NCBI RefSeq assembly: GCF_001983995.1
Contig: NZ_CP019450.1
Span: forward strand, 1,612,001 to 1,676,000
Direction: 5' to 3'
DNA: 64,000 nucleotides
From: Halioglobus japonicus
Lineage (GTDB): Bacteria > Pseudomonadota > Gammaproteobacteria > Pseudomonadales > Halieaceae
Below the pieces are notes generated by a model. It saw only the letters and a list, made by a program, of their open reading frames with translations. It was not told the DNA's origin and made no database searches. Positions 1-64,000 of this stretch are shown here, in pieces (positions within the stretch are counted from its first letter, which is position 1; each line of letters opens with the position of its first letter). A program made the translations under genes and the position numbers.

Positions 1-3000
1 AGTAAGATTGAATTGTTCCGCCCCTCTTTACTGGTGAACGCAGCCCTACATACACGGCCCCTTGATAATGAATTGGGTAGTTTAGGCAGAGCCAAACGAC
101 GCCGCCTGAATCTTGATCGTACGGTTTCGGACTTGATCGATGAATTGACCGAGATCCATGGCGCTAGCCAGGGTTTGATGTCGATCGATACCGAACGTGA
201 GATCAGGGAGAGGGTGGATGAGCCTCTCAACAAGCGCTTTCTCGCCAAGAAAGCTGTGTTGTCCCATTTTGGTCTTGAACTCACCAAGAAGGACCAGAAG
301 AAATTCGAGCGTGAGGCGGAAGAGGTCACGCGATATCCAGGTATTGACCTGTTTTGCCGGGAGTCTCGCGCCAAGGTCTCGATCGGACTCTTAACTGAAT
401 ATCTGGCGCAGAAGTGTGAAGTAAAGACGGCCAGGGCATGGAGTAACGAGGATCTTCTATGTGTCGCTTGGGTGCTAGTAATGATTCTGCATGGTGTACC
501 CAACCCAAATCTGGCTAAGGGGTTCATGCTGAATGCCATCGATAAAGCGTACTCGATCAAGAACGTAGCGATGGTGCCATTGGAGTTCGATGGTGACGAT
601 TGCGCGAATCCTGCGCTGACACATAAGTTGATTTTGTCGCGAGCCGTTCTGTTTCTGTTGAAGGAAATGCGCCGTCGCTTCTGCCGAGACTCGGCTGAAA
701 AGATTCTTGGTACAAAGAAATTTGATCAGGCGATGTCTGCATTACTCAATCATGCAGGCATTGTTGGTTTCCATGGAGGATGCGAAGGACTGGAGGAGGT
801 GGGTGCATACATACATACCCTTAGTGAGTTGTATGTTCCCGTCTATCTCCGAGATCTTTTTGAGGGGCGAATCCTCTCGACGCCGATCTCACCGTTGTCC
901 GACTTTATTTGCACAACTCAGCAGTATCCCAAGGCGTGGCCAGATAAGCATATTCCCAAGGAGGTTAGCGACAGAATCGATGCAGTACTCACAGATGTTG
1001 GCGAGGGTCAGATATCTGATGGTGATTTCTATTCCGGGTTAACTGAAAAGATCGCTCTTGTTGAAAGCATGAGCTGTGGAGGGGAAGAGCAAGCGCGACT
1101 GACCCTCGCCGAAGAGGTAATGTTCTATCTGAAAGGCACGTCAGAATTGTATCAGCTGACTGGTGCGCAGAAGTTGCTTGGATTGTTCCTGCAATACATG
1201 GGACTGGTCGGTATACCTGAATCGGTGAAGGATGCTTCGGTCGGTACACTAGGCACGCTAAAAACTTACTTATCACATGCCAAGCAAGTGGTCTTTGAAG
1301 TCTATGGTAGGCAGTCCGATATAGAGACTACTGATGAAAACTGGGCCGAGGTTTTACGCAAGCTCAGGGGCGATGGCGCATACAACGTCAAGCGGGCAGA
1401 TCGTCTGCACTACTTTCTACAATGTATGGATCAGATGGAGGTGTTAGAGCCTCCACCTCCAGCGGTGATCTACGAGGGTCTTAAGCGAATTGAGGGGCCC
1501 GCGTGCTCTGAGCTAATACATCTAAAAGCATATGGTAGAGCGCTATCCCTGGTGGCTAAGCATTTCCAAGGGGGCGAGAAATGGCAAAGACTCTTTGTGC
1601 TCACGCTTATGTATCGAGGTGGACTTCGCATTTCTGAGGCCTACAACATCAAGTTTAATCAGGTCTTGGTGAGCGAGGATCTGATTGATGTGTATGTAGG
1701 CGGGCGAGGAGGCCCTCCGCCCAAGTCGAAGGCGGCTCATAGGTGGTCCAGCTTGCTCGGTGAGCTTACTGAACTGGAGCGGTGGGCAATTGACGAGTTT
1801 GTAAGAATGAAAAGGGAAGAGGGTTGCGCACCAACAGGATTTGTATTTCGTTGTGCTGACAAGAAGGTTCTCCAAGCTGATCGTGCAAGGCTACAAAGAA
1901 GCATCAACGATATTCTGAAAGTTGCTACGGGGAGGAGCACGGCTCGGTGCCATGATTGTCGCAAAACGAATATCAATCACGTCATTCTATCCATGCTTAA
2001 GCTGGACGAAAAAGACGACAAAAGTAGTCAGAATCCGATGCTGAGTGCGCTCAACGCTACGGCCAGGCTTGAGCATCTCTGGCATCCTAGCTCTCTTCCC
2101 AATATGAATATCCCGAAAAAATGGAGGATCGGTGGCGCACGTCATGCCTACTTTGGCGACGCGGTAGCGAGCAGATTCGGTCATTCGAGTTTTGAGGTCA
2201 CGGTGAAAAACTATCTGGTTTACGGCCCTGAGCTCTATCAGTTCTACTGGAGTCGCATCGGGCTTGAGAAAGATTTGAAACCTGCAATGCATGCGCTCTC
2301 CTTCGGGGAGTTGAACACGGGGCATAAACGCCGCGACTTTCTGGAGCGCCAAGCTGGTACCAAGGGCATTATTAAGCCCGATCTACCTTTCAAGACCCCT
2401 CCGGAGTCTCTGGCAGAAAAACCTAGGAAATTAGGTTTTCCATCCAATGTAGCCGAGGTTGCTTTGCTGATGTCAGGGCGTTTGCCTGATGACACTTCCC
2501 ATACAGATGTACTTCTGGGAGATGTCTCTTCGAAAGTGTACGAGATCCAGTCGCTGGCCGCAGCGATCGCATCGGAGATCAAATACTTGTCCATGAACCC
2601 TGGATTTGAGGAAGGGGCATCATGGACTCCGCACGCACCGTTCTTTGACATAGCGATTCCCAGAGAAGCCATTTCACGGTATTCGGAAATTCGATCCAAT
2701 CTCGACACCACCATCTATAGCGAAGACGGCCTTTGGTTGCAGTCATATGTAGTGGAAGAGAAGAAGCACGACGAGTTCAGTGAGCGACTCGTCATGCGAA
2801 GCGTCGAGGACTTGAAAAGACTCATCGAGCATCTATCTAAGCTCGGCTTTTCACCGGAGAAGATTTCTGTCGAGGCGATGTGTGGGGGCAGGGCGAGTCA
2901 GCTGGTTCAGGAAAAGGGAGCGAATCTGGTGGAGGTCACACGTCGGAGGCTACGTAAGTTTGTATTTCAGGCCTACGAAGCAGCATCAATTGTCACACTA

Positions 3001-3108
3001 GCCAGAGACATTGAATCCAAGATTCAGCTGAACAAGCGGTATCACCAATTGGCATTCGTCGAATACGTTTATCAACGGTATCTCGAAAAATGTGGGAGGG
3101 ACTCATAG
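1..3108 (+). CDS. Large tyrosine recombinase (site-specific integrase), possibly 5'-partial
   Basis: DNA strand-exchange enzyme of the tyrosine recombinase family, probably acting in mobility of the island. Numbering from the TTG at 13 (1031 residues), the catalytic residues appear as Arg539 in GGLRISEA, Arg710 in GGARHAY, His724 in RFGHSS and Tyr734 in VKNY. The catalytic domain therefore lies at about 480-735, preceded by a long N-terminal region and followed by about 300 residues of unassigned C-terminal extension. Usual phage or integron integrases are 300-430 residues, so this is unusually large. The frame is open to base 1 (agt aag att gaa), so the true start may lie outside the window. 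The stop overlaps the next gene's GTG start, implying one transcript. Family is clear from motifs; its recombination site and mobile element are not known from this sequence. Confidence 0.8.
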   Translation, partial: SKIELFRPSLLVNAALHTRPLDNELGSLGRAKRRRLNLDRTVSDLIDELTEIHGASQGLMSIDTEREIRERVDEPLNKRFLAKKAVLSHFGLELTKKDQKKFEREAEEVTRYPGIDLFCRESRAKVSIGLLTEYLAQKCEVKTARAWSNEDLLCVAWVLVMILHGVPNPNLAKGFMLNAIDKAYSIKNVAMVPLEFDGDDCANPALTHKLILSRAVLFLLKEMRRRFCRDSAEKILGTKKFDQAMSALLNHAGIVGFHGGCEGLEEVGAYIHTLSELYVPVYLRDLFEGRILSTPISPLSDFICTTQQYPKAWPDKHIPKEVSDRIDAVLTDVGEGQISDGDFYSGLTEKIALVESMSCGGEEQARLTLAEEVMFYLKGTSELYQLTGAQKLLGLFLQYMGLVGIPESVKDASVGTLGTLKTYLSHAKQVVFEVYGRQSDIETTDENWAEVLRKLRGDGAYNVKRADRLHYFLQCMDQMEVLEPPPPAVIYEGLKRIEGPACSELIHLKAYGRALSLVAKHFQGGEKWQRLFVLTLMYRGGLRISEAYNIKFNQVLVSEDLIDVYVGGRGGPPPKSKAAHRWSSLLGELTELERWAIDEFVRMKREEGCAPTGFVFRCADKKVLQADRARLQRSINDILKVATGRSTARCHDCRKTNINHVILSMLKLDEKDDKSSQNPMLSALNATARLEHLWHPSSLPNMNIPKKWRIGGARHAYFGDAVASRFGHSSFEVTVKNYLVYGPELYQFYWSRIGLEKDLKPAMHALSFGELNTGHKRRDFLERQAGTKGIIKPDLPFKTPPESLAEKPRKLGFPSNVAEVALLMSGRLPDDTSHTDVLLGDVSSKVYEIQSLAAAIASEIKYLSMNPGFEEGASWTPHAPFFDIAIPREAISRYSEIRSNLDTTIYSEDGLWLQSYVVEEKKHDEFSERLVMRSVEDLKRLIEHLSKLGFSPEKISVEAMCGGRASQLVQEKGANLVEVTRRRLRKFVFQAYEAASIVTLARDIESKIQLNKRYHQLAFVEYVYQRYLEKCGRDS

Positions 3109-4187
3109 TGGAGCTACATGCCAGGCAGTATTCATTTGATTTCTATGAGGCTGCAAATGAATCAAATTGCGTTTTAGAGTCAAAACTTACTATTGCAACC
3201 GTGAAACGGGATTTTCCTAAAGGTTGGTCAGCTTTAGCGCCAGGTGAAGTCAAGCGGATAATGGCGGGGGAGATGAAAGCGTGTGGTCAGTTGAACTCTC
3301 TCTATTCTACGATCTTTCGCTGGGTCAAAGAACAAAGCCCTGAGCTTGGTATAGATGAAATGGGGTTCTTCCTGGTAAGCACGGACGAGATTCCTCGCGA
3401 TGGTTGTTCTATGAGATTGGAGGTAGTGCTTGAGCCGCAGCACTGCCTTCCGTTCGGGTCGGATGATATCCGAGCCGCTATGCGGTCTATTCAGGAGCGC
3501 TTTTTTTCTGCTGTGGATGCCACGCGGAAGATTTATGCAGAGTTGGAGGACCTGTTACACAAACAGCAGAGCTTGGATGAGGAGCATCCTATATACATTG
3601 TGGGTCCCAGCGAGAAAGTGTCTGAGATAGATGACAAAGTAGAAGTGAGCAGTCGGCATATCGCGGATTTCATTGAACGGTCCCTACGGAAACACAGGCT
3701 GCTGAATTCATCGGTAATCTGCATGGACGACACCGACATCCCGGTCTGTCCCTCAGATAGCCTCATTGAGGCGATGAACGAGGATCCTTGTCGTGAAAGG
3801 CACATGCAGGAAGCCATTGATACCTATGTATGGACTGCATTTGTATCGCCTAACGATAGGGTCTATATGGTGGTGGATGGTGGCTCTGTAGGCAGGCGAA
3901 CTCCGACAACGGAGATTGAGCTCCTTAAGTGTTGTTTTGACGGAAAAATGCGGAATGATGCGAAGAGGGTTAATGTGAATCACCTTCATCAGTATCAGGG
4001 CAAGATAGTCAACCTCGGTTATTTTGCGTGCAAAGCGCGTTTTACCAGGCCGAAATCGGCACCTAAGCATTCGGTCGTTGCACATTTAGGTCAGCATCGG
4101 AAATTGCATCAGATGCGAGGTTGTAATCGCCCGATACCAAATAGTTCATTAGATCGCTTGGTTCGCGAGAGAGACGCGTTGTTTTAG
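3108..4187 (+). CDS. Unknown protein coupled to the large recombinase
   Basis: I do not recognise this 359-residue protein. The GTG at 3108 is preferred over the ATG at 3090 because it overlaps the upstream TAG (ATAGTG) and has GGGAGG at 3095-3100, about 7 nt before it. This is a translational-coupling arrangement. No signal peptide, membrane segment or nucleotide-binding loop is evident. The middle is acidic and polar, and the last roughly 60 residues are rich in basic residues and His (RPKSAPKHSVVAHLG, QHRKLHQMRG), suggesting nucleic-acid contact. Established multi-gene recombinase modules (Tn554-type, RIT) carry accessory proteins next to tyrosine recombinases, so an accessory role in transposition is a reasonable inference, not a demonstrated one. 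Confidence 0.65.
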   Translation: MELHARQYSFDFYEAANESNCVLESKLTIATVKRDFPKGWSALAPGEVKRIMAGEMKACGQLNSLYSTIFRWVKEQSPELGIDEMGFFLVSTDEIPRDGCSMRLEVVLEPQHCLPFGSDDIRAAMRSIQERFFSAVDATRKIYAELEDLLHKQQSLDEEHPIYIVGPSEKVSEIDDKVEVSSRHIADFIERSLRKHRLLNSSVICMDDTDIPVCPSDSLIEAMNEDPCRERHMQEAIDTYVWTAFVSPNDRVYMVVDGGSVGRRTPTTEIELLKCCFDGKMRNDAKRVNVNHLHQYQGKIVNLGYFACKARFTRPKSAPKHSVVAHLGQHRKLHQMRGCNRPIPNSSLDRLVRERDALF

Positions 4188-4390
4188 ACTCCTTTATCTT
4201 GTGAATGAGTTTCATCTGTCGTTTTTCTCAGAACTTGGCAGGAAAATGGCGTGATGTTCGTAGGGTGGCTTCGGGTGGTCCAATCGGCTACAGGTCGTTC
4301 CTCAATCCGCCGAAATGAAGGTTGACGGGGCTAAGGAGAGGCAGGCAAAGGCTCTCAGGAGTTATCTAAGTATTAGAAATTGAGAAATCT

Positions 4391-4427
4391 CGCCTCTAAT
4401 TGATCGAAATATGATCAATTAGAGGCG
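4391..4427. terminator. Perfect 15-bp hairpin downstream of the recombinase pair
   Basis: CGCCTCTAATTGATC at 4391-4405 is repeated exactly as reverse complement at 4413-4427 around a 7-base loop, GAAATAT. Only a short T run (cgttt) follows, so it is a weak intrinsic terminator. It could instead be a recombination or protein-binding site of the element. The preceding 4188-4390 shows no gene or other feature. Confidence 0.55.
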
Positions 4428-4442
4428 CGTTTGCCTTCGTAT

Positions 4443-4554
4443 AGGGCGTAGCCGATAGGGCGTAGCCGATAGGGCGTAGCCGATAGGGCGTAGCCGATAG
4501 GGCGTAGCCGATAGGGCGTAGCCGATAGGGCGTAGCCGATAGGGCGTAGCCGAT
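4443..4554. repeat. Eight tandem copies of a 14-bp repeat
   Basis: The unit AGGGCGTAGCCGAT occurs eight times head to tail without a mismatch (4443, 4457, 4471, 4485, 4499, 4513, 4527, 4541). Open frames through it are just translated repeat and are not called as genes. The lack of variation suggests recent expansion by slippage. Confidence 0.95.
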
Positions 4555-4750
4555 TCAGTCATCTCGAGCTTATGAGCTCTATGGATTCTGCTCAAGGCTG
4601 ACCCCAGCATCACTGACACTTTGGTCAAAGCTGCATTCTACGTACTCAGGTTGACCGGACGTCACTGCTGCCAAGGGAGCATGGACTGATGTTAGTCTGA
4701 CTGACTCAGCCTGTCCGTTTTCACCTCAGAGGAGACGTTGATCGCTGATA

Positions 4751-4789
4751 GTCTAATGTCCACTTTGGGGCCATAAGCGGACATCAGAC
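4751..4789. repeat. Imperfect palindrome of the GTCCGC...GCGGAC repeat family
   Basis: GTCTAATGTCCACTT at 4751-4765 pairs with AAGCGGACATCAGAC at 4775-4789 (13 of 15 positions) around TTGGGGCCAT. Related sequences recur at cassette boundaries to the right. This copy overlaps the end of the leftmost leftward gene, where no clear attC is visible. Bases 4555-4750 hold nothing else I can assign. Confidence 0.6.
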
Positions 4790-5083
4790 TGGCTCCAAAG
4801 TGATGATTATCAGACCGAGACCAACAACCATCGCGAGGACAGCGCTGCCTAATATTCTCGCGGCGATATTGTACCTTTGAAGCTGACCTTGATCCGGCTG
4901 TATCTCGAGACCCTCACACCATTGTCGGTAATGCCTTAGTGCCCGCCCCGGAGCAGCACAATGACGAAAAGGAAGGCCGCTACCGCTTTTTGAAACGAAG
5001 ATCAGTGTTGCCAGACCCTGGAAACAGAATAGCGCCATTCCGAGGAAGGCTGTAAAAATCAGTATTACGCCAACGGTTTTCAT
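4784..5083 (-). CDS. Small membrane protein of unknown function (leftmost cassette)
   Basis: A 99-residue protein with two predicted membrane segments: residues about 4-30 (VGVILIFTAFLGMALF) and about 74-96 (ILGSAVLAMVVGLGLIII), joined by a polar loop containing two Cys. No family recognised. It is the last gene of the leftward set. An attC-like site separates it from the gene at 5181, and the GTCCGCTT..GGCCCC motif lies just before its start. Its downstream boundary has decayed to a palindrome rather than a clear attC. Small membrane products are common in integron cassettes. The call as a real gene rests on its frame, hydrophobic pattern and cassette position. Confidence 0.55.
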   Translation of the reverse strand: MKTVGVILIFTAFLGMALFCFQGLATLIFVSKSGSGLPFRHCAAPGRALRHYRQWCEGLEIQPDQGQLQRYNIAARILGSAVLAMVVGLGLIIITLEPV

Positions 5084-5111
5084 GTCAGATATGGGGCCAC
5101 AAGCGGACGTT

Positions 5112-5172
5112 CATAACGCCTACATCAACGGCGGCCACGGAGTGGCCGTCCGAATGCCTGTACTTGTTATGG
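5112..5172 (-). other. attC-like recombination site
   Basis: Read on the minus strand the site begins CCATAACAAGTA and ends GTAGGCGTTATG, with inner self-pairing arms CGGCCAC/GTGGCCG around TCC. This matches the inverse-core/core layout of integron attC sites. It follows the stop of the gene at 5181 by 8 nt. Confidence 0.7.
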
Positions 5173-5180
5173 TGCCGGAG

Positions 5181-5636
5181 CTAGACATTCACCACACTCT
5201 CATAGAGATAGGCTATTGCTATGCCATCCCTGATCAGAACATACCCAGTTCGCTTTGAATCATCTCCGAACTCCTCAAATGGCAAAAGCTTATCGCCATC
5301 TTGCCAGAACTCTAAGAGGCACGAATAGCTAGGGCCTTCTGCCCCACCTAGATATCCGAGAGAAGCTGAAACATACGCCATTTCCTCCCCTGGCAAGGGG
5401 TCATTTTTGGAGAGATCTAGCATGTCGTGCGCTCGCTCTTGGAGCGCTCGCTTTGATACTTCCACCGGTGTAACTACCTGGCCATACTCGATCTCTCCGA
5501 GCTGACCGAATTTCAGCAAATCGAGGTGCGCGCCACTACAGTTTCGGGCCTCTGAAATCGCAGGACTTGAAAACAGCACAAACAATAGAGCTATGGCTGA
5601 ACGATCGAGATGGCTGGTCATAGGATTAGGAACCAT
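5181..5636 (-). CDS. Secreted cassette protein of unknown function
   Basis: A 151-residue protein with an N-terminal export signal (SAIALLFVLFSSPAISEA) ending near residue 30, then a soluble domain with two visible Cys (ARNCSG and YSCLLEF) that could form a disulfide. No family recognised. The first ATG sits within the GTTATGG core of the upstream attC. An in-frame ATG 15 nt later (MTSHLDRS) is an equally possible start, and neither has a strong ribosome site. The stop lies 8 nt before the next attC, the compact layout expected of a cassette. Likely periplasmic. Confidence 0.65.
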   Translation of the reverse strand: MVPNPMTSHLDRSAIALLFVLFSSPAISEARNCSGAHLDLLKFGQLGEIEYGQVVTPVEVSKRALQERAHDMLDLSKNDPLPGEEMAYVSASLGYLGGAEGPSYSCLLEFWQDGDKLLPFEEFGDDSKRTGYVLIRDGIAIAYLYESVVNV

Positions 5637-5709
5637 AACGCCTCAGGCTGAGGCCAGCGTCAGCTGGTCCTGCGCCGAAGGCGCCTTGCAGCCCTGACTT
5701 GTTACATGG
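5634..5709 (-). other. attC-like recombination site (best example)
   Basis: On the minus strand it opens CCATGTAACAAGTCAGGGC and closes GCCTGAGGCGTTATGG. Internal GGCGCCTTCGGCGC and CCAGCTGACGCTGG segments can fold. It starts at the stop codon of the gene at 5710 and ends in the start of the gene ending at 5181. Confidence 0.8.
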
Positions 5710-6054
5710 CTAGCCACAAGGACCCGGATTTCTAATGCGATAGCTGCCAAATGGGGGCACAGATTCCCCGGCCGCTTGAGTAAGGCAAACCATAGATTCG
5801 TTTTGCAAAGAATACCTAGAAACAATTTGGTGCTCACTCCCATCTGCCAATCGAACGGTGTATTTTTTGCCAGCTGCACCATGGCCCCCTGCTCGGAATA
5901 AAGCTGTTTCTGAACCAACAATTTCGGCGGTGAAGGTATTGGGTGATTCGAATGTGAGCATTCCGTACGCAACGACTGCTACAAACGAGCCGATGATAGT
6001 AAGAACCATTGCCACACCTATCCATTGAGATGACTCCTTAGTTCGAACTTGCAT
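5710..6054 (-). CDS. Small membrane-anchored cassette protein
   Basis: A 114-residue protein starting at MQVRTKESSQW (ATG complement at 6052-6054). One strong membrane segment covers about residues 12-35 (IGVAMVLTIIGSFVAVVAYG), followed by a soluble domain that looks periplasmic. The segment containing GKKYTVRLADGSEHQIVSRY resembles a small beta-rich fold. No family recognised. An upstream TTG-initiated extension runs into the repeat module and is less likely. It lies between an upstream module-type repeat and the downstream attC at 5634-5709. Confidence 0.6.
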   Translation of the reverse strand: MQVRTKESSQWIGVAMVLTIIGSFVAVVAYGMLTFESPNTFTAEIVGSETALFRAGGHGAAGKKYTVRLADGSEHQIVSRYSLQNESMVCLTQAAGESVPPFGSYRIRNPGPCG

Positions 6055-6065
6055 CAGAGCCCGCC

Positions 6066-6152
6066 ATGTAACAGCCAAGTATATGGACTAAGTAATTGTG
6101 CACAGAAAACTCTCTATCATGAGCGGTGGTTAAGGGGCCAAAAGCGGACGTT
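6066..6152 (-). repeat. Inter-cassette module, divergent copy
   Basis: On the minus strand this reads AACGTCCGCTTTTGGCCCC, then CTTAACCACC..., and ends TTGGCTGTTACATGG. Both ends match the copies at 6934-7030, 8201-8289 and 8846-8936, while the middle has diverged. It lies between the core of the attC at 6153 and the next gene's start. Confidence 0.6.
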
Positions 6153-6221
6153 CATAAAGCCCGCATTAACGAATTAATTGGAGCGCAGCGGAAACTATTC
6201 CTTTACATGCGCTTGTTAGGC
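6153..6221 (-). other. attC-like recombination site
   Basis: On the minus strand it runs from GCCTAACAAGCGC to GCGGGCTTTATG, enclosing a foldable AATTAATTCGTTAAT segment and CCGCTGCGC. The stop codon TAA of the gene at 6216 lies inside its first core. Confidence 0.7.
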
Positions 6222-6452
6222 GTTTCCCTTGCTCGTACAAGACAAACACTTACCGGTAATTAAACTCATATTTTGCAAGTGTGAACCTAAGCTACCGCCA
6301 CACTGAGGACAATTACAATGTATTAATTTGCTATATGAGAAAAGCCCCCAAAAAACAGCAAATACAAGCAACACTGGATGAAGAATGATAGACAATAGAA
6401 AGATCATCATGAGACCTAACCAAGTTATCAGCAATCTCTTCCTAGCACTCAT
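6216..6452 (-). CDS. Small membrane protein with C-terminal zinc ribbon
   Basis: A 78-residue protein. Residues about 7-41 are strongly hydrophobic (LLITWLGLMMIFLLSII, PVLLVFAVFWGLF), one long or two short membrane segments. The tail has paired cysteines, CNCPQCGG and GKCLSC, typical of a zinc ribbon. No family assigned. The stop is embedded in the attC core, as in other cassettes here. A cytoplasmic ribbon anchored to the membrane is inferred from the pattern only. Confidence 0.6.
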   Translation of the reverse strand: MSARKRLLITWLGLMMIFLLSIILHPVLLVFAVFWGLFSYSKLIHCNCPQCGGSLGSHLQNMSLITGKCLSCTSKGNA

Positions 6453-6508
6453 TTATAATCCCTTTTCCACCGATGCAGAATGAACTTGGCACATTCTTAA
6501 CTGGGACA

Positions 6509-6588
6509 CTTAACGCTTCAAGCAGGGGCGACCGCAGAGCGGGCGTCCCGGCGCGAAGCGCCCTTGCTGCCTTGACTTGTTATGAGGC
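6509..6588 (-). other. attC-like recombination site
   Basis: On the minus strand it opens GCCTCATAACAAGTCAAGGC and closes GCTTGAAGCGTTAAG. Nested inverted segments, GGGCGCTTCGCGCC and GACGCCCGCTCTGCGGTCGC, lie inside. The stop TAA of the gene at 6580 is within the first core. Confidence 0.75.
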
Positions 6589-6933
6589 ATTTTCAACGAG
6601 CATGAGTATCACGAATGTAACTGGGATGGTCACGAAGAACGGTACGGCTAATGCTATCAATACCTTCGTTATCATGCCGATATTCAGGACCTTTCCAATA
6701 TAGGCTACCGATAGTATCAATCCGATTGCGGCTCCGATCCACTCGCTGCCCATAAGTGCGAACACTGTATTAGGCAATACATTCAGAAAGAATATGACGG
6801 TGCCAAACAGATACGACCTGGGCCAGAGTCTTTCCGTTACTCCGCAACCCTTAAGAATCGGATAAGAGACAAGACCGTATGTCGAAACAAGCAATGCCAA
6901 TAGCGCGATTGCGGATAACATTCCAGTTAGCAC
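6580..6933 (-). CDS. Multi-pass membrane cassette protein, unknown function
   Basis: A 117-residue protein with about four membrane segments (MLSAIALLALLVSTYGLV; YLFGTVIFFLNVLPNTVF; WIGAAIGLILSVAYIG; KVLIALAVPFFVTIPVTFV). No conserved catalytic motif is seen. The start is a GTG at 6931-6933 directly after a GTTATGAGGCGTT core; an internal ATG (MLSAIA) is a close alternative. Cassette layout: core site and module before it, attC after it. A transporter-like or immunity-type role would be guesswork. Confidence 0.6.
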   Translation of the reverse strand: MLTGMLSAIALLALLVSTYGLVSYPILKGCGVTERLWPRSYLFGTVIFFLNVLPNTVFALMGSEWIGAAIGLILSVAYIGKVLNIGMITKVLIALAVPFFVTIPVTFVILMLVENAS

Positions 6934-7030
6934 AACGCCTCATAACAGCCAGATATGTGGAAAAAGTCAGTGTGCATATAAAATTCTTTTCAATGTGAAG
7001 GACAGCTAAGGGGCCAGGATCTGCCGTCCG
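6934..7030 (-). repeat. Inter-cassette module with terminal core site
   Basis: On the minus strand this reads GGCCCCTTAGCTGTCCTTC, then ACATTGAAAAGAATTTT, then GCACACTGACTTTTTCC and ends GGCTGTTATGAGGCGTT. It matches the copies at 8201-8289 and 8846-8936 over most of its length. It is non-coding and ends in a GTTATGAGGC core next to the gene start. Confidence 0.7.
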
Positions 7031-7032
7031 TA

Positions 7033-7395
7033 CTATGAGGTTGGTGCATCCACTTCTTTGCACGTAGCAATACCGACAACAGTCGGAAAATCGAACGTCA
7101 TCGGCACAGCGGTGGCATGGCTAGTAGATGGCTTGTCGCCGTCATATGAAAATTGATAGTCGTATTCGCCACTGCCGCACAAGTCCGTTGCGCGTCTATG
7201 CCATAGCTCACGAACCCCTTCATTCGTAGCAAAGCCGTTACCTGCCGCAGTTATCTTGTATTTTCCCTCTCCCAGTTTTTCATCTTCGTAGCCGCCCCCA
7301 AATCCAGAAGATAAATCTTGATACGGGGGTGTGGCTGAACAAGCTGCCAGCGCCAATACGCCAATTACGATCAAAGAGCGGGAAGAAGTGTGCAT
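7033..7395 (-). CDS. Outer-membrane-type lipoprotein, unknown function
   Basis: A 120-residue lipoprotein precursor: basic start, hydrophobic core LIVIGVLALAAC and a lipobox LAAC with the acylated Cys at about 19. SerAla follows Cys, so lipid sorting to the outer membrane is expected. The mature part has an RRATDLCGSG...YDYQFSY segment resembling small bacterial lipoproteins of the CC0125/CC1285 type. It is the first gene of the leftward cassette series and sits next to the inverted repeat and recombinase remnant. No attC is clearly visible at its 3' end. The lipid attachment site may matter given an lspA gene in the same array. Confidence 0.7.
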   Translation of the reverse strand: MHTSSRSLIVIGVLALAACSATPPYQDLSSGFGGGYEDEKLGEGKYKITAAGNGFATNEGVRELWHRRATDLCGSGEYDYQFSYDGDKPSTSHATAVPMTFDFPTVVGIATCKEVDAPTS

Positions 7396-7427
7396 AAAAA
7401 ACCATCAAATGAGTTGGAAAAGAGAAT

Positions 7428-7452
7428 GTCCGCTTTGTGGACGAAAGCGGAC
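7428..7452. repeat. Palindrome and left arm of a 21-bp inverted repeat
   Basis: GTCCGCTTT (7428-7436) pairs with AAAGCGGAC (7444-7452) around GTGGACG. In addition, 7432-7452 is the exact reverse complement of 8201-8221, so the recombinase remnant is bracketed by a 21-bp inverted repeat. Confidence 0.9.
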
Positions 7453-7524
7453 TGTACGGCAAGATTATCATAGACAACAGCTGCCGGTCGCGGCTTGATT
7501 CTGGAGGCATTGATCAATTAGTAA

Positions 7525-8147
7525 TCAAATCTCAGTCTGCTCGGACAGTTCCAGTGCGTCTTCCATCTCGACTCCGAGGTAGCGGATCGTGCTTTCAAGT
7601 TTCGTGTGCCCGAGTAGTAGTTGGATAGCCCTTAGGTTCCCGGTTCGCTTATAGATCATCGATGGCTTCGTGCGGCGTAAGGAATGGGTGCCGTACTCTT
7701 TGACATCCAGACCTGCGGAGCGAAACCAGTTATCAGTGAGGCGAGCATACTGCCTAATAGAGATATGTGATTCAGCATTAATTCTGCTCGGAAATAGATA
7801 GTCGCAATCTCTCAGTTGCCGCTCACGAATCCAGGCTGTCAGGCTATCCCTAGTTGGGGCGTTATCTCGAACTGTACTGGTCTCTGGGTCTTTCGCTGCA
7901 TAATAGTGGCCCGGCTGGCGACCCTTCCTCCTTGCGCTACGTCGCCTACGACTAGCCTAACCAGGTCACAGCCTCTAAGTTTGCTATCAAGAGCTAGGTT
8001 GAACATGGCGAGATTGCGTGTATTTTGAGCAATTTTTAGCCGGATTCGTATCTCCCAGATGTCCCGCAATTTCAGCGGTCTCTTTTGGCCAATGATTAGG
8101 CCTCGGTTCCACGCGGTACGTTTACAAGTTGCTTGGTGTATGGCCAT
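7525..8147 (-). pseudogene. Frameshifted small tyrosine recombinase
   Basis: Two frames together give a compact tyrosine recombinase of about 207 residues. The N-terminal part is MAIHQATCKRTAWNRG...DSKLRGCDLVRL, ending prematurely at 7839. The C-terminal part restarts in another frame as TRDSLTAWIRERQLRDCDY and continues through THSLRRTKPSMIY and LLGHTKLESTIRYLGVE to a TGA at 7525-7527. Catalytic Arg (KLRGCDL), His-x-x-Arg (HSLRR), His (GHTK) and Tyr (RYLG) are all present. Adding one base to the GGGG run at 7856-7859 joins the frames. It is not a typical IntI, which is about 320-340 residues. It may be a true pseudogene or a homopolymer sequencing error. Confidence 0.8.
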
Positions 8148-8200
8148 ATCCAGGACCCCGCTATTTGATTATGGGAGTCTTTAGGATAGGCTGTAAAACC

Positions 8201-8289
8201 GTCCGCTTTCGTCCACAAAGCTGCCCTTCACATTGAAAAGGATTTTCGATGCAAACTGACTTTTTCTACATTCCAAGCTGTTATGAGGC
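8201..8289 (+). repeat. Inter-cassette module and right arm of the 21-bp inverted repeat
   Basis: 8201-8221 mirrors 7432-7452 exactly. It continues as CTGCCCTTCACATTGAAAAG, GATTTTCGATGCA, ACTGACTTTTTC and ends AAGCTGTTATGAGGC, matching the module at 8846-8936 and, reversed, at 6934-7030. The GTTATGAGGC core at its end contains the first ATG of the lspA cassette. Confidence 0.75.
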
Positions 8290-8777
8290 AACAGAGCGTC
8301 ATGCTTAAGAGAGCTTTCCTGGTGGCTATGATTGCCTTGTCAGTAGTTGGTTGCGACCAGACCACTAAACATATTGCCCAGTCGCAACTGGCACACGATA
8401 AGTCCCATAGCTATTTCTATGACTCATTTCGGTTAACCTATGCCGAAAACACCGGGGCTTTTCTAAGTCTTGGTTCCAAACTTCCGGACACCACAAGATT
8501 CGCCATCTTCTCCATCTTGGTAGGAGGAATGCTTCTCGGAGCCATCATTTACACTCTAACAAGCCCAAGTCTTACGAGCTTGGAGCAATTCGGCTGGTCT
8601 GTAGTTATTGGCGGTGGGCTAGGTAATCTCCACGACCGCATATTTAACAATGGTGCTGTAATCGATTTTCTAAATTTAGGGATCGGTAGCGTTAGAACGG
8701 GTATCTTCAATATTGCAGACATGGCTATTCTTCTCGGCATTGCATTAATACTATGGCCCAAGCGTCGTGCCTCATAA
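8283..8777 (+). CDS. lspA: Signal peptidase II (lipoprotein signal peptidase) in a cassette
   Basis: Aspartic protease of the inner membrane that cleaves the signal peptide of diacylglyceryl-prolipoproteins. The 164 residues show four hydrophobic segments and the family motifs: DQTTK near the N terminus, GNLHDR and VIDFLN with one catalytic Asp, and FNIADM with the second. The first ATG (8283) is inside the GTTATGAGGC core. The ATG at 8301 (MLKRAFLV) is an alternative in the same frame with a weak AGAG upstream. The stop lies inside the next attC. As a cassette it is likely an extra copy beside the chromosomal gene. The N-terminal stretch ALSVVGC resembles a lipobox itself. Confidence 0.88.
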   Translation: MRQQSVMLKRAFLVAMIALSVVGCDQTTKHIAQSQLAHDKSHSYFYDSFRLTYAENTGAFLSLGSKLPDTTRFAIFSILVGGMLLGAIIYTLTSPSLTSLEQFGWSVVIGGGLGNLHDRIFNNGAVIDFLNLGIGSVRTGIFNIADMAILLGIALILWPKRRAS

Positions 8778-8848
8778 AAAGTCACGGCAGCAAGGGGGCT
8801 TCGCGCGGGGACGCCGTGACCTGCGCCCCCGCGTCAAGTGTTATGAGC
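8769..8848 (+). other. attC-like recombination site after lspA
   Basis: It opens CCTCATAAAAAGTCACGGC and closes GCGTCAAGTGTTATGAGC, with GTCACGGC/GCCGTGAC able to pair inside. The first core is degenerate (AAAAA where others have TAACA). The lspA stop codon is in this core. Confidence 0.65.
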
Positions 8849-8936
8849 GTCCGCTTTTGGCCCTTAGCTGCCCTTCATATTGGAAAGGATTTTCGATGCA
8901 CACTGGCTTTTCCGTAAACGTATCTGTTAGATGACT
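8846..8936 (+). repeat. Inter-cassette module
   Basis: Starts at the end of the lspA attC (GCGTCCGCTTTTGGCCC), continues TTAGCTGCCCTTCATATTGG, AAAGGATTTTCGATGCACAC and ends TATCTGTTAGATGAC, where the next gene begins. It is the clearest case of attC core, module, second core, gene. Confidence 0.75.
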
Positions 8937-9329
8937 AGCATGATTCGAGTTATTACATGCATTCTTCTTTCACTTTTTTCGGCGTGTGCGCTCGCTTGCA
9001 CTGTTCCAATGATGGGTGCAGATTTTGATGAGCTCATTACAGTAGAGGAAATCGGAAATAATGGTTTTAAAGCTACCATTTCTAAGGAAGCAAAGGGGCT
9101 AAGTTACGGTGCTGAAGCTACCGTACAATATTATCCTGCTAGTTCTGAGCACAGGATTGGTGAGTATTCAAAAAGGGTTCAATTAATAGAGCAAGGCTCT
9201 AACTATGTTTCCTCTTTTGAATTAGAGAAAATTGAAGGGCATATTCCTTTCTTGCAAGTGTTTTGGTACCCAGAGCAATGCTGTTTATGTGGAGCCTTCG
9301 GCAAATCAGATGACCTTTCACTTGACTAA
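8931..9329 (+). CDS. Secreted, cysteine-rich cassette protein
   Basis: A 132-residue protein with a signal peptide (MIRVITCILLSLFSACALAC) and a small soluble domain. Mature cysteines sit near the N terminus and in EQCCLCGAF near the C terminus, suggesting disulfides or metal binding. ACALAC also loosely resembles a lipobox, so lipidation is possible but not clear. The start is ATG 8931 within the core site, or ATG 8940 (MIRV...). No family recognised. Confidence 0.6.
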   Translation: MTSMIRVITCILLSLFSACALACTVPMMGADFDELITVEEIGNNGFKATISKEAKGLSYGAEATVQYYPASSEHRIGEYSKRVQLIEQGSNYVSSFELEKIEGHIPFLQVFWYPEQCCLCGAFGKSDDLSLD

Positions 9330-9339
9330 TTTACCTAAG

Positions 9340-9415
9340 AAGCAAGTTTGTCTCCGATTTCGAGGCTGGGACAGCCTCTACTGCATTTCCATTGCCCAAA
9401 ATGCTCGCGTTCACG
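9340..9415 (+). other. Degenerate attC-like site
   Basis: AGCAAGTTTGTC at the left and CTCGCGTTCACGCG at the right resemble the arms of the other sites, with a GAGGCTGGGACAGCCTC hairpin between. Both core sequences are worn, so this is a weak call based on position before another GTCCGCTTTTGGCCCC copy. Confidence 0.35.
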
Positions 9416-9450
9416 CGTGTCCGCTTTTGGCCCCTTAGCTGCCTTTAATG
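9416..9450 (+). repeat. Truncated inter-cassette module
   Basis: GCGTGTCCGCTTTTGGCCCC followed by TTAGCTGCCTTTAATGG matches the first part of the full modules. The second half and the terminal core are replaced by unrelated sequence before the next gene. Confidence 0.6.
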
Positions 9451-9490
9451 GTCACCCTCAACTTTAAGCGAGAACAGTAAGGATGTTTCG

Positions 9491-10000
9491 TTGCACTCAA
9501 TAGTCACCAGTAAGCGGATACAGAGGGTTCTAGCAGTAATAGTTTTGACGATATTTAGTGGTTCAGCATCTGTTGCTGCTGCCGAGAAGAGGTATGATCT
9601 AGTTTACGAGTGCCACGATGCATCTGGTGCGGAGGTCTCACTCAGCTCCCATTCCCAAGTGTCGGAAGTCAAAGAGTTTGCCAACAAAGAAGTTCCCTTA
9701 AGTTTTAGTTTTGGCCTAAGGGAGGGCGAAGACACCATAGACTACGCTGTTGATCATTCCGTCTTGGATAGAGACAGTAAATCCGCTATGAAGCTGACAG
9801 TGGTTTTGGATGAGCCACACTATAAGTTTGCCTACTCGGTTAGTGGCCCCAACGTTTGGCAATTCAATTTAAATCTCGACTTAGATATAGCTAGTATTGT
9901 ACTTATAGAATCGTCTGCTAAGTGGGAGCAAGCGTCTGCAACAGTCTACCAATCAAAGTGCAAGCAAATAGCCGTACACCCTGAGCTTTGGCGTAAATGA
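9491..10000 (+). CDS. Secreted protein of unknown function
   Basis: A 169-residue protein with a signal peptide (VLAVIVLTIFSGSASVAAAEK, cleavage near AAA-EK) and a soluble, beta-rich-looking domain with two Cys (YECHD and SKCKQ). The TTG start is chosen because AAGGA at 9479-9483 lies 7 nt upstream, an in-frame stop is at 9446 and no ATG fits. No family recognised. Downstream, ATGAATGTCCGCTCCTGGCC (the worn start of a module) directly follows the stop with no attC. This suggests a degraded cassette junction. Confidence 0.6.
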   Translation: MHSIVTSKRIQRVLAVIVLTIFSGSASVAAAEKRYDLVYECHDASGAEVSLSSHSQVSEVKEFANKEVPLSFSFGLREGEDTIDYAVDHSVLDRDSKSAMKLTVVLDEPHYKFAYSVSGPNVWQFNLNLDLDIASIVLIESSAKWEQASATVYQSKCKQIAVHPELWRK

Positions 10001-10002
10001 AT

Positions 10003-10020
10003 GTCCGCTCCTGGCCCCAT
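10003..10020 (+). repeat. Remnant of the inter-cassette module
   Basis: GTCCGCTCCTGGCCCCAT matches the first 18 bases of the module and lies between two consecutive rightward genes without an attC. Confidence 0.5.
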
Positions 10021-10037
10021 TCCTGTAGATACAATCA

Positions 10038-10445
10038 ATGAGTAATACATCCACAGGAGATAATAAATCACTTCTTATCGCCGTATCACTTGGGCCGCTT
10101 TATCCGGCCCTGTCTTATGGCTTTTTGTGGATCTTGCTATCTGCTGGCTTGCGAGGCGGTGATGTTATTGGTCGGATCTTGATGAATTCGCTAGTCTTTG
10201 GTCTGGCAGCAATAATTTGTACTGGCATAGCGGCCTTGTTGGCCAAAACCCAAGTAAAGGTGAGTGGTTTCACATTTGCAGTATGTAGTTACTACTTTTG
10301 GTACGAGCTACTTCCAAGGCTGAATGGCGTAGAGAGTCGTTTCAATGATTTCAGTGCGTGGTATACGCTTGTTGTCTCTGTTGGACTTCCTATTCTTCTC
10401 ACATATGTTCTAGCGTGGTGCTTTCGAAGGAGAGAAAGTGCTTAA
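10038..10445 (+). CDS. Multi-pass membrane protein, unknown function
   Basis: A 135-residue protein with about four membrane segments: LLIAVSLGPLYPALSYGFLW, MNSLVFGLAAIICTGIAALL, FTFAVCSYYFWYELL and YTLVVSVGLPILLTYVLAW. It ends in an arginine-rich tail (CFRRRESA). No motif identifies a family. It sits between two module remnants, in the same direction as lspA, and fits the pattern of small membrane cassettes here. Confidence 0.6.
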   Translation: MSNTSTGDNKSLLIAVSLGPLYPALSYGFLWILLSAGLRGGDVIGRILMNSLVFGLAAIICTGIAALLAKTQVKVSGFTFAVCSYYFWYELLPRLNGVESRFNDFSAWYTLVVSVGLPILLTYVLAWCFRRRESA

Positions 10446-10451
10446 GATCAA

Positions 10452-10469
10452 CGTCCGCTTTTGGCCCCA
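10452..10469 (+). repeat. Remnant of the inter-cassette module
   Basis: GTCCGCTTTTGGCCCCAT, followed by TGCGGAC, lies immediately before the next gene. It retains the first 16-18 bases of the module only. Confidence 0.55.
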
Positions 10470-10477
10470 TTGCGGAC

Positions 10478-10696
10478 ATGAATCAAAGAGTCACTTTAAC
10501 TTTACTCCTGGTATCGCTAAGTGGGTTTGCGATGGCTACGCCGTGCAGCCTCGAACTGGAGCTTGTTCACAGTGTCCCGCCTACATACCCGGCCGGGCCT
10601 GTTGCCTACCACTCATGTCACACAGGTTACGTTACGATAGGGTTTCGGGTGGAAAAGGACGGCAGCCGGATATTTTTGACTTCAGATCGGAGCTGA
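10478..10696 (+). CDS. Short secreted protein with a partial TonB C-terminal-like segment
   Basis: A 72-residue product: a signal peptide (VTLTLLLVSLSGFAMA), then a segment with VPPTYPAG and GYVTIGFRVEKDGS. This resembles the first half of a TonB C-terminal domain (PxYPxxA...GxVxVxFxVxxDG). The usual second half is missing; the frame ends at 10696 and neighbouring frames do not restore it convincingly. It is probably a truncated gene, or a small cassette protein that matches by chance. Bases 10697-10940 downstream hold no recognisable gene. Confidence 0.4.
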   Translation: MNQRVTLTLLLVSLSGFAMATPCSLELELVHSVPPTYPAGPVAYHSCHTGYVTIGFRVEKDGSRIFLTSDRS

Positions 10697-10940
10697 TTCG
10701 GGGGGAGGCTCACTACTCGCTCTGCAAAACTGAGCCTGTAGGATACTGTCGGGTAGGTGACTCTTGGTTTTGAGTTATCGGTGTTCTTCCAGCCTGATTA
10801 AGACGGTGGAGGTTGTCAGTCAAAACATCGATGCTCGCGAAAACCAGGGAGCAGTCCTCGTCCGGCAGGCTTTGTTGAGTTGGTTGCAGGCCGCTGAGGG
10901 TGGGAAGCTCAGTCGCGGATAATCCAACTCTAGCGACTGA

Positions 10941-11246
10941 TCAAATCCTACCGCGCTCGTAAGCCGGTTGATCGTATTGGCTGTAATCAATGCTCTCTAG
11001 TACCCATGAGTTTGCCTGCTCAGACTGTCGCTCTTCGATAGATTTCCCGAATACCTCGAAATGGACTCGGGCCATCAGGGACTGCAGTTCATCTTTGGAT
11101 GCAAGGCCCAGGAATGAGCCAGCCTGAATAAACCCCTCAAGACGATGACGGTCGACTGGAGAGGCCTTGTGGCCGTCCCTTGACGCTCGAAACATGCGCG
11201 CGAGGCGGGTTTCAACTTCTTCAAGATAATCTTCTCTAGTTCTCAT
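10941..11246 (-). CDS. Small unknown protein, last gene of the integrase operon
   Basis: A 101-residue, highly charged soluble protein, helical in appearance (EDYLEEVETRLARMFRASRD, ERQSEQANSWVLES). No motif recognised. It is the most distal of four small genes that follow the integrase on the minus strand, 16 nt after the previous stop, so it is very likely co-transcribed. Such cargo beside an integrase often concerns element maintenance or host interaction, but the sequence gives no direct clue. Confidence 0.6.
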   Translation of the reverse strand: MRTREDYLEEVETRLARMFRASRDGHKASPVDRHRLEGFIQAGSFLGLASKDELQSLMARVHFEVFGKSIEERQSEQANSWVLESIDYSQYDQPAYERGRI

Positions 11247-11262
11247 ATCACTTACTCAAAAT

Positions 11263-11619
11263 TTATTGAAAGCCATATTCAGGCTGCCACTGCTCAACAT
11301 TCCGCCACCGGTGCCATAACCGATGGAAGAGAGCAGCCCCTCCCTGGATAACGGTCTCAGGGTATCGATTCAGCGCTATTCTGGCATGGATTACGCCCAT
11401 GGCGGCATCGCGCTCTCTCTCGTATAGCAAACCGATGTCCGGAATGGAGACCAGCCACTCCTGCGTGGGCCGGATGAGGGCGCGGTTGGCGCTCAGCAGT
11501 ACAGAGGCGGCAATACGCGCTTGCTTGTGGTTGTGGTCCAGGGCCAGGTCGAGCAGGATTGTTATGGACCGCTGGTAACGTATCTCTAAGGCGGTTTCCT
11601 GGTTTAAAGGTTTCATCAT
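11263..11619 (-). CDS. Small unknown protein of the integrase operon
   Basis: A 118-residue soluble protein, predominantly helical in appearance (ETALEIRYQRSITILLDLAL; HKQARIAASVLLSANRAL), starting MMKPLN with two adjacent ATG codons. No known family identified. The N-terminal half vaguely suggests a helical-repeat packing, which I cannot substantiate. It is separated by 49 nt from the upstream gene and 16 nt from the downstream one, on the same strand. Confidence 0.6.
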   Translation of the reverse strand: MMKPLNQETALEIRYQRSITILLDLALDHNHKQARIAASVLLSANRALIRPTQEWLVSIPDIGLLYERERDAAMGVIHARIALNRYPETVIQGGAALFHRLWHRWRNVEQWQPEYGFQ

Positions 11620-11668
11620 GGTGTGGTGTCGTCCAGAGAATGGGAATAGAGGAGCGGTGCGAGCACCG

Positions 11669-11947
11669 CTAGTAGTGGTCGGTTTCCTGTGTGGAGCCGG
11701 TATCCGGCTTTTTATCGCGTTCGTCCTCGGCGATCTCTATACCCAGGTACACGGCCAGCGAGCGGGTAGCGCATTTGAAGGAGGTTTTTACCACCTCCGG
11801 TCGGTACCAGTGCCTGAGCCAGGTACGGCCCAGAGACTCCTGGTCCCCTTGTCGTTTGGCTTGCTTGTGCATCCGCCAGATAGTACGGAAGTGGTAACCC
11901 CCACATGTGAAAATGAATAGAACCGCAGTAACTACAGGATCATCCAT
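11669..11947 (-). CDS. Small protein with N-terminal membrane segment, integrase operon
   Basis: A 92-residue protein. Residues about 4-20 (PVVTAVLFIFTCGGYHF) form a single membrane anchor, followed by a basic region (RMHKQAKRQGDQ) and a polar C-terminal tail. No family known. Its ATG overlaps the stop of the 105-residue gene by one base, implying translational coupling within the integrase operon. Confidence 0.6.
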   Translation of the reverse strand: MDDPVVTAVLFIFTCGGYHFRTIWRMHKQAKRQGDQESLGRTWLRHWYRPEVVKTSFKCATRSLAVYLGIEIAEDERDKKPDTGSTQETDHY

Positions 11948-12264
11948 TATTCATACCCTCCGATCATGTGTGGCGGGAGGCGATCCAATAGAAGTAGATG
12001 GAACTCTCTCTCGAGCACTGTGAGGTCTGCGTCCATGGGGAGAAGATCATTCTCCAGCAGGTAATCCCTGAGCCAAATTACTACTGCATCTTCGTTGGAA
12101 GAGCAGATTTCTCTAGCGATGAAGCTCGCTATGGTCTTCCCTTGAGGATCGATCCCTTCTCGGAGGCAGAGGTGGCGGGCCACCTGCTGAACGTACTTTT
12201 TTTGGGCTTTCTTCGCCTCTTGAACCAGTTGATCCAGTGTGAATGTCTTGTTCCAGATACTCAT
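11947..12264 (-). CDS. Small unknown soluble protein coupled to the integrase
   Basis: A 105-residue soluble, charged protein (FTLDQLVQEAKKAQKKYVQQ near the N terminus). No motif identified. Its ATG overlaps the integrase TGA (ATGA arrangement at 12261-12264), a strong sign of co-translation with the integrase, and its own stop overlaps the next gene by a base. It could act in recombination or be cargo. Confidence 0.62.
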   Translation of the reverse strand: MSIWNKTFTLDQLVQEAKKAQKKYVQQVARHLCLREGIDPQGKTIASFIAREICSSNEDAVVIWLRDYLLENDLLPMDADLTVLEREFHLLLLDRLPPHMIGGYE

Positions 12265-13457
12265 TGTTGATCTCCTGTTTGGCCTTTCTGAGAGTCGTTA
12301 TTCATCCGTTCGTTGAGGAGTGCCTCGAAGGCAGAGCCATCGCGCCGCGTAAGGTCGGGGGCGAACTTGGCATATTTTTGTAGGGTAACTGTGGGGTCTG
12401 AATGCCCTAGAACCTGGGATACCCAGAGCACGTTCTCGCCGGCTGCCAACCAGAGGGCTGCGGCCGTATGGCGGCTCTGGTAGAGCCTGCGGTAGGGCAG
12501 GTCCAGGAGGCGCAGTAGTGGCTTCCAGACGCGATTGTTGACGTTCTGGATGGTGAGGGGGTTGCCCTCGCCGTTGCAGAACACGTACTCCATGCCGCCG
12601 GTACGCTTTTCCTGCTCCTTCAGAGCGTTATAGACGAACTGGGACATGGGGATATCCCGGAAGGAACTGTCCGTCTTGGTGTCGGTCATTTCTCCGGCCA
12701 CCAGGCTCTCGCGCACCTGAATCTCCCGGCGCTCGAAATCGATGTACTTCCATTTCAGGCCGTGAATTTCACCAGTACGCATACCTGTGAAGAAGCGAAC
12801 GGTGAAGTAGCAATGAAAGTCCTCCCTGACGTGGGTGAGGATCCGCTGTACCTCGTCCAGGGTGAAGGGATTCACCTGGGTCTTGGGAACTTTCAGCGCC
12901 TTGATGTTCTGAAAGGGTGTTTCGAAGCCAAAGCGGTCCGCAGCCTCATTGCACACGAGGCGCAAGGGCACCATGACGGTATTGATCCGGGCGTGAGAGA
13001 GTCCCTGGCTACCGTCTTTGCGGGGGATTTTGGCCAACTTAGCCCGGAAGGCCAGGATGTCAGCCCGGGTGATGTGGCTGACGGGTATCTCACCGAAGGC
13101 TGGGATGACATGCTTGTCCAGGGAGGACCGCAGCGTGGTCCGGTAGGAGTGCTTCCAGCTGACTTCGTTCTCGTCGAACCAGGTCTGGGAGAAATCGCTG
13201 AACGTGGGCGTATCTGCCTGCACTTGCTCTATTCGGTTTTCGTGCTGCCTGAATTCACCAACTCGATCTGAGTTAGGAAAATAATTTTCATATTTGAAGG
13301 AGCCCAAGAGGACCTCCGCCTCAATGCGCTCCAGAATTGCGGCTAGCCGTTTTCGATTAGCGGGTTTATCCGGCAGTTTTGTGTATTCACGGCAGCGGAC
13401 TCCCCGATATCGGAAATCGATAAAGAGCAGACCGCGTCTAGACCTTATGGATCCCAT
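12261..13457 (-). CDS. Tyrosine-type site-specific integrase (DUF3596 arm-domain type)
   Basis: Integrase that catalyses insertion and, with an excisionase, excision of the island. The start MGSIRSRRGLLFIDF at 13457 is favoured over longer frames because TAAGGAGG lies 5 nt upstream on the minus strand; this gives 398 residues. The N terminus (FIDFRYRGVRCREYTKL) matches the DUF3596 arm-binding segment of Pseudomonas-type prophage integrases. A SAM-like core-binding domain follows at about 95-190. The catalytic domain shows Arg in FTGMRTGEIHGL, HTAAALW (in YQSRHTAA), LGHSDPTVTLQKY with His and the nucleophile Tyr. It follows the excisionase by 10 nt and overlaps the next gene. The tRNA-Met at 14129 is the likely target. 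Confidence 0.92.
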   Translation of the reverse strand: MGSIRSRRGLLFIDFRYRGVRCREYTKLPDKPANRKRLAAILERIEAEVLLGSFKYENYFPNSDRVGEFRQHENRIEQVQADTPTFSDFSQTWFDENEVSWKHSYRTTLRSSLDKHVIPAFGEIPVSHITRADILAFRAKLAKIPRKDGSQGLSHARINTVMVPLRLVCNEAADRFGFETPFQNIKALKVPKTQVNPFTLDEVQRILTHVREDFHCYFTVRFFTGMRTGEIHGLKWKYIDFERREIQVRESLVAGEMTDTKTDSSFRDIPMSQFVYNALKEQEKRTGGMEYVFCNGEGNPLTIQNVNNRVWKPLLRLLDLPYRRLYQSRHTAAALWLAAGENVLWVSQVLGHSDPTVTLQKYAKFAPDLTRRDGSAFEALLNERMNNDSQKGQTGDQQ

Positions 13458-13467
13458 GGGTGCCTCC

Positions 13468-13683
13468 TTATTGAATGCCGGCCATAAGGGCCGAGGTAGT
13501 GGGACGCCGCATGTCCTGCTCAATACGCTCCCATATGAAAAGAAGTTTCCTACCGCCAAACGGCCTGAAATAATGGATGCCCTCCAGGAGGACGGAGTCC
13601 TTCAGTCGTGACCTCACAGTTCGTACGTCGTAGCCTATTTTCTCGGCAAGTTGTGCTGTGGTCAGGTATGTAAAGTTGTCCAT
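13468..13683 (-). CDS. Excisionase-like helix-turn-helix protein
   Basis: A 71-residue protein from ATG 13683 (MDNFTYLTTAQLAEK). It has a winged-helix or MerR-like DNA-binding start (TTAQLAEKIGYDVRTVRSRL) followed by LLEGIHYFRPFGGRK, a pattern seen in small excisionases and regulators that precede DUF3596 integrases. The longer frame to 13749 is rejected because CTGGAG lies suitably upstream of 13683. It probably binds near the attachment site to direct excision. First gene of the leftward int operon. Confidence 0.75.
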   Translation of the reverse strand: MDNFTYLTTAQLAEKIGYDVRTVRSRLKDSVLLEGIHYFRPFGGRKLLFIWERIEQDMRRPTTSALMAGIQ

Positions 13684-13998
13684 AAAATGGCTCCAGACAA
13701 TTGGGTGACCGGTGGGCCCCATGCCCTGTTGATCACCATGTAGAGCCAAGATTTCATGGATATTGATATTGCGCTGGCAGATGGGAAATGAGCGTTTTCC
13801 ACAGCGGAGGCAGTGAAGGGCTTTGGCTAAGCTGTCCCATCAAATCTGCGAAAAATCTGGGCTGTAGGCCCGGATTTTTCGCCGCCGCCAAAGGCCACAT
13901 ATCGATCACAGATTCTGTAGGTTGTCCTCGCTGTGGGAAACCGCTAACCGTTGTTCCAGCGGGTGTTTTCGAGGAGGGGAAAACGCAGATATTGGGTC

Positions 13999-14042
13999 GG
14001 GCCCAGATTGGGCTCAATTTGGGCCCCATTTGGGCCCCAGCG
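13999..14042. repeat. Four GGGC(C/T)C motifs phased at exactly 11 bp
   Basis: GGGCCCAGATT, GGGCTCAATTT, GGGCCCCATTT and GGGCCCCAGCG start at 13999, 14010, 14021 and 14032. An 11-bp phase places each motif on the same helix face. They lie between the excisionase gene and the tRNA, where integrase arm or Xis binding sites would be expected. The remainder of 13684-14128 contains no gene I can support. Confidence 0.6.
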
Positions 14043-14128
14043 ATTTTCGGGAAAAAACAGCCAATCTTGCGCAATCGAAAATATGCGGCTAAGCTTATGA
14101 ATAATAAAGAAAAAGTGCTTGAATTAAG

Positions 14129-14205
14129 TGGTAGCTACGGGTGGACTTGAACCACCGACCCCAGCATTATGAATGCTGTGCTCTAACCAGCTGAGCTACG
14201 TAGCC
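14129..14205 (-). tRNA. tRNA-Met (CAU), probable integration target
   Basis: The minus strand gives a 77-nt cloverleaf starting GGCTACGTAGCTCAGC and ending CCGTAGCTACCA, with encoded CCA. The anticodon stem-loop CAGCATTCATAATGCTG carries CAT. The acceptor GGCTACG pairs with CGTAGCT (one G-U), and the T arm reads GTGGTTCAAGTCCAC. It closely resembles elongator tRNA-Met of E. coli (metT). Its 3' end faces the excisionase-integrase operon, the standard layout of an island inserted into a tRNA 3' end. Confidence 0.95.
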
Positions 14206-14439
14206 ACATTCTGCAAAACGGGACTGGCTGTCCCGAGGAGGCGCGCATTTTCCGCGATTGTCGGGTTCGAGTCAAGGCCCAGCGAAGGCATTTCTACCCC
14301 CTCCTTGATCAGGCCTAAAAACAGTCGGTTGGCGGCTGTCTGCAGGGTCAGAATCACGCCCAATCAGGCGCCACTGGCATCTCATTTTGCAATCACTCAC
14401 TATAGATGGCCTGACTTCGCAGCTTGCAGGTAACGAGTG

Positions 14440-15336
14440 ATGAACGGGATGGATTGGGACGATATCAAGGTGCTGCTGGCGCTGGCGCGCCAGGGTTCTG
14501 CACGGGGGGCTGCCCAGGTGCTGGGCGTGAGCAACTCCACCGTGACCCGTCGTCTCGATGATCTTGAGCAAACCCTGCAAACGCACTTGTTCGATCGCAC
14601 CCCGGATGGTTATCGCATGACGGCCGCGGCGGAGCAGCTATTGCCCACCGCCGAGCATGTGGAGGAATTGATTCTTGCGGCGGAGCGCCGTATTCAGGGG
14701 GGAGATCAGCACCTGGAAGGGCCGGTGAGAATCACCTTGCCAGCCAGTGGTGGTATGAGCCGCCTGATTGACCGGTTGGCGCTGTTTGCCGAGGAGTACC
14801 CCGGTATTGAACTGGAGATATCCTCGAGCGCCCAAGCCCTGGATCTCAGCAGGCGGGAGGCCGATATTGCCTTGCGGGTGATGCCGGTGGGTGTGAAGCC
14901 TCCCGATTACCTGATTGGGCGCTATCTTTCGCCCATTTCTGCCAGCACCTATGTACACCGTGATCTGCTGAATCCCGATACGCCCGATGACGTCTCGCAC
15001 CTGCCGTGGGTAGGAAAGGCCGCTGCTGGCGACAGTGAGGATTGGCTTGCGGAAACGAATCTGCAGGACAATCCGGTGCGCCATGCTATTGTCGATCTCT
15101 CGTTACTGGTGAGCGCCCTGCAGGCCAAAATGGGTATGGGGTTTATGCCGTGCTTTTACGCAGCAGACCATGAGGAATTGGTGCGTGTTCCTGGTGCCAC
15201 GGTGGTCCATCAAACCGACCTCTGGGTGTTAACCCACAAGGACCTCCGCCCCAGTGCCCGTTTGCGTGCGGTGCGGGATGTGATTGCCGATGAATTGCAG
15301 CACCAGCGGCCGCACCTGGATCGCCGCGGCACCTAG
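14440..15336 (+). CDS. LysR-family transcriptional regulator
   Basis: DNA-binding regulator with an N-terminal winged helix (WDDIKVLLALARQGSARGAA, GVSNSTVTRRLDDLE) and a periplasmic-binding-protein-like effector domain from about residue 90. The TVTRRL recognition helix differs from the common AVSxxIxxLE and resembles the subgroup acting on SDR or transport genes. ATG 14440 follows a GTG; ATG 14449 is another possible start, with no strong ribosome site for any. It is the first chromosomal gene after the tRNA. Its target is not obvious here because the next gene runs in the same direction with its own leader. Confidence 0.85.
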   Translation: MNGMDWDDIKVLLALARQGSARGAAQVLGVSNSTVTRRLDDLEQTLQTHLFDRTPDGYRMTAAAEQLLPTAEHVEELILAAERRIQGGDQHLEGPVRITLPASGGMSRLIDRLALFAEEYPGIELEISSSAQALDLSRREADIALRVMPVGVKPPDYLIGRYLSPISASTYVHRDLLNPDTPDDVSHLPWVGKAAAGDSEDWLAETNLQDNPVRHAIVDLSLLVSALQAKMGMGFMPCFYAADHEELVRVPGATVVHQTDLWVLTHKDLRPSARLRAVRDVIADELQHQRPHLDRRGT

Positions 15337-15437
15337 GGTGCCCAAAAATGCAACGCAGCTAATCATTTTTGGCCATTTTCAACATAAATGGGCATGCCTA
15401 GTATTGATCTCGCAGACCCCATAAAGGAGAGCGAGTA

Positions 15438-15761
15438 ATGAACAAGGTAGTGGCAATGGCAGTAATGGGCGTCGCGTTGAGCGGCGCAGGTGTGGCCCAG
15501 GCTGAGTCCCCGCTCGGGCAGCAATTCACCGAATGCAAGGCGCAACTGGCGACGATTTATGGCGACGACACCCGCATGCGTTTAGACGGTAAGGCGCCAG
15601 GTCGAGGAACGATTCTCAAGCTGCGCGTTTATCCGGAAGGGCAGGGGGTGACACGAGTCCGCTGCACACGCGATGTCGACGGTGAACTCAGTTTTGTCGA
15701 TCAGCACGGTATGGCGCTGGTGCCAGCAAAGCAGGATGAGGACGCATTGTCAGCGCTCTAA
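15438..15761 (+). CDS. Small secreted protein, unknown function
   Basis: A 107-residue protein with a clear signal peptide (KVVAMAVMGVALSGAGVAQAES, cleavage AQA-ES) and an 80-residue mature domain with two Cys (TECKA and RVRCTRD) likely forming a disulfide. It starts at ATG 15438 with AAAGGAGAG upstream. No family name is secure. It is followed by a GC-rich hairpin and the convergent gene at 15795. Confidence 0.75.
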   Translation: MNKVVAMAVMGVALSGAGVAQAESPLGQQFTECKAQLATIYGDDTRMRLDGKAPGRGTILKLRVYPEGQGVTRVRCTRDVDGELSFVDQHGMALVPAKQDEDALSAL

Positions 15762-15767
15762 CGGGAG

Positions 15768-15793
15768 CGGCTGTACCCGTTCGGGTGCAGCCG
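15768..15793. terminator. Bidirectional hairpin between convergent genes
   Basis: CGGCTGTACCCG pairs with CGGGTGCAGCCG (one G-T) around TT. It lies between the ends of the small secreted gene and the convergent 500-residue gene. T tracts are weak on both sides. Confidence 0.6.
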
Positions 15794-15794
15794 T

Positions 15795-17297
15795 TCACTC
15801 ATTGTCGGTGATTTTCACGAGCCCGCCCATCATGCCGACATAGGCTGCGCCGTCAGGGCTGATGGAGATCGACCCATAGTGGTTGTTGAACAACCAGCCG
15901 GTGCCGGTGAGCTGCTTATACACCACGTCACCCGTGTGAAAATCCACTGCGGTAAAGTACCAGGCGTGTAGGCCCTCCGGGTTCTTGTCGTCACGGGTAT
16001 AGAGGTATATCAGGCCATTCGCGGTAGACACTTTAGGCACGGCAGAAGGCGAGGTGATTGTCAGTTTTTCCCAGGCGGTGTCGCAGCCGCTGCCGTCAGC
16101 GCGAATGTCCACGCGGGCGAGGCCGGGTTCGGATTGCGGGATGTTCTTCGGGCCCGAATAACCGAAGTTGTTTTCGGCGATCAATGACAGGCCGACGGCG
16201 GCCAGCGAATTCTCCGTGGTGCCTCGGTTCTCTAGGAATATCGGATGCTTGCAGATCTGCTGCGAACCATTGCGCGGTGCCTGCGCATACACCATAACGT
16301 TCACCCGGCCGTCGGCGTTGTCGGTGATGGCCACGTAGTCATTGCCGACAAGGGTAGGCGTGGTGCCGGAGCCCCAGCCCATCGTGCCTTCCTTGGGAGC
16401 GCTGCCCCGGTCGTAGGGTGCGCGCCAGATAATGCTGGGCTTGCCGCTGTCATCGCGGCTGAAGTTGTACATGGCATGGCTGGAAACAACGAACACACCG
16501 TTCTTGCCCACAGCCAGGGCATTATCAATGCCTTCTTTACGTTGCGCCTCACCAAGTTGAATTGCGTGGCCGTTCTGACCGGCGCGGTCGATGCTGCCGA
16601 TAATGCCTGCGCGGGTGATAAACCAATAGTTGCCCTGCCAGTCCGGCATCACGTCGATGATGTGGTGAGGGCCCTTGTCGATGCGGTTAAGTGGCGCGGC
16701 GAGGTCCAGGCTCTCGTCCAACTGCCAGCGCCAGTTTTCACCTTCTCGGGCCAGTTTCCACAACTGTATCGCCAGATCGTTGGTGGCCAGCAATACCCGG
16801 TCCCGGTGGTCGAGATGAAAGTAGACGCCGCCGCTGAACTTCTGTCCGATGGGTAGCCAGCGGGTAATGATTTGCCGAGCCAATACTTCGAGCGACTCCG
16901 GATCACGGGCTACCAGCGTGACACCAAAGGGGCTGACGCAGGTGCCTACCATGGGCCCCGCCTGCGTAAATGACTGGGCCACACAGCTGCCCGCCAGACG
17001 GTGAAACTGACGCGAGCTCACCTGCGCAGAGTGCCCCAGGGGGCCGCTCCACGGATAGCTGTCGGTCTGGCCTGCATCGTTGTGCATGCTGTTCACGCCG
17101 GCGCCGGCGAGGTACGGGTGTTGGATGGATGACTGTTCCGTAAGTGCCACAGGTCGTGGCTGTGCGGGGCTGCCGAGAAAAGTGGGGACGTCGGCCGCTG
17201 TTGACGGTGTGGGTCGCGCCGGATCGGCGTTAAGCCAGGCCCAGCCCAGCCATAATGCGGCACACAGTGAAGCGAGTACTATGGTTGTGCGTTTCAT
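15795..17297 (-). CDS. Secreted or membrane-anchored beta-propeller-like protein
   Basis: A 500-residue protein with an N-terminal signal or anchor segment (TTIVLASLCAALWLGWAWL) and a long periplasmic domain built of recurrent short strands with WxF/WYF and Gly-Asp turns (DWQGNYWFITRAG, ISPDGAAYVGMMGG, GVFVVSSHAMYNF). This resembles PQQ-like or WD-type propellers. A function cannot be named; no PQQ-dehydrogenase Cys pair or metal motif is apparent. The neighbours run convergently on the left and divergently on the right. Confidence 0.7.
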   Translation of the reverse strand: MKRTTIVLASLCAALWLGWAWLNADPARPTPSTAADVPTFLGSPAQPRPVALTEQSSIQHPYLAGAGVNSMHNDAGQTDSYPWSGPLGHSAQVSSRQFHRLAGSCVAQSFTQAGPMVGTCVSPFGVTLVARDPESLEVLARQIITRWLPIGQKFSGGVYFHLDHRDRVLLATNDLAIQLWKLAREGENWRWQLDESLDLAAPLNRIDKGPHHIIDVMPDWQGNYWFITRAGIIGSIDRAGQNGHAIQLGEAQRKEGIDNALAVGKNGVFVVSSHAMYNFSRDDSGKPSIIWRAPYDRGSAPKEGTMGWGSGTTPTLVGNDYVAITDNADGRVNVMVYAQAPRNGSQQICKHPIFLENRGTTENSLAAVGLSLIAENNFGYSGPKNIPQSEPGLARVDIRADGSGCDTAWEKLTITSPSAVPKVSTANGLIYLYTRDDKNPEGLHAWYFTAVDFHTGDVVYKQLTGTGWLFNNHYGSISISPDGAAYVGMMGGLVKITDNE

Positions 17298-17455
17298 CGC
17301 GCCATCATAACAACGGCGTCATGGGTCATTTCTATAAGTGTATATCGCGTGCACCTGCTAGTATGACCGGCGATACCGGCGGCGAGAAAAATCATCCTTT
17401 CACGGCTACGGCATCGAAACATATACGCGCAGCGCGACAGGAAAACCGAAACACA

Positions 17456-18244
17456 ATGAATATAGAATTAGCTGGGCGCACAGCCCTCGTCACTGGCTCT
17501 TCCCGCAATACCGGGGAGGTGATCGCACGCTCACTGGCCCTGGCAGGTGCAAAGGTGGTGGTGCACAGCAACGACGACGGCAGCGCACAGGCCACCGCGG
17601 CCGAGATTGAGCAGGCCCATGCTGTGGTCGGGGACGTCGCCACGGTAGACGGTTGCGATGAGGTGCTGGCGCAGTTGTCTGCAGCAGGTATGACCGTAGA
17701 CGTCCTGGTGAACAACTACGGCACCGCCTCCCGGGGCAAGTGGCAGAGCGCCAGCGAAGAGGACTGGTTGGATATGTATCAAAAGAATGTGATGTCGATG
17801 GCGCGGTTGGTGAAGGGGCTGAGCCCGGGCATGGTCGAGCGTGGCTGGGGGCGTATTGTGAACCTGGGCACTGTGGGTTCGCATCGGCCCGGGCACCTGA
17901 TGCCCCATTATTACGGTGCCAAAGGTGCGCTGGCGACGCTCGGGGTGAGCCTGATGCAGGAACTGGCCGGCACAGGCATTACGGTGAACACCGTGTCGCC
18001 GGGCCTGATCCACACGCCGGAGCTGGAGGCGGGTTATCGCCTCAAGGCGCAGAAGAAAGGCTGGGGTGAAGATTGGGACGACATTCTGCGTCACATCGTC
18101 GCCGAGGATTTTCCCAACCCCTGCGGCCGGCTGGCCACACGCCAGGAGGTGGCGGATCTGGTGGTGTTCCTGTGCAGCGAGCAGGCCGCCTTTATCAACG
18201 GGCAGAATGTTCGCATCGATGGTGGTGCGGTGGCCTATGTTTAA
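17456..18244 (+). CDS. Short-chain dehydrogenase/reductase (SDR)
   Basis: Cytoplasmic NAD(P)-dependent oxidoreductase, 262 residues from ATG 17456, which has AGGAAAA upstream; the frame continues further 5' without support. The cofactor motif is TGSSRNTGEV (TGxxxxxG), the structural NNYG replaces NNAG, and the catalytic YxxxK is in HYYGAKGAL, with PG(L/I) following. The C terminus FINGQNVRIDGGAVAYV is typical of 3-oxoacyl-ACP-reductase-like SDRs. Substrate is unknown. It is transcribed divergently from the propeller gene. Confidence 0.85.
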   Translation: MNIELAGRTALVTGSSRNTGEVIARSLALAGAKVVVHSNDDGSAQATAAEIEQAHAVVGDVATVDGCDEVLAQLSAAGMTVDVLVNNYGTASRGKWQSASEEDWLDMYQKNVMSMARLVKGLSPGMVERGWGRIVNLGTVGSHRPGHLMPHYYGAKGALATLGVSLMQELAGTGITVNTVSPGLIHTPELEAGYRLKAQKKGWGEDWDDILRHIVAEDFPNPCGRLATRQEVADLVVFLCSEQAAFINGQNVRIDGGAVAYV

Positions 18245-18299
18245 GTCTTGCCACGGCTGAATCGGGCGAACCTACGCGCCGTGGTGTGGTCCTACCCAC

Positions 18300-19021
18300 A
18301 TGGCGCGATATTTTTCTCTTGCGATTTTTCTTGTCTTCCTGACACTGCCGGCACTGGCCGAGCAGCGCTTTGTATCGCCCGAGCGCCAGGCGACTTTGCT
18401 CGAACTCTACACCTCCCAGGGCTGCAGCTCCTGTCCGCCGGCGGAGCGTTGGTTTAATACCCTGACTGATTCATCTCGCCTCTGGGACGATCTCGTGCCG
18501 GTGGTCTTTCACGTGGATGACTGGAGCTACCTGGGCTGGAAAGATCGCTTTGCCCGGGCCGAGTTCAGCCAACGGCAGCGCCGCTATAAAGCCGAGGATG
18601 CCGTGCAGGTGGTGTACCCCCGGGGGTGATGGCCATGGGTTGGGAATGGCGCGCCTGGCGTTGAGGCAGTGGCGTTCCCCGCAGCGATGAGGTGGTAGGT
18701 GCGCTGTCCCTTGCAGTGGATAGCAATGGGTTCACCGCGCAGTTGAACAGCAACAAGCTGGTGAACAATGCTCGCTTGTCTGTGGCGATTCTCGGCTTTG
18801 GTCTGGAAACCCCTGTGCGGGCCGGTGAAAACCGTGGTGAGCAGCTCGAGCATGAGTTTGTGGTGCTGGGCTTTGTGAGCTACCAGGGCAATGGCCGATG
18901 GCAGGGTACGCTGCCTGAAGCACCGCTTAGGGAAGAGGCGACGCGCCTGGGCATTGCCGCGTGGGTGAGTGGGTCTGACGCCCAGCGTCCCCTGCAGGCC
19001 GCAGGGGGCTGGCTCAACTAG
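18300..19021 (+). pseudogene. Broken DUF1223-family (thioredoxin-like) secreted protein
   Basis: The first frame gives a signal peptide (FLVFLTLPALAEQ) and the DUF1223 hallmark LYTSQGCSSCPPAERW with a CxxC-like pair, then FHVDDWSYLGWKDRFA. It stops at 18629 soon after VQVVYP. The homologous continuation (PGVMAMGWEWRAWR, then DEVVGALSLAVD to the end at 19021) is in another frame. One base missing from the CCCCC run at 18617-18621 would rejoin them, but a TGA at 18662-18664 also interrupts the restored frame. Full length would be about 240 residues, as is usual. Two lesions favour a real pseudogene over error alone. Confidence 0.75.
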
Positions 19022-19110
19022 CTGTTCACATTGCGAGCCACACCGCGGCGCCGAATCTAGCCCAGCTGCTAGACTGAATCCATCTGAATAATCCATAGGA
19101 GATAACAACG

Positions 19111-19851
19111 GTGTTCAAATCAATTGTACTTTTTGTGTTGGTTAGCCTGACCAGTGTGTCCGCCAGTGCTGCCACAGTAATGACGGTGCTGGTGACCGGC
19201 GCCAATCGCGGTATCGGGCTTGAGATGGTCAAGCAAATGAAAGCCCAGGGCCTGGATGTGATTGGTACGGCGCGCAAACCTGCCGAGGCAGAGGAGCTGC
19301 GTGCTACCGGTGCCCGGGTAGAGCAGCTGGATGTGACCGATGCTGAATCACTGGCGGCCCTCGCCGAAACCCTCAAGGGCGTGAAGATCGATATGTTGGT
19401 GAATAACGCCGGTGTCGGTGGTCAGGCCCCCGTCAGTTTCCGGGAAACTGATTTCGCCGCCACCGACTGGACCTTTGCCGTGAATACCCTGGGGCCGATG
19501 CGGGTCACCCAGGCGCTGATCGACAACCTGGACGCCGGTAAGCACAAGACCGTTATCCATATCAGCAGCGTGATGGGTAGCATCGAGCGCAACCGCGGTG
19601 GCTACTACGGCTACCGGGCGAGCAAGGCGGCGCTGAACATGATGAACAAGTCCCTCGCTCAGGAATTGGGAGAGGAAGGCTACACTTGTGTAGTGATGCA
19701 CCCTGGCTGGGTGCAAACGCGTATGGGAGGGCCTGGCGCCGCGATTACCTCTGAAGAGAGTGTGAAGGGTATGCTGAAGGTGTTCGCCGGACTCGGTACG
19801 AAGGACAACGGTCGTTTTTATGACTACCAGGGCGAGTCAATTCCCTGGTAG
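19111..19851 (+). CDS. SDR-family oxidoreductase with an N-terminal export signal
   Basis: A 246-residue protein. The SDR core starts with TGANRGIGLEM, has NNAGVG, a catalytic Ser in HISSVMG and YxxxK in YRASKAAL, resembling C-factor/carbonyl reductase-type SDRs. The GTG start at 19111 has AGGAG about 9 nt upstream. It gives an N-terminal hydrophobic signal ending ASA (VLFVLVSLTSVSASAATV). An internal ATG at 19180, just before the Rossmann fold, has no ribosome site. SDRs are normally cytoplasmic, so export would be atypical. Confidence 0.8.
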   Translation: MFKSIVLFVLVSLTSVSASAATVMTVLVTGANRGIGLEMVKQMKAQGLDVIGTARKPAEAEELRATGARVEQLDVTDAESLAALAETLKGVKIDMLVNNAGVGGQAPVSFRETDFAATDWTFAVNTLGPMRVTQALIDNLDAGKHKTVIHISSVMGSIERNRGGYYGYRASKAALNMMNKSLAQELGEEGYTCVVMHPGWVQTRMGGPGAAITSEESVKGMLKVFAGLGTKDNGRFYDYQGESIPW

Positions 19852-19954
19852 CCTCGGCGCTTTAAAAGCACTGATAACATTAACAGAATAGCTGATGGAG
19901 CATGGCGGTCTGGTGAGTGAACAGCCTCTTGTGTATCGGCGCCACTCTAGCTGC

Positions 19955-21199
19955 CTAGCTCACTTCCTCAAGCGCAATACCATAAGCGTTCTGATAATCG
20001 GCAAAACGTTCGCGCTCAAAGTCTAGGTCCAGGCCGGAGTCTGCCAGGGTATAGCCATGTTGCCCGTGGCGTTTCGACTCATGCCCTGCAGCGAGGAAGG
20101 CGGCCATGCGCTCGCGCACATCGGCTGACAGTTCGTAACCGAACTGGTCATAGATAGTTGCCACCACGGCCAGCGGATCCTGGCGGAAATCCTTGAATTG
20201 TACATCGTAAGCTCGCTCTGCACTTAGCAGGCCGCGCTGCCGGACACTCATGGTTTTGCCGACACCGTAATGCAGTAGATCAGCGTATTCCTGGGTGACC
20301 TCGGTCAGGTCGACCTTATTGGAGCTGAGCTCGCGCAGGGTAGCTGTCAGGCTGCCTATCGACATGGCTACCCGCACTGGGTCACGATGCGTCTGGACAA
20401 TGCGGGCATCGGGGTACTCGCGCAGCATGTCTTCGATATTCCACAGGTACTGAGGCGATTTGAGCACCCAGGTGTCGGCGGGGCACTTCCATTGCAGGAT
20501 TTGCAGCCAGCGACGATGGTTTTTGAACACTTCTGACATGTCTTCCTGCAGCAGCCACTCCTGGTACTGTGCAACCCGGAATTGCACGTCAAAAATCATG
20601 GACGTGAAGTCGTAGGCAAAAAGCCCTACGCATTCCTGGGGCAACTCGGCGCCCATGGGGTGCATATATTTGAAGTCGGGTAACAGGCGGTCGATGTTTG
20701 CTAGCTCTGCGTCAACCTCAGCAATCCGAGGATCACTCCGATAAGTGGCTGAATCAGGGGGTGGGAAAGGGTATGCCACTTCCCAGCTCATGGGTACGCG
20801 AAACTGCGGGTCCAGGGCCACCAGTTCATGCAGGCTGGTGGTGCCTGTGCGCGGCATACCCAGAATGAAAATAGGCTGCTCTATGGGAGTGTCGTTGATT
20901 TCGGGGTGTCGCTCCAGTAAGTCCACGAAGCGCAGGCGGTTACTCAGCAGGCGCAGAATATCCTGGCGCGCTATCATCCGGCCCAGCGCATTCAGGTGGG
21001 CGTCTTCTTCAAGAGATTGGCACAGGCGTACCAGCGGAGCGCGGAAATAGTCCGACCCAAAGTTCGTGAGGCCGGTACTTCGCTGGGCCGATTGCATGAG
21101 TTTGTCAGGATTCAGTCGGGCTATGCGCCGACCCACTGGGCCGGTGAGACTGAATGCGCCGTTTATAGCCCGAACCGCGAATGGCAACCTTGCCGTCAT
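19955..21199 (-). CDS. Sulfotransferase-family protein
   Basis: A probable PAPS-dependent sulfotransferase, 414 residues from ATG 21199, which has CGGAG upstream; the longer frame to 21271 lacks support. The 5'-phosphosulfate loop is at about residues 108-121 (PIFILGMPRTGTTS) and the 3'-phosphate-binding segment near IVQTHRDPVRVAMSIGS. The family acts on varied small molecules or glycans, and the substrate is unknown. It stands alone between an SDR and a hydrolase. Two TPR-fused relatives occur at 32937 and 39817. Confidence 0.82.
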   Translation of the reverse strand: MTARLPFAVRAINGAFSLTGPVGRRIARLNPDKLMQSAQRSTGLTNFGSDYFRAPLVRLCQSLEEDAHLNALGRMIARQDILRLLSNRLRFVDLLERHPEINDTPIEQPIFILGMPRTGTTSLHELVALDPQFRVPMSWEVAYPFPPPDSATYRSDPRIAEVDAELANIDRLLPDFKYMHPMGAELPQECVGLFAYDFTSMIFDVQFRVAQYQEWLLQEDMSEVFKNHRRWLQILQWKCPADTWVLKSPQYLWNIEDMLREYPDARIVQTHRDPVRVAMSIGSLTATLRELSSNKVDLTEVTQEYADLLHYGVGKTMSVRQRGLLSAERAYDVQFKDFRQDPLAVVATIYDQFGYELSADVRERMAAFLAAGHESKRHGQHGYTLADSGLDLDFERERFADYQNAYGIALEEVS

Positions 21200-21339
21200 A
21201 GTAAGACTCCGCAGCATTTGGCGATTAATGTTGTGCCAGTGCAGTGTATGTGCTGAGAGTGTGCCCCACAAACGTGGGCCTGCTGACAGGCCCCGTTGGC
21301 GCAGTTTGTTAAACCGGGTTTCGCCCGCCCCGGGGCCAG

Positions 21340-23181
21340 TTACCTGGTTTTTATTGGCAGCGCGATGTAGCTGGCTTTCTGACCGCCCAGCAGAAGCCTG
21401 TTGTCGGCCTTGATATAGGTTGTTTCGTCGTAGTTGTTGCCACCGGTATTCAAATTGCGTTCCAGACGCGGATAGTTCGAACTGCTGATCTCCACCCGGA
21501 TCCTATGCCCAACTTTAAAGGTATTCGCGGTGGTATGTAGATCGATATCGGCCGGGTAAATCTCACCAGGCGTCATCAGTTCGCTGTCGCGCAGGCTGTT
21601 GCGGTAACGCATTCGCAGCGCGCCTTCCTGAATATTGTAGGCGGTGCCATCCGGGTGGACGTCTACGAGTTTGACCGTGAAATCGGTGTCTTTGGCTGAG
21701 GAGCTGACATACAGCTTGGCGTTGATGCGGCCGACCATTTCCAGGTCTTCGGTCAATGGCTCGCTGGTGTATACCAGCACGTCATCGCGCAACTCGATCT
21801 CGCTCTGATCGTAGCCACCGGCTTCGGTGTCAGTGCCGGTGCAGCAGGTATGGCCACCGAGTGACGGCACCGGGTTGCCCGGGTCGTAGGTGAAGCGGTC
21901 ATCGTCCGCTTTTTTGCCAGCCTCGTCCAGCAGGCGGCCATCGCCGTTACGTGAGTTTCCTCCCTCGTTGCTGCTGAAGTACCACTTCTGGGGCACTACG
22001 CCCTCAGGTGGCCACTGGTTGGTGGACCTCCATTCATTGTCGCCCATCTGGAAGTAGTGGATCCGGTCGCGATCCAGTACGCCGTTGTCTTCACCTTTCA
22101 TCCAGTAGTTGTACCAGTCGATCTGTAACTGATGATAGGGAAAGCGGGCGTCGCCCACGGGGCGTTCGCCGACGATCGTGTTTTCGGTTGCACCGGAGAA
22201 GCTGCAATGGGTGCCGGGGCCAATCACCAGGTACTGATGTTTGCGCGCGGCTTCGGTGCGACCGTTGGCGCTGAACTGGGCAAACATTTCCAGGGTTTCG
22301 GTGGCGCCATAGTCGTACCAGGAGTCCATAAACAGGGCCGGAATACTGAATTCATCGTCGCGCTGTACCAGGTCGAGGCTGCGGTAGTAGTCGCCGTCCG
22401 GTGCCGAGCGGCGCCAGGTTTCAAAATCAGTTGGGGGTACGCCGGCACGCTGAAGTACGTCGATCGTGGGCAGGGTTTGTAGTTCTTTGAGGTAGCGGGC
22501 GAAGTCTACCGGAGGCGTCATTTCGATCTTGCCACCGTGTTCGCGGAAGTACTCACCGCGGTCGACGCCTTCCGGCGGTTGGGTATACACCTTGGAGCCG
22601 CTGCCGGCGAACCAGCCGGCCGTCTGGCCCAGTTCAAACACTCCGCCACTCCAGGCCTGCCAGGCGCGTCCTGGCGCATAGAAGCCTGAGCCGGGCCACA
22701 TTGGCACCGCCGTTACCAGGGCCGGGTGGTTGGTAGCGGCCAGTACCACTTGTGATTCGCCCTGGTAGCTGCAACCGGCCGTGGCCACCTTGCCGTTGGA
22801 CCACGCCTGGCGGGTAATCCAGTCCAGGGTATCGATACCGTCTTCGCGCCGGCCAATCCCCAGTTTGTAGCTGCCGCCAGACTCATAGCGGCCACGGATG
22901 TCCTGTATTGCGAGGGCATAGCCCTGGCCGATGAGTTCTACCCAGGCCGGGTTCCAGCCAAATACCTGGCGCTTGTTGTACACCGTGCGTACCAGGATAA
23001 GCGGCATCTTTCCCTTGTAGCCCTTGGGGAAGTAAAAGTCGGTGGACAGCTCAATACCGTCGCGCATGGGGATCATGACACTGGCGTGCTGCTCGTAGAG
23101 TGTGTCGTCCGCCGCTTGAGCCGGGGCAAGCAGGCTCAGGCAGGTGAGCAGTATCAGGGTCTTCAGGGCCAGTGTCCGCAT
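21340..23181 (-). CDS. Secreted CocE/NonD-family alpha/beta hydrolase
   Basis: A serine hydrolase of the X-Pro dipeptidyl-peptidase S15/cocaine esterase group, 613 residues. It has a signal peptide (LILLTCLSLLAPAQAAD), an alpha/beta core with nucleophile Ser138 in AGCSYQGES, a candidate acid in LFMDSWYDYGAT and a His in GPGTHCSF. A C-terminal jelly-roll (X-Pro C domain) begins around residue 390 (VLVYTSEPLTEDLEMVGRIN). Periplasmic ester or amide hydrolysis is expected; the real substrate is unknown. It is divergent from the TonB receptor at 23443 across a 261-bp AT-rich interval. Confidence 0.88.
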   Translation of the reverse strand: MRTLALKTLILLTCLSLLAPAQAADDTLYEQHASVMIPMRDGIELSTDFYFPKGYKGKMPLILVRTVYNKRQVFGWNPAWVELIGQGYALAIQDIRGRYESGGSYKLGIGRREDGIDTLDWITRQAWSNGKVATAGCSYQGESQVVLAATNHPALVTAVPMWPGSGFYAPGRAWQAWSGGVFELGQTAGWFAGSGSKVYTQPPEGVDRGEYFREHGGKIEMTPPVDFARYLKELQTLPTIDVLQRAGVPPTDFETWRRSAPDGDYYRSLDLVQRDDEFSIPALFMDSWYDYGATETLEMFAQFSANGRTEAARKHQYLVIGPGTHCSFSGATENTIVGERPVGDARFPYHQLQIDWYNYWMKGEDNGVLDRDRIHYFQMGDNEWRSTNQWPPEGVVPQKWYFSSNEGGNSRNGDGRLLDEAGKKADDDRFTYDPGNPVPSLGGHTCCTGTDTEAGGYDQSEIELRDDVLVYTSEPLTEDLEMVGRINAKLYVSSSAKDTDFTVKLVDVHPDGTAYNIQEGALRMRYRNSLRDSELMTPGEIYPADIDLHTTANTFKVGHRIRVEISSSNYPRLERNLNTGGNNYDETTYIKADNRLLLGGQKASYIALPIKTR

Positions 23182-23442
23182 GCGGTTCCTCCGGGGGGCA
23201 GAAAGGGCTAATTGGTGAGCGTTATTGTTGTATGTTTCTCGAGGGTGCTAGTAAACCTCGGTAGCAAAGCCCTGTGAATAGATTTATAGATTAGATTATT
23301 AGATCCATCGTGTAGTTATTCTCACCCTGTATGGCGAGCAATGAAGCGGGGGATTGGTTTAGGATACAGGTAATGGGGAGAGTCGCACCTACGCAAGGGT
23401 GCACCACTCAATAATGAAAAAAATAACCAAGGCTGCACGCAC
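23182..23442. promoter_or_regulatory. Divergent promoter interval
   Basis: An AT-rich 261-bp gap (e.g. ATTTATAGATTAGATTATTA at about 23281-23300) between the leftward hydrolase and the rightward TonB receptor. It must hold the promoters of both, though I cannot fix -35/-10 boxes or operators with confidence. Confidence 0.4.
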
Positions 23443-25845
23443 ATGAAGAACAAGCTGGTTCGCTACCAACTGCACCCACTGGCCCGGGCGATTGCTCTTG
23501 CCACCGTCACCGCACCTGCCGCTGCACTGGTTTACGGTCAGGAAGCGCAAACGCCGGCGCTGGAAGAAGTCATCGTCACTGCTACCAAGCGCGAAGTGAA
23601 CATGCAGGACCTGGCCCAGAGTGTCCAGGCATTTAATACGGAGCAGATTTCCAAACTCGGTCTGGACAACATGGGCGACCTGCTTCGCGCTATTCCAAGT
23701 ATGTCGACTGTCACGACCTCGCCTGGTCGCAACGAAGTGGTTTTCCGCGGTATCAGTACCGGCACCGGCGAATGGCGTACGGACTCCGGTTCGGCGGTGT
23801 ACCTCGGTGACGTACCTATGACCTCTGCCACCCAGGCGGTTGACCCACGTAATGTGGATATTGAACGCGTTGAGGCATTGCCCGGGCCCCAGGGTACGCT
23901 TTTTGGCTCGTCCTCCCAGTCCGGCGCTCTGCGCATTATCCCTAACCGTCCCGATTATTCCGGTACCTACGGTGCTGTTGATGTGGGCGGCACCTATATG
24001 GAAGAAGGTGATCCCGGCCACAAGCTGGAGGGGTGGATGAACATTCCACTGGTCGACGACAAGCTGGCGATCCGCGCTGCGCTGTTCGACGTCAAAACCG
24101 GTGGCTTTATCGACAACATCTACGGCACCAACGTATTCAGCGATGATGACAATGCCGATGTTGTGGAGGACGACTTCAACGAATGGACCCAGCGCGGCGG
24201 ACGTATTACCGCCCTCTGGAGCATCACTGAAGACTGGGATGCTGAGCTCATGTACATGCAGCAGCACCAGAAGTCGGAGGGCGACTGGAAGTCCGACCCC
24301 AATGCCGAAGGTGTCGACGATCTGGAAATCGTGCGCTTTCACAAAGACGAACGTGAAGATGACTGGTGGATTACATCGCTGACAGTGACCGGTGATGTCG
24401 GCTTTGCCGAGTTCAAGTCGATTACCAGCTATCTGGATCGTGAGATTACTTATGAGTTCGATGGCAATCTCGATGGGCAGGTGCGCGCCCAGTCCGTGCG
24501 TACACCCGGTGAGTATATTTACTACAACGTATGGTATGACACTGGCTTCCAGCCTGAGACCGCGGTAAATGATCAGACTGCCGAGAGGGTAACCCAGGAG
24601 TTTCGCCTGGCCTCTTATGGCGACTCTCGCCTGCAGTGGATGCTCGGTGCGTTCTACGAAAAAACCGACGACGCCTGGGTGTACGATTTTGCCCGTGTCG
24701 AGAACCTGAGTGAAACCAATTTTGGCCAGTACTGGGATCTCGGTGGCTATCTGCCAGATACCGACAGTTGGTACAAGGAAGACTACGAAGCCACCACGGA
24801 GCAGATCGCCGTGTTTGGTGAGGTCAATTACCAGTTCACTGACAACCTTTCAGCGACGGTGGGTGCACGCTGGTTTGAATATGATCGCGATCGCACCGAG
24901 TTCAAGAGTTGGCCGGAAGGTAACCCCTACGATACTGATATCTACGAGGGAACCGACGACGATACGCTGTTCAAGTTCGCAGTGAATTATGATCTGTCTG
25001 ACGACAAGATGATTTACTTCCTATACAGCGAAGGCTTCAGGCTGGGAGGTTACAACTCGATCAAGAATCCGTCCTCTCGATTGCCGGACACATACAATTC
25101 GGATGAACTGATCAACTACGAAACCGGCCTGAAGAGCGAGTGGCTGGATAACAGTCTGCAGTGGAATATTTCTGGCTACTTTATGGAGTGGAAGGACATC
25201 CAGCGCGGCATTACCGATCCCGACGATTGGACGGCAAATGGCACCATTAACATGGGCGATGCCGAGATCATGGGTGTAGAAACGACGCTTGCCTACCAGA
25301 TCACTAATAACCTGCGACTTGATGCCTCCTATGCATGGAGTGATTCAGAACTGCAGGATGATTACTGGGCCAGCGACACGTTCCCGCTCAGTGACCCCAG
25401 TCAGGATTGGCAGCTGGGTGCCGATGGGCAGGAGTTAGCTATTGCACCGCCCTCCAAATGGTGGGTGGGTGTCGAGTACAACATGCCAGCGCTGATCGGT
25501 GGCATGGACGGCTGGATTCGCTACGACCATTCCTGGCGCGATGAGATGTACCACGACTGGTGGAACGCGATGAACGCCGAAACCGGCTTTGGCGGGCGCA
25601 AACTGCTCGAAGAAGCCGATGAAGGCAGCCTGCAGGTGGGGCTGTTTGCACCGGGTAGCTGGAGCGTGACACTGAGTGTATGGAATATCTGGGACGATCG
25701 TAATGCCGAGTGGATTGACTCTGGCTACGACGGCAGTTTCGGGCCAGAGGGCACCTGGCCAGGTGTCGGTCGCTACGTGAATATGCCCGGGTATAACCGT
25801 CCCCGTGAATTCGAATTGACGTTCCGCAAGGACTTTTCCTTCTAA
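23443..25845 (+). CDS. TonB-dependent outer-membrane receptor
   Basis: An 800-residue outer-membrane importer driven by TonB. It has an N-terminal signal (ALATVTAPAAALVYG), a Ton-box/plug start LEEVIVTATKREVNMQD, plug elements (PGPQGTLFGSSSQSGALRII) and a long barrel ending in aromatic FRKDFSF. The GTG/ATG choice is settled by the signal peptide at MKNKLVRY. It lies immediately upstream of the GH30 and beta-galactosidase genes, which suggests uptake of galactan oligosaccharides; the substrate assignment is inference. A GC-rich hairpin separates it from the enzymes. Confidence 0.92.
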   Translation: MKNKLVRYQLHPLARAIALATVTAPAAALVYGQEAQTPALEEVIVTATKREVNMQDLAQSVQAFNTEQISKLGLDNMGDLLRAIPSMSTVTTSPGRNEVVFRGISTGTGEWRTDSGSAVYLGDVPMTSATQAVDPRNVDIERVEALPGPQGTLFGSSSQSGALRIIPNRPDYSGTYGAVDVGGTYMEEGDPGHKLEGWMNIPLVDDKLAIRAALFDVKTGGFIDNIYGTNVFSDDDNADVVEDDFNEWTQRGGRITALWSITEDWDAELMYMQQHQKSEGDWKSDPNAEGVDDLEIVRFHKDEREDDWWITSLTVTGDVGFAEFKSITSYLDREITYEFDGNLDGQVRAQSVRTPGEYIYYNVWYDTGFQPETAVNDQTAERVTQEFRLASYGDSRLQWMLGAFYEKTDDAWVYDFARVENLSETNFGQYWDLGGYLPDTDSWYKEDYEATTEQIAVFGEVNYQFTDNLSATVGARWFEYDRDRTEFKSWPEGNPYDTDIYEGTDDDTLFKFAVNYDLSDDKMIYFLYSEGFRLGGYNSIKNPSSRLPDTYNSDELINYETGLKSEWLDNSLQWNISGYFMEWKDIQRGITDPDDWTANGTINMGDAEIMGVETTLAYQITNNLRLDASYAWSDSELQDDYWASDTFPLSDPSQDWQLGADGQELAIAPPSKWWVGVEYNMPALIGGMDGWIRYDHSWRDEMYHDWWNAMNAETGFGGRKLLEEADEGSLQVGLFAPGSWSVTLSVWNIWDDRNAEWIDSGYDGSFGPEGTWPGVGRYVNMPGYNRPREFELTFRKDFSF

Positions 25846-25857
25846 ACCTTCTCTGTT

Positions 25858-25884
25858 CCCCGGGGCCGCGATGCGGCGCCGGGG
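25858..25884 (+). terminator. GC-rich hairpin between receptor and enzyme genes
   Basis: CCCCGGGGCCGC and GCGGCGCCGGGG pair with one mismatch around GAT, 13 nt after the receptor stop. There is no T run. A processing or attenuating role, keeping receptor mRNA more abundant than the downstream mRNA, is more likely than full termination. Confidence 0.5.
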
Positions 25885-25916
25885 CGCCGCTGCGGCAGCA
25901 ATTTCCGAGGTAGACA

Positions 25917-30579
<4,663 letters not shown>

Positions 30580-30582
30580 TCT

Positions 30583-31980
30583 GTGAGCAATAGCAACGAA
30601 ATGGACGCGCAACAGAGCGACAGCGTCAGCCTCGGTACCAAGGTTTCGTATGGCCTGGGGGCGCTGGGCAAAGACTTCGCCTGCTCCATCATTTACATCT
30701 TCCTGATGTATTACTACACCGACGTGGCAGGTCTGTCGGCGGCGTTTGTTGGCACCTTGTTCCTGGTGGCCCGGGGAGTCGATGCGGTGACTGATCCGAT
30801 GATGGGGCTGGTCGTCGACAACACTCGCAGTCGCTTTGGCAAGTTTCGTCCCTGGATTGTTATCGGCACGCTGGTCAATTCTTTTGCGCTGGTGGCGGTT
30901 TTCAGCACACATATGCTGACTGGCCCCTGGTTGTATGTGTATGCCGCGGTCACCTACATTTTATGGGGTGTGACCTACACCATTATGGATATTCCCTACT
31001 GGTCAATGGTCCCGGCCTTGTCCAGCAGTCGCCCCCAGCGCGAGCGTCTTGTGGTTTGGCCGCGCATTTTCGCGAGCATTGCCTGGATGTTAATGGGCGG
31101 GTATGGCCTCTGGGCCGTGGGTATCCTGGGCGGCGATAATAAGGGCGAAGGCTTCTTTTATCTCTCTCTGGCGATTGTTGTGTCGTTTGTCGCCAGCGCC
31201 CTGATTACGTTCTTCATGGTGAAAGAGAAATTCAGCGCTCCTGCGACCGCGGCCCGGTTTACGATGGCCGATGTGAAAAACATCATCATGAGTAACGACC
31301 AGCTCAAGGTACTTATCGGTGTTGTACTGACGTTCAATATCGCCATTCAGCTGATTGGCGGCTTCGCCATTTACTATTACACCTATGCCGTTGGTCGCGA
31401 AGATCTATATCCGACCTTCGCCCTGGCCTCCGGTGCCGCCGAGATAGCCGGTGTATTTGTCTTCCCCTGGCTGTGCCGGGTATTGCCGCGGCGGATCATG
31501 TGGCTGTTAGCGTGTGCGTTCCCTGTGCTGTGTTCGCTGGTGCTGCTGTTTACCGGCATCTTTTCACCGGAGAGCGCGCTGCTGGCTGCTATCGCGGGCG
31601 GGGTGCTCAAATTTGGCGGCGGCCTGTCCAACGGCCTGTCCACCGTCATGTTGGCTGATGTAGTGGACTACGGTGAATATCGTACCGGTCAGCGTTCAGA
31701 GAGCATTATTTTCTCGGTGCAGACAATGCTGGTGAAATTCGCCGGCGCTTTCTCCGGGTTCTTCATCGGTGTGGGTTTGTCGTTGGTGGGCTATATCCCG
31801 AACGTCGTGCAGTCTGAGGAAACTGTACTCGGATTGCGGTTTATGATGATTGGAACCCCCTTTATTCTCGTCATCCTGAGTGCGCTGATTTATCGCAGTT
31901 GGTATAAACTGCACGATCAGTTTCAGGAGCAGGTCATCGAGCACATTACAACCCGCAAGGGCGTGCCGGCTGAAGCCTGA
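30583..31980 (+). CDS. GPH-family sugar:cation symporter (MelB-like)
   Basis: An inner-membrane glycoside transporter, 465 residues with about 12 helices, GTG start 3 bp after lacZ. The family signature near residues 60-90 (ARGVDAVTDPMMG, DNTRSRFGKFRPW) includes Asp residues equivalent to the cation-site Asp of MelB, plus PYWSMVPALS. The expected substrate is a galactoside or oligosaccharide produced by GH30, imported for LacZ. No fused EIIA-like C-terminal domain is seen. Confidence 0.9.
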   Translation: MSNSNEMDAQQSDSVSLGTKVSYGLGALGKDFACSIIYIFLMYYYTDVAGLSAAFVGTLFLVARGVDAVTDPMMGLVVDNTRSRFGKFRPWIVIGTLVNSFALVAVFSTHMLTGPWLYVYAAVTYILWGVTYTIMDIPYWSMVPALSSSRPQRERLVVWPRIFASIAWMLMGGYGLWAVGILGGDNKGEGFFYLSLAIVVSFVASALITFFMVKEKFSAPATAARFTMADVKNIIMSNDQLKVLIGVVLTFNIAIQLIGGFAIYYYTYAVGREDLYPTFALASGAAEIAGVFVFPWLCRVLPRRIMWLLACAFPVLCSLVLLFTGIFSPESALLAAIAGGVLKFGGGLSNGLSTVMLADVVDYGEYRTGQRSESIIFSVQTMLVKFAGAFSGFFIGVGLSLVGYIPNVVQSEETVLGLRFMMIGTPFILVILSALIYRSWYKLHDQFQEQVIEHITTRKGVPAEA

Positions 31981-32007
31981 GTTCGCACTTAGAATAAAGA
32001 GAAATTC

Positions 32008-32931
32008 ATGACAACACTTATCGCCAGTTCTGTTGTCCGCGGCAGTCAGCAGGGCGACAGCCACGGCGGCGTTTACCTGGTTGATCTGGACGCGCAGCAG
32101 GTCGAGCAGGTGCTCGACTGGAATACAATGGATATTGACTGGCAAGGCCGCGGCGCTGATCGCGGCTTGCGAGGGATTGCCTTTCATGGCGACACCATCT
32201 TCATTGCTGCCAGCGATGAGCTAATGGCGTTCGATAGAAATTTCAGGCAGACCGGTGCATGGCGCAACCCCTATCTCAAGCACTGTCATGAAATTTCTGT
32301 GCACGAAGGGCAGGTGTTTCTCAGCTCAACCGGGTACGACTGCATTCTGGCGTTTGATACTGCCCGAGCTGAGTTTCACTGGGCTTTATACGTGGAAGAC
32401 ACGGGCTATCGTTATGAGGGCCGGGTGTTTGATCCGCGCTGTGGCGAAGGACCACTGCAGCTCAACAAGTTGCATTTAAACAGTGTCGTTGCCAATGCTG
32501 ACGGACTGTATATCGCCGGCGTGAAAAGTGGGGGAATGCTGCACTTCAACGGCAAGAAAGTGAACCTCAGCGCCAGTCTGCCGGCGGGCACCCACAATGC
32601 ACAGCCCTATGGCAATGGTGTGTTGTTCAACGATACGCAAGCCGATTTCGTGCGCTACGCCAGCCGTGTATCTGAGGAGGATCGCGCGTTCAAAGTGCCG
32701 ATGATGGCTGAAGACCAGGTCACCGGTCAGGGTAAGGACGACAGCAAAGTCGCCCGCCCGGGGTTTGGGCGGGGCCTTTGCGTATTGGGTAATGGTCTGA
32801 TAGCGGCAGGGGCTTCACCTTCGACACTGTCGGTGCACGATCTGAAGTCCGGTAAAACACTGCTCAGCGTGTCACTGTCCACCGACGTGCGAAACGCTAT
32901 TCACGGGCTCGAAGTCTGGCCCTTCTCCTGA
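32008..32931 (+). CDS. Probable cytoplasmic beta-propeller protein (DUF4915-like)
   Basis: A 307-residue soluble protein with no signal peptide and repeated beta-strand blocks (GGVYLVDLDAQQVEQVL, GIAFHGDTIFIAASDEL, VHEGQVFLSSTGYDCILAF, VANADGLYIAGVKSGG), consistent with a 5- or 6-bladed propeller. The pattern resembles DUF4915/TIGR03032 proteins, which occur near TPR or sulfotransferase genes. It is the last gene of the GH30-lacZ-transporter run, 27 nt after the transporter, and converges on a TPR-sulfotransferase. No catalytic role can be named. Confidence 0.6.
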   Translation: MTTLIASSVVRGSQQGDSHGGVYLVDLDAQQVEQVLDWNTMDIDWQGRGADRGLRGIAFHGDTIFIAASDELMAFDRNFRQTGAWRNPYLKHCHEISVHEGQVFLSSTGYDCILAFDTARAEFHWALYVEDTGYRYEGRVFDPRCGEGPLQLNKLHLNSVVANADGLYIAGVKSGGMLHFNGKKVNLSASLPAGTHNAQPYGNGVLFNDTQADFVRYASRVSEEDRAFKVPMMAEDQVTGQGKDDSKVARPGFGRGLCVLGNGLIAAGASPSTLSVHDLKSGKTLLSVSLSTDVRNAIHGLEVWPFS

Positions 32932-32936
32932 AGCAA

Positions 32937-34955
32937 TCATCCTGACGCAGCACGTACCGACGGTGGCAGCGTGTCGATAATGTCTGCCATCGCTTCCTGC
33001 CACTCTCCCAGGTGTGATTCGTAGTTGCGCCACAGACCAAGTGCGCTGGTGTAAATGGGCTGCCTGACCTGTTCGGAGCTGGCGGTTTTTACCGCCCGGT
33101 CGGTCTCGTAGTAGCGCAGGCAGTTTTCCTCAAAGGGTAGTCCGCAATAATCCAGAATACGCCTGACTTGACCTTCGAGGTCTGTCACCGTGTCCTCATA
33201 ATGGACATCGAGCACTTTACCTGGCAGTACTTCGTGCCAGTACTCCATAAGGTCGACATACCCCTGATAGAACTCGGCGAGTTCAAACATGTCGTAGGTA
33301 AAATGCTGGCCCTTGGCAAACAGCTGTTTGTAAACACCCAGGCAGCTGTCCATAGGGTGGCGTCGGGTATTGATGATGCGGGCATTGGGCAGGGTGAGTG
33401 CAATCCACCCGACATGAATAAAATTGTTGGGCATTTTGTCGATAAAATGGGGTGTACCCTGAACCCGATGGCGCTGCACCTGTTGCAGGTATTCCTTTCC
33501 ATACGCTGTGAAATCACGCGACGTCAGCGCATCAACGGTGCCCGGATAAATCAGGCCGTCATGGCGGTACCGACCTGTGCCAGTGGCAATCGCAGCGAGA
33601 TTGGGGAGCTCTGCGGTGCCTTCAACCAGGCTGTGGGACGCGAGAATCTGCTCAATCAAGGTAGAGCCAGAGCGCGGCATGCCTACAATGAAAATGGGTG
33701 ATGGATCATCGCAACCAGCATCGGTATTGGCGGCGAAACGCGCTGCGCTGAATGCCTCGCGAAGTTTGCGAAGGTGCATGCCGTTTTCGACAGGGTCGTA
33801 GTCTACGCGTGGGCGCTGTAATTGATTGCCCGTGTGGTAGTGATGCCAGGCACGCTCGTAATCGCGTTGGTCTTCGTAGGCTTTGCCCAAGGCAAAGTGA
33901 AAGTTGACCCGACCTTGTTCCGAAACTTCTTCGGTGTTCAGCTGAGCCTCCATTGAAGTGACTTCCTCGGGCTTGAACTTGAATATTTTGAGGTTGGCCA
34001 TGCTCCAATAGCTTTCACCCAGGCTGGGCTTGATGCGTACTGACTCGCGATACGCCGTCAGGGCGTCTTCTTGCTGGCCGATGGTCTTCAGCATATGTGC
34101 CAGGGCCATGTGAACCGAGGCGATGTCTGGATTAAGCTTGATTGACTCGCGATACGCCGCAACCGCGGCTTCGATTTCGCCGAGGTGGGCGCGGGCGCGC
34201 CCCAGGCCTGACCAGGCCTCGTCATTGTCAGGTTTGAGTGCGACCCAGCGCTCGTAGATTTCCGCCGCCTCCTCTGTTTTGCCGTTCTCGATAAGAATCC
34301 GACCCAGATTGCCCAGCGCCTGGTGAAAGTCCGGGGCGATGCCAATAGCGCGGCGCAGCAGGGCTTCAGCGTCGTCGAGCTGGCGGCCCTCACCGTGATA
34401 GACCATGGCCAGGAAACGCATTGCGTCTACATTGTCGGGATTGGAGCGCAGCGCTTTCTTGAGTGTGTCTTCGGCCTCGGTCATACGTCCGGCGCGCCAA
34501 TGTTCAGCGCCGGTAGCCACGAGTGCGGCGTCCGCATTGTGATCGAGAAACCCTTCCATGGCCTCATCGATCTCATTGTGACGTCCTGTTGCCTGCAGGG
34601 CCTGGGCCAGTTTCTTGTGTGCAGAGCTGAGCCCCGGATCAATCTGTACCGCGCGCTTGAGAGCATCGATAGCAGCGTGATGATCACCTTGCATGCCGCG
34701 TATGCTGCCGAGGTCCTCGTACAGGGGGGCAAAGTCCGGCGCGATTTTTATGGCCATCTCCAGTTGTTCCAGCGCCTGGGTTAGCGCGCTTTGGCGAACC
34801 AGGATGCGGGCCAATAGTTGCAGGTGTGGAACAGAACCCGGGCTCTCGATTAGATAGTTACGGCACAGGGTTTCGGCAGTGCCAATATCCCCATTGCGCA
34901 GGGCGGCGACCACGGCACTGATGGATTGCTGTTCAGGAGCTGGTGATTGTGGCAT
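32937..34955 (-). CDS. TPR-repeat sulfotransferase
   Basis: A 672-residue protein. An N-terminal solenoid of tetratricopeptide repeats (about residues 10-390, e.g. ALEQLEMAIKIAPDFAPLYEDLG) is fused to a sulfotransferase domain with the PAPS loop PIFIVGMPRSGSTLIEQ at about residue 420 and a second phosphate-binding segment INTRRHPMDSCLGVY. No signal peptide. The family is widespread in marine and sphingomonad-type bacteria; target molecules are unknown. It is inserted between the galactan enzymes and galT and divergent from galT. A role on the sugar route is possible but unproven. Confidence 0.85.
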   Translation of the reverse strand: MPQSPAPEQQSISAVVAALRNGDIGTAETLCRNYLIESPGSVPHLQLLARILVRQSALTQALEQLEMAIKIAPDFAPLYEDLGSIRGMQGDHHAAIDALKRAVQIDPGLSSAHKKLAQALQATGRHNEIDEAMEGFLDHNADAALVATGAEHWRAGRMTEAEDTLKKALRSNPDNVDAMRFLAMVYHGEGRQLDDAEALLRRAIGIAPDFHQALGNLGRILIENGKTEEAAEIYERWVALKPDNDEAWSGLGRARAHLGEIEAAVAAYRESIKLNPDIASVHMALAHMLKTIGQQEDALTAYRESVRIKPSLGESYWSMANLKIFKFKPEEVTSMEAQLNTEEVSEQGRVNFHFALGKAYEDQRDYERAWHHYHTGNQLQRPRVDYDPVENGMHLRKLREAFSAARFAANTDAGCDDPSPIFIVGMPRSGSTLIEQILASHSLVEGTAELPNLAAIATGTGRYRHDGLIYPGTVDALTSRDFTAYGKEYLQQVQRHRVQGTPHFIDKMPNNFIHVGWIALTLPNARIINTRRHPMDSCLGVYKQLFAKGQHFTYDMFELAEFYQGYVDLMEYWHEVLPGKVLDVHYEDTVTDLEGQVRRILDYCGLPFEENCLRYYETDRAVKTASSEQVRQPIYTSALGLWRNYESHLGEWQEAMADIIDTLPPSVRAASG

Positions 34956-35060
34956 GAAAAACGGCTTTTTTTACGGAGTAACAGGAGAGTACCCGCGACA
35001 GACCAATGCTCGCAAGCGTAGAATGAGCGTCGCAAAATAAGTCTGCGAAAGGATAGAACA
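34956..35060. promoter_or_regulatory. Divergent promoter interval, sulfotransferase and galT
   Basis: 105 bp between two divergent start codons. CTGCGAAAGGATAGAACA gives galT an AAGGA ribosome site. No unequivocal operator palindrome or -10/-35 pair is visible to me. Confidence 0.35.
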
Positions 35061-36095
35061 ATGGGTGCTTTCAATCGGGAAGATAATCCCCATCGCCGGC
35101 GTAATCCGCTAACCGGTGACTGGGTGTTGGTCTCTCCTCACCGCAGCAAACGTCCCTGGCAGGGACAGACTGAAGAGGCCGTGCCAAGCGAGGCGTCAAC
35201 CTATGAAGAAAGCTGTTATTTGTGTCCCGGCAATCGTCGTGTCAATGGTGAGCAGAATCCGAACTATACCGGCCCCTGGGTATTCGATAACGACTTCGCG
35301 GCCCTGCAGGATACCGGGCTGACCGAACGCAGCGATGACCCGCTCATGGCAATGCAGGCGGTATCAGGTGTCAGCCGGGTGATCTGCTATTCAGAACGCC
35401 ACGATCTTACGCTGCCTCAATTGCCCGTGAGCGGCGTGCAGGCGCTGGTTGATACTTGGTGCGAACAATGGGATGAATTGTCCAGGCAATACCGGTGGGT
35501 GCAGATCTTTGAAAACAAGGGAGCGATTAACGGCTGCTCGAACCCCCATCCACACGGCCAGATTTGGGCCAGTGACTTTATGCCCACATTGGTCGCGCGC
35601 GAAGATGAGCAGCAGGCGGATTATCTACAGAGGCATGGTTCCTCACTGCTGCTCGACTACGCCCACCGCGAGCTGGAACAGGGCGAGCGCGTGGTTTGCC
35701 AGAACGATGACTGGCTGGCGGTGGTTCCCTGGTGGGCAAGCTGGCCTTTTGAGACTTTACTCATGCCTTTGGCCCCGACGCCAGACCTGGCGGCTCTGAG
35801 CAATGAGCGCCGTGTATCGCTGGCAGGCATACTGCAAAACCTCACAATGCGCTACGACAATCTGTTCAAGTGTTCTTTTCCCTACAGTATGGGCTGGCAT
35901 GGTGCGCCGGCGGGTGACACGCGAGGGTGCTGGCAGTTGCACGCCCATTTTTACCCGCCGTTGTTGCGCTCAGCGACAGTAAAGAAATTCATGGTGGGAT
36001 ATGAAATGCTCGCTGAAGTGCAGCGAGACCTCACACCTGAGCAGGCCGCTGCCAGGCTGCGTGACCAGCCTGGCAAACATTATCTGGAAAGCTAG
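35061..36095 (+). CDS. galT: Galactose-1-phosphate uridylyltransferase
   Basis: Leloir-pathway enzyme that exchanges UMP between UDP-glucose and galactose-1-phosphate, in the cytoplasm. The 344 residues match the usual length. Zinc ligands are Cys52 and Cys55 in CYLCPGN. The histidine-triad active site NPHPHGQIW has nucleophile His165. ATG 35061 has AAGGA 8 nt upstream. It is separated from galK by 3 nt, so the two are co-transcribed. galE and galM are not in this window. Confidence 0.95.
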   Translation: MGAFNREDNPHRRRNPLTGDWVLVSPHRSKRPWQGQTEEAVPSEASTYEESCYLCPGNRRVNGEQNPNYTGPWVFDNDFAALQDTGLTERSDDPLMAMQAVSGVSRVICYSERHDLTLPQLPVSGVQALVDTWCEQWDELSRQYRWVQIFENKGAINGCSNPHPHGQIWASDFMPTLVAREDEQQADYLQRHGSSLLLDYAHRELEQGERVVCQNDDWLAVVPWWASWPFETLLMPLAPTPDLAALSNERRVSLAGILQNLTMRYDNLFKCSFPYSMGWHGAPAGDTRGCWQLHAHFYPPLLRSATVKKFMVGYEMLAEVQRDLTPEQAAARLRDQPGKHYLES

Positions 36096-36098
36096 CCC

Positions 36099-37250
36099 AT
36101 GCAAGACCAAATCCTGTCGGCCTTCGAGTCGACATTCGGTGCCCGCCCTGCGGCGCTGGTGCGAGCCCCTGGCAGAGTCAATCTGATTGGCGAACACACC
36201 GATTACAACGCGGGCTATGTGCTGCCTTGTGCCATTTCCTATGAAACACTGGTGGCGATCAGCCCCCGGCAGGATTCACAGGTCAATGTGATTGCGCTGG
36301 ACTGGGAGTTGCAGTGCGACACTTTTGATCTACAGCAGCCGATAGACCATCACCCACAGCAGCAGTGGAGTAATTATGTGCGTGGTGTCGCAGTGGAGCT
36401 GATCCGGCGCGACTACGCTTTGCGTGGCTGCGATATCGCCATCACCGGCAACGTGCCCCAGGGGGCTGGTTTGAGCTCATCCGCCGCGCTGGAGGTAGGC
36501 CTCGCCAAGGCTATGCTGATCGCCAGCGATCTCGATGCGCACCCCCTGGAGTTGGCGCTGATCGGGCAGGCTGCAGAGAATGACTTTGTCGGCTGTGCCT
36601 GCGGCATTATGGATCAACTGATCAGCGCTGCTGGCGTCAATGGGCAGGCGTTGCTGATCGATTGCCAGGACCTTGCCATCACATCGGTCCGCTTACCGGA
36701 TTCCCTGCGCCTGGTCATGATTAATTCGAACGTGCAGCGCGGGCTGGTCGATAGTGAATACAACACGCGCCGAGAGCAGTGTGAAGCGGTAGCAGCGCAC
36801 TTCGGCCTCAGCAGTCTGCGCCAGTTAGACCCCGCCCAGTTTGCGGCCAGGGCCTCTGAGCTGGAGCCCGTCGCCAGAAAGCGCGCCCAGCACGTACTCG
36901 AGGAAAATCAACGGGTGCTGGATACCGTTGCCGCATTGGAGCAGGGTGATCTGCCAAGGCTCGGGCAGTTGATGGCGGCCAGCCACGCCTCCATGCGTGA
37001 TTTGTTTGAAATCACCACGCCGGAAATCGACCTGCTGGTCGAGACCCTGTCTGAGGTGGCGGGTGAGCGCGGTGGGGCGCGTATGACCGGCGGCGGTTTC
37101 GGTGGCTGTGTCGTTGCGCTACTGGCCGAAGACCTAGTTGATTCGGCGCTGCATGAGGTCAATAGGCGCTACTTTGCCGCCACTGGGCTTCGTGAGACGG
37201 TCTATCAGAGCGAACCCTGCGCCGGTGTTTCGGTTATTTTTACAGATTAA
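36099..37250 (+). CDS. galK: Galactokinase
   Basis: GHMP-family kinase that phosphorylates galactose with ATP. The 383 residues contain the galactokinase signature GRVNLIGEHTDYN (25-37), the ATP loop PQGAGLSSSAA and the C-terminal TGGGFGGC. A complete and typical family member. It pairs with galT in one operon and supplies the substrate of galT. Its place beside beta-galactosidase and the TonB receptors ties the locus to galactose release and use. Confidence 0.95.
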   Translation: MQDQILSAFESTFGARPAALVRAPGRVNLIGEHTDYNAGYVLPCAISYETLVAISPRQDSQVNVIALDWELQCDTFDLQQPIDHHPQQQWSNYVRGVAVELIRRDYALRGCDIAITGNVPQGAGLSSSAALEVGLAKAMLIASDLDAHPLELALIGQAAENDFVGCACGIMDQLISAAGVNGQALLIDCQDLAITSVRLPDSLRLVMINSNVQRGLVDSEYNTRREQCEAVAAHFGLSSLRQLDPAQFAARASELEPVARKRAQHVLEENQRVLDTVAALEQGDLPRLGQLMAASHASMRDLFEITTPEIDLLVETLSEVAGERGGARMTGGGFGGCVVALLAEDLVDSALHEVNRRYFAATGLRETVYQSEPCAGVSVIFTD

Positions 37251-37400
37251 CTGGCAATTTCTCGGCGCAGAAATTGATGGGTTATTTTTTCTAATGTATT
37301 CTGAAAAATTACTCGTTTGCGTCACGCCGGTGAGCAAACGTAACCTGAGCGTAGGTGAATAGAACACCTGCCAAATAACTATAAACACCGGAGAAACTCT

Positions 37401-39713
37401 ATGGCGCGCAAGACCAACCCTCGCCACCCGAAGTCCGTCCCCTTTACTCGTCACCGCTTGTCGCAAAGTGTGGGCCAGATCGCCCGGGCCGGTTTGATCG
37501 CCGCAGTTGCAGGTGCACCTGTTGCTCAGGCACAGGAATCGATGCAGCTGGAGGAGGTGGTGGTCACCGCTACCAAGCGCTCGGCGAGTATGCAGGACGT
37601 GCCGATTAGCATCACCGCTCTGGGTCAAAGTGATCTCGATGACCTGAATATCACCAATTTCCAGGATTACGTGATGCAGTTGCCGTCGGTATCGTTCGCT
37701 CAGCGACGCCCGGGCCAGGCTAATCTATTCATGCGCGGCATCTCAGATGGCGGCAACGGTAACCAGTCACTGCAGGGACCCTCTGTTGCGATATACCTGA
37801 ATGAGCAGCCGGTTACTGCCATTGGTTTCAACCTGGATGTGCATGTCTACGACGTCGAGCGCATCGAAGTGCTCATGGGGCCCCAGGGGACGCTGTACGG
37901 CGCAGCTTCCCAGGCGGGTAACCTGCGCATCATTACCAACAAACCTGACCCAGAGGCGTTTGACGCGGGCTTTGACCTCACCGCGGAAACGATTTCTGAG
38001 GGTGACAATGGCTATATGGCTGAGGGCTTTCTCAATATGCCTCTCGGTGATGCTGCCGCGTTGCGCCTGACGGCGTGGTGGGACGATGACGGCGGCTACA
38101 TCGACGCCGTTCCCGATACGATTACCTATCCACTTAGCGGAATTACCCGGAGCAACGAGGGTTATGTTGAAGACGATTTCAACACCTCGGAAAAGCGGGG
38201 CCTGCGCGCGGCACTGCTCGTTGACCTAAATGATAGCTGGACGGCTACTGCCAGCGCCATGTATCAGGAGTTGGAGGCTGAGGGTGTCTGGGACCACGAC
38301 CCAGAAGAATTTGATGATTTTGAGGTCGACCGCTTCTTCGATGATCGCCAGGAAGACGAGTGGGCGCAATTTGCATTGACCGTTGAGGGCGATCTGGGTT
38401 TTGCCGATCTGACCTATGCGGGTTCGTATCTGGATCGCGACTTTGATACTTACAACGACTATTCGCACTATTCCATTGATGGTGCTGTAGAGGCATATTA
38501 CACCTGTTACGTTTCTTACTTTGGCCCTTGTGTGGACCCGAGTATTCAGTATTCTAACCACTCTGAGCTGACCTTCCAGACGCACGAGCTGCGCTTGGCC
38601 TCGCAGGGTGATCGGGTCGATTGGATTGTCGGTACGTTCTACTCCGAGCAGGAGACTGCCTTTGATAGTCGCTGGTCTGTGCCTACGATCAACCCCGGCG
38701 CAGCGGTAGAGGATGATCTCTACTTCCAGACCGACCAGGTGCGGGAGGACTCGGAAGTTTCGGTCTTCGGTGAACTCACATATCGATTTACAGAGGACTT
38801 CTCTGCCACAGTTGGCTATCGCTACTTTGATGGCGAAACCACGTTGGAGGGCTTTGTAGGAACCGTGTGGTGGCCTAATTGCTGCTATACGTTCTCTGAT
38901 ACACGCCCACCGGATAACGTCGACAGCAAAGCTTCCTACGATGACGGTACTGCTAAGCTGAGCTTGAGTTACGATGTCTCTGAAGATGTCATGGTGTACG
39001 CCACCTATGCAGAAGGCTATCGCGCGGGTGGTGCAAACCGTTCGCCGGGTGTCGGTGAAACATACGACCCCGACTTCCTGGATAGTTATGAATTGGGCTT
39101 TAAGAGCACCTTGCTGGATGGCCGCTGGCGTTTGAATGGCGCCGCCTACTTTATGGAGTGGGACGATATCCAGTTGGGCTTCTTCAACCCGGACATCTCG
39201 CTGCTGGGCCTGGTGGATAATGTTGGTACGGCAGAGAGCCTTGGCTTTGAGTTCGATACTACGTTCCTCGCCACCGAAAATCTTGAGTTGTCTCTGGCCT
39301 ACGCCTACAATCAGGCGGAGCTGACGGAAGATTATTTTGCCAACGATAGCTCAACAACGCCGGACGCCGAAGACGGGCAGGATTTGCCGTTTACGCCTGA
39401 CAATAAGTACACCGCGACCGCGCGTTACAGCTTCGATATGTTCAGCATGCCTTCCTCGGTGCAGCTGAACTACGCGTATACCGATGAGATGTACAACGAT
39501 TTGTTCCTCGCTAATCGCGAGAAGATGGATGACTATGGCCTGTTGAATGCAAGCCTGCGCGTGGAAGGTGATGGCTGGCACGCTACGCTCTTCGGTGAAA
39601 ACCTCACTGATGAAGTGGCGGAGCTGTATATCAACAGCGTCGATATCCAGCGCCTGGTTACCGTCAACAAGCCGCGTACCATTGGCGTTAGCTTCGGTAT
39701 GCGCTTCGACTAA
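37401..39713 (+). CDS. TonB-dependent outer-membrane receptor (second)
   Basis: A 770-residue outer-membrane importer with a signal peptide (GLIAAVAGAPVAQAQ), plug start LEEVVVTATKRSASMQD, PQGTLYGAASQAGNLRII and a long barrel ending GVSFGMRFD. It is similar in plan to the receptor at 23443 but clearly different in sequence. It is 150 nt after galK, with its own leader. It is ended by a strong terminator. Likely imports a related galactoside; specificity is unknown. Confidence 0.92.
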   Translation: MARKTNPRHPKSVPFTRHRLSQSVGQIARAGLIAAVAGAPVAQAQESMQLEEVVVTATKRSASMQDVPISITALGQSDLDDLNITNFQDYVMQLPSVSFAQRRPGQANLFMRGISDGGNGNQSLQGPSVAIYLNEQPVTAIGFNLDVHVYDVERIEVLMGPQGTLYGAASQAGNLRIITNKPDPEAFDAGFDLTAETISEGDNGYMAEGFLNMPLGDAAALRLTAWWDDDGGYIDAVPDTITYPLSGITRSNEGYVEDDFNTSEKRGLRAALLVDLNDSWTATASAMYQELEAEGVWDHDPEEFDDFEVDRFFDDRQEDEWAQFALTVEGDLGFADLTYAGSYLDRDFDTYNDYSHYSIDGAVEAYYTCYVSYFGPCVDPSIQYSNHSELTFQTHELRLASQGDRVDWIVGTFYSEQETAFDSRWSVPTINPGAAVEDDLYFQTDQVREDSEVSVFGELTYRFTEDFSATVGYRYFDGETTLEGFVGTVWWPNCCYTFSDTRPPDNVDSKASYDDGTAKLSLSYDVSEDVMVYATYAEGYRAGGANRSPGVGETYDPDFLDSYELGFKSTLLDGRWRLNGAAYFMEWDDIQLGFFNPDISLLGLVDNVGTAESLGFEFDTTFLATENLELSLAYAYNQAELTEDYFANDSSTTPDAEDGQDLPFTPDNKYTATARYSFDMFSMPSSVQLNYAYTDEMYNDLFLANREKMDDYGLLNASLRVEGDGWHATLFGENLTDEVAELYINSVDIQRLVTVNKPRTIGVSFGMRFD

Positions 39714-39735
39714 CAGGCCAGGCCTGACCGAGAAG

Positions 39736-39766
39736 CCGCCGGTAGCATCACCGGCGGTTTTTTTTT
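39736..39766 (+). terminator. Strong Rho-independent terminator
   Basis: CCGCCGGT pairs perfectly with ACCGGCGG around AGCATC, followed by nine T residues. It closes the galT-galK-receptor transcript. Confidence 0.92.
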
Positions 39767-39816
39767 CTGCGCTGCCCCCATAGACTGGCGTCTTACCTGA
39801 GTTCGCGAGTATCCGA

Positions 39817-41427
39817 GTGAAGATCGAAACTGATAAACAAAGCCTGCCAGAGCCATTGCGAGCCGCAACAGCGCATATCGTGGCGGGCGAACTGGCCAAA
39901 GCCGAGGCGATTCTGCGCCCTTATGTGCACGATAATCCGGTGGATGTGAACGGCATTCGCATGCTGGGTGAAGTGGGGCTGTCGCTCGGTGCACTGCGCG
40001 ATGCAGAGCGGCTGCTTGCCCGCGCCGTAGAGCTGGCGCCAGATTACGACGCGGCTCGATTTGCCTGGGCGAATGCGTTGTACAAACGTCATCGCTATGC
40101 CGACGCGCTTGTGCAGCTGGATCAGCTGCTGGCCAAAGAGCCAGATCATGCTGCCTGGATTACGCTCAAGGCAGCGAATCTGGTGGAAATTAATGAGCAC
40201 GACCAGGCGATTCCGCTATTTGAAAAAATCATTGAGCTTCATCCGGATCACCGCCAGGCTCACTTGAGCTATGGGCATGCCCTGCGCGCGGTTGGCCGGG
40301 TTGATGAGTGCATCGTGGCCTATGAGCGTTGTATCGAGCTCGATGGCGGTGTGGGCGAGGCCTACTGGAGCCTGGCCAATCTCAAAACCTACCGTTTCAC
40401 CGATGCGCAAATTGAACACATTGAATCACTGTTGCAGAACAAGCAGTGTCCTTTCCGCGACTACTACCACCTGTTGTTCTCTCTGGGCAAAGCCCGCGAG
40501 GACCGCAAGGACTACCGTGCGGCCATGGCCGCCTATGTAAAAGGCAACCAGGTGCGTGGTCGCAATGTGCCCTGGGATGGTCGTGCGTTTCACGATGAAT
40601 GTCTGCGGCTGCGTGAGTTTTTTACGCCTGAGCGTTTCGCTGCGCACCAGGGGCAGGGCTGTGAGGCGCCTGATCCCATTTTTGTGGTGGGATTACCCCG
40701 GGCCGGCTCGACCCTGATCGAGCAGATCTTGGCCAGCCACTCACAGGTGGAAGGTACGGCGGAACTGGCAGATATGATGGCCCTGGCGCGCAAAATCGCA
40801 GCCAAGCAGCGGCGCGACGATCCTTCCCGTTATCCGGAGGCGCTTGCGGAATCGAGTGCTGATCAGCTGGCGCAGATGGGGCAGGGCTACATCGATAATA
40901 CCGCCGTGCAGCGCGTCACCGATGCGCCTTACTTTATCGACAAGATGCCAAACAATTTTGTCCACGTGGGTCTGATTCAGCTGGTGCTGCCAAACGCGCG
41001 CATCATTGATGCTCGTCGCCATCCTATGGATTGCTGTTTCAGCGGCTTTAAACAGCTGTTCGCCTCCGGTCAGGGGTTTACCTACGGACAGCAACGCATC
41101 GGCCAGTACTATCGCGAGTATGTTGAACTGATGGATCACTGGGATGCGGTGCTCCCCGGGCGGGTGCTGCGCGTCCAGTATGAGGAGATGGTCGCGGATA
41201 CCGAAAACCAGGTGCGTCGCTTACTCGATTATTGCGGCCTGCCTTTTGAAGAGGCCTGCCTGAATTTCCATGACAACACCCGCACCGTGCGCACCGCAAG
41301 TTCCGAGCAGGTGCGACAGCCAATCAATCGCAGCGGCATGGATCGCTGGAGGCCTTTTGAGGAATGGCTGGATCCACTGAAGGAGGCGCTTGGGCCTGTG
41401 CTGGAACGTTATCCCTTGGAGAGCTGA
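39817..41427 (+). CDS. TPR-repeat sulfotransferase (second)
   Basis: A 536-residue protein from GTG 39817 with N-terminal TPR helices (about residues 10-250) and a sulfotransferase domain whose PAPS loop PIFVVGLPRAGSTLIEQ is at about 287-303, followed by a DARRHPMDCCFSGF segment. The motif SHSxVEGTAEL is shared with the copy at 32937, so the two are paralogues, this one having a shorter solenoid. It overlaps the convergent LysR gene by 19 bp at the 3' end. Substrate unknown. Confidence 0.85.
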   Translation: MKIETDKQSLPEPLRAATAHIVAGELAKAEAILRPYVHDNPVDVNGIRMLGEVGLSLGALRDAERLLARAVELAPDYDAARFAWANALYKRHRYADALVQLDQLLAKEPDHAAWITLKAANLVEINEHDQAIPLFEKIIELHPDHRQAHLSYGHALRAVGRVDECIVAYERCIELDGGVGEAYWSLANLKTYRFTDAQIEHIESLLQNKQCPFRDYYHLLFSLGKAREDRKDYRAAMAAYVKGNQVRGRNVPWDGRAFHDECLRLREFFTPERFAAHQGQGCEAPDPIFVVGLPRAGSTLIEQILASHSQVEGTAELADMMALARKIAAKQRRDDPSRYPEALAESSADQLAQMGQGYIDNTAVQRVTDAPYFIDKMPNNFVHVGLIQLVLPNARIIDARRHPMDCCFSGFKQLFASGQGFTYGQQRIGQYYREYVELMDHWDAVLPGRVLRVQYEEMVADTENQVRRLLDYCGLPFEEACLNFHDNTRTVRTASSEQVRQPINRSGMDRWRPFEEWLDPLKEALGPVLERYPLES

Positions 41428-42344
41428 GGCAGGTTGGGGTCGCTCTCCACTTCGCTGATCAGCCACTGACGCAGCGCCTCCAGTTTGGCGGTGTCGCGCT
41501 TTTCGGTGCGGCAGGCGAGATACCAGCGATTGGTATTGGGCATGCGCAGTTCGGGAAATAGCTCCACTAGGTCGCCGGTTTCCAGCTCGCCTTCCAGGTA
41601 GGGTTGTTGTCCCAGAGCAATGCCAATCCCCTGAACGGCGCTCGATAAGGCCACATCGTAGCTCTCCAGTTGCAGGCCCGAATCGGGTGCCACACCCGTT
41701 ACCTCGTTGCCCTCCAGCCACACGTGCCAGTCACCCGCCGAGGGGTACACCTGCAGAATCGGATGGTTCGCCAGTTCCTGAGGAGTGTTGATCGGGCCGT
41801 GTTTTTCCAGATAGCCGGGGCTGCATACGGGGAATAGTTCGCAGTCGAACAGGTAGTCGTAGTGCAGGTTGCTGTCGGAGGGGTGGCCCACCATGATCGC
41901 GGCATCAATATCCTCCTGGGCGAAGTTAACATCGGCCTGTGAGGTATGGAGCCTGACCTGAATGTTCGGGTTCGCTTCCTGAAAGCGCGGCAGGCGCGGT
42001 AACAGCCAGCGCATGGTAAACGTGGAATACACATGCAGTGTTAGCACTGACACTGAGGTTTCTTCCAGCAGCATCTGGGTGCCTTCCCAGATGCTGTCGA
42101 AGGCATTGCGCAGAATAGGATAGAGCAGCTTGCCTTTGCGGGTGAGTTCCACCGCCCGGGTGCGCCGGGTAAACAGTGACGTCGACAGGTATTCTTCCAG
42201 GGCTTTGATCTGGTGGCTGACCGCAGATTGGGATACCGCCAATTCCTCTGCGGCCTCCTTGAAACTCTGGTGTCGGGCGGCGGCTTCGAACGCGCGCAGC
42301 GCATTCAGGGGCGGTAATTTGCGTCGCTGCTGGAATCCTGACAT
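41409..42344 (-). CDS. LysR-family regulator (GcvA/AmpR-like)
   Basis: A 311-residue regulator with an N-terminal helix-turn-helix (LPPLNALRAFEAAARHQSF, AVSQSAVSHQIKALEE) and a C-terminal inducer-binding domain. LPPLNALRAFEAAAR is characteristic of the GcvA/AmpR branch. It is divergent from the SDR-oxidoreductase-esterase-BCCT operon and probably controls it. A near-palindrome in the gap supports that. The 3' end overlaps the convergent sulfotransferase. Confidence 0.88.
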   Translation of the reverse strand: MSGFQQRRKLPPLNALRAFEAAARHQSFKEAAEELAVSQSAVSHQIKALEEYLSTSLFTRRTRAVELTRKGKLLYPILRNAFDSIWEGTQMLLEETSVSVLTLHVYSTFTMRWLLPRLPRFQEANPNIQVRLHTSQADVNFAQEDIDAAIMVGHPSDSNLHYDYLFDCELFPVCSPGYLEKHGPINTPQELANHPILQVYPSAGDWHVWLEGNEVTGVAPDSGLQLESYDVALSSAVQGIGIALGQQPYLEGELETGDLVELFPELRMPNTNRWYLACRTEKRDTAKLEALRQWLISEVESDPNLPQLSKG

Positions 42345-42428
42345 AACACTCTCAAATTAGATTTTTTCGGGTGTAGTTCGTTGCCGACAGCATACACGAA
42401 AGCTTTATGATGAAAAATGATGAGTATA

Positions 42429-42447
42429 ATTCATGTATGCATGGAAT
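42429..42447. promoter_or_regulatory. Candidate LysR operator
   Basis: ATTCATG TATG CATGGAAT forms an interrupted inverted repeat, the general form of LysR boxes. It lies about 85 nt upstream of the LysR start and about 85 nt upstream of the SDR ATG. Confidence 0.35.
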
Positions 42448-42530
42448 ATATTCATTTGCCCGACGGCGGGTCGGCTGCGAGCATGAGCGCACTATCGGAG
42501 CCGAGTTTCGGCCACAGGAAGAAAATAAGA

Positions 42531-43307
42531 ATGAGTGAAAAGCGAGTAGCCCTGGTGACAGCCGGTGCGTCCGGTATCGGGCGTGCAATCGCCGAGTGTC
42601 TGTTGGCTGATGGCGCCAGTGTTCATATTTGCGATCTTGATGAGGCTGCGCTTGCCGCTTGCCGTGAAGAGCTGGCCGATGTGACCACCAGCTGTTGTGA
42701 TGTGGCGGATGCGAGCCAGGTAGAGGGTTTGTTTGCGGACATCAGGCAGCACTACGACCGTCTGGACATACTGGTGAACAACGTGGGTATTGCTGGCCCT
42801 ACCGCGGCCGTGGAGGATATCGCTCCGGGGGATTGGGATCGCACCATCGCCGTGGATCTTAACAGCGCCTTTTACGTGACTCGTCTTGCGGCGCCGTTGC
42901 TGAAACAAAGTCGCGGCAGTATTGTGAACATGGCCTCGAATGCGGCCTTGTTTGGCTTCCCGCTGCGCTCGGCGTACACCGCCGCAAAATGGGGCCTGAT
43001 CGGCCTGACGAAAACCTGGGCTATGGAACTTGGCCCGGACGGCGTTAACGTCAATGCCCTGTGCCCTGGCAGCGTTAGTGGCCCGCGCATTGAAAATGTC
43101 ATCAACAAAGACGCCGCCGAGCGCGGTGTCAGCCCCGACGAGATACGGCACGTTTATCAGCGCCAGAGTTCAATGCGCCTGTTTGTGGAGGCCAGCGATA
43201 TTGCCGAAACCGTGCGCTTTCTCTGCTCACCGGCCGGCCACTCCATTTCCGGCCAGGCTATGGGCATTGATGGCCACACTGAAGGTCTTTCCAACTGGTT
43301 GGACTAA
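42531..43307 (+). CDS. SDR-family oxidoreductase
   Basis: A 258-residue NAD(P)-dependent dehydrogenase from ATG 42531, with ACAGGAAG upstream; the open frame further 5' is not used. Cofactor loop TAGASGIGRAI, NNVG, catalytic Ser in VNMASNA and YxxxK in AYTAAKWGL; the C terminus has SGQAMGIDGHTEGLSNWLD. First gene of a four-gene run (SDR, quinone oxidoreductase, esterase, BCCT). Substrate unknown; context suggests catabolism of a small alcohol or keto compound. Confidence 0.85.
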   Translation: MSEKRVALVTAGASGIGRAIAECLLADGASVHICDLDEAALAACREELADVTTSCCDVADASQVEGLFADIRQHYDRLDILVNNVGIAGPTAAVEDIAPGDWDRTIAVDLNSAFYVTRLAAPLLKQSRGSIVNMASNAALFGFPLRSAYTAAKWGLIGLTKTWAMELGPDGVNVNALCPGSVSGPRIENVINKDAAERGVSPDEIRHVYQRQSSMRLFVEASDIAETVRFLCSPAGHSISGQAMGIDGHTEGLSNWLD

Positions 43308-43333
43308 ACCGATTTCTGTAAGGAGTTACCACT

Positions 43334-44323
43334 ATGAAAGCAGCCTGGTTTGAAAGCTTTGGCTCGGCGCAAGATGCATTGATCTTGGGCGACCAACCCA
43401 CCCCGCAACCCGCCCCCGGCGAGGTTTTGGTGCGTTTGCACACCACGGGGGTCAACCCATCTGACGTCAAGAAGCGCGCTGGCGCGTTTCCCAATCTGCT
43501 CGATGGTGGGCTGGTGATTCCCCATAGCGATGGTGCAGGTGTGATCGAAGCCGTGGGCGAAGGCGTAGACGCAAGCCGGATCGGTGAACGCGTATTCGTC
43601 TACCAGGCGCAGTACGGGCGACGTCTGGGCACAGCTGCAGAATATGTTGCACTGGATGCTGCCCTGGCACCGAAGCTTCCCGACGAGGCGTCGTTTGAGG
43701 TGGGAGCGTGTATCGGTATTCCGATGATGACCGCGCACCGTTGTGTGTTTGCCGACGGTGACGTGAATGGGCAGACCATTCTCGTGACCGGCGGCGCCGG
43801 CCGTGTTGGCTATTACGCCATTCAATGGGCTGCCCAGGCGGGTGCCCGGGTAATCGCCACAGCCAGTAACGATGCCGATGCGGCCCTGTGTCGTGACATG
43901 GGTGCCAGCGAGGTGGTCAACCACCGCGAAGAAAACTGGGGCGAGCAGGTGGTCGCTGCCAATGGCGGCGAGAAGGTCGACCGCGTGGTTGAAGTCGAGT
44001 TCGGGGTTAACCTGCCCGAAGTGCTTAAATGTGTGCGCATTGGAGCAACTATTGCGACTTATTCATCCACCGTGGTGCCCGAACCCAGCCTGCCGTTCCG
44101 CGACATGATGTTTATGGACCTGACGCTGCGCATGGTGATTGTGTACGCCATGCCCGAGCAGGCCAAAGAGGATGCCATTCGCGATACCTCTGAGGCCCTG
44201 GCCGCCGGTCGTCTCCAGCACCGCATCGCGCACAGTGTGCCGTTCGCTGAGATGGCGCGCTCCCACGAGTTGATCGAGCAGGGAGGCTTCGGCGGTTGTG
44301 TCGTGGTACGCATCAACGACTGA
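43334..44323 (+). CDS. Zinc-independent alcohol dehydrogenase/quinone oxidoreductase (MDR)
   Basis: A 329-residue medium-chain dehydrogenase of the NADPH:quinone reductase branch. The N-terminal GroES-like domain (VLVRLHTTGVNPSDVKKRAG) lacks the zinc-ligand pattern. The Rossmann segment VTGGAGRVGYYAIQWAAQAG binds NADPH. ATG 43334 has AAGGAG upstream. 26 nt after the SDR, and its stop overlaps the esterase start by one base (TGATG), so it is co-translated. Reaction unknown. Confidence 0.88.
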   Translation: MKAAWFESFGSAQDALILGDQPTPQPAPGEVLVRLHTTGVNPSDVKKRAGAFPNLLDGGLVIPHSDGAGVIEAVGEGVDASRIGERVFVYQAQYGRRLGTAAEYVALDAALAPKLPDEASFEVGACIGIPMMTAHRCVFADGDVNGQTILVTGGAGRVGYYAIQWAAQAGARVIATASNDADAALCRDMGASEVVNHREENWGEQVVAANGGEKVDRVVEVEFGVNLPEVLKCVRIGATIATYSSTVVPEPSLPFRDMMFMDLTLRMVIVYAMPEQAKEDAIRDTSEALAAGRLQHRIAHSVPFAEMARSHELIEQGGFGGCVVVRIND

Positions 44324-45861
44324 TGCGTAAATGTCTGTCATTGCTGGCGTTGTTAGGTGGACTGGCATCGCCAGTAGTGGCTGCACCTGTACCGGAACTG
44401 GTGCTGGGCGAAGCCCGGTTTCAGGGCGTTAGTGCGCAACAGGGTGCGGTAGATGCGTTTCTCGGGCTGCCTTTCGCCCAGCCACCGGTAGGTGAACTGC
44501 GCTGGCAATCTCCCCGTCCTCCTGAATACCCCGTCGGCAAGCTAGCGGCGGATGCCTTTGCACCTGCTTGTTTTCAGGGCGATCACATTACCAATTGGTA
44601 TCGCGGTGTGGTTGAGGGTTTTGGTGGCAACCCCGACGAGGTAATGGCACCGGCGGTAAGTGAGGATTGCCTCTACCTGAACGTATGGCGGCCCGCCGAG
44701 CGCGGCGACGAGACGCTGCCGGTCATTGTGTATGTGCACGGCGGCAGCAACGCCGGCGGCTGGTCTTACGAGCCCAACTATTTCGGCCATGAGTTGGCGT
44801 CCCGCGGTGCTGTTGTCATTACGGTTGCCTACCGTTTGGGGCCCTTTGGTTTCTTTGCCCACCCGGAGCTGGCGAATAGCAACTTCGGCCTGCAGGATAT
44901 TGTGGCAGCCCTACGCTGGGTGCGCACCTGGGCACCCGAGCTTGGCGCTGACAGTAAGCGGGTCACGGTAATGGGTGAATCGGCAGGTGCGTCGAATATC
45001 TCTATGTTGCTGGTGATGCCTGAGGCGAACTTGTTGTTTCAGCGGCTGATACACCAGAGCGCTGGTTGGGCCATCCGCGAACTGCCCAGTCTGGAGACCG
45101 GTCAGCAGCAGGGGCTTGCATTACAGCAGGCGGCCAATGTCGAGGATCTGGCGGGGCTGCGTGCGCTGCCGGCGTCGCAGCTGGACACGCTGGCGAAAGC
45201 GGTTTACGCCGACAGCGGTTTCGATCCTGTGGCCGGTGATACGGTCGTGCCACTGCCGTTATCCGATCAACTGGCTGCGGACAAGTTACCGGCCATTGAC
45301 CTGCTCATTGGCAGCAACGCGGATGAATGGAAAATCTATCTGTCAGCGGACGAGACGCTCGATACCTGGCTGCAGCAAAACCTGCCCGAGCCATTGCACG
45401 ATCGCGCTCGCGCTGCCGTCGAGGGGTTAGATGAGGCGCAGGCTCTCGACCGGCTGATTACCGCCGGTGTTTATGTGTGTCCTTCTATGGACCTCGCAGA
45501 GGGATTGGCAGAGGTCGGTGCCAATACCTGGGTTTACTATTTCTCGCGGGTACGGCCGGGGCACAAGGCCGAGGGTATGGGCGCTTATCACGGCGCCGAG
45601 TTGCCCTATGTATTTAATACGCATGACAGCTGGCTGCCGACGGCGGCGGAAGATCGCGCGCTAACGAGCGCCATGATGGACTACTGGATGAACTTCGCTC
45701 GCAGCGGGAATCCCAACGGCGATGACAAGCCCTCATGGCCTGCGTTCAAGCCCATTGCAGGGCAGGTCATGCAGCTTGATACCCAAATCTCGGCAATAGC
45801 CCACCCCAGTGCGTCACTTTGCGGCATACTGAAAGAAAAAGACGCCGCGGAGGGCGCATGA
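44323..45861 (+). CDS. Type-B carboxylesterase, secreted
   Basis: A 512-residue serine esterase (carboxylesterase/lipase type B). A signal peptide (SLLALLGGLASPVVAAP) is followed by LGLPFAQPPVGELRW. The nucleophile Ser220 is in MGESAGASN and the catalytic His423 in AYHGAELPYVF. An oxyanion YVHGGSNAGGW is visible. Start ATG 44323 overlaps the previous stop; the stop overlaps the BCCT start (ATGA). Acts in the periplasm on an unknown ester, whose product may be imported by the neighbouring transporter. Confidence 0.9.
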   Translation: MRKCLSLLALLGGLASPVVAAPVPELVLGEARFQGVSAQQGAVDAFLGLPFAQPPVGELRWQSPRPPEYPVGKLAADAFAPACFQGDHITNWYRGVVEGFGGNPDEVMAPAVSEDCLYLNVWRPAERGDETLPVIVYVHGGSNAGGWSYEPNYFGHELASRGAVVITVAYRLGPFGFFAHPELANSNFGLQDIVAALRWVRTWAPELGADSKRVTVMGESAGASNISMLLVMPEANLLFQRLIHQSAGWAIRELPSLETGQQQGLALQQAANVEDLAGLRALPASQLDTLAKAVYADSGFDPVAGDTVVPLPLSDQLAADKLPAIDLLIGSNADEWKIYLSADETLDTWLQQNLPEPLHDRARAAVEGLDEAQALDRLITAGVYVCPSMDLAEGLAEVGANTWVYYFSRVRPGHKAEGMGAYHGAELPYVFNTHDSWLPTAAEDRALTSAMMDYWMNFARSGNPNGDDKPSWPAFKPIAGQVMQLDTQISAIAHPSASLCGILKEKDAAEGA

Positions 45862-47375
45862 CAGACGCAAGCAAGGGAAGTATCGACCGCTGGGCCTTTG
45901 GGGCAACGCTGTTCACGATCGCCATACTGGTGGTGCCCATGTGGGTCGCGCCGCAACAGGCTGGCGTATTGATTCAGGCAGCGTATGACAGCCTTACCGA
46001 GAACCTGGGCTTTCTGTATCAGTGGTACGGGGTCGCGGTACTGGTATTTCTGCTTTATCTCGCCTTCGGGCGCTTTGGCAAAGTTCGCCTCGGCGAGGCG
46101 GATAGTCGGCCCGAGTTCAGTACCCTCAGCTGGGTGGCCATGCTCTTCAGTACTGGTATTGGCGCCGGTTTACTCTACTGGGCGGTCATTGAGTGGGGCT
46201 ATTATATTGATACGCCGCCCTTTGGTGTTGAGGCGCGCAGTGCTGAGGCCGTAGAGTGGGCGGCGAGTTATGGCTTGTTTCACTGGGGCTTCAGTGCCTG
46301 GGGTTTTTATTGCCTGCCGGCATTGGCCATTGCGTACCCTTTTTACGTGCGCAAAATTCCCTACCTGCGGTTGTCCACCGGTTGCCTGCATTTTCTGCCG
46401 GGGGGCGTGACCAGTAAACGCGGCCGCCTGCTCGACTTCTTCTTCATGATTAACCTGATTGGTGGCACGGGTACGTCGCTGGGTTTGTCCTCGCCGATGA
46501 TTGCCGCCAGTTTGGCTGAACTGCTGGGTGTCTCCCATGACTTCGTGCTTGAAGCGCTTGTTGTTGTGCTTTGTATTGGCGTGTTCGGTACCAGTGCTTA
46601 TCTGGGCCTCGAGCGCGGCATCAAGAAGCTGTCAGATTTCAATTTCTGGCTGGCGATGACACTGTTGTTTTTTGTACTGGCGGTGGGACCGACGCTGTTC
46701 ATTCTCAAGATGGGTACGAACGGTATCGGTCTGATGGTGCAGAACTTCGTGCGCATGGCGACCTGGACCGACCCGGTAGAAAACACCCGCTTTGTCGAAG
46801 ACTGGACCATATTCTACTGGGCATGGTGGATTGCCTACGCACCTTTCGTGGGTATCTTTGTGACGCGTATTTCCTACGGCCGCACAATTCGCGAAGTCAT
46901 TGGTGGCATGCTCGCGTTCGGTAGTGCAGGGGCCTGGCTGTTCTTTATCGTATTCGGCAACTACGCCATGCATCTGGACCTGAACAATCTGGTACCGGTC
47001 ACCACATTGATGAGTGAGGAAAGCGCTGCAGTGGCCATTGTTGCGGTATTCAGCAGTCTGCCGCTGGGCACTCTGGCCCTGGCCGTTTTTGTTGTCGTGG
47101 CGGTGGTGTTTCTGGCCACTACTTATGACTCGGCGTCCTATGCGTTGGCGTCCGTGTCCACCATGGAACTGCACGCGGGCGAAAACCCCGCGCGTGGCTT
47201 GCGGATGTTCTGGGCCTGCGCCCTGGGTGTACTCCCCATAACACTGATGTTTGTCGATGGCGGGCTCAAGGTGATTCTCTCCACCACCATTGTAGTGTCG
47301 GTGCCGTTACTGGCAGTGGGATACATGATGGCGCGCTCCCTGATGGTGCAACTGCATCAGGATCATCCCGCTTAG
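45858..47375 (+). CDS. BCCT-family transporter (betaine/carnitine/choline type)
   Basis: An inner-membrane symporter, 505 residues and about 12 helices, from ATG 45858 (ATGA overlap with the esterase). The BCCT signature is at WTIFYWAWWIAYAPFVG followed by ISYGRTIREVIGG, and TGIGAGLLYWAVIEW lies in the substrate region. The family moves betaine, choline, carnitine, ectoine or similar zwitterions. The facing aconitase-X genes could fit a proline-derived substrate. The end overlaps the convergent DUF126 gene by 4 bp. Confidence 0.9.
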   Translation: MTDASKGSIDRWAFGATLFTIAILVVPMWVAPQQAGVLIQAAYDSLTENLGFLYQWYGVAVLVFLLYLAFGRFGKVRLGEADSRPEFSTLSWVAMLFSTGIGAGLLYWAVIEWGYYIDTPPFGVEARSAEAVEWAASYGLFHWGFSAWGFYCLPALAIAYPFYVRKIPYLRLSTGCLHFLPGGVTSKRGRLLDFFFMINLIGGTGTSLGLSSPMIAASLAELLGVSHDFVLEALVVVLCIGVFGTSAYLGLERGIKKLSDFNFWLAMTLLFFVLAVGPTLFILKMGTNGIGLMVQNFVRMATWTDPVENTRFVEDWTIFYWAWWIAYAPFVGIFVTRISYGRTIREVIGGMLAFGSAGAWLFFIVFGNYAMHLDLNNLVPVTTLMSEESAAVAIVAVFSSLPLGTLALAVFVVVAVVFLATTYDSASYALASVSTMELHAGENPARGLRMFWACALGVLPITLMFVDGGLKVILSTTIVVSVPLLAVGYMMARSLMVQLHQDHPA

Positions 47376-47788
47376 CGGAGCATGAGCTGGCCCTGGCTCA
47401 CCAGGGCCTGTTGGCCATCGGGAAGTTGTGCGAGCACATCGGTGTTCGCAATCAGCGCCACGGGAATCGCCGGCAGATCGATCATGCTGGCCGCGAGCAC
47501 GGCGGCAACGGCGGTGGGGTCGCTGTAGGCGAGCACAATGGCGGCGGGGCCCCTTCCGGCAGCGAGACATTCCAGCAGTGCGCCGGGAGCCGCAGTACTG
47601 CCGCGCGGCGCGGGTAGCACCAGAATGCGCGAACCCACGCAGGCGCCACGCTGTGGGTGTTGGTTATCGACGATCATGCCTGACGTCGGTTCTAGCCCGC
47701 CCCAGAAGCTCAGTCCCTGTGAGAGCACCATGAGCCTGCCCTCAGCGCTGCCATCGACTAACATGTCCAATGCAATACCTAAAGCCAT
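47372..47788 (-). CDS. Aconitase X small (swivel, DUF126) subunit
   Basis: A 138-residue swivel domain of the aconitase-X family: FWGGLEPTSGMIVD, HPQRGACVGSRILVLP and the active-site-type RGSTAAPGALLE. It overlaps the large subunit gene by 10 bp and follows it, so the two form one enzyme. In bacteria, split AcnX enzymes characterised so far act as cis-3-hydroxy-L-proline dehydratases, whereas archaeal ones serve the mevalonate route. The convergent BCCT transporter supports a proline-type or betaine-type substrate, by inference. Confidence 0.85.
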   Translation of the reverse strand: MALGIALDMLVDGSAEGRLMVLSQGLSFWGGLEPTSGMIVDNQHPQRGACVGSRILVLPAPRGSTAAPGALLECLAAGRGPAAIVLAYSDPTAVAAVLAASMIDLPAIPVALIANTDVLAQLPDGQQALVSQGQLMLR

Positions 47789-49044
47789 GGGCTGTCCCCC
47801 AGGCGTTGTAAGTGTCCGCTGCTGGCCGTGGCCAGGCAGTCATTCAGGTCACCCAGAACCGTGGCGATATTCAGGTTGCCTGAGCCGTAGTAAGCCCACT
47901 TGGCGGAATCGGTCAGAACCGTCCCTTGCGGGTTGGGAATCACACCGCGATAGTAACTGCAGGCATCGACCACCAGGGTTACGCCGCGCGTTGCCAGCTC
48001 ACCGGCCAATAACTCACTGTGTAACTGATCGCGGTTGTAACGCGAGGTGGTAACAAATACAGGAATGGTCGCCCTGGTATCCGTTGCAATCATGCGCTTT
48101 GTCAGGGCGCGGAGCTGGTCCAGGGAATAGTGTGGTGTGCCCAGGCAAACCGCATTCACCGTTTGCGTGGGCGTACCCTGATAGGGCGCCGCTGTGGTGT
48201 GCAACTGTTCAGTCGTCAGCTGCACGCTGTGCAGGTGCGACACCGGGTATTGGTCCGCCTCGGGTGTAACGCCGGCAACGTGAAACAGGGAAATGGCCCC
48301 CGCGCTTGCGGCAGCGGCACCCAGCCCGCGCAGGTAGTCCTCGCTTGGCTTAATGCTTAGCCCCCGCAACAGCGGCACCTCGGTACCAAAGTGCTGGCCC
48401 AGCCATAAGCCGATGAGTTCTCCCGCTAGCGGTGTACGCCAGGTTTCATCCGGGAGCGCACTGCAGTCGATAATGCAGGTAGGTTGACGCATGTCGTCCA
48501 GGTAGAGGCCGTACTCGGGTATGCGCCCGGTCAGTGCCGCGCAGAGATCGAGGTACTGCACGGTCTTGTTGGTGCGCGCACCCAGCACCGAATTGGCGAA
48601 TACTACGGCGTTGGATTCCGCCCAGGCCAGTGTGTCGCCTAGCATTGGTCGACCCGGTAGTTGGTAGGGCGCACAGGTGAGTTGCGCATCGCAGCCCATG
48701 GCCCGATATAGTTCAACCACACTCGCCGCTGCTTCGCGGTCACAGGGTGGGCTGGGCGAGTCGTGTGCGAGGCAGGCGGAGCTGGCATTGAGTGTTGTGG
48801 GGACTCTGACCCGGGCGCCGTCTTCAACGAGCCGCCGCAAGAATGTCAGGTCAGCCTCGCCGCTGTAGTAGGGGCCGACCAGGTGACAGTGGTTAACGTC
48901 GATGAGGCGCCTTGCCTGAAGCGCTTTGGCGGTTTGCACCACGAACTGCATGGCCCTTGCCGTTGCGCTTCCCCAGCGACCATCAAGGCAGTCGCGATCG
49001 TAACTGGAAAGCGCAATATCCTGTGTGCGTAGGGCGAGAGGCAT
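47779..49044 (-). CDS. Aconitase X catalytic (DUF521) subunit
   Basis: The large [Fe-S]-binding subunit of AcnX, 421 residues. The three conserved Cys contexts appear as LTCAPYQLPG, NAVCLGTPHYS and VVDACSYYRGV. AWAESNAVVFANSVLGARTNK is a family signature. A dehydratase reaction on a hydroxyproline-like acid is plausible. No pyrroline-2-carboxylate reductase or proline racemase is nearby, so the pathway is incomplete in this window. Confidence 0.87.
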   Translation of the reverse strand: MPLALRTQDIALSSYDRDCLDGRWGSATARAMQFVVQTAKALQARRLIDVNHCHLVGPYYSGEADLTFLRRLVEDGARVRVPTTLNASSACLAHDSPSPPCDREAAASVVELYRAMGCDAQLTCAPYQLPGRPMLGDTLAWAESNAVVFANSVLGARTNKTVQYLDLCAALTGRIPEYGLYLDDMRQPTCIIDCSALPDETWRTPLAGELIGLWLGQHFGTEVPLLRGLSIKPSEDYLRGLGAAAASAGAISLFHVAGVTPEADQYPVSHLHSVQLTTEQLHTTAAPYQGTPTQTVNAVCLGTPHYSLDQLRALTKRMIATDTRATIPVFVTTSRYNRDQLHSELLAGELATRGVTLVVDACSYYRGVIPNPQGTVLTDSAKWAYYGSGNLNIATVLGDLNDCLATASSGHLQRLGDSPWL

Positions 49045-49172
49045 GGCCGGATCGTTCCAAACAGATAATCTAGCCAGTCTAGCAGTGGGCGGCTGTTCTA
49101 AGCGTTATTACGCGTGCTTCTGTAGATGATGATTCCTCAGGTACGCAACAAACTGTGTCATGTATGTGGGGC

Positions 49173-49847
49173 CTAACCGGGTATGGCGATATCAAAGCAC
49201 TGAGCCAGGTGACGCCTGAGGGTGACGTCGATCAACTGCTTGTTGGGCTGTTCATTGCCGGCGAGGGTAAGTGTGCTCTCCAGGTGGCGGAAAACCGCTG
49301 CGGTGAGCATGGCATCGGTATCTGGATCATTGGAACCCATGGCGTTGTGGATGCTGGCGAGTATATTCAGTTGTGCCTGCCACTCTTGATGGAGCATGGC
49401 GCGCAACGCCGGGTAGCGCACAGATTCATGGTAGAACGCCAACTCTAGCAGCCGGTCCTGGCGACCGCGGGTCAGTTGGTCCAACACATAGTCCACGGCA
49501 ATTTCGAAGATAAATGCGGCGGCACTGGCACGCTGCTTTGGCGGTACCGAACCTTCGCCAAAAGGCGCCAGCAGTTCGTTGGTTTCCTTGTAAAAAGGGT
49601 TATTGCCGATCTGGGTGCGCTGACTCCAGGTGTGGAAGGCGCTGATGATCAGGTCTTCAATACTGCTGAAATGGTACGTGGTACTGCCAAGGGATACGCC
49701 GGCACGTTTGGCAATGGCACGATTACGTACACTGCGCATGCCTTCCTCGACGATGATGTCCAGGGCTGCCTGGAGAATTTTGCCACGGGTTTCTTCGCGC
49801 TTCTGAGCATGGCTCCGGCGCAGGGGTTTGGTGAGGGTTTCTACCAC
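49173..49847 (-). CDS. TetR-family regulator
   Basis: A 224-residue regulator from GTG 49847 (VVETLTKPLRRSHAQKREETR), with GATAGG upstream. The longer reading to 49916 would put a palindromic operator inside the gene, so the shorter start is preferred. The helix-turn-helix is RAIAKRAGVSLGSTTYHFSS at about residues 40-60. The C-terminal domain (FYHESVRYPALRAML) is a ligand-binding bundle. It follows the enoyl-CoA hydratase on the same strand and may regulate that and itself. Confidence 0.85.
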   Translation of the reverse strand: MVETLTKPLRRSHAQKREETRGKILQAALDIIVEEGMRSVRNRAIAKRAGVSLGSTTYHFSSIEDLIISAFHTWSQRTQIGNNPFYKETNELLAPFGEGSVPPKQRASAAAFIFEIAVDYVLDQLTRGRQDRLLELAFYHESVRYPALRAMLHQEWQAQLNILASIHNAMGSNDPDTDAMLTAAVFRHLESTLTLAGNEQPNKQLIDVTLRRHLAQCFDIAIPG

Positions 49848-49882
49848 GGGGTAACCTATCGAACTTGGTGTTATCGTTATAT

Positions 49883-49898
49883 CTGTACTATCGTACAG
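49883..49898. promoter_or_regulatory. Palindrome, candidate TetR operator
   Basis: CTGTAC TATC GTACAG is a perfect 6-bp-arm inverted repeat 36 nt upstream of the preferred TetR start. Auto-regulation is a typical TetR pattern. Confidence 0.5.
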
Positions 49899-49958
49899 TA
49901 AATGCGCCGCGCGCAATAGCCCCCCGATTTGCCGGGCCTGAATGCCTGCGTTGTGCCT

Positions 49959-50761
49959 CTAGTCTTTGAATTCCGGGCTGCGACCCTGCTTGCGTGCGCG
50001 GATAGCCTCCTCGAAGTTTTCGGTGGTCATCCGTACAAACAGCTGGGCGTGGCTCTCGTGGTTCATGTGGGTATGCAGGCTGCCGGCGTCCATACCTGCC
50101 CACAGCATTTGCTTGCTGAATTCCACGCCCAGTCGGCTGAAACCACAGATGCGCTCGGCGATGGTATAGCATTCTTCAAGGAGTGCCTCGTGGTCTACCG
50201 TGCGTGAGACCAGGCCGATGGCTGCGGCCTCGGCGGCGTCTACATCGCGGCCAGTCAGCATGATGTCGAAGGCGCGGCTGGTGCCGATAGCGCGGGGCAG
50301 CAGGTAACTCAGGCCCAGCTCTGCGGAAGTCAGGCCATTGTTAATGCCCGCGGGGCGGAAGCAAGCATTATGCGACGCAATGCGGATATCAGTGGCCATG
50401 GCGAGGCAAAAGCCACCGCCGATGGCTGCGCCGTTAATGGCGCCGATAACAGGCTGGTGCATATCCTGCAGAGTGCGCACCACGTCCTCGAGAATCTTCA
50501 TGGCGCGCCTTGCGATGCCCGGTACCGTCAGGCCATTGAAAATATCCAGCCAACCCGGGTCTTCCAGATCTGCCCGGCGCAGAATCCTTCACCGGCGCCG
50601 GTCACAATGACCACCCGAACATCGTTGTTGAAGCTCGCCGCTTCAAGCGCCTCGCGAAACGGTACCATGACATCAAATGCCATGGCGTTCATGCGCTCGG
50701 GCCGGTTGAGGGTGATCTGGCAGACCCCGTCGTGGGGGTACTCTACGTTGACGAAGGACAT
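49959..50761 (-). pseudogene. Enoyl-CoA hydratase/isomerase, single frameshift
   Basis: A crotonase-family enzyme (hydration of enoyl-CoA). The first frame carries VCQITLNRPERMNAM and GAGEGFCAG, then shifts. The second frame continues DLEDPGWLDIFNGL, then AINGAAIGGGFCLAMATD (oxyanion hole) and GLTSAELGLSYLLPR, ending SPEFKD. One base is missing from the CCC run at 50573-50575 on the + strand; restoring it gives GFCAGADLED and about 267 residues. Everything else is intact, so this could be a real gene with a sequencing error. Confidence 0.85.
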
Positions 50762-50815
50762 CCGGGCTTCCTGCTTGTTGTTATTGATAGCAGTCTAGCC
50801 CGGTCCCCCGTGGCT

Positions 50816-52093
50816 TCACAGTTTCTCGACGGCCTCCAGCTCCAGGCTGTCAAAGATAGTGTTGCGCAGTTCAAGTACTCCATCACTGTCGCCGTCCACC
50901 GACTCCTGCGTGACCTTGAAATCTTCCTTTTTGTTCTCGGTTGAGAGCGATCCTAGTATGGTGATACCCAGCGTACCCGGGCCCTCTTCCTCGAGTTGCG
51001 CACCGTCATCGTTGCTATCCACAATAACGACCCGGCGCAGGTAGGCGACGAGATCTCCCTCGTCAGCCTCACTCATTTTTATGCCTTCATCTGCGTTGCC
51101 GAAAGCTCTAACCCGTTGCACCCTAATGTCAAAGCCACCCGGGCCTTCTTCATCGAGGTCCAGGCCTTCGTCCATATTAAAGCTCAGTGCGCTGTTGCCA
51201 ATCTGGCCCACAATAGAGCCTGGCCCCGCTTCATCAATGTCAAACCCGTCGTCGAGGTCCAGCACGAGTTCGCCATCATCATCCTCAACACAAGTCGGGT
51301 CTTCAGGGTTTTCCAGGTCGGTAATCGCTGCGCAGTAATGACCGTTGGCCTTGAGAGTTAGCCACTGTGCCGCAATGCTGACATCGCCATCGTCGCCTTC
51401 ATCCAGTTCGATGCCATCTGCGCCAACATTCTCGAAAGTGGAATGGCGTGCCCGGAAGAAAATACTGCCGTCGCCGCGTTCGTCCACCCGGACACCGTCC
51501 GCGTCGAACTGGCCGGTACCGACCGAATCGACATGGACGCGAGACAGGGTGATACTGACCGACGCGGGCGAGCCATTGCCGCCACCGCCACTGCCGGCCC
51601 CACAGTCTGCGAGGTCGCAATCGAAGACGTGAACGCCATGGTCGCCTGTATGACTGACGCTGACATTATTCAGCGTCAGTTCCACCATACCCTGGCGGGT
51701 CACGGGAACACTTACAAGAATGCCGTTGCCGCCGCCCTGCATGATTTGCCAGCCGCCTGCAGGTTGGTCTTCAAAGCTGAGATTGGAAATTTTTAAGCTC
51801 GCTCCCTGGGTAATTTCCAGCAGTGTGTTGCCTGCACCACCGCCGGAAATCGTCTGGCCATTACCCACGATAGTGAGGGCATCGCTGTGTTCATAAACCA
51901 GTGTGTCGCTGATACCGATATCCCCCACGCCTTCGGCGATCGTAATGTGCGTTGCGCCATTGGCCAGAGCGGTGCGCAGTGACCCGGGGCCGCTGTCGGC
52001 GGCACTGGTAACTACGAAGGGCGCTGAGTGAGCCGAGGCAACAAGGGCAGCGTAGCCAATGGCGGTGGCGAGGGTGTGTTTGGCGAAGGTCAT
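50816..52093 (-). CDS. Secreted right-handed beta-helix protein with acidic 27-residue repeats
   Basis: A 425-residue protein from ATG 52093 (AAGGAAAG upstream), with signal peptide ATAIGYAALVASAHSAP. The N-terminal SGPGSLRTAL and TISGGG motifs are those of pectate-lyase-like right-handed beta helices. From residue 198 a repeat DxDGxxLDExGxGxx occurs with Gly at 200, 227, 283, 310, 337 and 364: steps of 27, 56, 27, 27, 27. Acidic and Gly turns suggest calcium binding at the coil edge. No catalytic residues identified. Stands alone on the minus strand. Confidence 0.8.
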   Translation of the reverse strand: MTFAKHTLATAIGYAALVASAHSAPFVVTSAADSGPGSLRTALANGATHITIAEGVGDIGISDTLVYEHSDALTIVGNGQTISGGGAGNTLLEITQGASLKISNLSFEDQPAGGWQIMQGGGNGILVSVPVTRQGMVELTLNNVSVSHTGDHGVHVFDCDLADCGAGSGGGGNGSPASVSITLSRVHVDSVGTGQFDADGVRVDERGDGSIFFRARHSTFENVGADGIELDEGDDGDVSIAAQWLTLKANGHYCAAITDLENPEDPTCVEDDDGELVLDLDDGFDIDEAGPGSIVGQIGNSALSFNMDEGLDLDEEGPGGFDIRVQRVRAFGNADEGIKMSEADEGDLVAYLRRVVIVDSNDDGAQLEEEGPGTLGITILGSLSTENKKEDFKVTQESVDGDSDGVLELRNTIFDSLELEAVEKL

Positions 52094-52274
52094 GCGGTCT
52101 TTCCTTTTTCCTGATGTGAACAATTTATCAGGCCAGCCTAGAGCGCGAATTTTGCAGCGGCGTGTCTATTCAGTGACGATATTGCTACGAAAATGTGGCG
52201 GTGCAGTGACAGGGTAAATTTATTAGAATGGGCGCCCACTGTTGTTGTCCTTCCTGTGAGAGTTAATCCCTGAA

Positions 52275-53084
52275 ATGAGTGCCCGGACCGATGTTTGGCA
52301 GGCGAAGTTTGAGCGCCTGCGCAGTAATAAATTGTTTGAACTCCTGGTTATTAGCGTCATCCTGATCTCGGCCCTGGTGATCGGAGTGAAGACCTATCCG
52401 CTACCACCGCTGGCGAACCAGGCCATCGTCATCATGGACTGGGCGATTACGCTGTTTTTCGCCGTCGAAATTGTCGTCCGTTTTCTGGGGGAGAGTGATC
52501 GGCGGCAATTTTTTCGTAGTGGCTGGAACGTATTTGATACGCTGATTGTGGCGGTCAGCCTGATACCCATTGAAGATTCCGAACTCGCCCTGATCGGCCG
52601 GCTGGTGAGGATTTTCCGGGTGTTGCGCATGGTATCGATTATTCCCGAACTGCGTACCCTGTTGAATTCACTGCTCAAGGCCCTGCCACAGCTGGGCTAT
52701 GTCATGCTGATGATGTTTATTATTTTTTACATCTACGCGGCCTTGGGCAGCACATTCTTTGCCGCCATTAACCCCGAACTCTGGGGCGATATTTCCATCA
52801 GTATGCTCACCCTGTTCCGGATTATGACGTTTGAGGACTGGACTGATGTCATGTATGAAACCATGGCGATTTATCCGCTCAGTTGGTCGTTCTACCTGAG
52901 CTTCATTTTCCTCTCGGCCTTCGCTTTCCTGAATATGATCATCGGTATCGTGGTGAACGTACTGGAGGAAGAGCACCAGGCTCAGGCCCGGGAAGAGGCG
53001 CTGGCCGCCGGTGAACCTACCCTGTCTGAACTGCGCGACGAAATACAGGGCCTGCGGCGCCTGCTGGAGAGTCGCCAAAGTTAG
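52275..53084 (+). CDS. One-domain voltage-gated cation channel (BacNav/Cav type)
   Basis: A 269-residue protein with six membrane segments and a pore loop. S4 carries Arg109, 112, 115 and 118 spaced by three residues (RLVRIFRVLR). The selectivity filter TFEDWTD is at 185-191, where NavAb has TLESWSM. After S6 (FAFLNMIIGIVVNVL) comes an acidic, coiled-coil C-terminal tail (SELRDEIQGLRRLLE), which usually tetramerises the channel. Ion selectivity is discussed in the findings. ATG 52275 starts the unit; no operon partner before it. Confidence 0.9.
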   Translation: MSARTDVWQAKFERLRSNKLFELLVISVILISALVIGVKTYPLPPLANQAIVIMDWAITLFFAVEIVVRFLGESDRRQFFRSGWNVFDTLIVAVSLIPIEDSELALIGRLVRIFRVLRMVSIIPELRTLLNSLLKALPQLGYVMLMMFIIFYIYAALGSTFFAAINPELWGDISISMLTLFRIMTFEDWTDVMYETMAIYPLSWSFYLSFIFLSAFAFLNMIIGIVVNVLEEEHQAQAREEALAAGEPTLSELRDEIQGLRRLLESRQS

Positions 53085-53132
53085 GGTGCCTCTGAAATTG
53101 CCCTGTGCCGGAGGGGCGACAATAATAGTGGT

Positions 53133-54029
53133 ATGAGAAGCTTTCTTGCTGCGATTCTGTCACTGGCAAGTGGTGTGAGTCTGGCTCAGGAGCTCACGCC
53201 TCGTGCCTACTGGCCCGCGCCCAAGGGCACACAGGTGTTGACCATGGGGGTGCTGCACCACTCGGGCGATACGGTCCCCGATCCCTCACTGCCCCTGACG
53301 GGGGTGGACTCCCGTATTACTAAGGGCTATCTCGGTTACCTGCGCACGATTTCCCTGTTTGGCCGCTCCGCGAACTTTATCGTCGAGCTGCCTTATTCCG
53401 ATGGTAATACCCGGGTTGAGCACGAAGAGATGGGCCTGCTAGAGCAGGATTACAAGGGCGTGGGCGATATCTCCGCCACGCTCTCGATAAATCTGCTGGG
53501 GGCGCCGACCATGTCCCGGGAAGAGCTCACCGCGATGCGCGAAGCCCCGTCATCCATTGTTGGCGCTATCCTCAAGGTGGTGGCGCCAACCGGTAGCTAT
53601 GACAACGACCAACTCGTTAACGCGGGCGCAAACCGCTGGGCGTTGCGCGCCGAGGTGGGTTATATGTTGCCGCTGCAGCGCCAGTGGCTGATTGAGGTCG
53701 CTGTCGGTGCCTGGATGTTTGGCGATAACGACGACTTTCTCGGCCTGCGCCGCGAGCAGGATGACGTGTATACGGTGCAGGCGCACCTTGTGCATCGCTT
53801 TTCGCCGGGGTTCTGGGCGTCGCTGGATTTGAACGGTTATCGCGGCGGGCGCAGCAAAATCGACGGCCGGCGCCTGGATGATTTGAAGCGGGATTCCAAG
53901 TACGGCGCCACGGTGGTGTGGCCAGTGGCCCGCGGTCAGGTCCTGAAATTCAGCTATGCCGCGGGCTCGGTCAATGACGCCGAAGAAGACTTCGACGTAT
54001 TCTCCCTGAACTATCAGCGCCTGTTTTAG
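53133..54029 (+). CDS. Outer-membrane protein of the phenol-degradation MetA-like family
   Basis: A 298-residue protein with signal peptide (FLAAILSLASGVSLAQE). LTPRAYWPAPKGTQVLTMG is the typical start of PF13557 (Phenol_MetA_deg) proteins, with repeated amphipathic strands such as SLFGRSANFIVELPYSDG and VAPTGSYDNDQLVNAGANR. Members are annotated as transporters, but most have no known cargo. It is 48 nt after the channel gene in the same direction. Ends in LNYQRLF, an aromatic barrel end. Confidence 0.75.
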   Translation: MRSFLAAILSLASGVSLAQELTPRAYWPAPKGTQVLTMGVLHHSGDTVPDPSLPLTGVDSRITKGYLGYLRTISLFGRSANFIVELPYSDGNTRVEHEEMGLLEQDYKGVGDISATLSINLLGAPTMSREELTAMREAPSSIVGAILKVVAPTGSYDNDQLVNAGANRWALRAEVGYMLPLQRQWLIEVAVGAWMFGDNDDFLGLRREQDDVYTVQAHLVHRFSPGFWASLDLNGYRGGRSKIDGRRLDDLKRDSKYGATVVWPVARGQVLKFSYAAGSVNDAEEDFDVFSLNYQRLF

Positions 54030-54040
54030 CGCAGGCGCTG
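54015..54040. terminator. Inverted repeat at a convergent gene end
   Basis: CAGCGCCTG at 54015-54023 is mirrored by CAGGCGCTG at 54032-54040 around TTTTAGCG and covers the stop codon of the outer-membrane gene. It lies between two convergent genes and may terminate both; no clear T tract. Confidence 0.45.
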
Positions 54041-54054
54041 AACCCGCACCGGTA

Positions 54055-55595
54055 TTAGCTCATCCAGCGTCCCAGAGGCGTCTTCACCCACAGGAAATTC
54101 ATGAGCTTTTTCATGCCTTCGGCACTGTCAGCGCTGTAGGGGTAGCCGTTTTGCATCTTGCCACCGAAGCGGTCGATGACAATCGGCATTTCATGGGTGT
54201 AACCGCGCAGGCCTTTCTTGCCGTTGACCTGGCCGAGGCCAGAATTCTTCTTGCCGCCAAAGGGAGCGGCGGGAATGCCGTAGCTGACGGCCATATCGTT
54301 TACCGAGCAGGCGCCGGTGTCGATGGCTGCGGCGAGGCGATAGCCCTTGTCTTTGTCCTGGGTCCAGACATTGCCGTTGAGCCCGAATTCGGAATCATTG
54401 GCCAGGCGAAGAGCTTCCTCTTCAGTGTCGACTTTCTGGATGCAGAGAATCGGACCAAAGGTCTCCAGCAGCATGATATCCATGCTGTTGTCGACTTCTG
54501 TGATCACCGTGGGTTCGTAGTATAGGCCGGGAAGATCCGGGTTGCGCTTGCCGCCCATGAGAATGTTGGCGCCCTTGGCTCGGGCGTCTTCGACGTGGGC
54601 TTCGATGATAGCCATTTGCCGATCCCAGAACACAGCGCCGACGTCTTCATTCCAGCCATGCTCGCTACCCTGACGCAGGCCTTTGCCTTTCTCCAGCACC
54701 TTCTGCAGGAACTCGTCGTAGACCTCTTTAACGACATAGATGCGCTCGGTACCGCAGCAGTAGTGGCCGGTGTTCATACATGAGCCCACCCACGCACCGT
54801 CGGCGGCACGATCAAGGTCCGCGTCAGCGCAGACAATCATGGCGTCGTTACCGCCCAGTTCCAGGGATACGGGAATCAACTGTTCGGCGCAGGCCACGGC
54901 CACTTTCTTGCCGGTGGCGACGCTGCCGGTAAAGGAAACCTTGTCGACGCCACCGCGAACAATGGCAGCACCGGTTTCCCCATCGCCCAGCAGTACCTGC
55001 AATACGCCATCAGGCAGGCCTGCCTGGCGGAAGATATCCTCAGCAAGTCTTGCAGAATAGGGGGTGACTTCTGAGCCCTTGGCTACCACGGCATTACCCG
55101 CCAGGATCGCCTGCGCTGCCTGGTTCATTACCAGTACAAACGGTCCATTCCAGGGCGTGATCAGGCCCACGACACCCAGCGGTTTATAGACGATGCGGAG
55201 CTGTTTCATGATGCCTATCAGGCCGTGGGCCTTGCGCTTGCGGGGGCAAGGAATTTCTCGGCGTTCTTGGCGTAGTAGCAGAGCTGGTCGGCCACGGAAA
55301 ACACTTCCATGCTCATCGCATCGGTGCGTGCCTTGCCGGTTTCGCTGACCACAGTGTCGATGACTTCGTCCTGGCGCTCCAGAAGAATCTGCAGCGCCTT
55401 TTCGACGATAGCTGCGCGCGCCTTCATGCTGGTTGCTGCCCATGCCGGCTGCGCGGCGCGGGCCTTCTGGATGGCCGCGGCGACATCTTCACTATTGGCG
55501 CACACCAGTTCGCCGGTGGGCTCGAGGGTCACCGGGCTGCGCAATTGCAGGTGGCGGCGTGAGTCGTTGGATTCAATCGGTTCGTACAGAGACAT
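54055..55595 (-). pseudogene. Aldehyde dehydrogenase, single frameshift
   Basis: An NAD(P)-dependent aldehyde dehydrogenase-family protein. The first frame (55595 to 55218) reads MSLYEPIESNDSRRHLQL through EKFLAP, then shifts. The second frame resumes RKAHGLIGIMKQ and continues through TPWNGPFVLVMNQ, FTGSVATGKKV, SLELGGNDAM, the catalytic-cysteine region NTGHYCCGTER, LETFGPIL and FGGKKNSGLG. The GGGGG run at 55242-55246 lacks one base: restoring it gives FLAPRKRKAHGL and a full protein of about 510 residues. Likely a real gene with a homopolymer error, or a very recent pseudogene. Confidence 0.85.
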
Positions 55596-55761
55596 GTCAG
55601 GGCCTGCTACGGATGCTTGGGTTTGTTATAAACTAATGATCGTTAGTCTCGCCGTCAATGTCCTGCACCGCCCCCTCAGCTGATGAAAACGATCATATAC
55701 TGCGGCGCATGACCGATTGTGGAATAATGCGCGGTTTCCACCTCGGGGCACTATTCTGGTC

Positions 55762-56612
55762 ATGTCGGGCTCACCCGTACTGTTATTGTTGGCTTACTGC
55801 GTAGCCATTGCCTGCTTCTCCCTGGCGGGGGGCAGTTGCCGAATTGGGTAAAGATGACCCACACGCGTACCCAGCTGATGATGAGCCTGGTGTCAGGGTT
55901 GATGCTGGGTGTGGCGTTCTATCACCTGTTGCCACACAGCATCGCGTTGGAGCAGGGCAGTGTCGATCGCTCGGTCTGGTGGTTAATGCTCGGATTGATT
56001 GGCATGTTGCTGATGTTGCGCATGTTTCACTTCCACCAGCACGATTTCAGCCTGGAGGAGGGCGTTCATTATGAGCATGGCCATGGGCACAGTCATGGCC
56101 ATGTTAATGGCCAGGAGGGCGTGCACAGCCTCAGCTGGGTGGGGATTGCCCTGGGCCTGGGCGTGCACACACTCATTGACGGCGTGGCGCTGGGTGCGGT
56201 CATGGTGGGTGAGTCTCACTCGCATACTACTGTACTGGCCGGTTTTGGCGTATTCCTGGCGATTTTGCTGCACAAACCACTTGATGCGATGTCGATTACC
56301 TCGGTGATGGAAGCGGGCGGCTGGAGCCCACGCGCCCGGCTGGCAACCAACCTGGCGTTTGCGCTGTTGTGCCCTCTGGGGGCGCTGGCATTTTACTTTG
56401 GCATCGATTCGCTCACTGGCAGCCCCGAGGTACTGGTAGGTGCGGCGCTGGCGTTCTCAGCCGGCGCGTTTATCTGTATTGCCCTTAGCGACTTGCTGCC
56501 CGAGGTCCACTTTCACAGCCACGACCGTGGCAAATTGACCGCGGCATTTCTGCTCGGTATCGTCCTTGCGTATGGCATCGGGGCAATCGAACCCAGCTCC
56601 ATGCATCATTGA
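55762..56612 (+). pseudogene. ZIP-family metal transporter, single frameshift near the N terminus
   Basis: An inner-membrane divalent metal (zinc/iron) transporter. From ATG 55762 the first frame gives LLLLAYCVAIACFSLAGG and then breaks. The next frame continues QLPNWVKMTHTRTQLMMS onward. One G missing from the six-G run 55827-55832 would restore a 283-residue protein. Visible features are helices LMLGVAFYHLLPHS, a His-rich loop HGHGHSHGH, the metal-site helix HTLIDGVALG and HKPLDAM. The shorter frame from TTG 55836 would lack the first helix. Confidence 0.85.
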
Positions 56613-56630
56613 TTCGGAGGGGATAACACA

Positions 56631-57086
56631 GTGGCCCAGGTAAAGCGCATCATCTACCCTCCCGTGTGGCTTGCCATCGGGGTGATCGTGCAGTTTGTCT
56701 GCAATGAGTACTTCCCCTTGGCGCGCTTCACCTCCACGGCGGGGCAAATGGTCGGCGGGGTGATTCTAGTTGCCGGACTGGCGCTGCTGGTGTTGGCTGG
56801 CGGGCTGTTCAAACAGGCGGATACCGACCTGATTCCTTTCAAGAATGTGTCTGCACTGGTCACTACCGGTGTGTACCGCTTCACTCGCAACCCCATGTAC
56901 CTGGGAATGACGCTGGTGTTATTGGGCTGTGCGGTAACGGTGGGGGCAGCGGCGGCGTTTATCGTGCCGCCGGTGTTTATGGCGATTATCCAGCTGCGTT
57001 TTATCCTCCCGGAAGAGCAAATGCTGCGGGAGCTGTTCCCCGAAGAGTTTCCTGCCTATTGCAAGCGGGTGCGCCGCTGGATCTAG
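56631..57086 (+). CDS. Isoprenylcysteine methyltransferase-like membrane protein
   Basis: A 151-residue membrane protein with about four helices (VWLAIGVIVQFVCNEYFP, VGGVILVAGLALLVLAGG) and the ICMT/PEMT signature TTGVYRFTRNPMYLGMTL followed by EEQMLRELFPEEFPAYCKRVRRW. Members methylate small or lipid substrates with S-adenosylmethionine; the substrate is unknown. GTG 56631 has GGAGGGG 5-10 nt upstream. Convergent with the rhodanese gene. Confidence 0.85.
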   Translation: MAQVKRIIYPPVWLAIGVIVQFVCNEYFPLARFTSTAGQMVGGVILVAGLALLVLAGGLFKQADTDLIPFKNVSALVTTGVYRFTRNPMYLGMTLVLLGCAVTVGAAAAFIVPPVFMAIIQLRFILPEEQMLRELFPEEFPAYCKRVRRWI

Positions 57087-57087
57087 T

Positions 57088-57408
57088 TCAGCGCTGCTGC
57101 TGGGCTGACAGGTCGCGGGCCTCTTCCAGGCCCCCGGCATTGATCACATTGCTGTAACCGCGCCGCTCCAGGCTTTCCTTGGCTACTTGTGCCCGGCCAC
57201 CGGCGCCGCAGTACAGGTAAATCTCGCTGTCTTTATTCACGTCCAGGCCATGTATGCCAGATTCAACCTGGTCAAAGGGGATATGGTGCGCGCCGTCGAC
57301 GTGACCTGCGTTAAATTCGGCCGGTGACCTTACGTCAATCCATACGGGCTCAGAGGCCCAGGTGACGGAGGTGTAAAGCCAGATGAGAACCGCTAGAAAT
57401 TGACGCAT
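57088..57408 (-). CDS. Secreted rhodanese-domain protein (PspE-like)
   Basis: A single-domain sulfurtransferase, 106 residues with a signal peptide (LAVLIWLYTSVTWASEP). Rhodanese features VWIDVRSPAEFNAGHVDGA and the active-site loop with Cys67 in YLYCGAGGRA. Probably a periplasmic thiosulfate:thiol sulfurtransferase. It follows hemH on the same strand by 30 nt, which could be chance or operon. Confidence 0.85.
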   Translation of the reverse strand: MRQFLAVLIWLYTSVTWASEPVWIDVRSPAEFNAGHVDGAHHIPFDQVESGIHGLDVNKDSEIYLYCGAGGRAQVAKESLERRGYSNVINAGGLEEARDLSAQQQR

Positions 57409-57438
57409 GTTGTTGTCCCGTAAATGAATTGGCAGGTG

Positions 57439-58458
57439 TCATAGCCAGCCCGCGAGTTGATCCTCGATCAGGTGCGCCAGCGCGGCGACATGGTCCTGGC
57501 CGCTGTTCAGGCAGGGTATAAACCCGTAGCTGGTACCGCCGTTGTCTATGAAAACTTCGCGATTTTCCTCGCCCATCTCTTCGATGGTTTCCAGGCAGTC
57601 TGAGGAGAACCCGGGGCAGATGACCTGCACGCTGTCGACGCCCTGGCTGGGCAGGTCGGCCAGTGTCTCATCGGCGTAGGGGCGCAGCCACTCCTCACGC
57701 CCGAAGCGTGATTGAAAGACCGTCATGTAGCTGTCCTCGGTGAGGCCCAGCAAATCGACGACCAGTTGCGTGGTGCGATGGCATTGCTGTTCGTAGGGCT
57801 CGCCCTCGTCGCAGTAGCGCTGGGGTACACCGTGGTAGGAGAACACCAACTTTTTCGGCACACCGTGTTCCGCCTGGTAGCGCTTGATGCTGAGGGCCAG
57901 GGCGGCGATATAGTCTTCGTTGTCGTGGTAACCGGAGATAAACCGCAGGTTCGGCATGGAGCGCCGGGACTCCAGGCAATCGTTAAGAGCGTCGGAGGTG
58001 GAGCCCACGGTCGCGCCGCTGTACTGGGGAAAGAGCGGCAGGACCAGCAGTTTCTCAACGCCGGCGTCGAGCATTTTTTCGACCACGCTGGCCATGGAGG
58101 GATTGCCGTAGCGCATGGCGAAATCTACCACCACATCGTCGCCGTGACGTTCACTCATGATATGGCTCAGGGCATTAGTTTGCGCCTGGGTATGTATCAT
58201 CAGCGGCGAGCCTTGTTCGGTCCATACAGTGGCGTAGGCGGCTGCCGACTTGGCTGGACGGGTATTGAGAATAATGCCGTTGAGAATGGGCACCCATTGC
58301 CAGCGGGACAGGTCAACCACCCGGGGGTCGGACAGAAATTCTTTCAGATAGCGCTTCACCGCTGCCTTGTCGGGGGCATCGGGAGTGCCGAGGTTGGTCA
58401 GGAGAACGCCAATCCGTGGGCGTTGTGCATAATTCACTGCAGTACGGCTCTTTTCCAT
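57439..58458 (-). CDS. hemH: Ferrochelatase
   Basis: Final enzyme of haem synthesis, inserting iron into protoporphyrin IX. The 339 residues carry the family hallmarks: RIGVLLTNLGTPDAP near the start, LPLFPQYSGATVGS, the active-site His in VFSYHGVPQRY, TVFQSRFGREEWLRPY and a late Glu-rich segment ETIEEMGEENRE. Complete and typical. No regulatory site seen upstream; the adjacent left gene is a rhodanese. Confidence 0.95.
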   Translation of the reverse strand: MEKSRTAVNYAQRPRIGVLLTNLGTPDAPDKAAVKRYLKEFLSDPRVVDLSRWQWVPILNGIILNTRPAKSAAAYATVWTEQGSPLMIHTQAQTNALSHIMSERHGDDVVVDFAMRYGNPSMASVVEKMLDAGVEKLLVLPLFPQYSGATVGSTSDALNDCLESRRSMPNLRFISGYHDNEDYIAALALSIKRYQAEHGVPKKLVFSYHGVPQRYCDEGEPYEQQCHRTTQLVVDLLGLTEDSYMTVFQSRFGREEWLRPYADETLADLPSQGVDSVQVICPGFSSDCLETIEEMGEENREVFIDNGGTSYGFIPCLNSGQDHVAALAHLIEDQLAGWL

Positions 58459-58585
58459 GGGGCGCCAATATACGTGGGGATACGTTGAGCGCCAAGGGGT
58501 GGATTGATTTTTTTGGTAAAGAAAAACGTCGTAGATCGGGCGTGAAACCGCGGCTGTGACAGTGGGGTGAGTTGGGATGACTCAT

Positions 58586-58867
58586 TTAGGTCATAAGCGT
58601 GTCCAGAATCATCCCGAGCAGGAACAGCGAGGTAAAGCGCCGCGTGTGGCGAAATGCGTTCGCTGAAAACCGCAGGGGCCAGATGCCCTCGGGGTAACTG
58701 GCGGGTGCTTCTGTGGGTTTTGGTGCAGAAAATACCCCAAATAGCCGGGGCAGTTGGGGCAGGCAGGCAAACACCAGTAGCATTGGCCAGGCGAAGGTGC
58801 CTGTAGCGACTGTCACGCGGTGGTTGAGGACGCCCCCCACGCGGCCCGCCATGTCGATGTTGATCAC
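58586..58867 (-). pseudogene. C-terminal fragment of a UbiA-family prenyltransferase
   Basis: About 90 residues ending RFTSLFLLGMILDTLMT and containing GVLNHRVTVATGTFAWP, LPQLPRLFGVF, YPEGIWPLRFSANAFRHTRR. These resemble the end of bacterial UbiA-like prenyltransferases (MenA or chlorophyll-synthase type). The N-terminal two thirds with the DDxxD motif are missing. It abuts the cytochrome remnant, so a deletion or recombination has probably joined two truncated genes. Moderate confidence in the family. Confidence 0.5.
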
Positions 58868-59253
58868 ACGCCTGTTTATGTTTCGCCCCTGGTGTCACCC
58901 AAGGTGTGTGGCCGCTGCCATGTTGCGGCGAAAGAGCAGTTTGCTCAGTGTGGCCACTACCGCGCCTATCGCCAGATTATTCCCAAGGACAGCCTCCACG
59001 CGCTCGTGAATGTGCACGAGGGGACCGGCTGCATGCAGTGCCAAGGTACCGAGATCAGCTCGACGAAAACAAGCGCCCAACACCGGAAACCTGGCCCAAC
59101 ATCAGTGGCACCATGAAGGCCGCCGCGGACTACGCCCACTGGCACGGCTTCTTCGAGCTGCAACAAAATCTCTACAAACTGCAACTCATCCACGCCAAAC
59201 GCCTGGAAACCGGCCAGATCGAACCCGACGCCCCCTCCGCAAAAAACACTAAC
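58868..59253 (+). pseudogene. Remnant of a multihaem hydroxylamine-oxidoreductase-like cytochrome c
   Basis: One frame reads PVYVSPLVSPKVCGRCH, then EQFAQCGHYRAYRQIIP and DSLHALVNVHEG, TGCMQCQGTEI, matching the start of octahaem HAO-like cytochromes (CxxCH haem sites; the second has Gln instead of His). After a frame change comes LDENKRPTPETWPN, but the central haem region is gone. It jumps to a C-terminal-like HWHGFFELQQNLYKLQ. It is thus frameshifted and internally deleted, and cannot bind the full haem set. It ends near the hairpin repeat at 59251. Confidence 0.65.
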
Positions 59254-59320
59254 CCTGGGGTCAGGTCTCAAAATTCTGAAGCAAGCGTTTCAGAATTTTG
59301 AGACCTGACCCCAGTGGGTT
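59251..59320. repeat. Long perfect hairpin (REP-like), 26-bp stem
   Basis: 59255-59280 is the exact reverse complement of 59289-59314 around an 8-base loop. The outer AACCC/GGGTT also pairs after a 2-base bulge. The core GGGGTCAGGTCTCAAAA resembles REP-like palindromes common in gammaproteobacterial intergenic DNA. It lies between the cytochrome remnant and the AarF genes and may also terminate transcription. Confidence 0.9.
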
Positions 59321-59437
59321 AGCATGAAATTGGGGGGATGTCGCGCTTCTCAAAGGGCGAAACTGTCCGTAATATCCGCGGTCGATAATAATTATGTCTG
59401 ATGTTCCGGTGATCCCGGTATTGAAAATGAGGTAGCC

Positions 59438-60850
59438 GTGGCAAAGAAAGACAAGCCCACGTTTTCCGCTGGCGCACTGCGCCGCAGTTTGAGTGTTTCC
59501 ATGGCCGGCGTACGCGCTGGTGGTGCCCTTGCGGTGGATGGTGCGGTATCGCGCCTGATGGGCAAGAGTGAGGATGATCCCCAATCGGACTTTGCCCGGT
59601 CCGAGGCGCAGCGTTTTGCTGCAGAACTTGGACGGCTCAAGGGCACCTACGTCAAAATTGGACAAATGCTGGCCCTGTTTGGCGAACACTTCCTGCCCCC
59701 GGTGCTGGTCGATGCACTGCGCGATCTGTCTGATCAGACGGAGCCTTTGCACTGGGATGCACTGGAGTCGTTTGTGCGCGGCTCGCTCGGGGCGCGTTTT
59801 GATGAACTGGACATCGATCCGGAGGCCATCGCCGCCGCCTCGCTGGCGCAGGTGCATCTGGCGCAGGTACGGGCGACGGGCGAGTGGATTTGCATCAAGG
59901 TTCAGTACCCCGGGTTGGCGAGTATGATCGACAGCGATTTCGACGCTGTGATCAAGATGCTGGTGCTGGCCCGCTGGGTGAAATCCGGGCGCGATCTCGA
60001 TCACTGGATGAAGTCGCTGCGCTCACACCTGCACAACGAAATTGATTACCACCGCGAAGCCCTGCTCACCGAAGAGATGGGGCAGCGTGTTGCGGGGCTA
60101 TCGGCCTCGGGGGTGAGCTACAAAGTGCCGCAGCTACATCGTGACTACTGTACGGGCGTTGTGCTGGCGATGGAGTTCATCGAGGGGTACTCGGTGGTCG
60201 ATACTTCCATTCAGGGGCTCTCGCAGCAACGCCGTAATGACCTGGGCAAAGCGATGCTGGAGCTATTCTTCTATGAGCTGTATGACTGGGGCACGCTGCA
60301 GACCGACCCCAATTTTGGCAACTATCTGTTGCAGCTCGACGACCGGCGCAAACGCGAGGGCAACGACCAGCTGGCCCTGCTCGATTTCGGTTCTGTGCTC
60401 GATTGCAGCGACGAATTTCTCTTTCATCTACGCCACACGATAGCCGCGAGCCAGCGCCAGGATGAGCCTGCGATCGTAGAGGGTCTCATCGGTCTGGGTT
60501 GCCTGCAGCCCGATGCCAGCGATGAGGCACGGCACATGTTTGCAGACTTCTGCGTACATTTGCTGGAGCCACTGCGCCCGGTGGCGGAGTTGCCGGCTGA
60601 GTATCTCAATGCGGATGGCGAGTACTGCTGGGGAAGATCGCGGTTGATGCGGCGCGCCGGCAAACAGGCGGCGGTGTCGGCGGCCAGTCGGCACTTCACC
60701 ACGCCCTCGCGGGACTTTGCATTGATCGCCCGCAAGCTGACCGGCGTATTTAACTTTATTGCCGTACTGGATGCCCAGTTTAATGCCTGTGACATGATTG
60801 AATCCCATATTGCCGCCTGGCAGGAGCGTGAATCGCGTGGCCGGACGTAA
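59438..60850 (+). CDS. ABC1/AarF-family (UbiB-like) atypical kinase
   Basis: A 470-residue protein of the ABC1/ADCK/UbiB family, which has a protein-kinase-like fold with an atypical ATP site and is linked to ubiquinone or lipid metabolism. Visible are the KxGQ segment YVKIGQMLAL at about residues 71-80, the Ala-rich loop AIAAASLAQVHLAQV, the ATP Lys in ICIKVQYPG, QTDPNFGNY and the metal-binding LLDFGSV. GTG 59438 has GAGGTAG upstream. A second family member follows, overlapping by about 14 nt. Confidence 0.88.
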   Translation: MAKKDKPTFSAGALRRSLSVSMAGVRAGGALAVDGAVSRLMGKSEDDPQSDFARSEAQRFAAELGRLKGTYVKIGQMLALFGEHFLPPVLVDALRDLSDQTEPLHWDALESFVRGSLGARFDELDIDPEAIAAASLAQVHLAQVRATGEWICIKVQYPGLASMIDSDFDAVIKMLVLARWVKSGRDLDHWMKSLRSHLHNEIDYHREALLTEEMGQRVAGLSASGVSYKVPQLHRDYCTGVVLAMEFIEGYSVVDTSIQGLSQQRRNDLGKAMLELFFYELYDWGTLQTDPNFGNYLLQLDDRRKREGNDQLALLDFGSVLDCSDEFLFHLRHTIAASQRQDEPAIVEGLIGLGCLQPDASDEARHMFADFCVHLLEPLRPVAELPAEYLNADGEYCWGRSRLMRRAGKQAAVSAASRHFTTPSRDFALIARKLTGVFNFIAVLDAQFNACDMIESHIAAWQERESRGRT

Positions 60851-62159
60851 ACCAGATGATGACCAGAAAGCGATTCCCACCAGCCGGGTAGGGCGCTTTG
60901 CGCGTGTCGCTAAAATGGCCGGCGGCGTGGCCGGTGGCATGATTGCCGAGGGTACGCGCCAGTTGAAGGCCGGCAAGCGGCCGCGGGCACGTGACATGCT
61001 GCTCACCCCGGGCAATGCCCGGCGGGTGGCAGACCAGCTTGCGACCATGCGCGGCGCCGCCATGAAAGTGGGCCAGATTCTGTCGATGGATACCGGCGAT
61101 TTTCTGCCCCGGGAACTGGCAGACATTCTCGCTCGGCTGCGCTCTGACGCTCGCTACATGCCGCCAAACCAGCTCAATGCGGTCATGACCGAAGCCTATG
61201 GCGAAGAGTGGGAAGCGATGTTCTACGGCTTTGAGCACAAGCCCCTGGCCGCTGCCTCGATTGGTCAGGTCCATCGCACCGTATCGCCTGATGGCCGTGA
61301 AATCGTGCTCAAGGTGCAGTACCCGGGTATTGCAAACAGCATTGACGCGGATGTCGACAATATTGCGTCGCTGTTGAATATCTCCGGCCTGTTACCGGCA
61401 GAGCTGGAGATTCAGCCGCTGCTTGAAGACGCCAAAGCCCAGCTGCACGACGAGGCCGACTACCACAAGGAAGCTGAATTCCTCGCTGCATTCGGTGAGC
61501 TGCTGGCGGACGATGAGCGATTTGTGGTCCCGGAGGTGATTCCCGATATTACCCGCAAGACGGTACTCGCCATGACCTATGTGGAAGGCGAGCCAATAGA
61601 AACCATTGCCACCTTGCCCCAGGCAGATCGCGATGCGGTGATGACGGCGCTGGTGGAGCTCATGTTCCGGGAGTTGTTCGAGCTACGCATGGTTCAGACC
61701 GACCCCAATTTCGCCAACTACCAGTACAACCGCCGCAGCGGCAAGATTGTGTTGCTGGATTTTGGTGCCACCCGCCGGTTCAAGGCCGGTTTCGTCAATA
61801 ACTACCGCAGCCTGGCCAAGGCGGCCATCGCCGGAAACGAAAAGCGGCTGCTGGCCGCGGCTGAAAAAGTAGGATACGCCGTTGGCGATGAGGACAGCGA
61901 GTATCGCGAGATGATTCTGGCGCTGTTCCTGGTGGCTCTGGAGCCGCTGCAGCACGAAGGTCCCTATGATTTTGCCGCCTCAGACATGGCGGCACGCATG
62001 TCACAACTGGGTGAGGACGTCACCCGCTTCAAGGATTTCTGGAAGGCACCGCCCACCGATGCTGTTTACTTTCATCGCAAGCTGGGGGGGATGTTTATGC
62101 TGGCGAGCCGCCTTAAGGCGCGGGTGGATGTACAGCAGCTGTTGCGGCAGTTTCTGTAG
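60837..62159 (+). CDS. ABC1/AarF-family (UbiB-like) atypical kinase (tandem paralogue)
   Basis: A 440-residue protein with the same motifs: KVGQILSMDTGDFLP, PLAAASIGQVHRT, VLKVQYPG, QTDPNFANYQYN, LLDFGATRRF. The frame stays open from 60798. GTG 60837 (MAGRKPDD) follows GGAG by 10 nt, and GTG 60828 is another option; either start overlaps the end of the previous gene, implying coupled translation. It differs in its N and C termini, so the two are old tandem duplicates or partners rather than recent copies. Confidence 0.87.
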   Translation: MAGRKPDDDQKAIPTSRVGRFARVAKMAGGVAGGMIAEGTRQLKAGKRPRARDMLLTPGNARRVADQLATMRGAAMKVGQILSMDTGDFLPRELADILARLRSDARYMPPNQLNAVMTEAYGEEWEAMFYGFEHKPLAAASIGQVHRTVSPDGREIVLKVQYPGIANSIDADVDNIASLLNISGLLPAELEIQPLLEDAKAQLHDEADYHKEAEFLAAFGELLADDERFVVPEVIPDITRKTVLAMTYVEGEPIETIATLPQADRDAVMTALVELMFRELFELRMVQTDPNFANYQYNRRSGKIVLLDFGATRRFKAGFVNNYRSLAKAAIAGNEKRLLAAAEKVGYAVGDEDSEYREMILALFLVALEPLQHEGPYDFAASDMAARMSQLGEDVTRFKDFWKAPPTDAVYFHRKLGGMFMLASRLKARVDVQQLLRQFL

Positions 62160-62167
62160 GGGCGCCC

Positions 62168-63589
62168 TCAGGAGCCCACAGTCTCCGCGTATAATTCGTC
62201 GAAGGATTCCTGCAGGCAATCCGTGTAAAAGCCCGGGTCCGGCAGCATGTCGCGACAACCGGTGAACGACAGCGTGATCGACCCCTTTTTGTTCTGTACC
62301 GAACTGTAAACAATGTGGAATAGCCCCACGTTGGGCAGCAGTGGTCCCAGGCTGATGGAGTCCACCAATTCCGCACCACACATATACAACTGGAAGGGGG
62401 CGCCGGGAACATTGGTGATCACGGTATTGAACATGGTGCCGGCCTCGGCCAGGCCCGTGGCTGCGGCGGTACGGATCGCCAGCGACAATACGTTGCCTGG
62501 CAGCACGTCGGCTACGTCGACTGCAAAGCGTGGTCCCAGTGCTTCGGCATAGGCCTTGGCGGAGGTTGAAGCCTTGTGGATGGCGGCCAGTCGCTCGGCA
62601 CCATTTTCTATGTTGGTATGCATGCTGACGTGCATAAAACCCACCATGTTGCCGCCGGCAGCGCGCTCCTCGACGGAGCGCACGTCGATAGGGCAGCCTG
62701 TGATCAGGCTGTCATTGGGGAGCTCGCCTTTCGAGTCGAGGTAGCGGCGCATGCCGCCACCGACAATGGCGAGCATGGTGTCATTAATGGTCGCCCCGGG
62801 GCTGGTGTTTTTAATCGCGCGCACATTCTCAAAATCAAAGCGTTTTGCGCCCACCACCCGGTGGCGTGAAATCTTGCCCTGAAAGCGCGTGTTCTGGCGC
62901 TCGTTCATTTCCTCAAAGTCGCCCGCTTTGCGGCCGGCACGGATACGGGTGAATGCGGGGACGCTGTCTTTAACGAACTGCCATGCCTGGGCCGGTTTTT
63001 TCCAGGCATCGACATAGGCTCGGCCGAGCATGCGGGCCTTGGAAGGGCGCTCGATGATCCACGGCGGTGCTTCACCGGGATCGCTGGTTTCAGGTGTCAT
63101 GTCGTGCACGATGTTCATGAACTGGGCACCGGTGGCGCCATCCATTGCGCAGTGATGTACCTTCATCAACAGCGCGAAGCAGCCTGGAGGGTAGCCCTCT
63201 ACATTGTTCAGCCCCTCAATGACATACAGTTCCCACATGGGCTTGTCGCGGCGGAGGGGTACGGCATGAATGCGGGAGGCCAGAATGCACAGCTGGCGCC
63301 AGTCGCCGGGCTTGGGCAGGGCGATATGGCGAACGTGGTACTCCATGTCGAAGTCAGGGTCTTCCACCCAATAAGGGCGGCCGACACCACCGGGAACAAA
63401 CGCGAGTTTGCGGCGAAAAATGGGCGATAGATGCTTGCGGCGCTCTAGCATGTCCAGGATCTGCTTAAAGCGTACCTTGCCATTGGGCGCGGTGGACTGA
63501 TCATAAATGCTGACGCCGCCAATATGCTGGGGCATGCCGTCTATTTCGGCATGCAGGAACATGGCGTCCTGACCGGAGAGTTGCTGCAT
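62168..63589 (-). CDS. Wax ester synthase/diacylglycerol acyltransferase (WS/DGAT)
   Basis: A membrane-associated acyltransferase that joins acyl-CoA to fatty alcohol or diacylglycerol for storage lipid. Start ATG 63589 (MQQLSGQDAMFL), with TGGAAAG upstream, is preferred to the longer frame to 63649; 473 residues, the typical length. The catalytic HHxxxDG is seen as VHHCAMDGATG at about residue 144. The C-terminal ND-type motif region is TNVPGAPFQLYMCGAE. Convergent with the second AarF gene, 8 nt apart. Suggests wax ester or triglyceride storage, common in marine gammaproteobacteria. Confidence 0.92.
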   Translation of the reverse strand: MQQLSGQDAMFLHAEIDGMPQHIGGVSIYDQSTAPNGKVRFKQILDMLERRKHLSPIFRRKLAFVPGGVGRPYWVEDPDFDMEYHVRHIALPKPGDWRQLCILASRIHAVPLRRDKPMWELYVIEGLNNVEGYPPGCFALLMKVHHCAMDGATGAQFMNIVHDMTPETSDPGEAPPWIIERPSKARMLGRAYVDAWKKPAQAWQFVKDSVPAFTRIRAGRKAGDFEEMNERQNTRFQGKISRHRVVGAKRFDFENVRAIKNTSPGATINDTMLAIVGGGMRRYLDSKGELPNDSLITGCPIDVRSVEERAAGGNMVGFMHVSMHTNIENGAERLAAIHKASTSAKAYAEALGPRFAVDVADVLPGNVLSLAIRTAAATGLAEAGTMFNTVITNVPGAPFQLYMCGAELVDSISLGPLLPNVGLFHIVYSSVQNKKGSITLSFTGCRDMLPDPGFYTDCLQESFDELYAETVGS

Positions 63590-63676
63590 GGACTTTCCAG
63601 GCTCCTGTTGTCGAATCCTCAGCATTGCGGGTTTTCCAGCCAACGTCAAACGTGTGGGCCCGGCGCAGTACCCTGT

Positions 63677-64000
63677 CTAGTCGACGACAATTTCATCGAG
63701 GTGAACAGGGCGGGTAATCAGCTGGCGCTGTTCGGGGCCGTAGTGCTGATCGCGGTTTTCCAGGCGCAGGCGCAGGTATCTGGCTGACGTAGTGTCTGCT
63801 TCGAGTATGACGGCGCCGTTGTTCAGTGCGTCACCTTCACATTGGCCTAGCGGCTGCCACTGCTGGCTGTCATCGGATGAATATGCCTCGATCCTGCTAG
63901 GAAAAAACAGTTCGCGATGGGCGCCTGCTTCAAAGTTCAGACTCATCCGGGTCACTGGCTGGGAGCTGCCCAGGTCGATGACCAGATCGTTGTCGACATC
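63677..64000 (-). CDS. C-terminal F5/8 type C (discoidin)-like domain, 5'-partial at window edge
   Basis: The minus-strand frame is open to base 64000 and ends at 63677, giving 107 residues. It holds a jelly-roll carbohydrate-binding pattern: DNDLVIDLGSSQPVTRMSL, FPSRIEAYSSDD, ARYLRLRLENRD and LDEIVVD, as in F5/8 type C domains at the end of glycoside hydrolases such as GH20. The catalytic part lies beyond the window, so the enzyme is unknown. Confidence 0.7.
   Translation of the reverse strand, partial: DVDNDLVIDLGSSQPVTRMSLNFEAGAHRELFFPSRIEAYSSDDSQQWQPLGQCEGDALNNGAVILEADTTSARYLRLRLENRDQHYGPEQRQLITRPVHLDEIVVD

Follow-up and report, generated by a model that had tools for sequence, protein, structure and literature searches.

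Does the divergent array of small genes on contig NZ_CP019450.1 of Halioglobus japonicus, which lies in the 64,000-nucleotide stretch analysed here (the window), descend from an integron, or was it assembled by recombination of another kind? Integrons are the textbook gene-capture platform, and the original prediction had read the locus as a back-to-back cluster of attC cassettes. Its description of the layout was confirmed: six genes read leftward and the right-hand genes rightward, start or stop codons fall inside attC core sites (5636, 6216, 6580, 8283 and 8775-8777), and no IntI-type gene is present, as a search of the whole genome with TIGR02249 (IntI) gave nothing over the cut-off and only six weaker Xer-like or integrase-like matches. 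The attC sites, however, are not the separators of the units that they were taken to be: the units are bounded by another core, which had been overlooked together with a tyrosine-recombinase pseudogene at the centre of the locus, from which the two arrays run outward (Table 1). The locus is interpreted here, with a probability of roughly 75%, as part of a gene-cassette system separate from integrons, equipped with 25-bp core sites and a tyrosine recombinase of about 207 aa that consists of the catalytic domain only; no description of such a cassette system was found in the literature searched.

Table 1. Features of the divergent array in the window (positions counted from the first nucleotide of the window; sites given as left arm-spacer-right arm; detector, core-plus-hairpin search for attC).
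Feature	Position	Strand	Details
Last site, left array	4758..4782	-	GTCCGCTTA-TGGCCCC-AAAGTGGAC
Cassette gene, 99 aa	4784..5083	-	no Pfam match
Cassette site	5084..5108	-	GTCCGCTTG-TGGCCCC-ATATCTGAC
attC, good	5111..5172	-	detector: 5114-5169; nested in larger cassette
Gene, 151 aa	5181..5636	-	no Pfam match; start codon inside attC core
attC, good	5633..5707	-	detector: 5636-5704
Gene, 122 aa	5710..6078	-	no Pfam match
Cassette site	6125..6149	-	GTCCGCTTT-TGGCCCC-TTAACCACC
attC, worn	6150..6221	-	missed by detector
Gene, 78 aa	6216..6452	-	no Pfam match; stop codon inside attC core
attC, good	6508..6585	-	detector: 6511-6582
Gene, 117 aa	6580..6933	-	no Pfam match; stop codon inside attC core
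Leader repeat	6937..7007	-	GCTGTCCTTCACATTG...CTGTTATG; inverted copy of 8219-8289
Decayed cassette site	7001..7025	-	GGCAGATCC-TGGCCCC-TTAGCTGTC; left out of array site counts
Gene, 120 aa, first in left array	7033..7395	-	no Pfam match
Leader site, left-facing	7428..7452	-	GTCCGCTTT-CGTCCAC-AAAGCGGAC
Tyrosine-recombinase pseudogene	7524..8147	-	two frames, 7528-7860 and 7854-8147
Leader site, right-facing	8201..8225	+	GTCCGCTTT-CGTCCAC-AAAGCTGCC
Leader repeat	8219..8289	+	GCTGCCCTTCACATTG...CTGTTATG
lspA-type signal peptidase II gene, 164 aa	8283..8777	+	PF01252, E 3e-30
attC, worn	8772..8848	+	missed by detector
Cassette site, one base short	8849..8872	+	GTCCGCTTT-TGGCCC-TTAGCTGCC
Cassette gene, 132 aa	8931..9329	+	no Pfam match
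Cassette site	9419..9443	+	GTCCGCTTT-TGGCCCC-TTAGCTGCC
Cassette gene, 169 aa	9491..10000	+	no Pfam match
Cassette site	10003..10027	+	GTCCGCTCC-TGGCCCC-ATTCCTGTA
Cassette gene, 135 aa	10038..10445	+	no Pfam match
Last site, right array	10453..10477	+	GTCCGCTTT-TGGCCCC-ATTGCGGAC

The unit-bounding core consists of two 9-bp inverted arms (GTCCGCTTT/AAAGCGGAC, the second being the looser one) around a 7-bp spacer (9+7+9), and two spacer classes were distinguished: CGTCCAC marks the leader sites at which arrays start, TGGCCCC the cassette sites. The H. japonicus genome contains 13 leaders (none with the reversed control) and 48 cassette-site matches (9 with the reversed pattern), of which 46 lie downstream of a leader and share its orientation; two cassette-type sites are solitary. 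In many sites the right arm does not complement the left one, so that no hairpin can form at those cores; one leader was called terminator-like. A scan for sigma-70 promoters around the leaders remained at chance level (one found versus a mean of 0.9), so that no promoter is claimed there, and at Rfam gathering thresholds a tRNA was the sole match in the whole window. Six of nine copies of the leader repeat have CTGTTA at their end, which is at most suggestive of attI x attC recombination by IntI.

In 20 arrays from three genomes (counts that leave out leader L045 of H. maricola, at 1710078, and all sites in genomes G001, G004, G006 and G413), the longest open reading frame follows the site direction in 72 of 75 cassettes, and 11 cassette pairs are common to different arrays over 97-100% of the unit length. 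The lspA cassette of the window has a whole second copy at 3.14 Mb (97.2% identical). At the same host anchor, H. japonicus and Halioglobus maricola carry different cassettes, and a cassette common to both is 98.1-99.5% identical versus 76-86% for three host genes. Longer blocks are mobile too, which counts against the model: a host gene pair beside an array of genome G024 is 98.4% identical to that of H. japonicus. Some shared blocks cover two cassettes (543k and 1395k).

The arms were compared among 102 sites with a spacer at most one base from either class (118 site hits, minus 9 mirror hits, before this selection). Where two sites had a neighbouring cassette in common, the partner switch fell where the spacer meets the right arm, or close to that point: with just the left cassette in common, left arms were 96% and right arms 70% identical, and with just the right cassette in common, right arms were 93% identical, the background being 81% for left and 63% for right arms. 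The left arms of the right-sharing pairs were likewise raised (92% versus 81%), which counts against the model and is explained in part by the many leader-leader pairs among them. Also counting against the model, the leader and cassette classes hardly exchanged with each other (1 of 38 right-sharing pairs). The spacer pattern was first read as single-strand exchange as in integrons; this reading was dropped because recombination between sites of like spacer accounts for most junctions equally well.

The central arrangement recurs in H. maricola, where the recombinase is intact (207 aa); the two frames of the H. japonicus pseudogene, the only copy in that genome, are 93% and 88% identical to it. 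The H. maricola protein carries the Phage_integrase domain (PF00589, E 2.9e-17) with the catalytic Arg, His-x-x-Arg, His and Tyr; R58, R158, H181 and Y190 are invariant across seven sequences including two IntI; it lacks the N-terminal region of IntI, is 20-22% identical to the two IntI, and matches the NCBIfam tyrosine-type DNA invertase family far below the cut-off (E 7.8e-5). In both species the gene lies between inverted leaders, and diverged recombinases lie between inverted related sites in genomes G007 and G001, with the arms kept and the spacer changed (four genomes in all). This gene position and the co-variation of the sites suggest that the 207-aa recombinase acts on the 25-bp cores. 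The recombinase has thousands of relatives. Against the model, eight of these from other bacteria (44-63% identical) had no flanking core pair, one of them showing a single weak core-like match (14/18 arm bases) 92 bp downstream. Hairpins directly after the recombinase genes of G017, G019, G455 and G458 were set aside, as they may be plain terminators.

The attC sites were assessed with a detector for TAACAAG...GCGTTA (at most two mismatches in all) plus a bottom-strand hairpin. In the window array it found three sites without core mismatches, all on the minus strand, compared with a mean of 0.09 hits and a maximum of one in 100 Markov-resampled copies of the array; two weaker hits occurred in the rest of the 64 kb and two in eight control loci (about 107 kb). 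At 16 loci beside IntI genes, 68 of 71 hits lay on the strand expected for cassettes, a result that is not an independent test since the core pattern was picked after viewing these loci. Two other rules were rejected: across 19 loci lying upstream of IntI genes, the strict RYYYAAC/GTTRRRY rule recovered a single site, and a looser fold rule did not tell the strands apart (32 expected, 37 opposite). Of the at least four good and two worn sites originally proposed, three good and two worn thus stand and the fourth good one does not; on the right-hand side, the worn plus-strand site (8772-8848) is the sole attC. Passages of PMC9024848 set the threshold for a CALIN at two or more attC sites without IntI, which the three good sites at 5111-6585 exceed by the detector used here. 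The label CALIN therefore fits in a narrow sense, because a small integrase-less attC cluster is present in the left half; it does not explain the array.

An integron remnant, i.e. a CALIN into which an integron integrase acting in trans placed attC cassettes in both directions, is very improbable as the origin of the locus. It would agree with the attC sites of the window, with five attC-like sites in another array (L025) and with the finding that 44 of the 95 genomes of the order contain an IntI above the cut-off. However, only 11 of the 75 cassettes (8 different ones; chance, 2.5%) end in an attC-like R' element, the right half of the locus contains a single, worn attC, and no IntI reached the cut-off near the array or elsewhere in the H. 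japonicus genome. The comparison across related genomes that had been proposed as a check showed the divergence again in H. maricola, with units that end at the other core; as the same cassettes occur in arrays devoid of any attC, the remnant is refuted as an explanation of the array, and the attC sites of the window are nested inside larger cassettes.

A second rival, also unlikely, takes the cores for dispersed repeats, operators or terminators and derives the arrays from homologous recombination between them or from transposition, without a site-specific recombinase. The two solitary sites, the terminator-like leader, the two-cassette shared blocks and a transposon moving whole arrays would fit such an origin; the co-oriented arrays behind leaders, the arms unable to form hairpins and the partner change at or near one core edge do not, and about 25 bp of homology is short for homologous recombination. 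A third rival takes the cassettes as real but moved by another enzyme, for example XerC/XerD, the 207-aa recombinase gene being a mere passenger. In dif modules the host XerC/XerD are used, the sites have an 11+6+11 layout and their orientation alternates; here the cores are 9+7+9, and 46 of 46 array sites are oriented as their leader. For the dif (pdif) modules of Acinetobacter plasmids, PMC13141974 describes genes between short two-armed cores, among which those with like spacers recombine by Xer-type recombination, so that modules move and shuffle between replicons. Xer-like proteins are encoded in the H. japonicus genome, its own recombinase copy is frameshifted, and G024 has arrays and no recombinase relative at E 1e-30. 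Against such a mover, which we regard as improbable, stand the core layout and the recombinases between inverted leaders or, as diverged copies, between inverted related sites. Both dif modules and the present system have genes enclosed by short two-armed cores of the tyrosine-recombinase type; the present system differs in its chromosomal arrays, its leader class and the recombinase gene between leaders.

According to the preferred reading, a cassette system with its own recombinase, the enzyme of about 207 aa would act on the cores (9-bp arm/7-bp spacer/9-bp arm). Each array starts at a leader site (GTCCGCTTT-CGTCCAC-AAAGC), and its final site often has a more complete right arm (AAAGCGGAC). 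A cassette begins with the right arm of the preceding site and finishes with the left arm and spacer of the following one (GTCCGCTTT-TGGCCCC); it holds one or few genes, nearly all pointing away from the leader. Recombination at the cores, most easily between sites with like spacers, would excise and insert the cassettes, probably in circular form. As the two leaders are inverted and point outward from the recombinase gene, two arrays run outward: the model accounts for the back-to-back array, which integron rules do not. In this reading the window contains such a master locus, its recombinase now frameshifted, and integron cassettes with attC are nested as passengers in some of the larger cassettes.

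Among 81 genomes of the family, leaders were found in 7 and the recombinase in 9, both together only in G000 (H. japonicus), G001 and G002, a distribution that counts against the preferred reading. Outside the family, 1 of 368 sampled gammaproteobacterial genomes had exact palindromic cores, whatever the spacer, and no wide occurrence is therefore claimed; viral contigs contained no leader, and four lone cassette-site matches in them, without neighbouring sites, were judged to be chance. The other arrays are scattered over the chromosome, four of them carried in a transposon. This element has inverted ends and 9-bp repeats at the insertion and encodes a 605-aa protein with the zinc-binding domain of IS1/IS1595 (28.8 versus a cut-off of 28), all as in transposons of that type; unlike these, it bears a leader with an array of cassettes and was found inserted in terminator-like stems (4 of 4 cases), and its protein is three times as long as the IS1 transposase (199 positions).

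With integrons, including CALIN and transposon-borne ones, the system shares small, mostly co-directional cassettes behind one fixed leader site, a tyrosine recombinase adjoining the leader, dispersed and transposon-borne forms, and attC cassettes, which are nested passengers here; it differs in the missing IntI, in short two-armed cores instead of attC hairpins as unit borders, and in a single recombinase gene that has a leader and an array on either side. The FimB/FimE-fimS invertases also employ a small tyrosine recombinase; in fim, one promoter segment is inverted between inverted sites, unlike the many cassettes between directly repeated sites found here. When reverse-complemented, the cassette core contains the fim repeat TTGGGGCCA (given in PMC8777976), which may be a coincidence.

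Taken further, and somewhat less firmly than the separation from integrons, the arrays probably constitute a third bacterial cassette platform beside integrons and dif modules, in which a single-domain recombinase lies between two outward leaders, arrays are scattered, partly by a transposon, and cassettes are exchanged between species and genera; it would include one or more sister systems of this genus that use other spacers (CGCCTAA with CACCTC) and, through nested integron cassettes, form a two-level system. If true, the leader-plus-array design would have arisen more than once, here on the basis of short two-armed cores and a recombinase that is distinct from and smaller than that of integrons, as a two-component recombination system directly testable in E. 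coli, and there would exist a reservoir of small mobile genes that attC searches miss.

The units of the divergent locus are bordered by copies of a 25-bp core, composed of GTCCGCTTT, a spacer of seven bases and a right arm; the original prediction had not recognized this core. In the window (bases 1612001-1676000 of the 4.1-Mb host genome), two arrays run outward, each from its own outward-facing leader, i.e. a core with the spacer CGTCCAC, and the gene directions, which were as the original prediction gave them, diverge for this reason (see table). Between the two leaders lies a tyrosine recombinase gene that is split over two frames; the same plan is repeated in Halioglobus maricola (Halieaceae, Gammaproteobacteria), there with an intact recombinase gene. 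Further recombinase-like genes are located on both sides of the locus (window 13-4187 and 12261-14205), one of them (12261-13559) adjoining a tRNA-Met gene, which suggests that the divergent locus is part of a genomic island. Tandem copies of a 14-bp unit, ATAGGGCGTAGCCG, are present immediately outside its left end (4441-4555).

Positions of leaders, array ends, recombinase genes and associated elements (coordinates local to the window or to the locus named)
Feature	Locus	Position	Strand	Remark
Leader, left-facing	window	7428-7452	minus	
Leader, right-facing	window	8201-8225	plus	
Recombinase pseudogene, residues 97-207	window	7528-7860		93% identity to H. maricola protein
Recombinase pseudogene, residues 1-98	window	7854-8147		88% identity to H. 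maricola protein
Left array, last site	window	4758-4782	minus	array begins at left leader
Right array, last site	window	10453-10477	plus	array begins at right leader
Leader, H. maricola	L043	2682-2706	minus	
Leader, H. maricola	L043	3458-3482	plus	
Intact recombinase gene, H. maricola	L043	2761-3384		between inverted leaders
Inverted sites GTCCGCTTT-CGCCTAA, congener G007	L106	7260; 8217	minus; plus	flank 56% identical recombinase
Transposon copy	L034	3660-5477		with leader and different array
Transposon copies	L031/L019, L033/L023, L035/L026			each with leader and different array
Reverse transcriptase/DUF1554-like	L036	4725-5771		
Reverse transcriptase/DUF1554-like	L027	4432-5261		
Reverse transcriptase/DUF1554-like	L032, L026			
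Reverse transcriptase/DUF1554-like	L039	12614-13741		

At a tolerance of one mismatch, the whole H. japonicus genome contains 13 leader-class sites and no match to the reversed pattern; the next-best matches of this search (3 mismatches) were sites of the cassette class, which carries the commoner of the two spacers, TGGCCCC. The latter class yielded 48 matches to GTCCGCTTTTGGCCCC with at most 2 mismatches versus 9 for the reversed pattern, and 46 of the 48 were co-oriented with and downstream of a leader, in 12 arrays; the exceptions were two solitary cassette-type sites and one leader without a cassette site at this threshold. In 14 arrays outside the transposon, the last sites were more often closer to AAAGCGGAC than to AAAGCTGCC (10/14) than the internal sites (8/53; Fisher p = 1e-4). 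A genome of another gammaproteobacterial family (G048) contains a possible further spacer class, ACCCCCG, in two cores that lie side by side and share the left arm (L057:1501-1571).

The intact H. maricola recombinase contains a Phage_integrase domain and retains the Arg, Arg, His and Tyr residues invariant with two IntI proteins; it is 20-22% identical to these and lacks the IntI N-terminal region. Among proteins of solved structure, Xer proteins are closest to it in sequence. Relatives at E 1e-20 made up 7997 of the 8000 candidates scored, and matches were present in 2028 plasmid records. The recombinase probably acts on the cores: besides the H. japonicus and H. maricola loci, cassettes of G007 near its recombinase (L107) carry GTCCGCTTT-CGCCTAA at one end and inverted GTCCGCTTT-CACCTC at the other, such sites being present in 6 of 9 genomes searched, and a 55% identical recombinase copy in G001 is flanked on both sides by related, less exact sites. 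From the flanking sites of G007 and G001 it follows that the arms are retained and the spacers differ between diverged recombinases. The cassettes with CGCCTAA and CACCTC ends and the 56% identical recombinase between inverted sites form a sister system, with loci L106 and L107 (G007), L109 (H. maricola) and L110 (G001). Counting against the link between recombinase and cores, no flanking core pair was found among eight recombinase relatives from other bacteria (one had a single weak match). Of the 81 genomes surveyed in the family, 7 have leaders (at most 2 mismatches) and 9 the recombinase, three having both; G024 possesses four leaders, yet no recombinase at E 1e-30.

The original prediction of an attC cluster devoid of IntI was largely right as an observation; its interpretation covers a minor layer, the main units being bounded by the 25-bp core. 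Start and stop codons do overlap attC cores, and no IntI exceeded the cut-off in the whole genome (within the order, one is present in 44 of the 95 genomes compared, a set that includes the host genome). Set beside the at least four good and two worn attC sites proposed, three sites, all in the left half, proved free of core mismatches, and two further sites were worn. An attC detector, its pattern selected after inspection of 16 IntI-adjacent loci of the same order (68/71 matches there on the expected strand), gave 3 matches in the left half, compared with 0.09 on average over 100 Markov-resampled copies, and two weaker ones in the remainder of the window. Of the 75 cassettes, 11 (8 different) terminate in an attC-like R' no more than 14 bp from the core, versus 2.5% by chance; five attC-like sites in a row (L025:3373-5555) constitute a small integron-type array nested inside a larger one. 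Nine copies of a leader repeat start at a core, six of them ending in CTGTTA, which resembles the integron core. Some units of the larger system have presumably received their integron cassettes through an integrase from elsewhere. The main structure itself works integron-like, but is not classed as an integron, since two tested defining features, IntI and attC as unit border, failed. No description of such arrays was found among the papers listed from the openly licensed PMC literature, bioRxiv excluded; one might exist elsewhere.

Four arrays (at 543k, 1395k, 1424k and 2574k) reside inside one kind of element encoding a 605-aa protein with an IS1/IS1595-type zinc domain marginally above its cut-off. 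In this transposon the leader comes after the gene for the 605-aa protein; the copies share their right end, and the two termini, CTAGGCATTAAAT and its complement, are in inverted orientation. All four copies are inserted in terminator-like stems, between 9-bp repeats that were read by eye. Transposon-borne integrons offer a parallel. Reverse transcriptase genes (PF00078) and DUF1554-like proteins are often found directly after leaders, and may represent a diversity-generating retroelement whose targets are scattered.

Where neighbors change was analyzed for 102 sites (80 cassette, 22 leader), whose pairs shared the left neighbor only (23), the right only (38) or neither (5028). Arm identity was 96% left and 70% right in left-sharing pairs, and 93% right and 92% left in right-sharing pairs (the left value raised by leader-leader pairs), versus a background of 81% left and 63% right. 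These identities thus place the exchange point on or close to the boundary of spacer and right arm, or inside the spacer where spacers are alike; one unit, for example, retains GACAGCTTT-TGGCCCC followed by AAAGCTGCC, AAGGATGAC or AAAGCGGCC across three arrays. Apart from the leader repeat found after both classes, a single one of the 38 right-sharing pairs shows exchange between leader and cassette class.

In 20 arrays (13 of H. japonicus, 4 of G024, 3 of H. maricola), 75 cassettes were delimited by script (median length 584 bp), 72 of them with the longest ORF in site direction. In 22 cassette pairs the match extended over more than 25% of the longer unit; in 11 of these the match spanned 97-100% of the unit length at 93-100% identity, two adjoining pairs having been transferred as a single block. 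The interval between a hydrolase gene and mutY holds arrays of differing contents in both H. japonicus and H. maricola; on the mutY side in G001, G006, G007 and G024, none of these sites was present in the 8-9 kb read. One cassette common to the two Halioglobus species is 98.1-99.5% identical, the match stopping exactly at the site, versus 76%, 77% and 86% for three host genes and 81% for the recombinase gene. Whole cassettes are also common to H. japonicus and G024, which belong to different genera (93.4-98.9% identity; MutY protein 65%), and a host gene pair adjoining a G024 array is 98.4% identical to H. japonicus, indicating the transfer of longer stretches. Cassettes of this system thus appear to move as units, and longer stretches as well.
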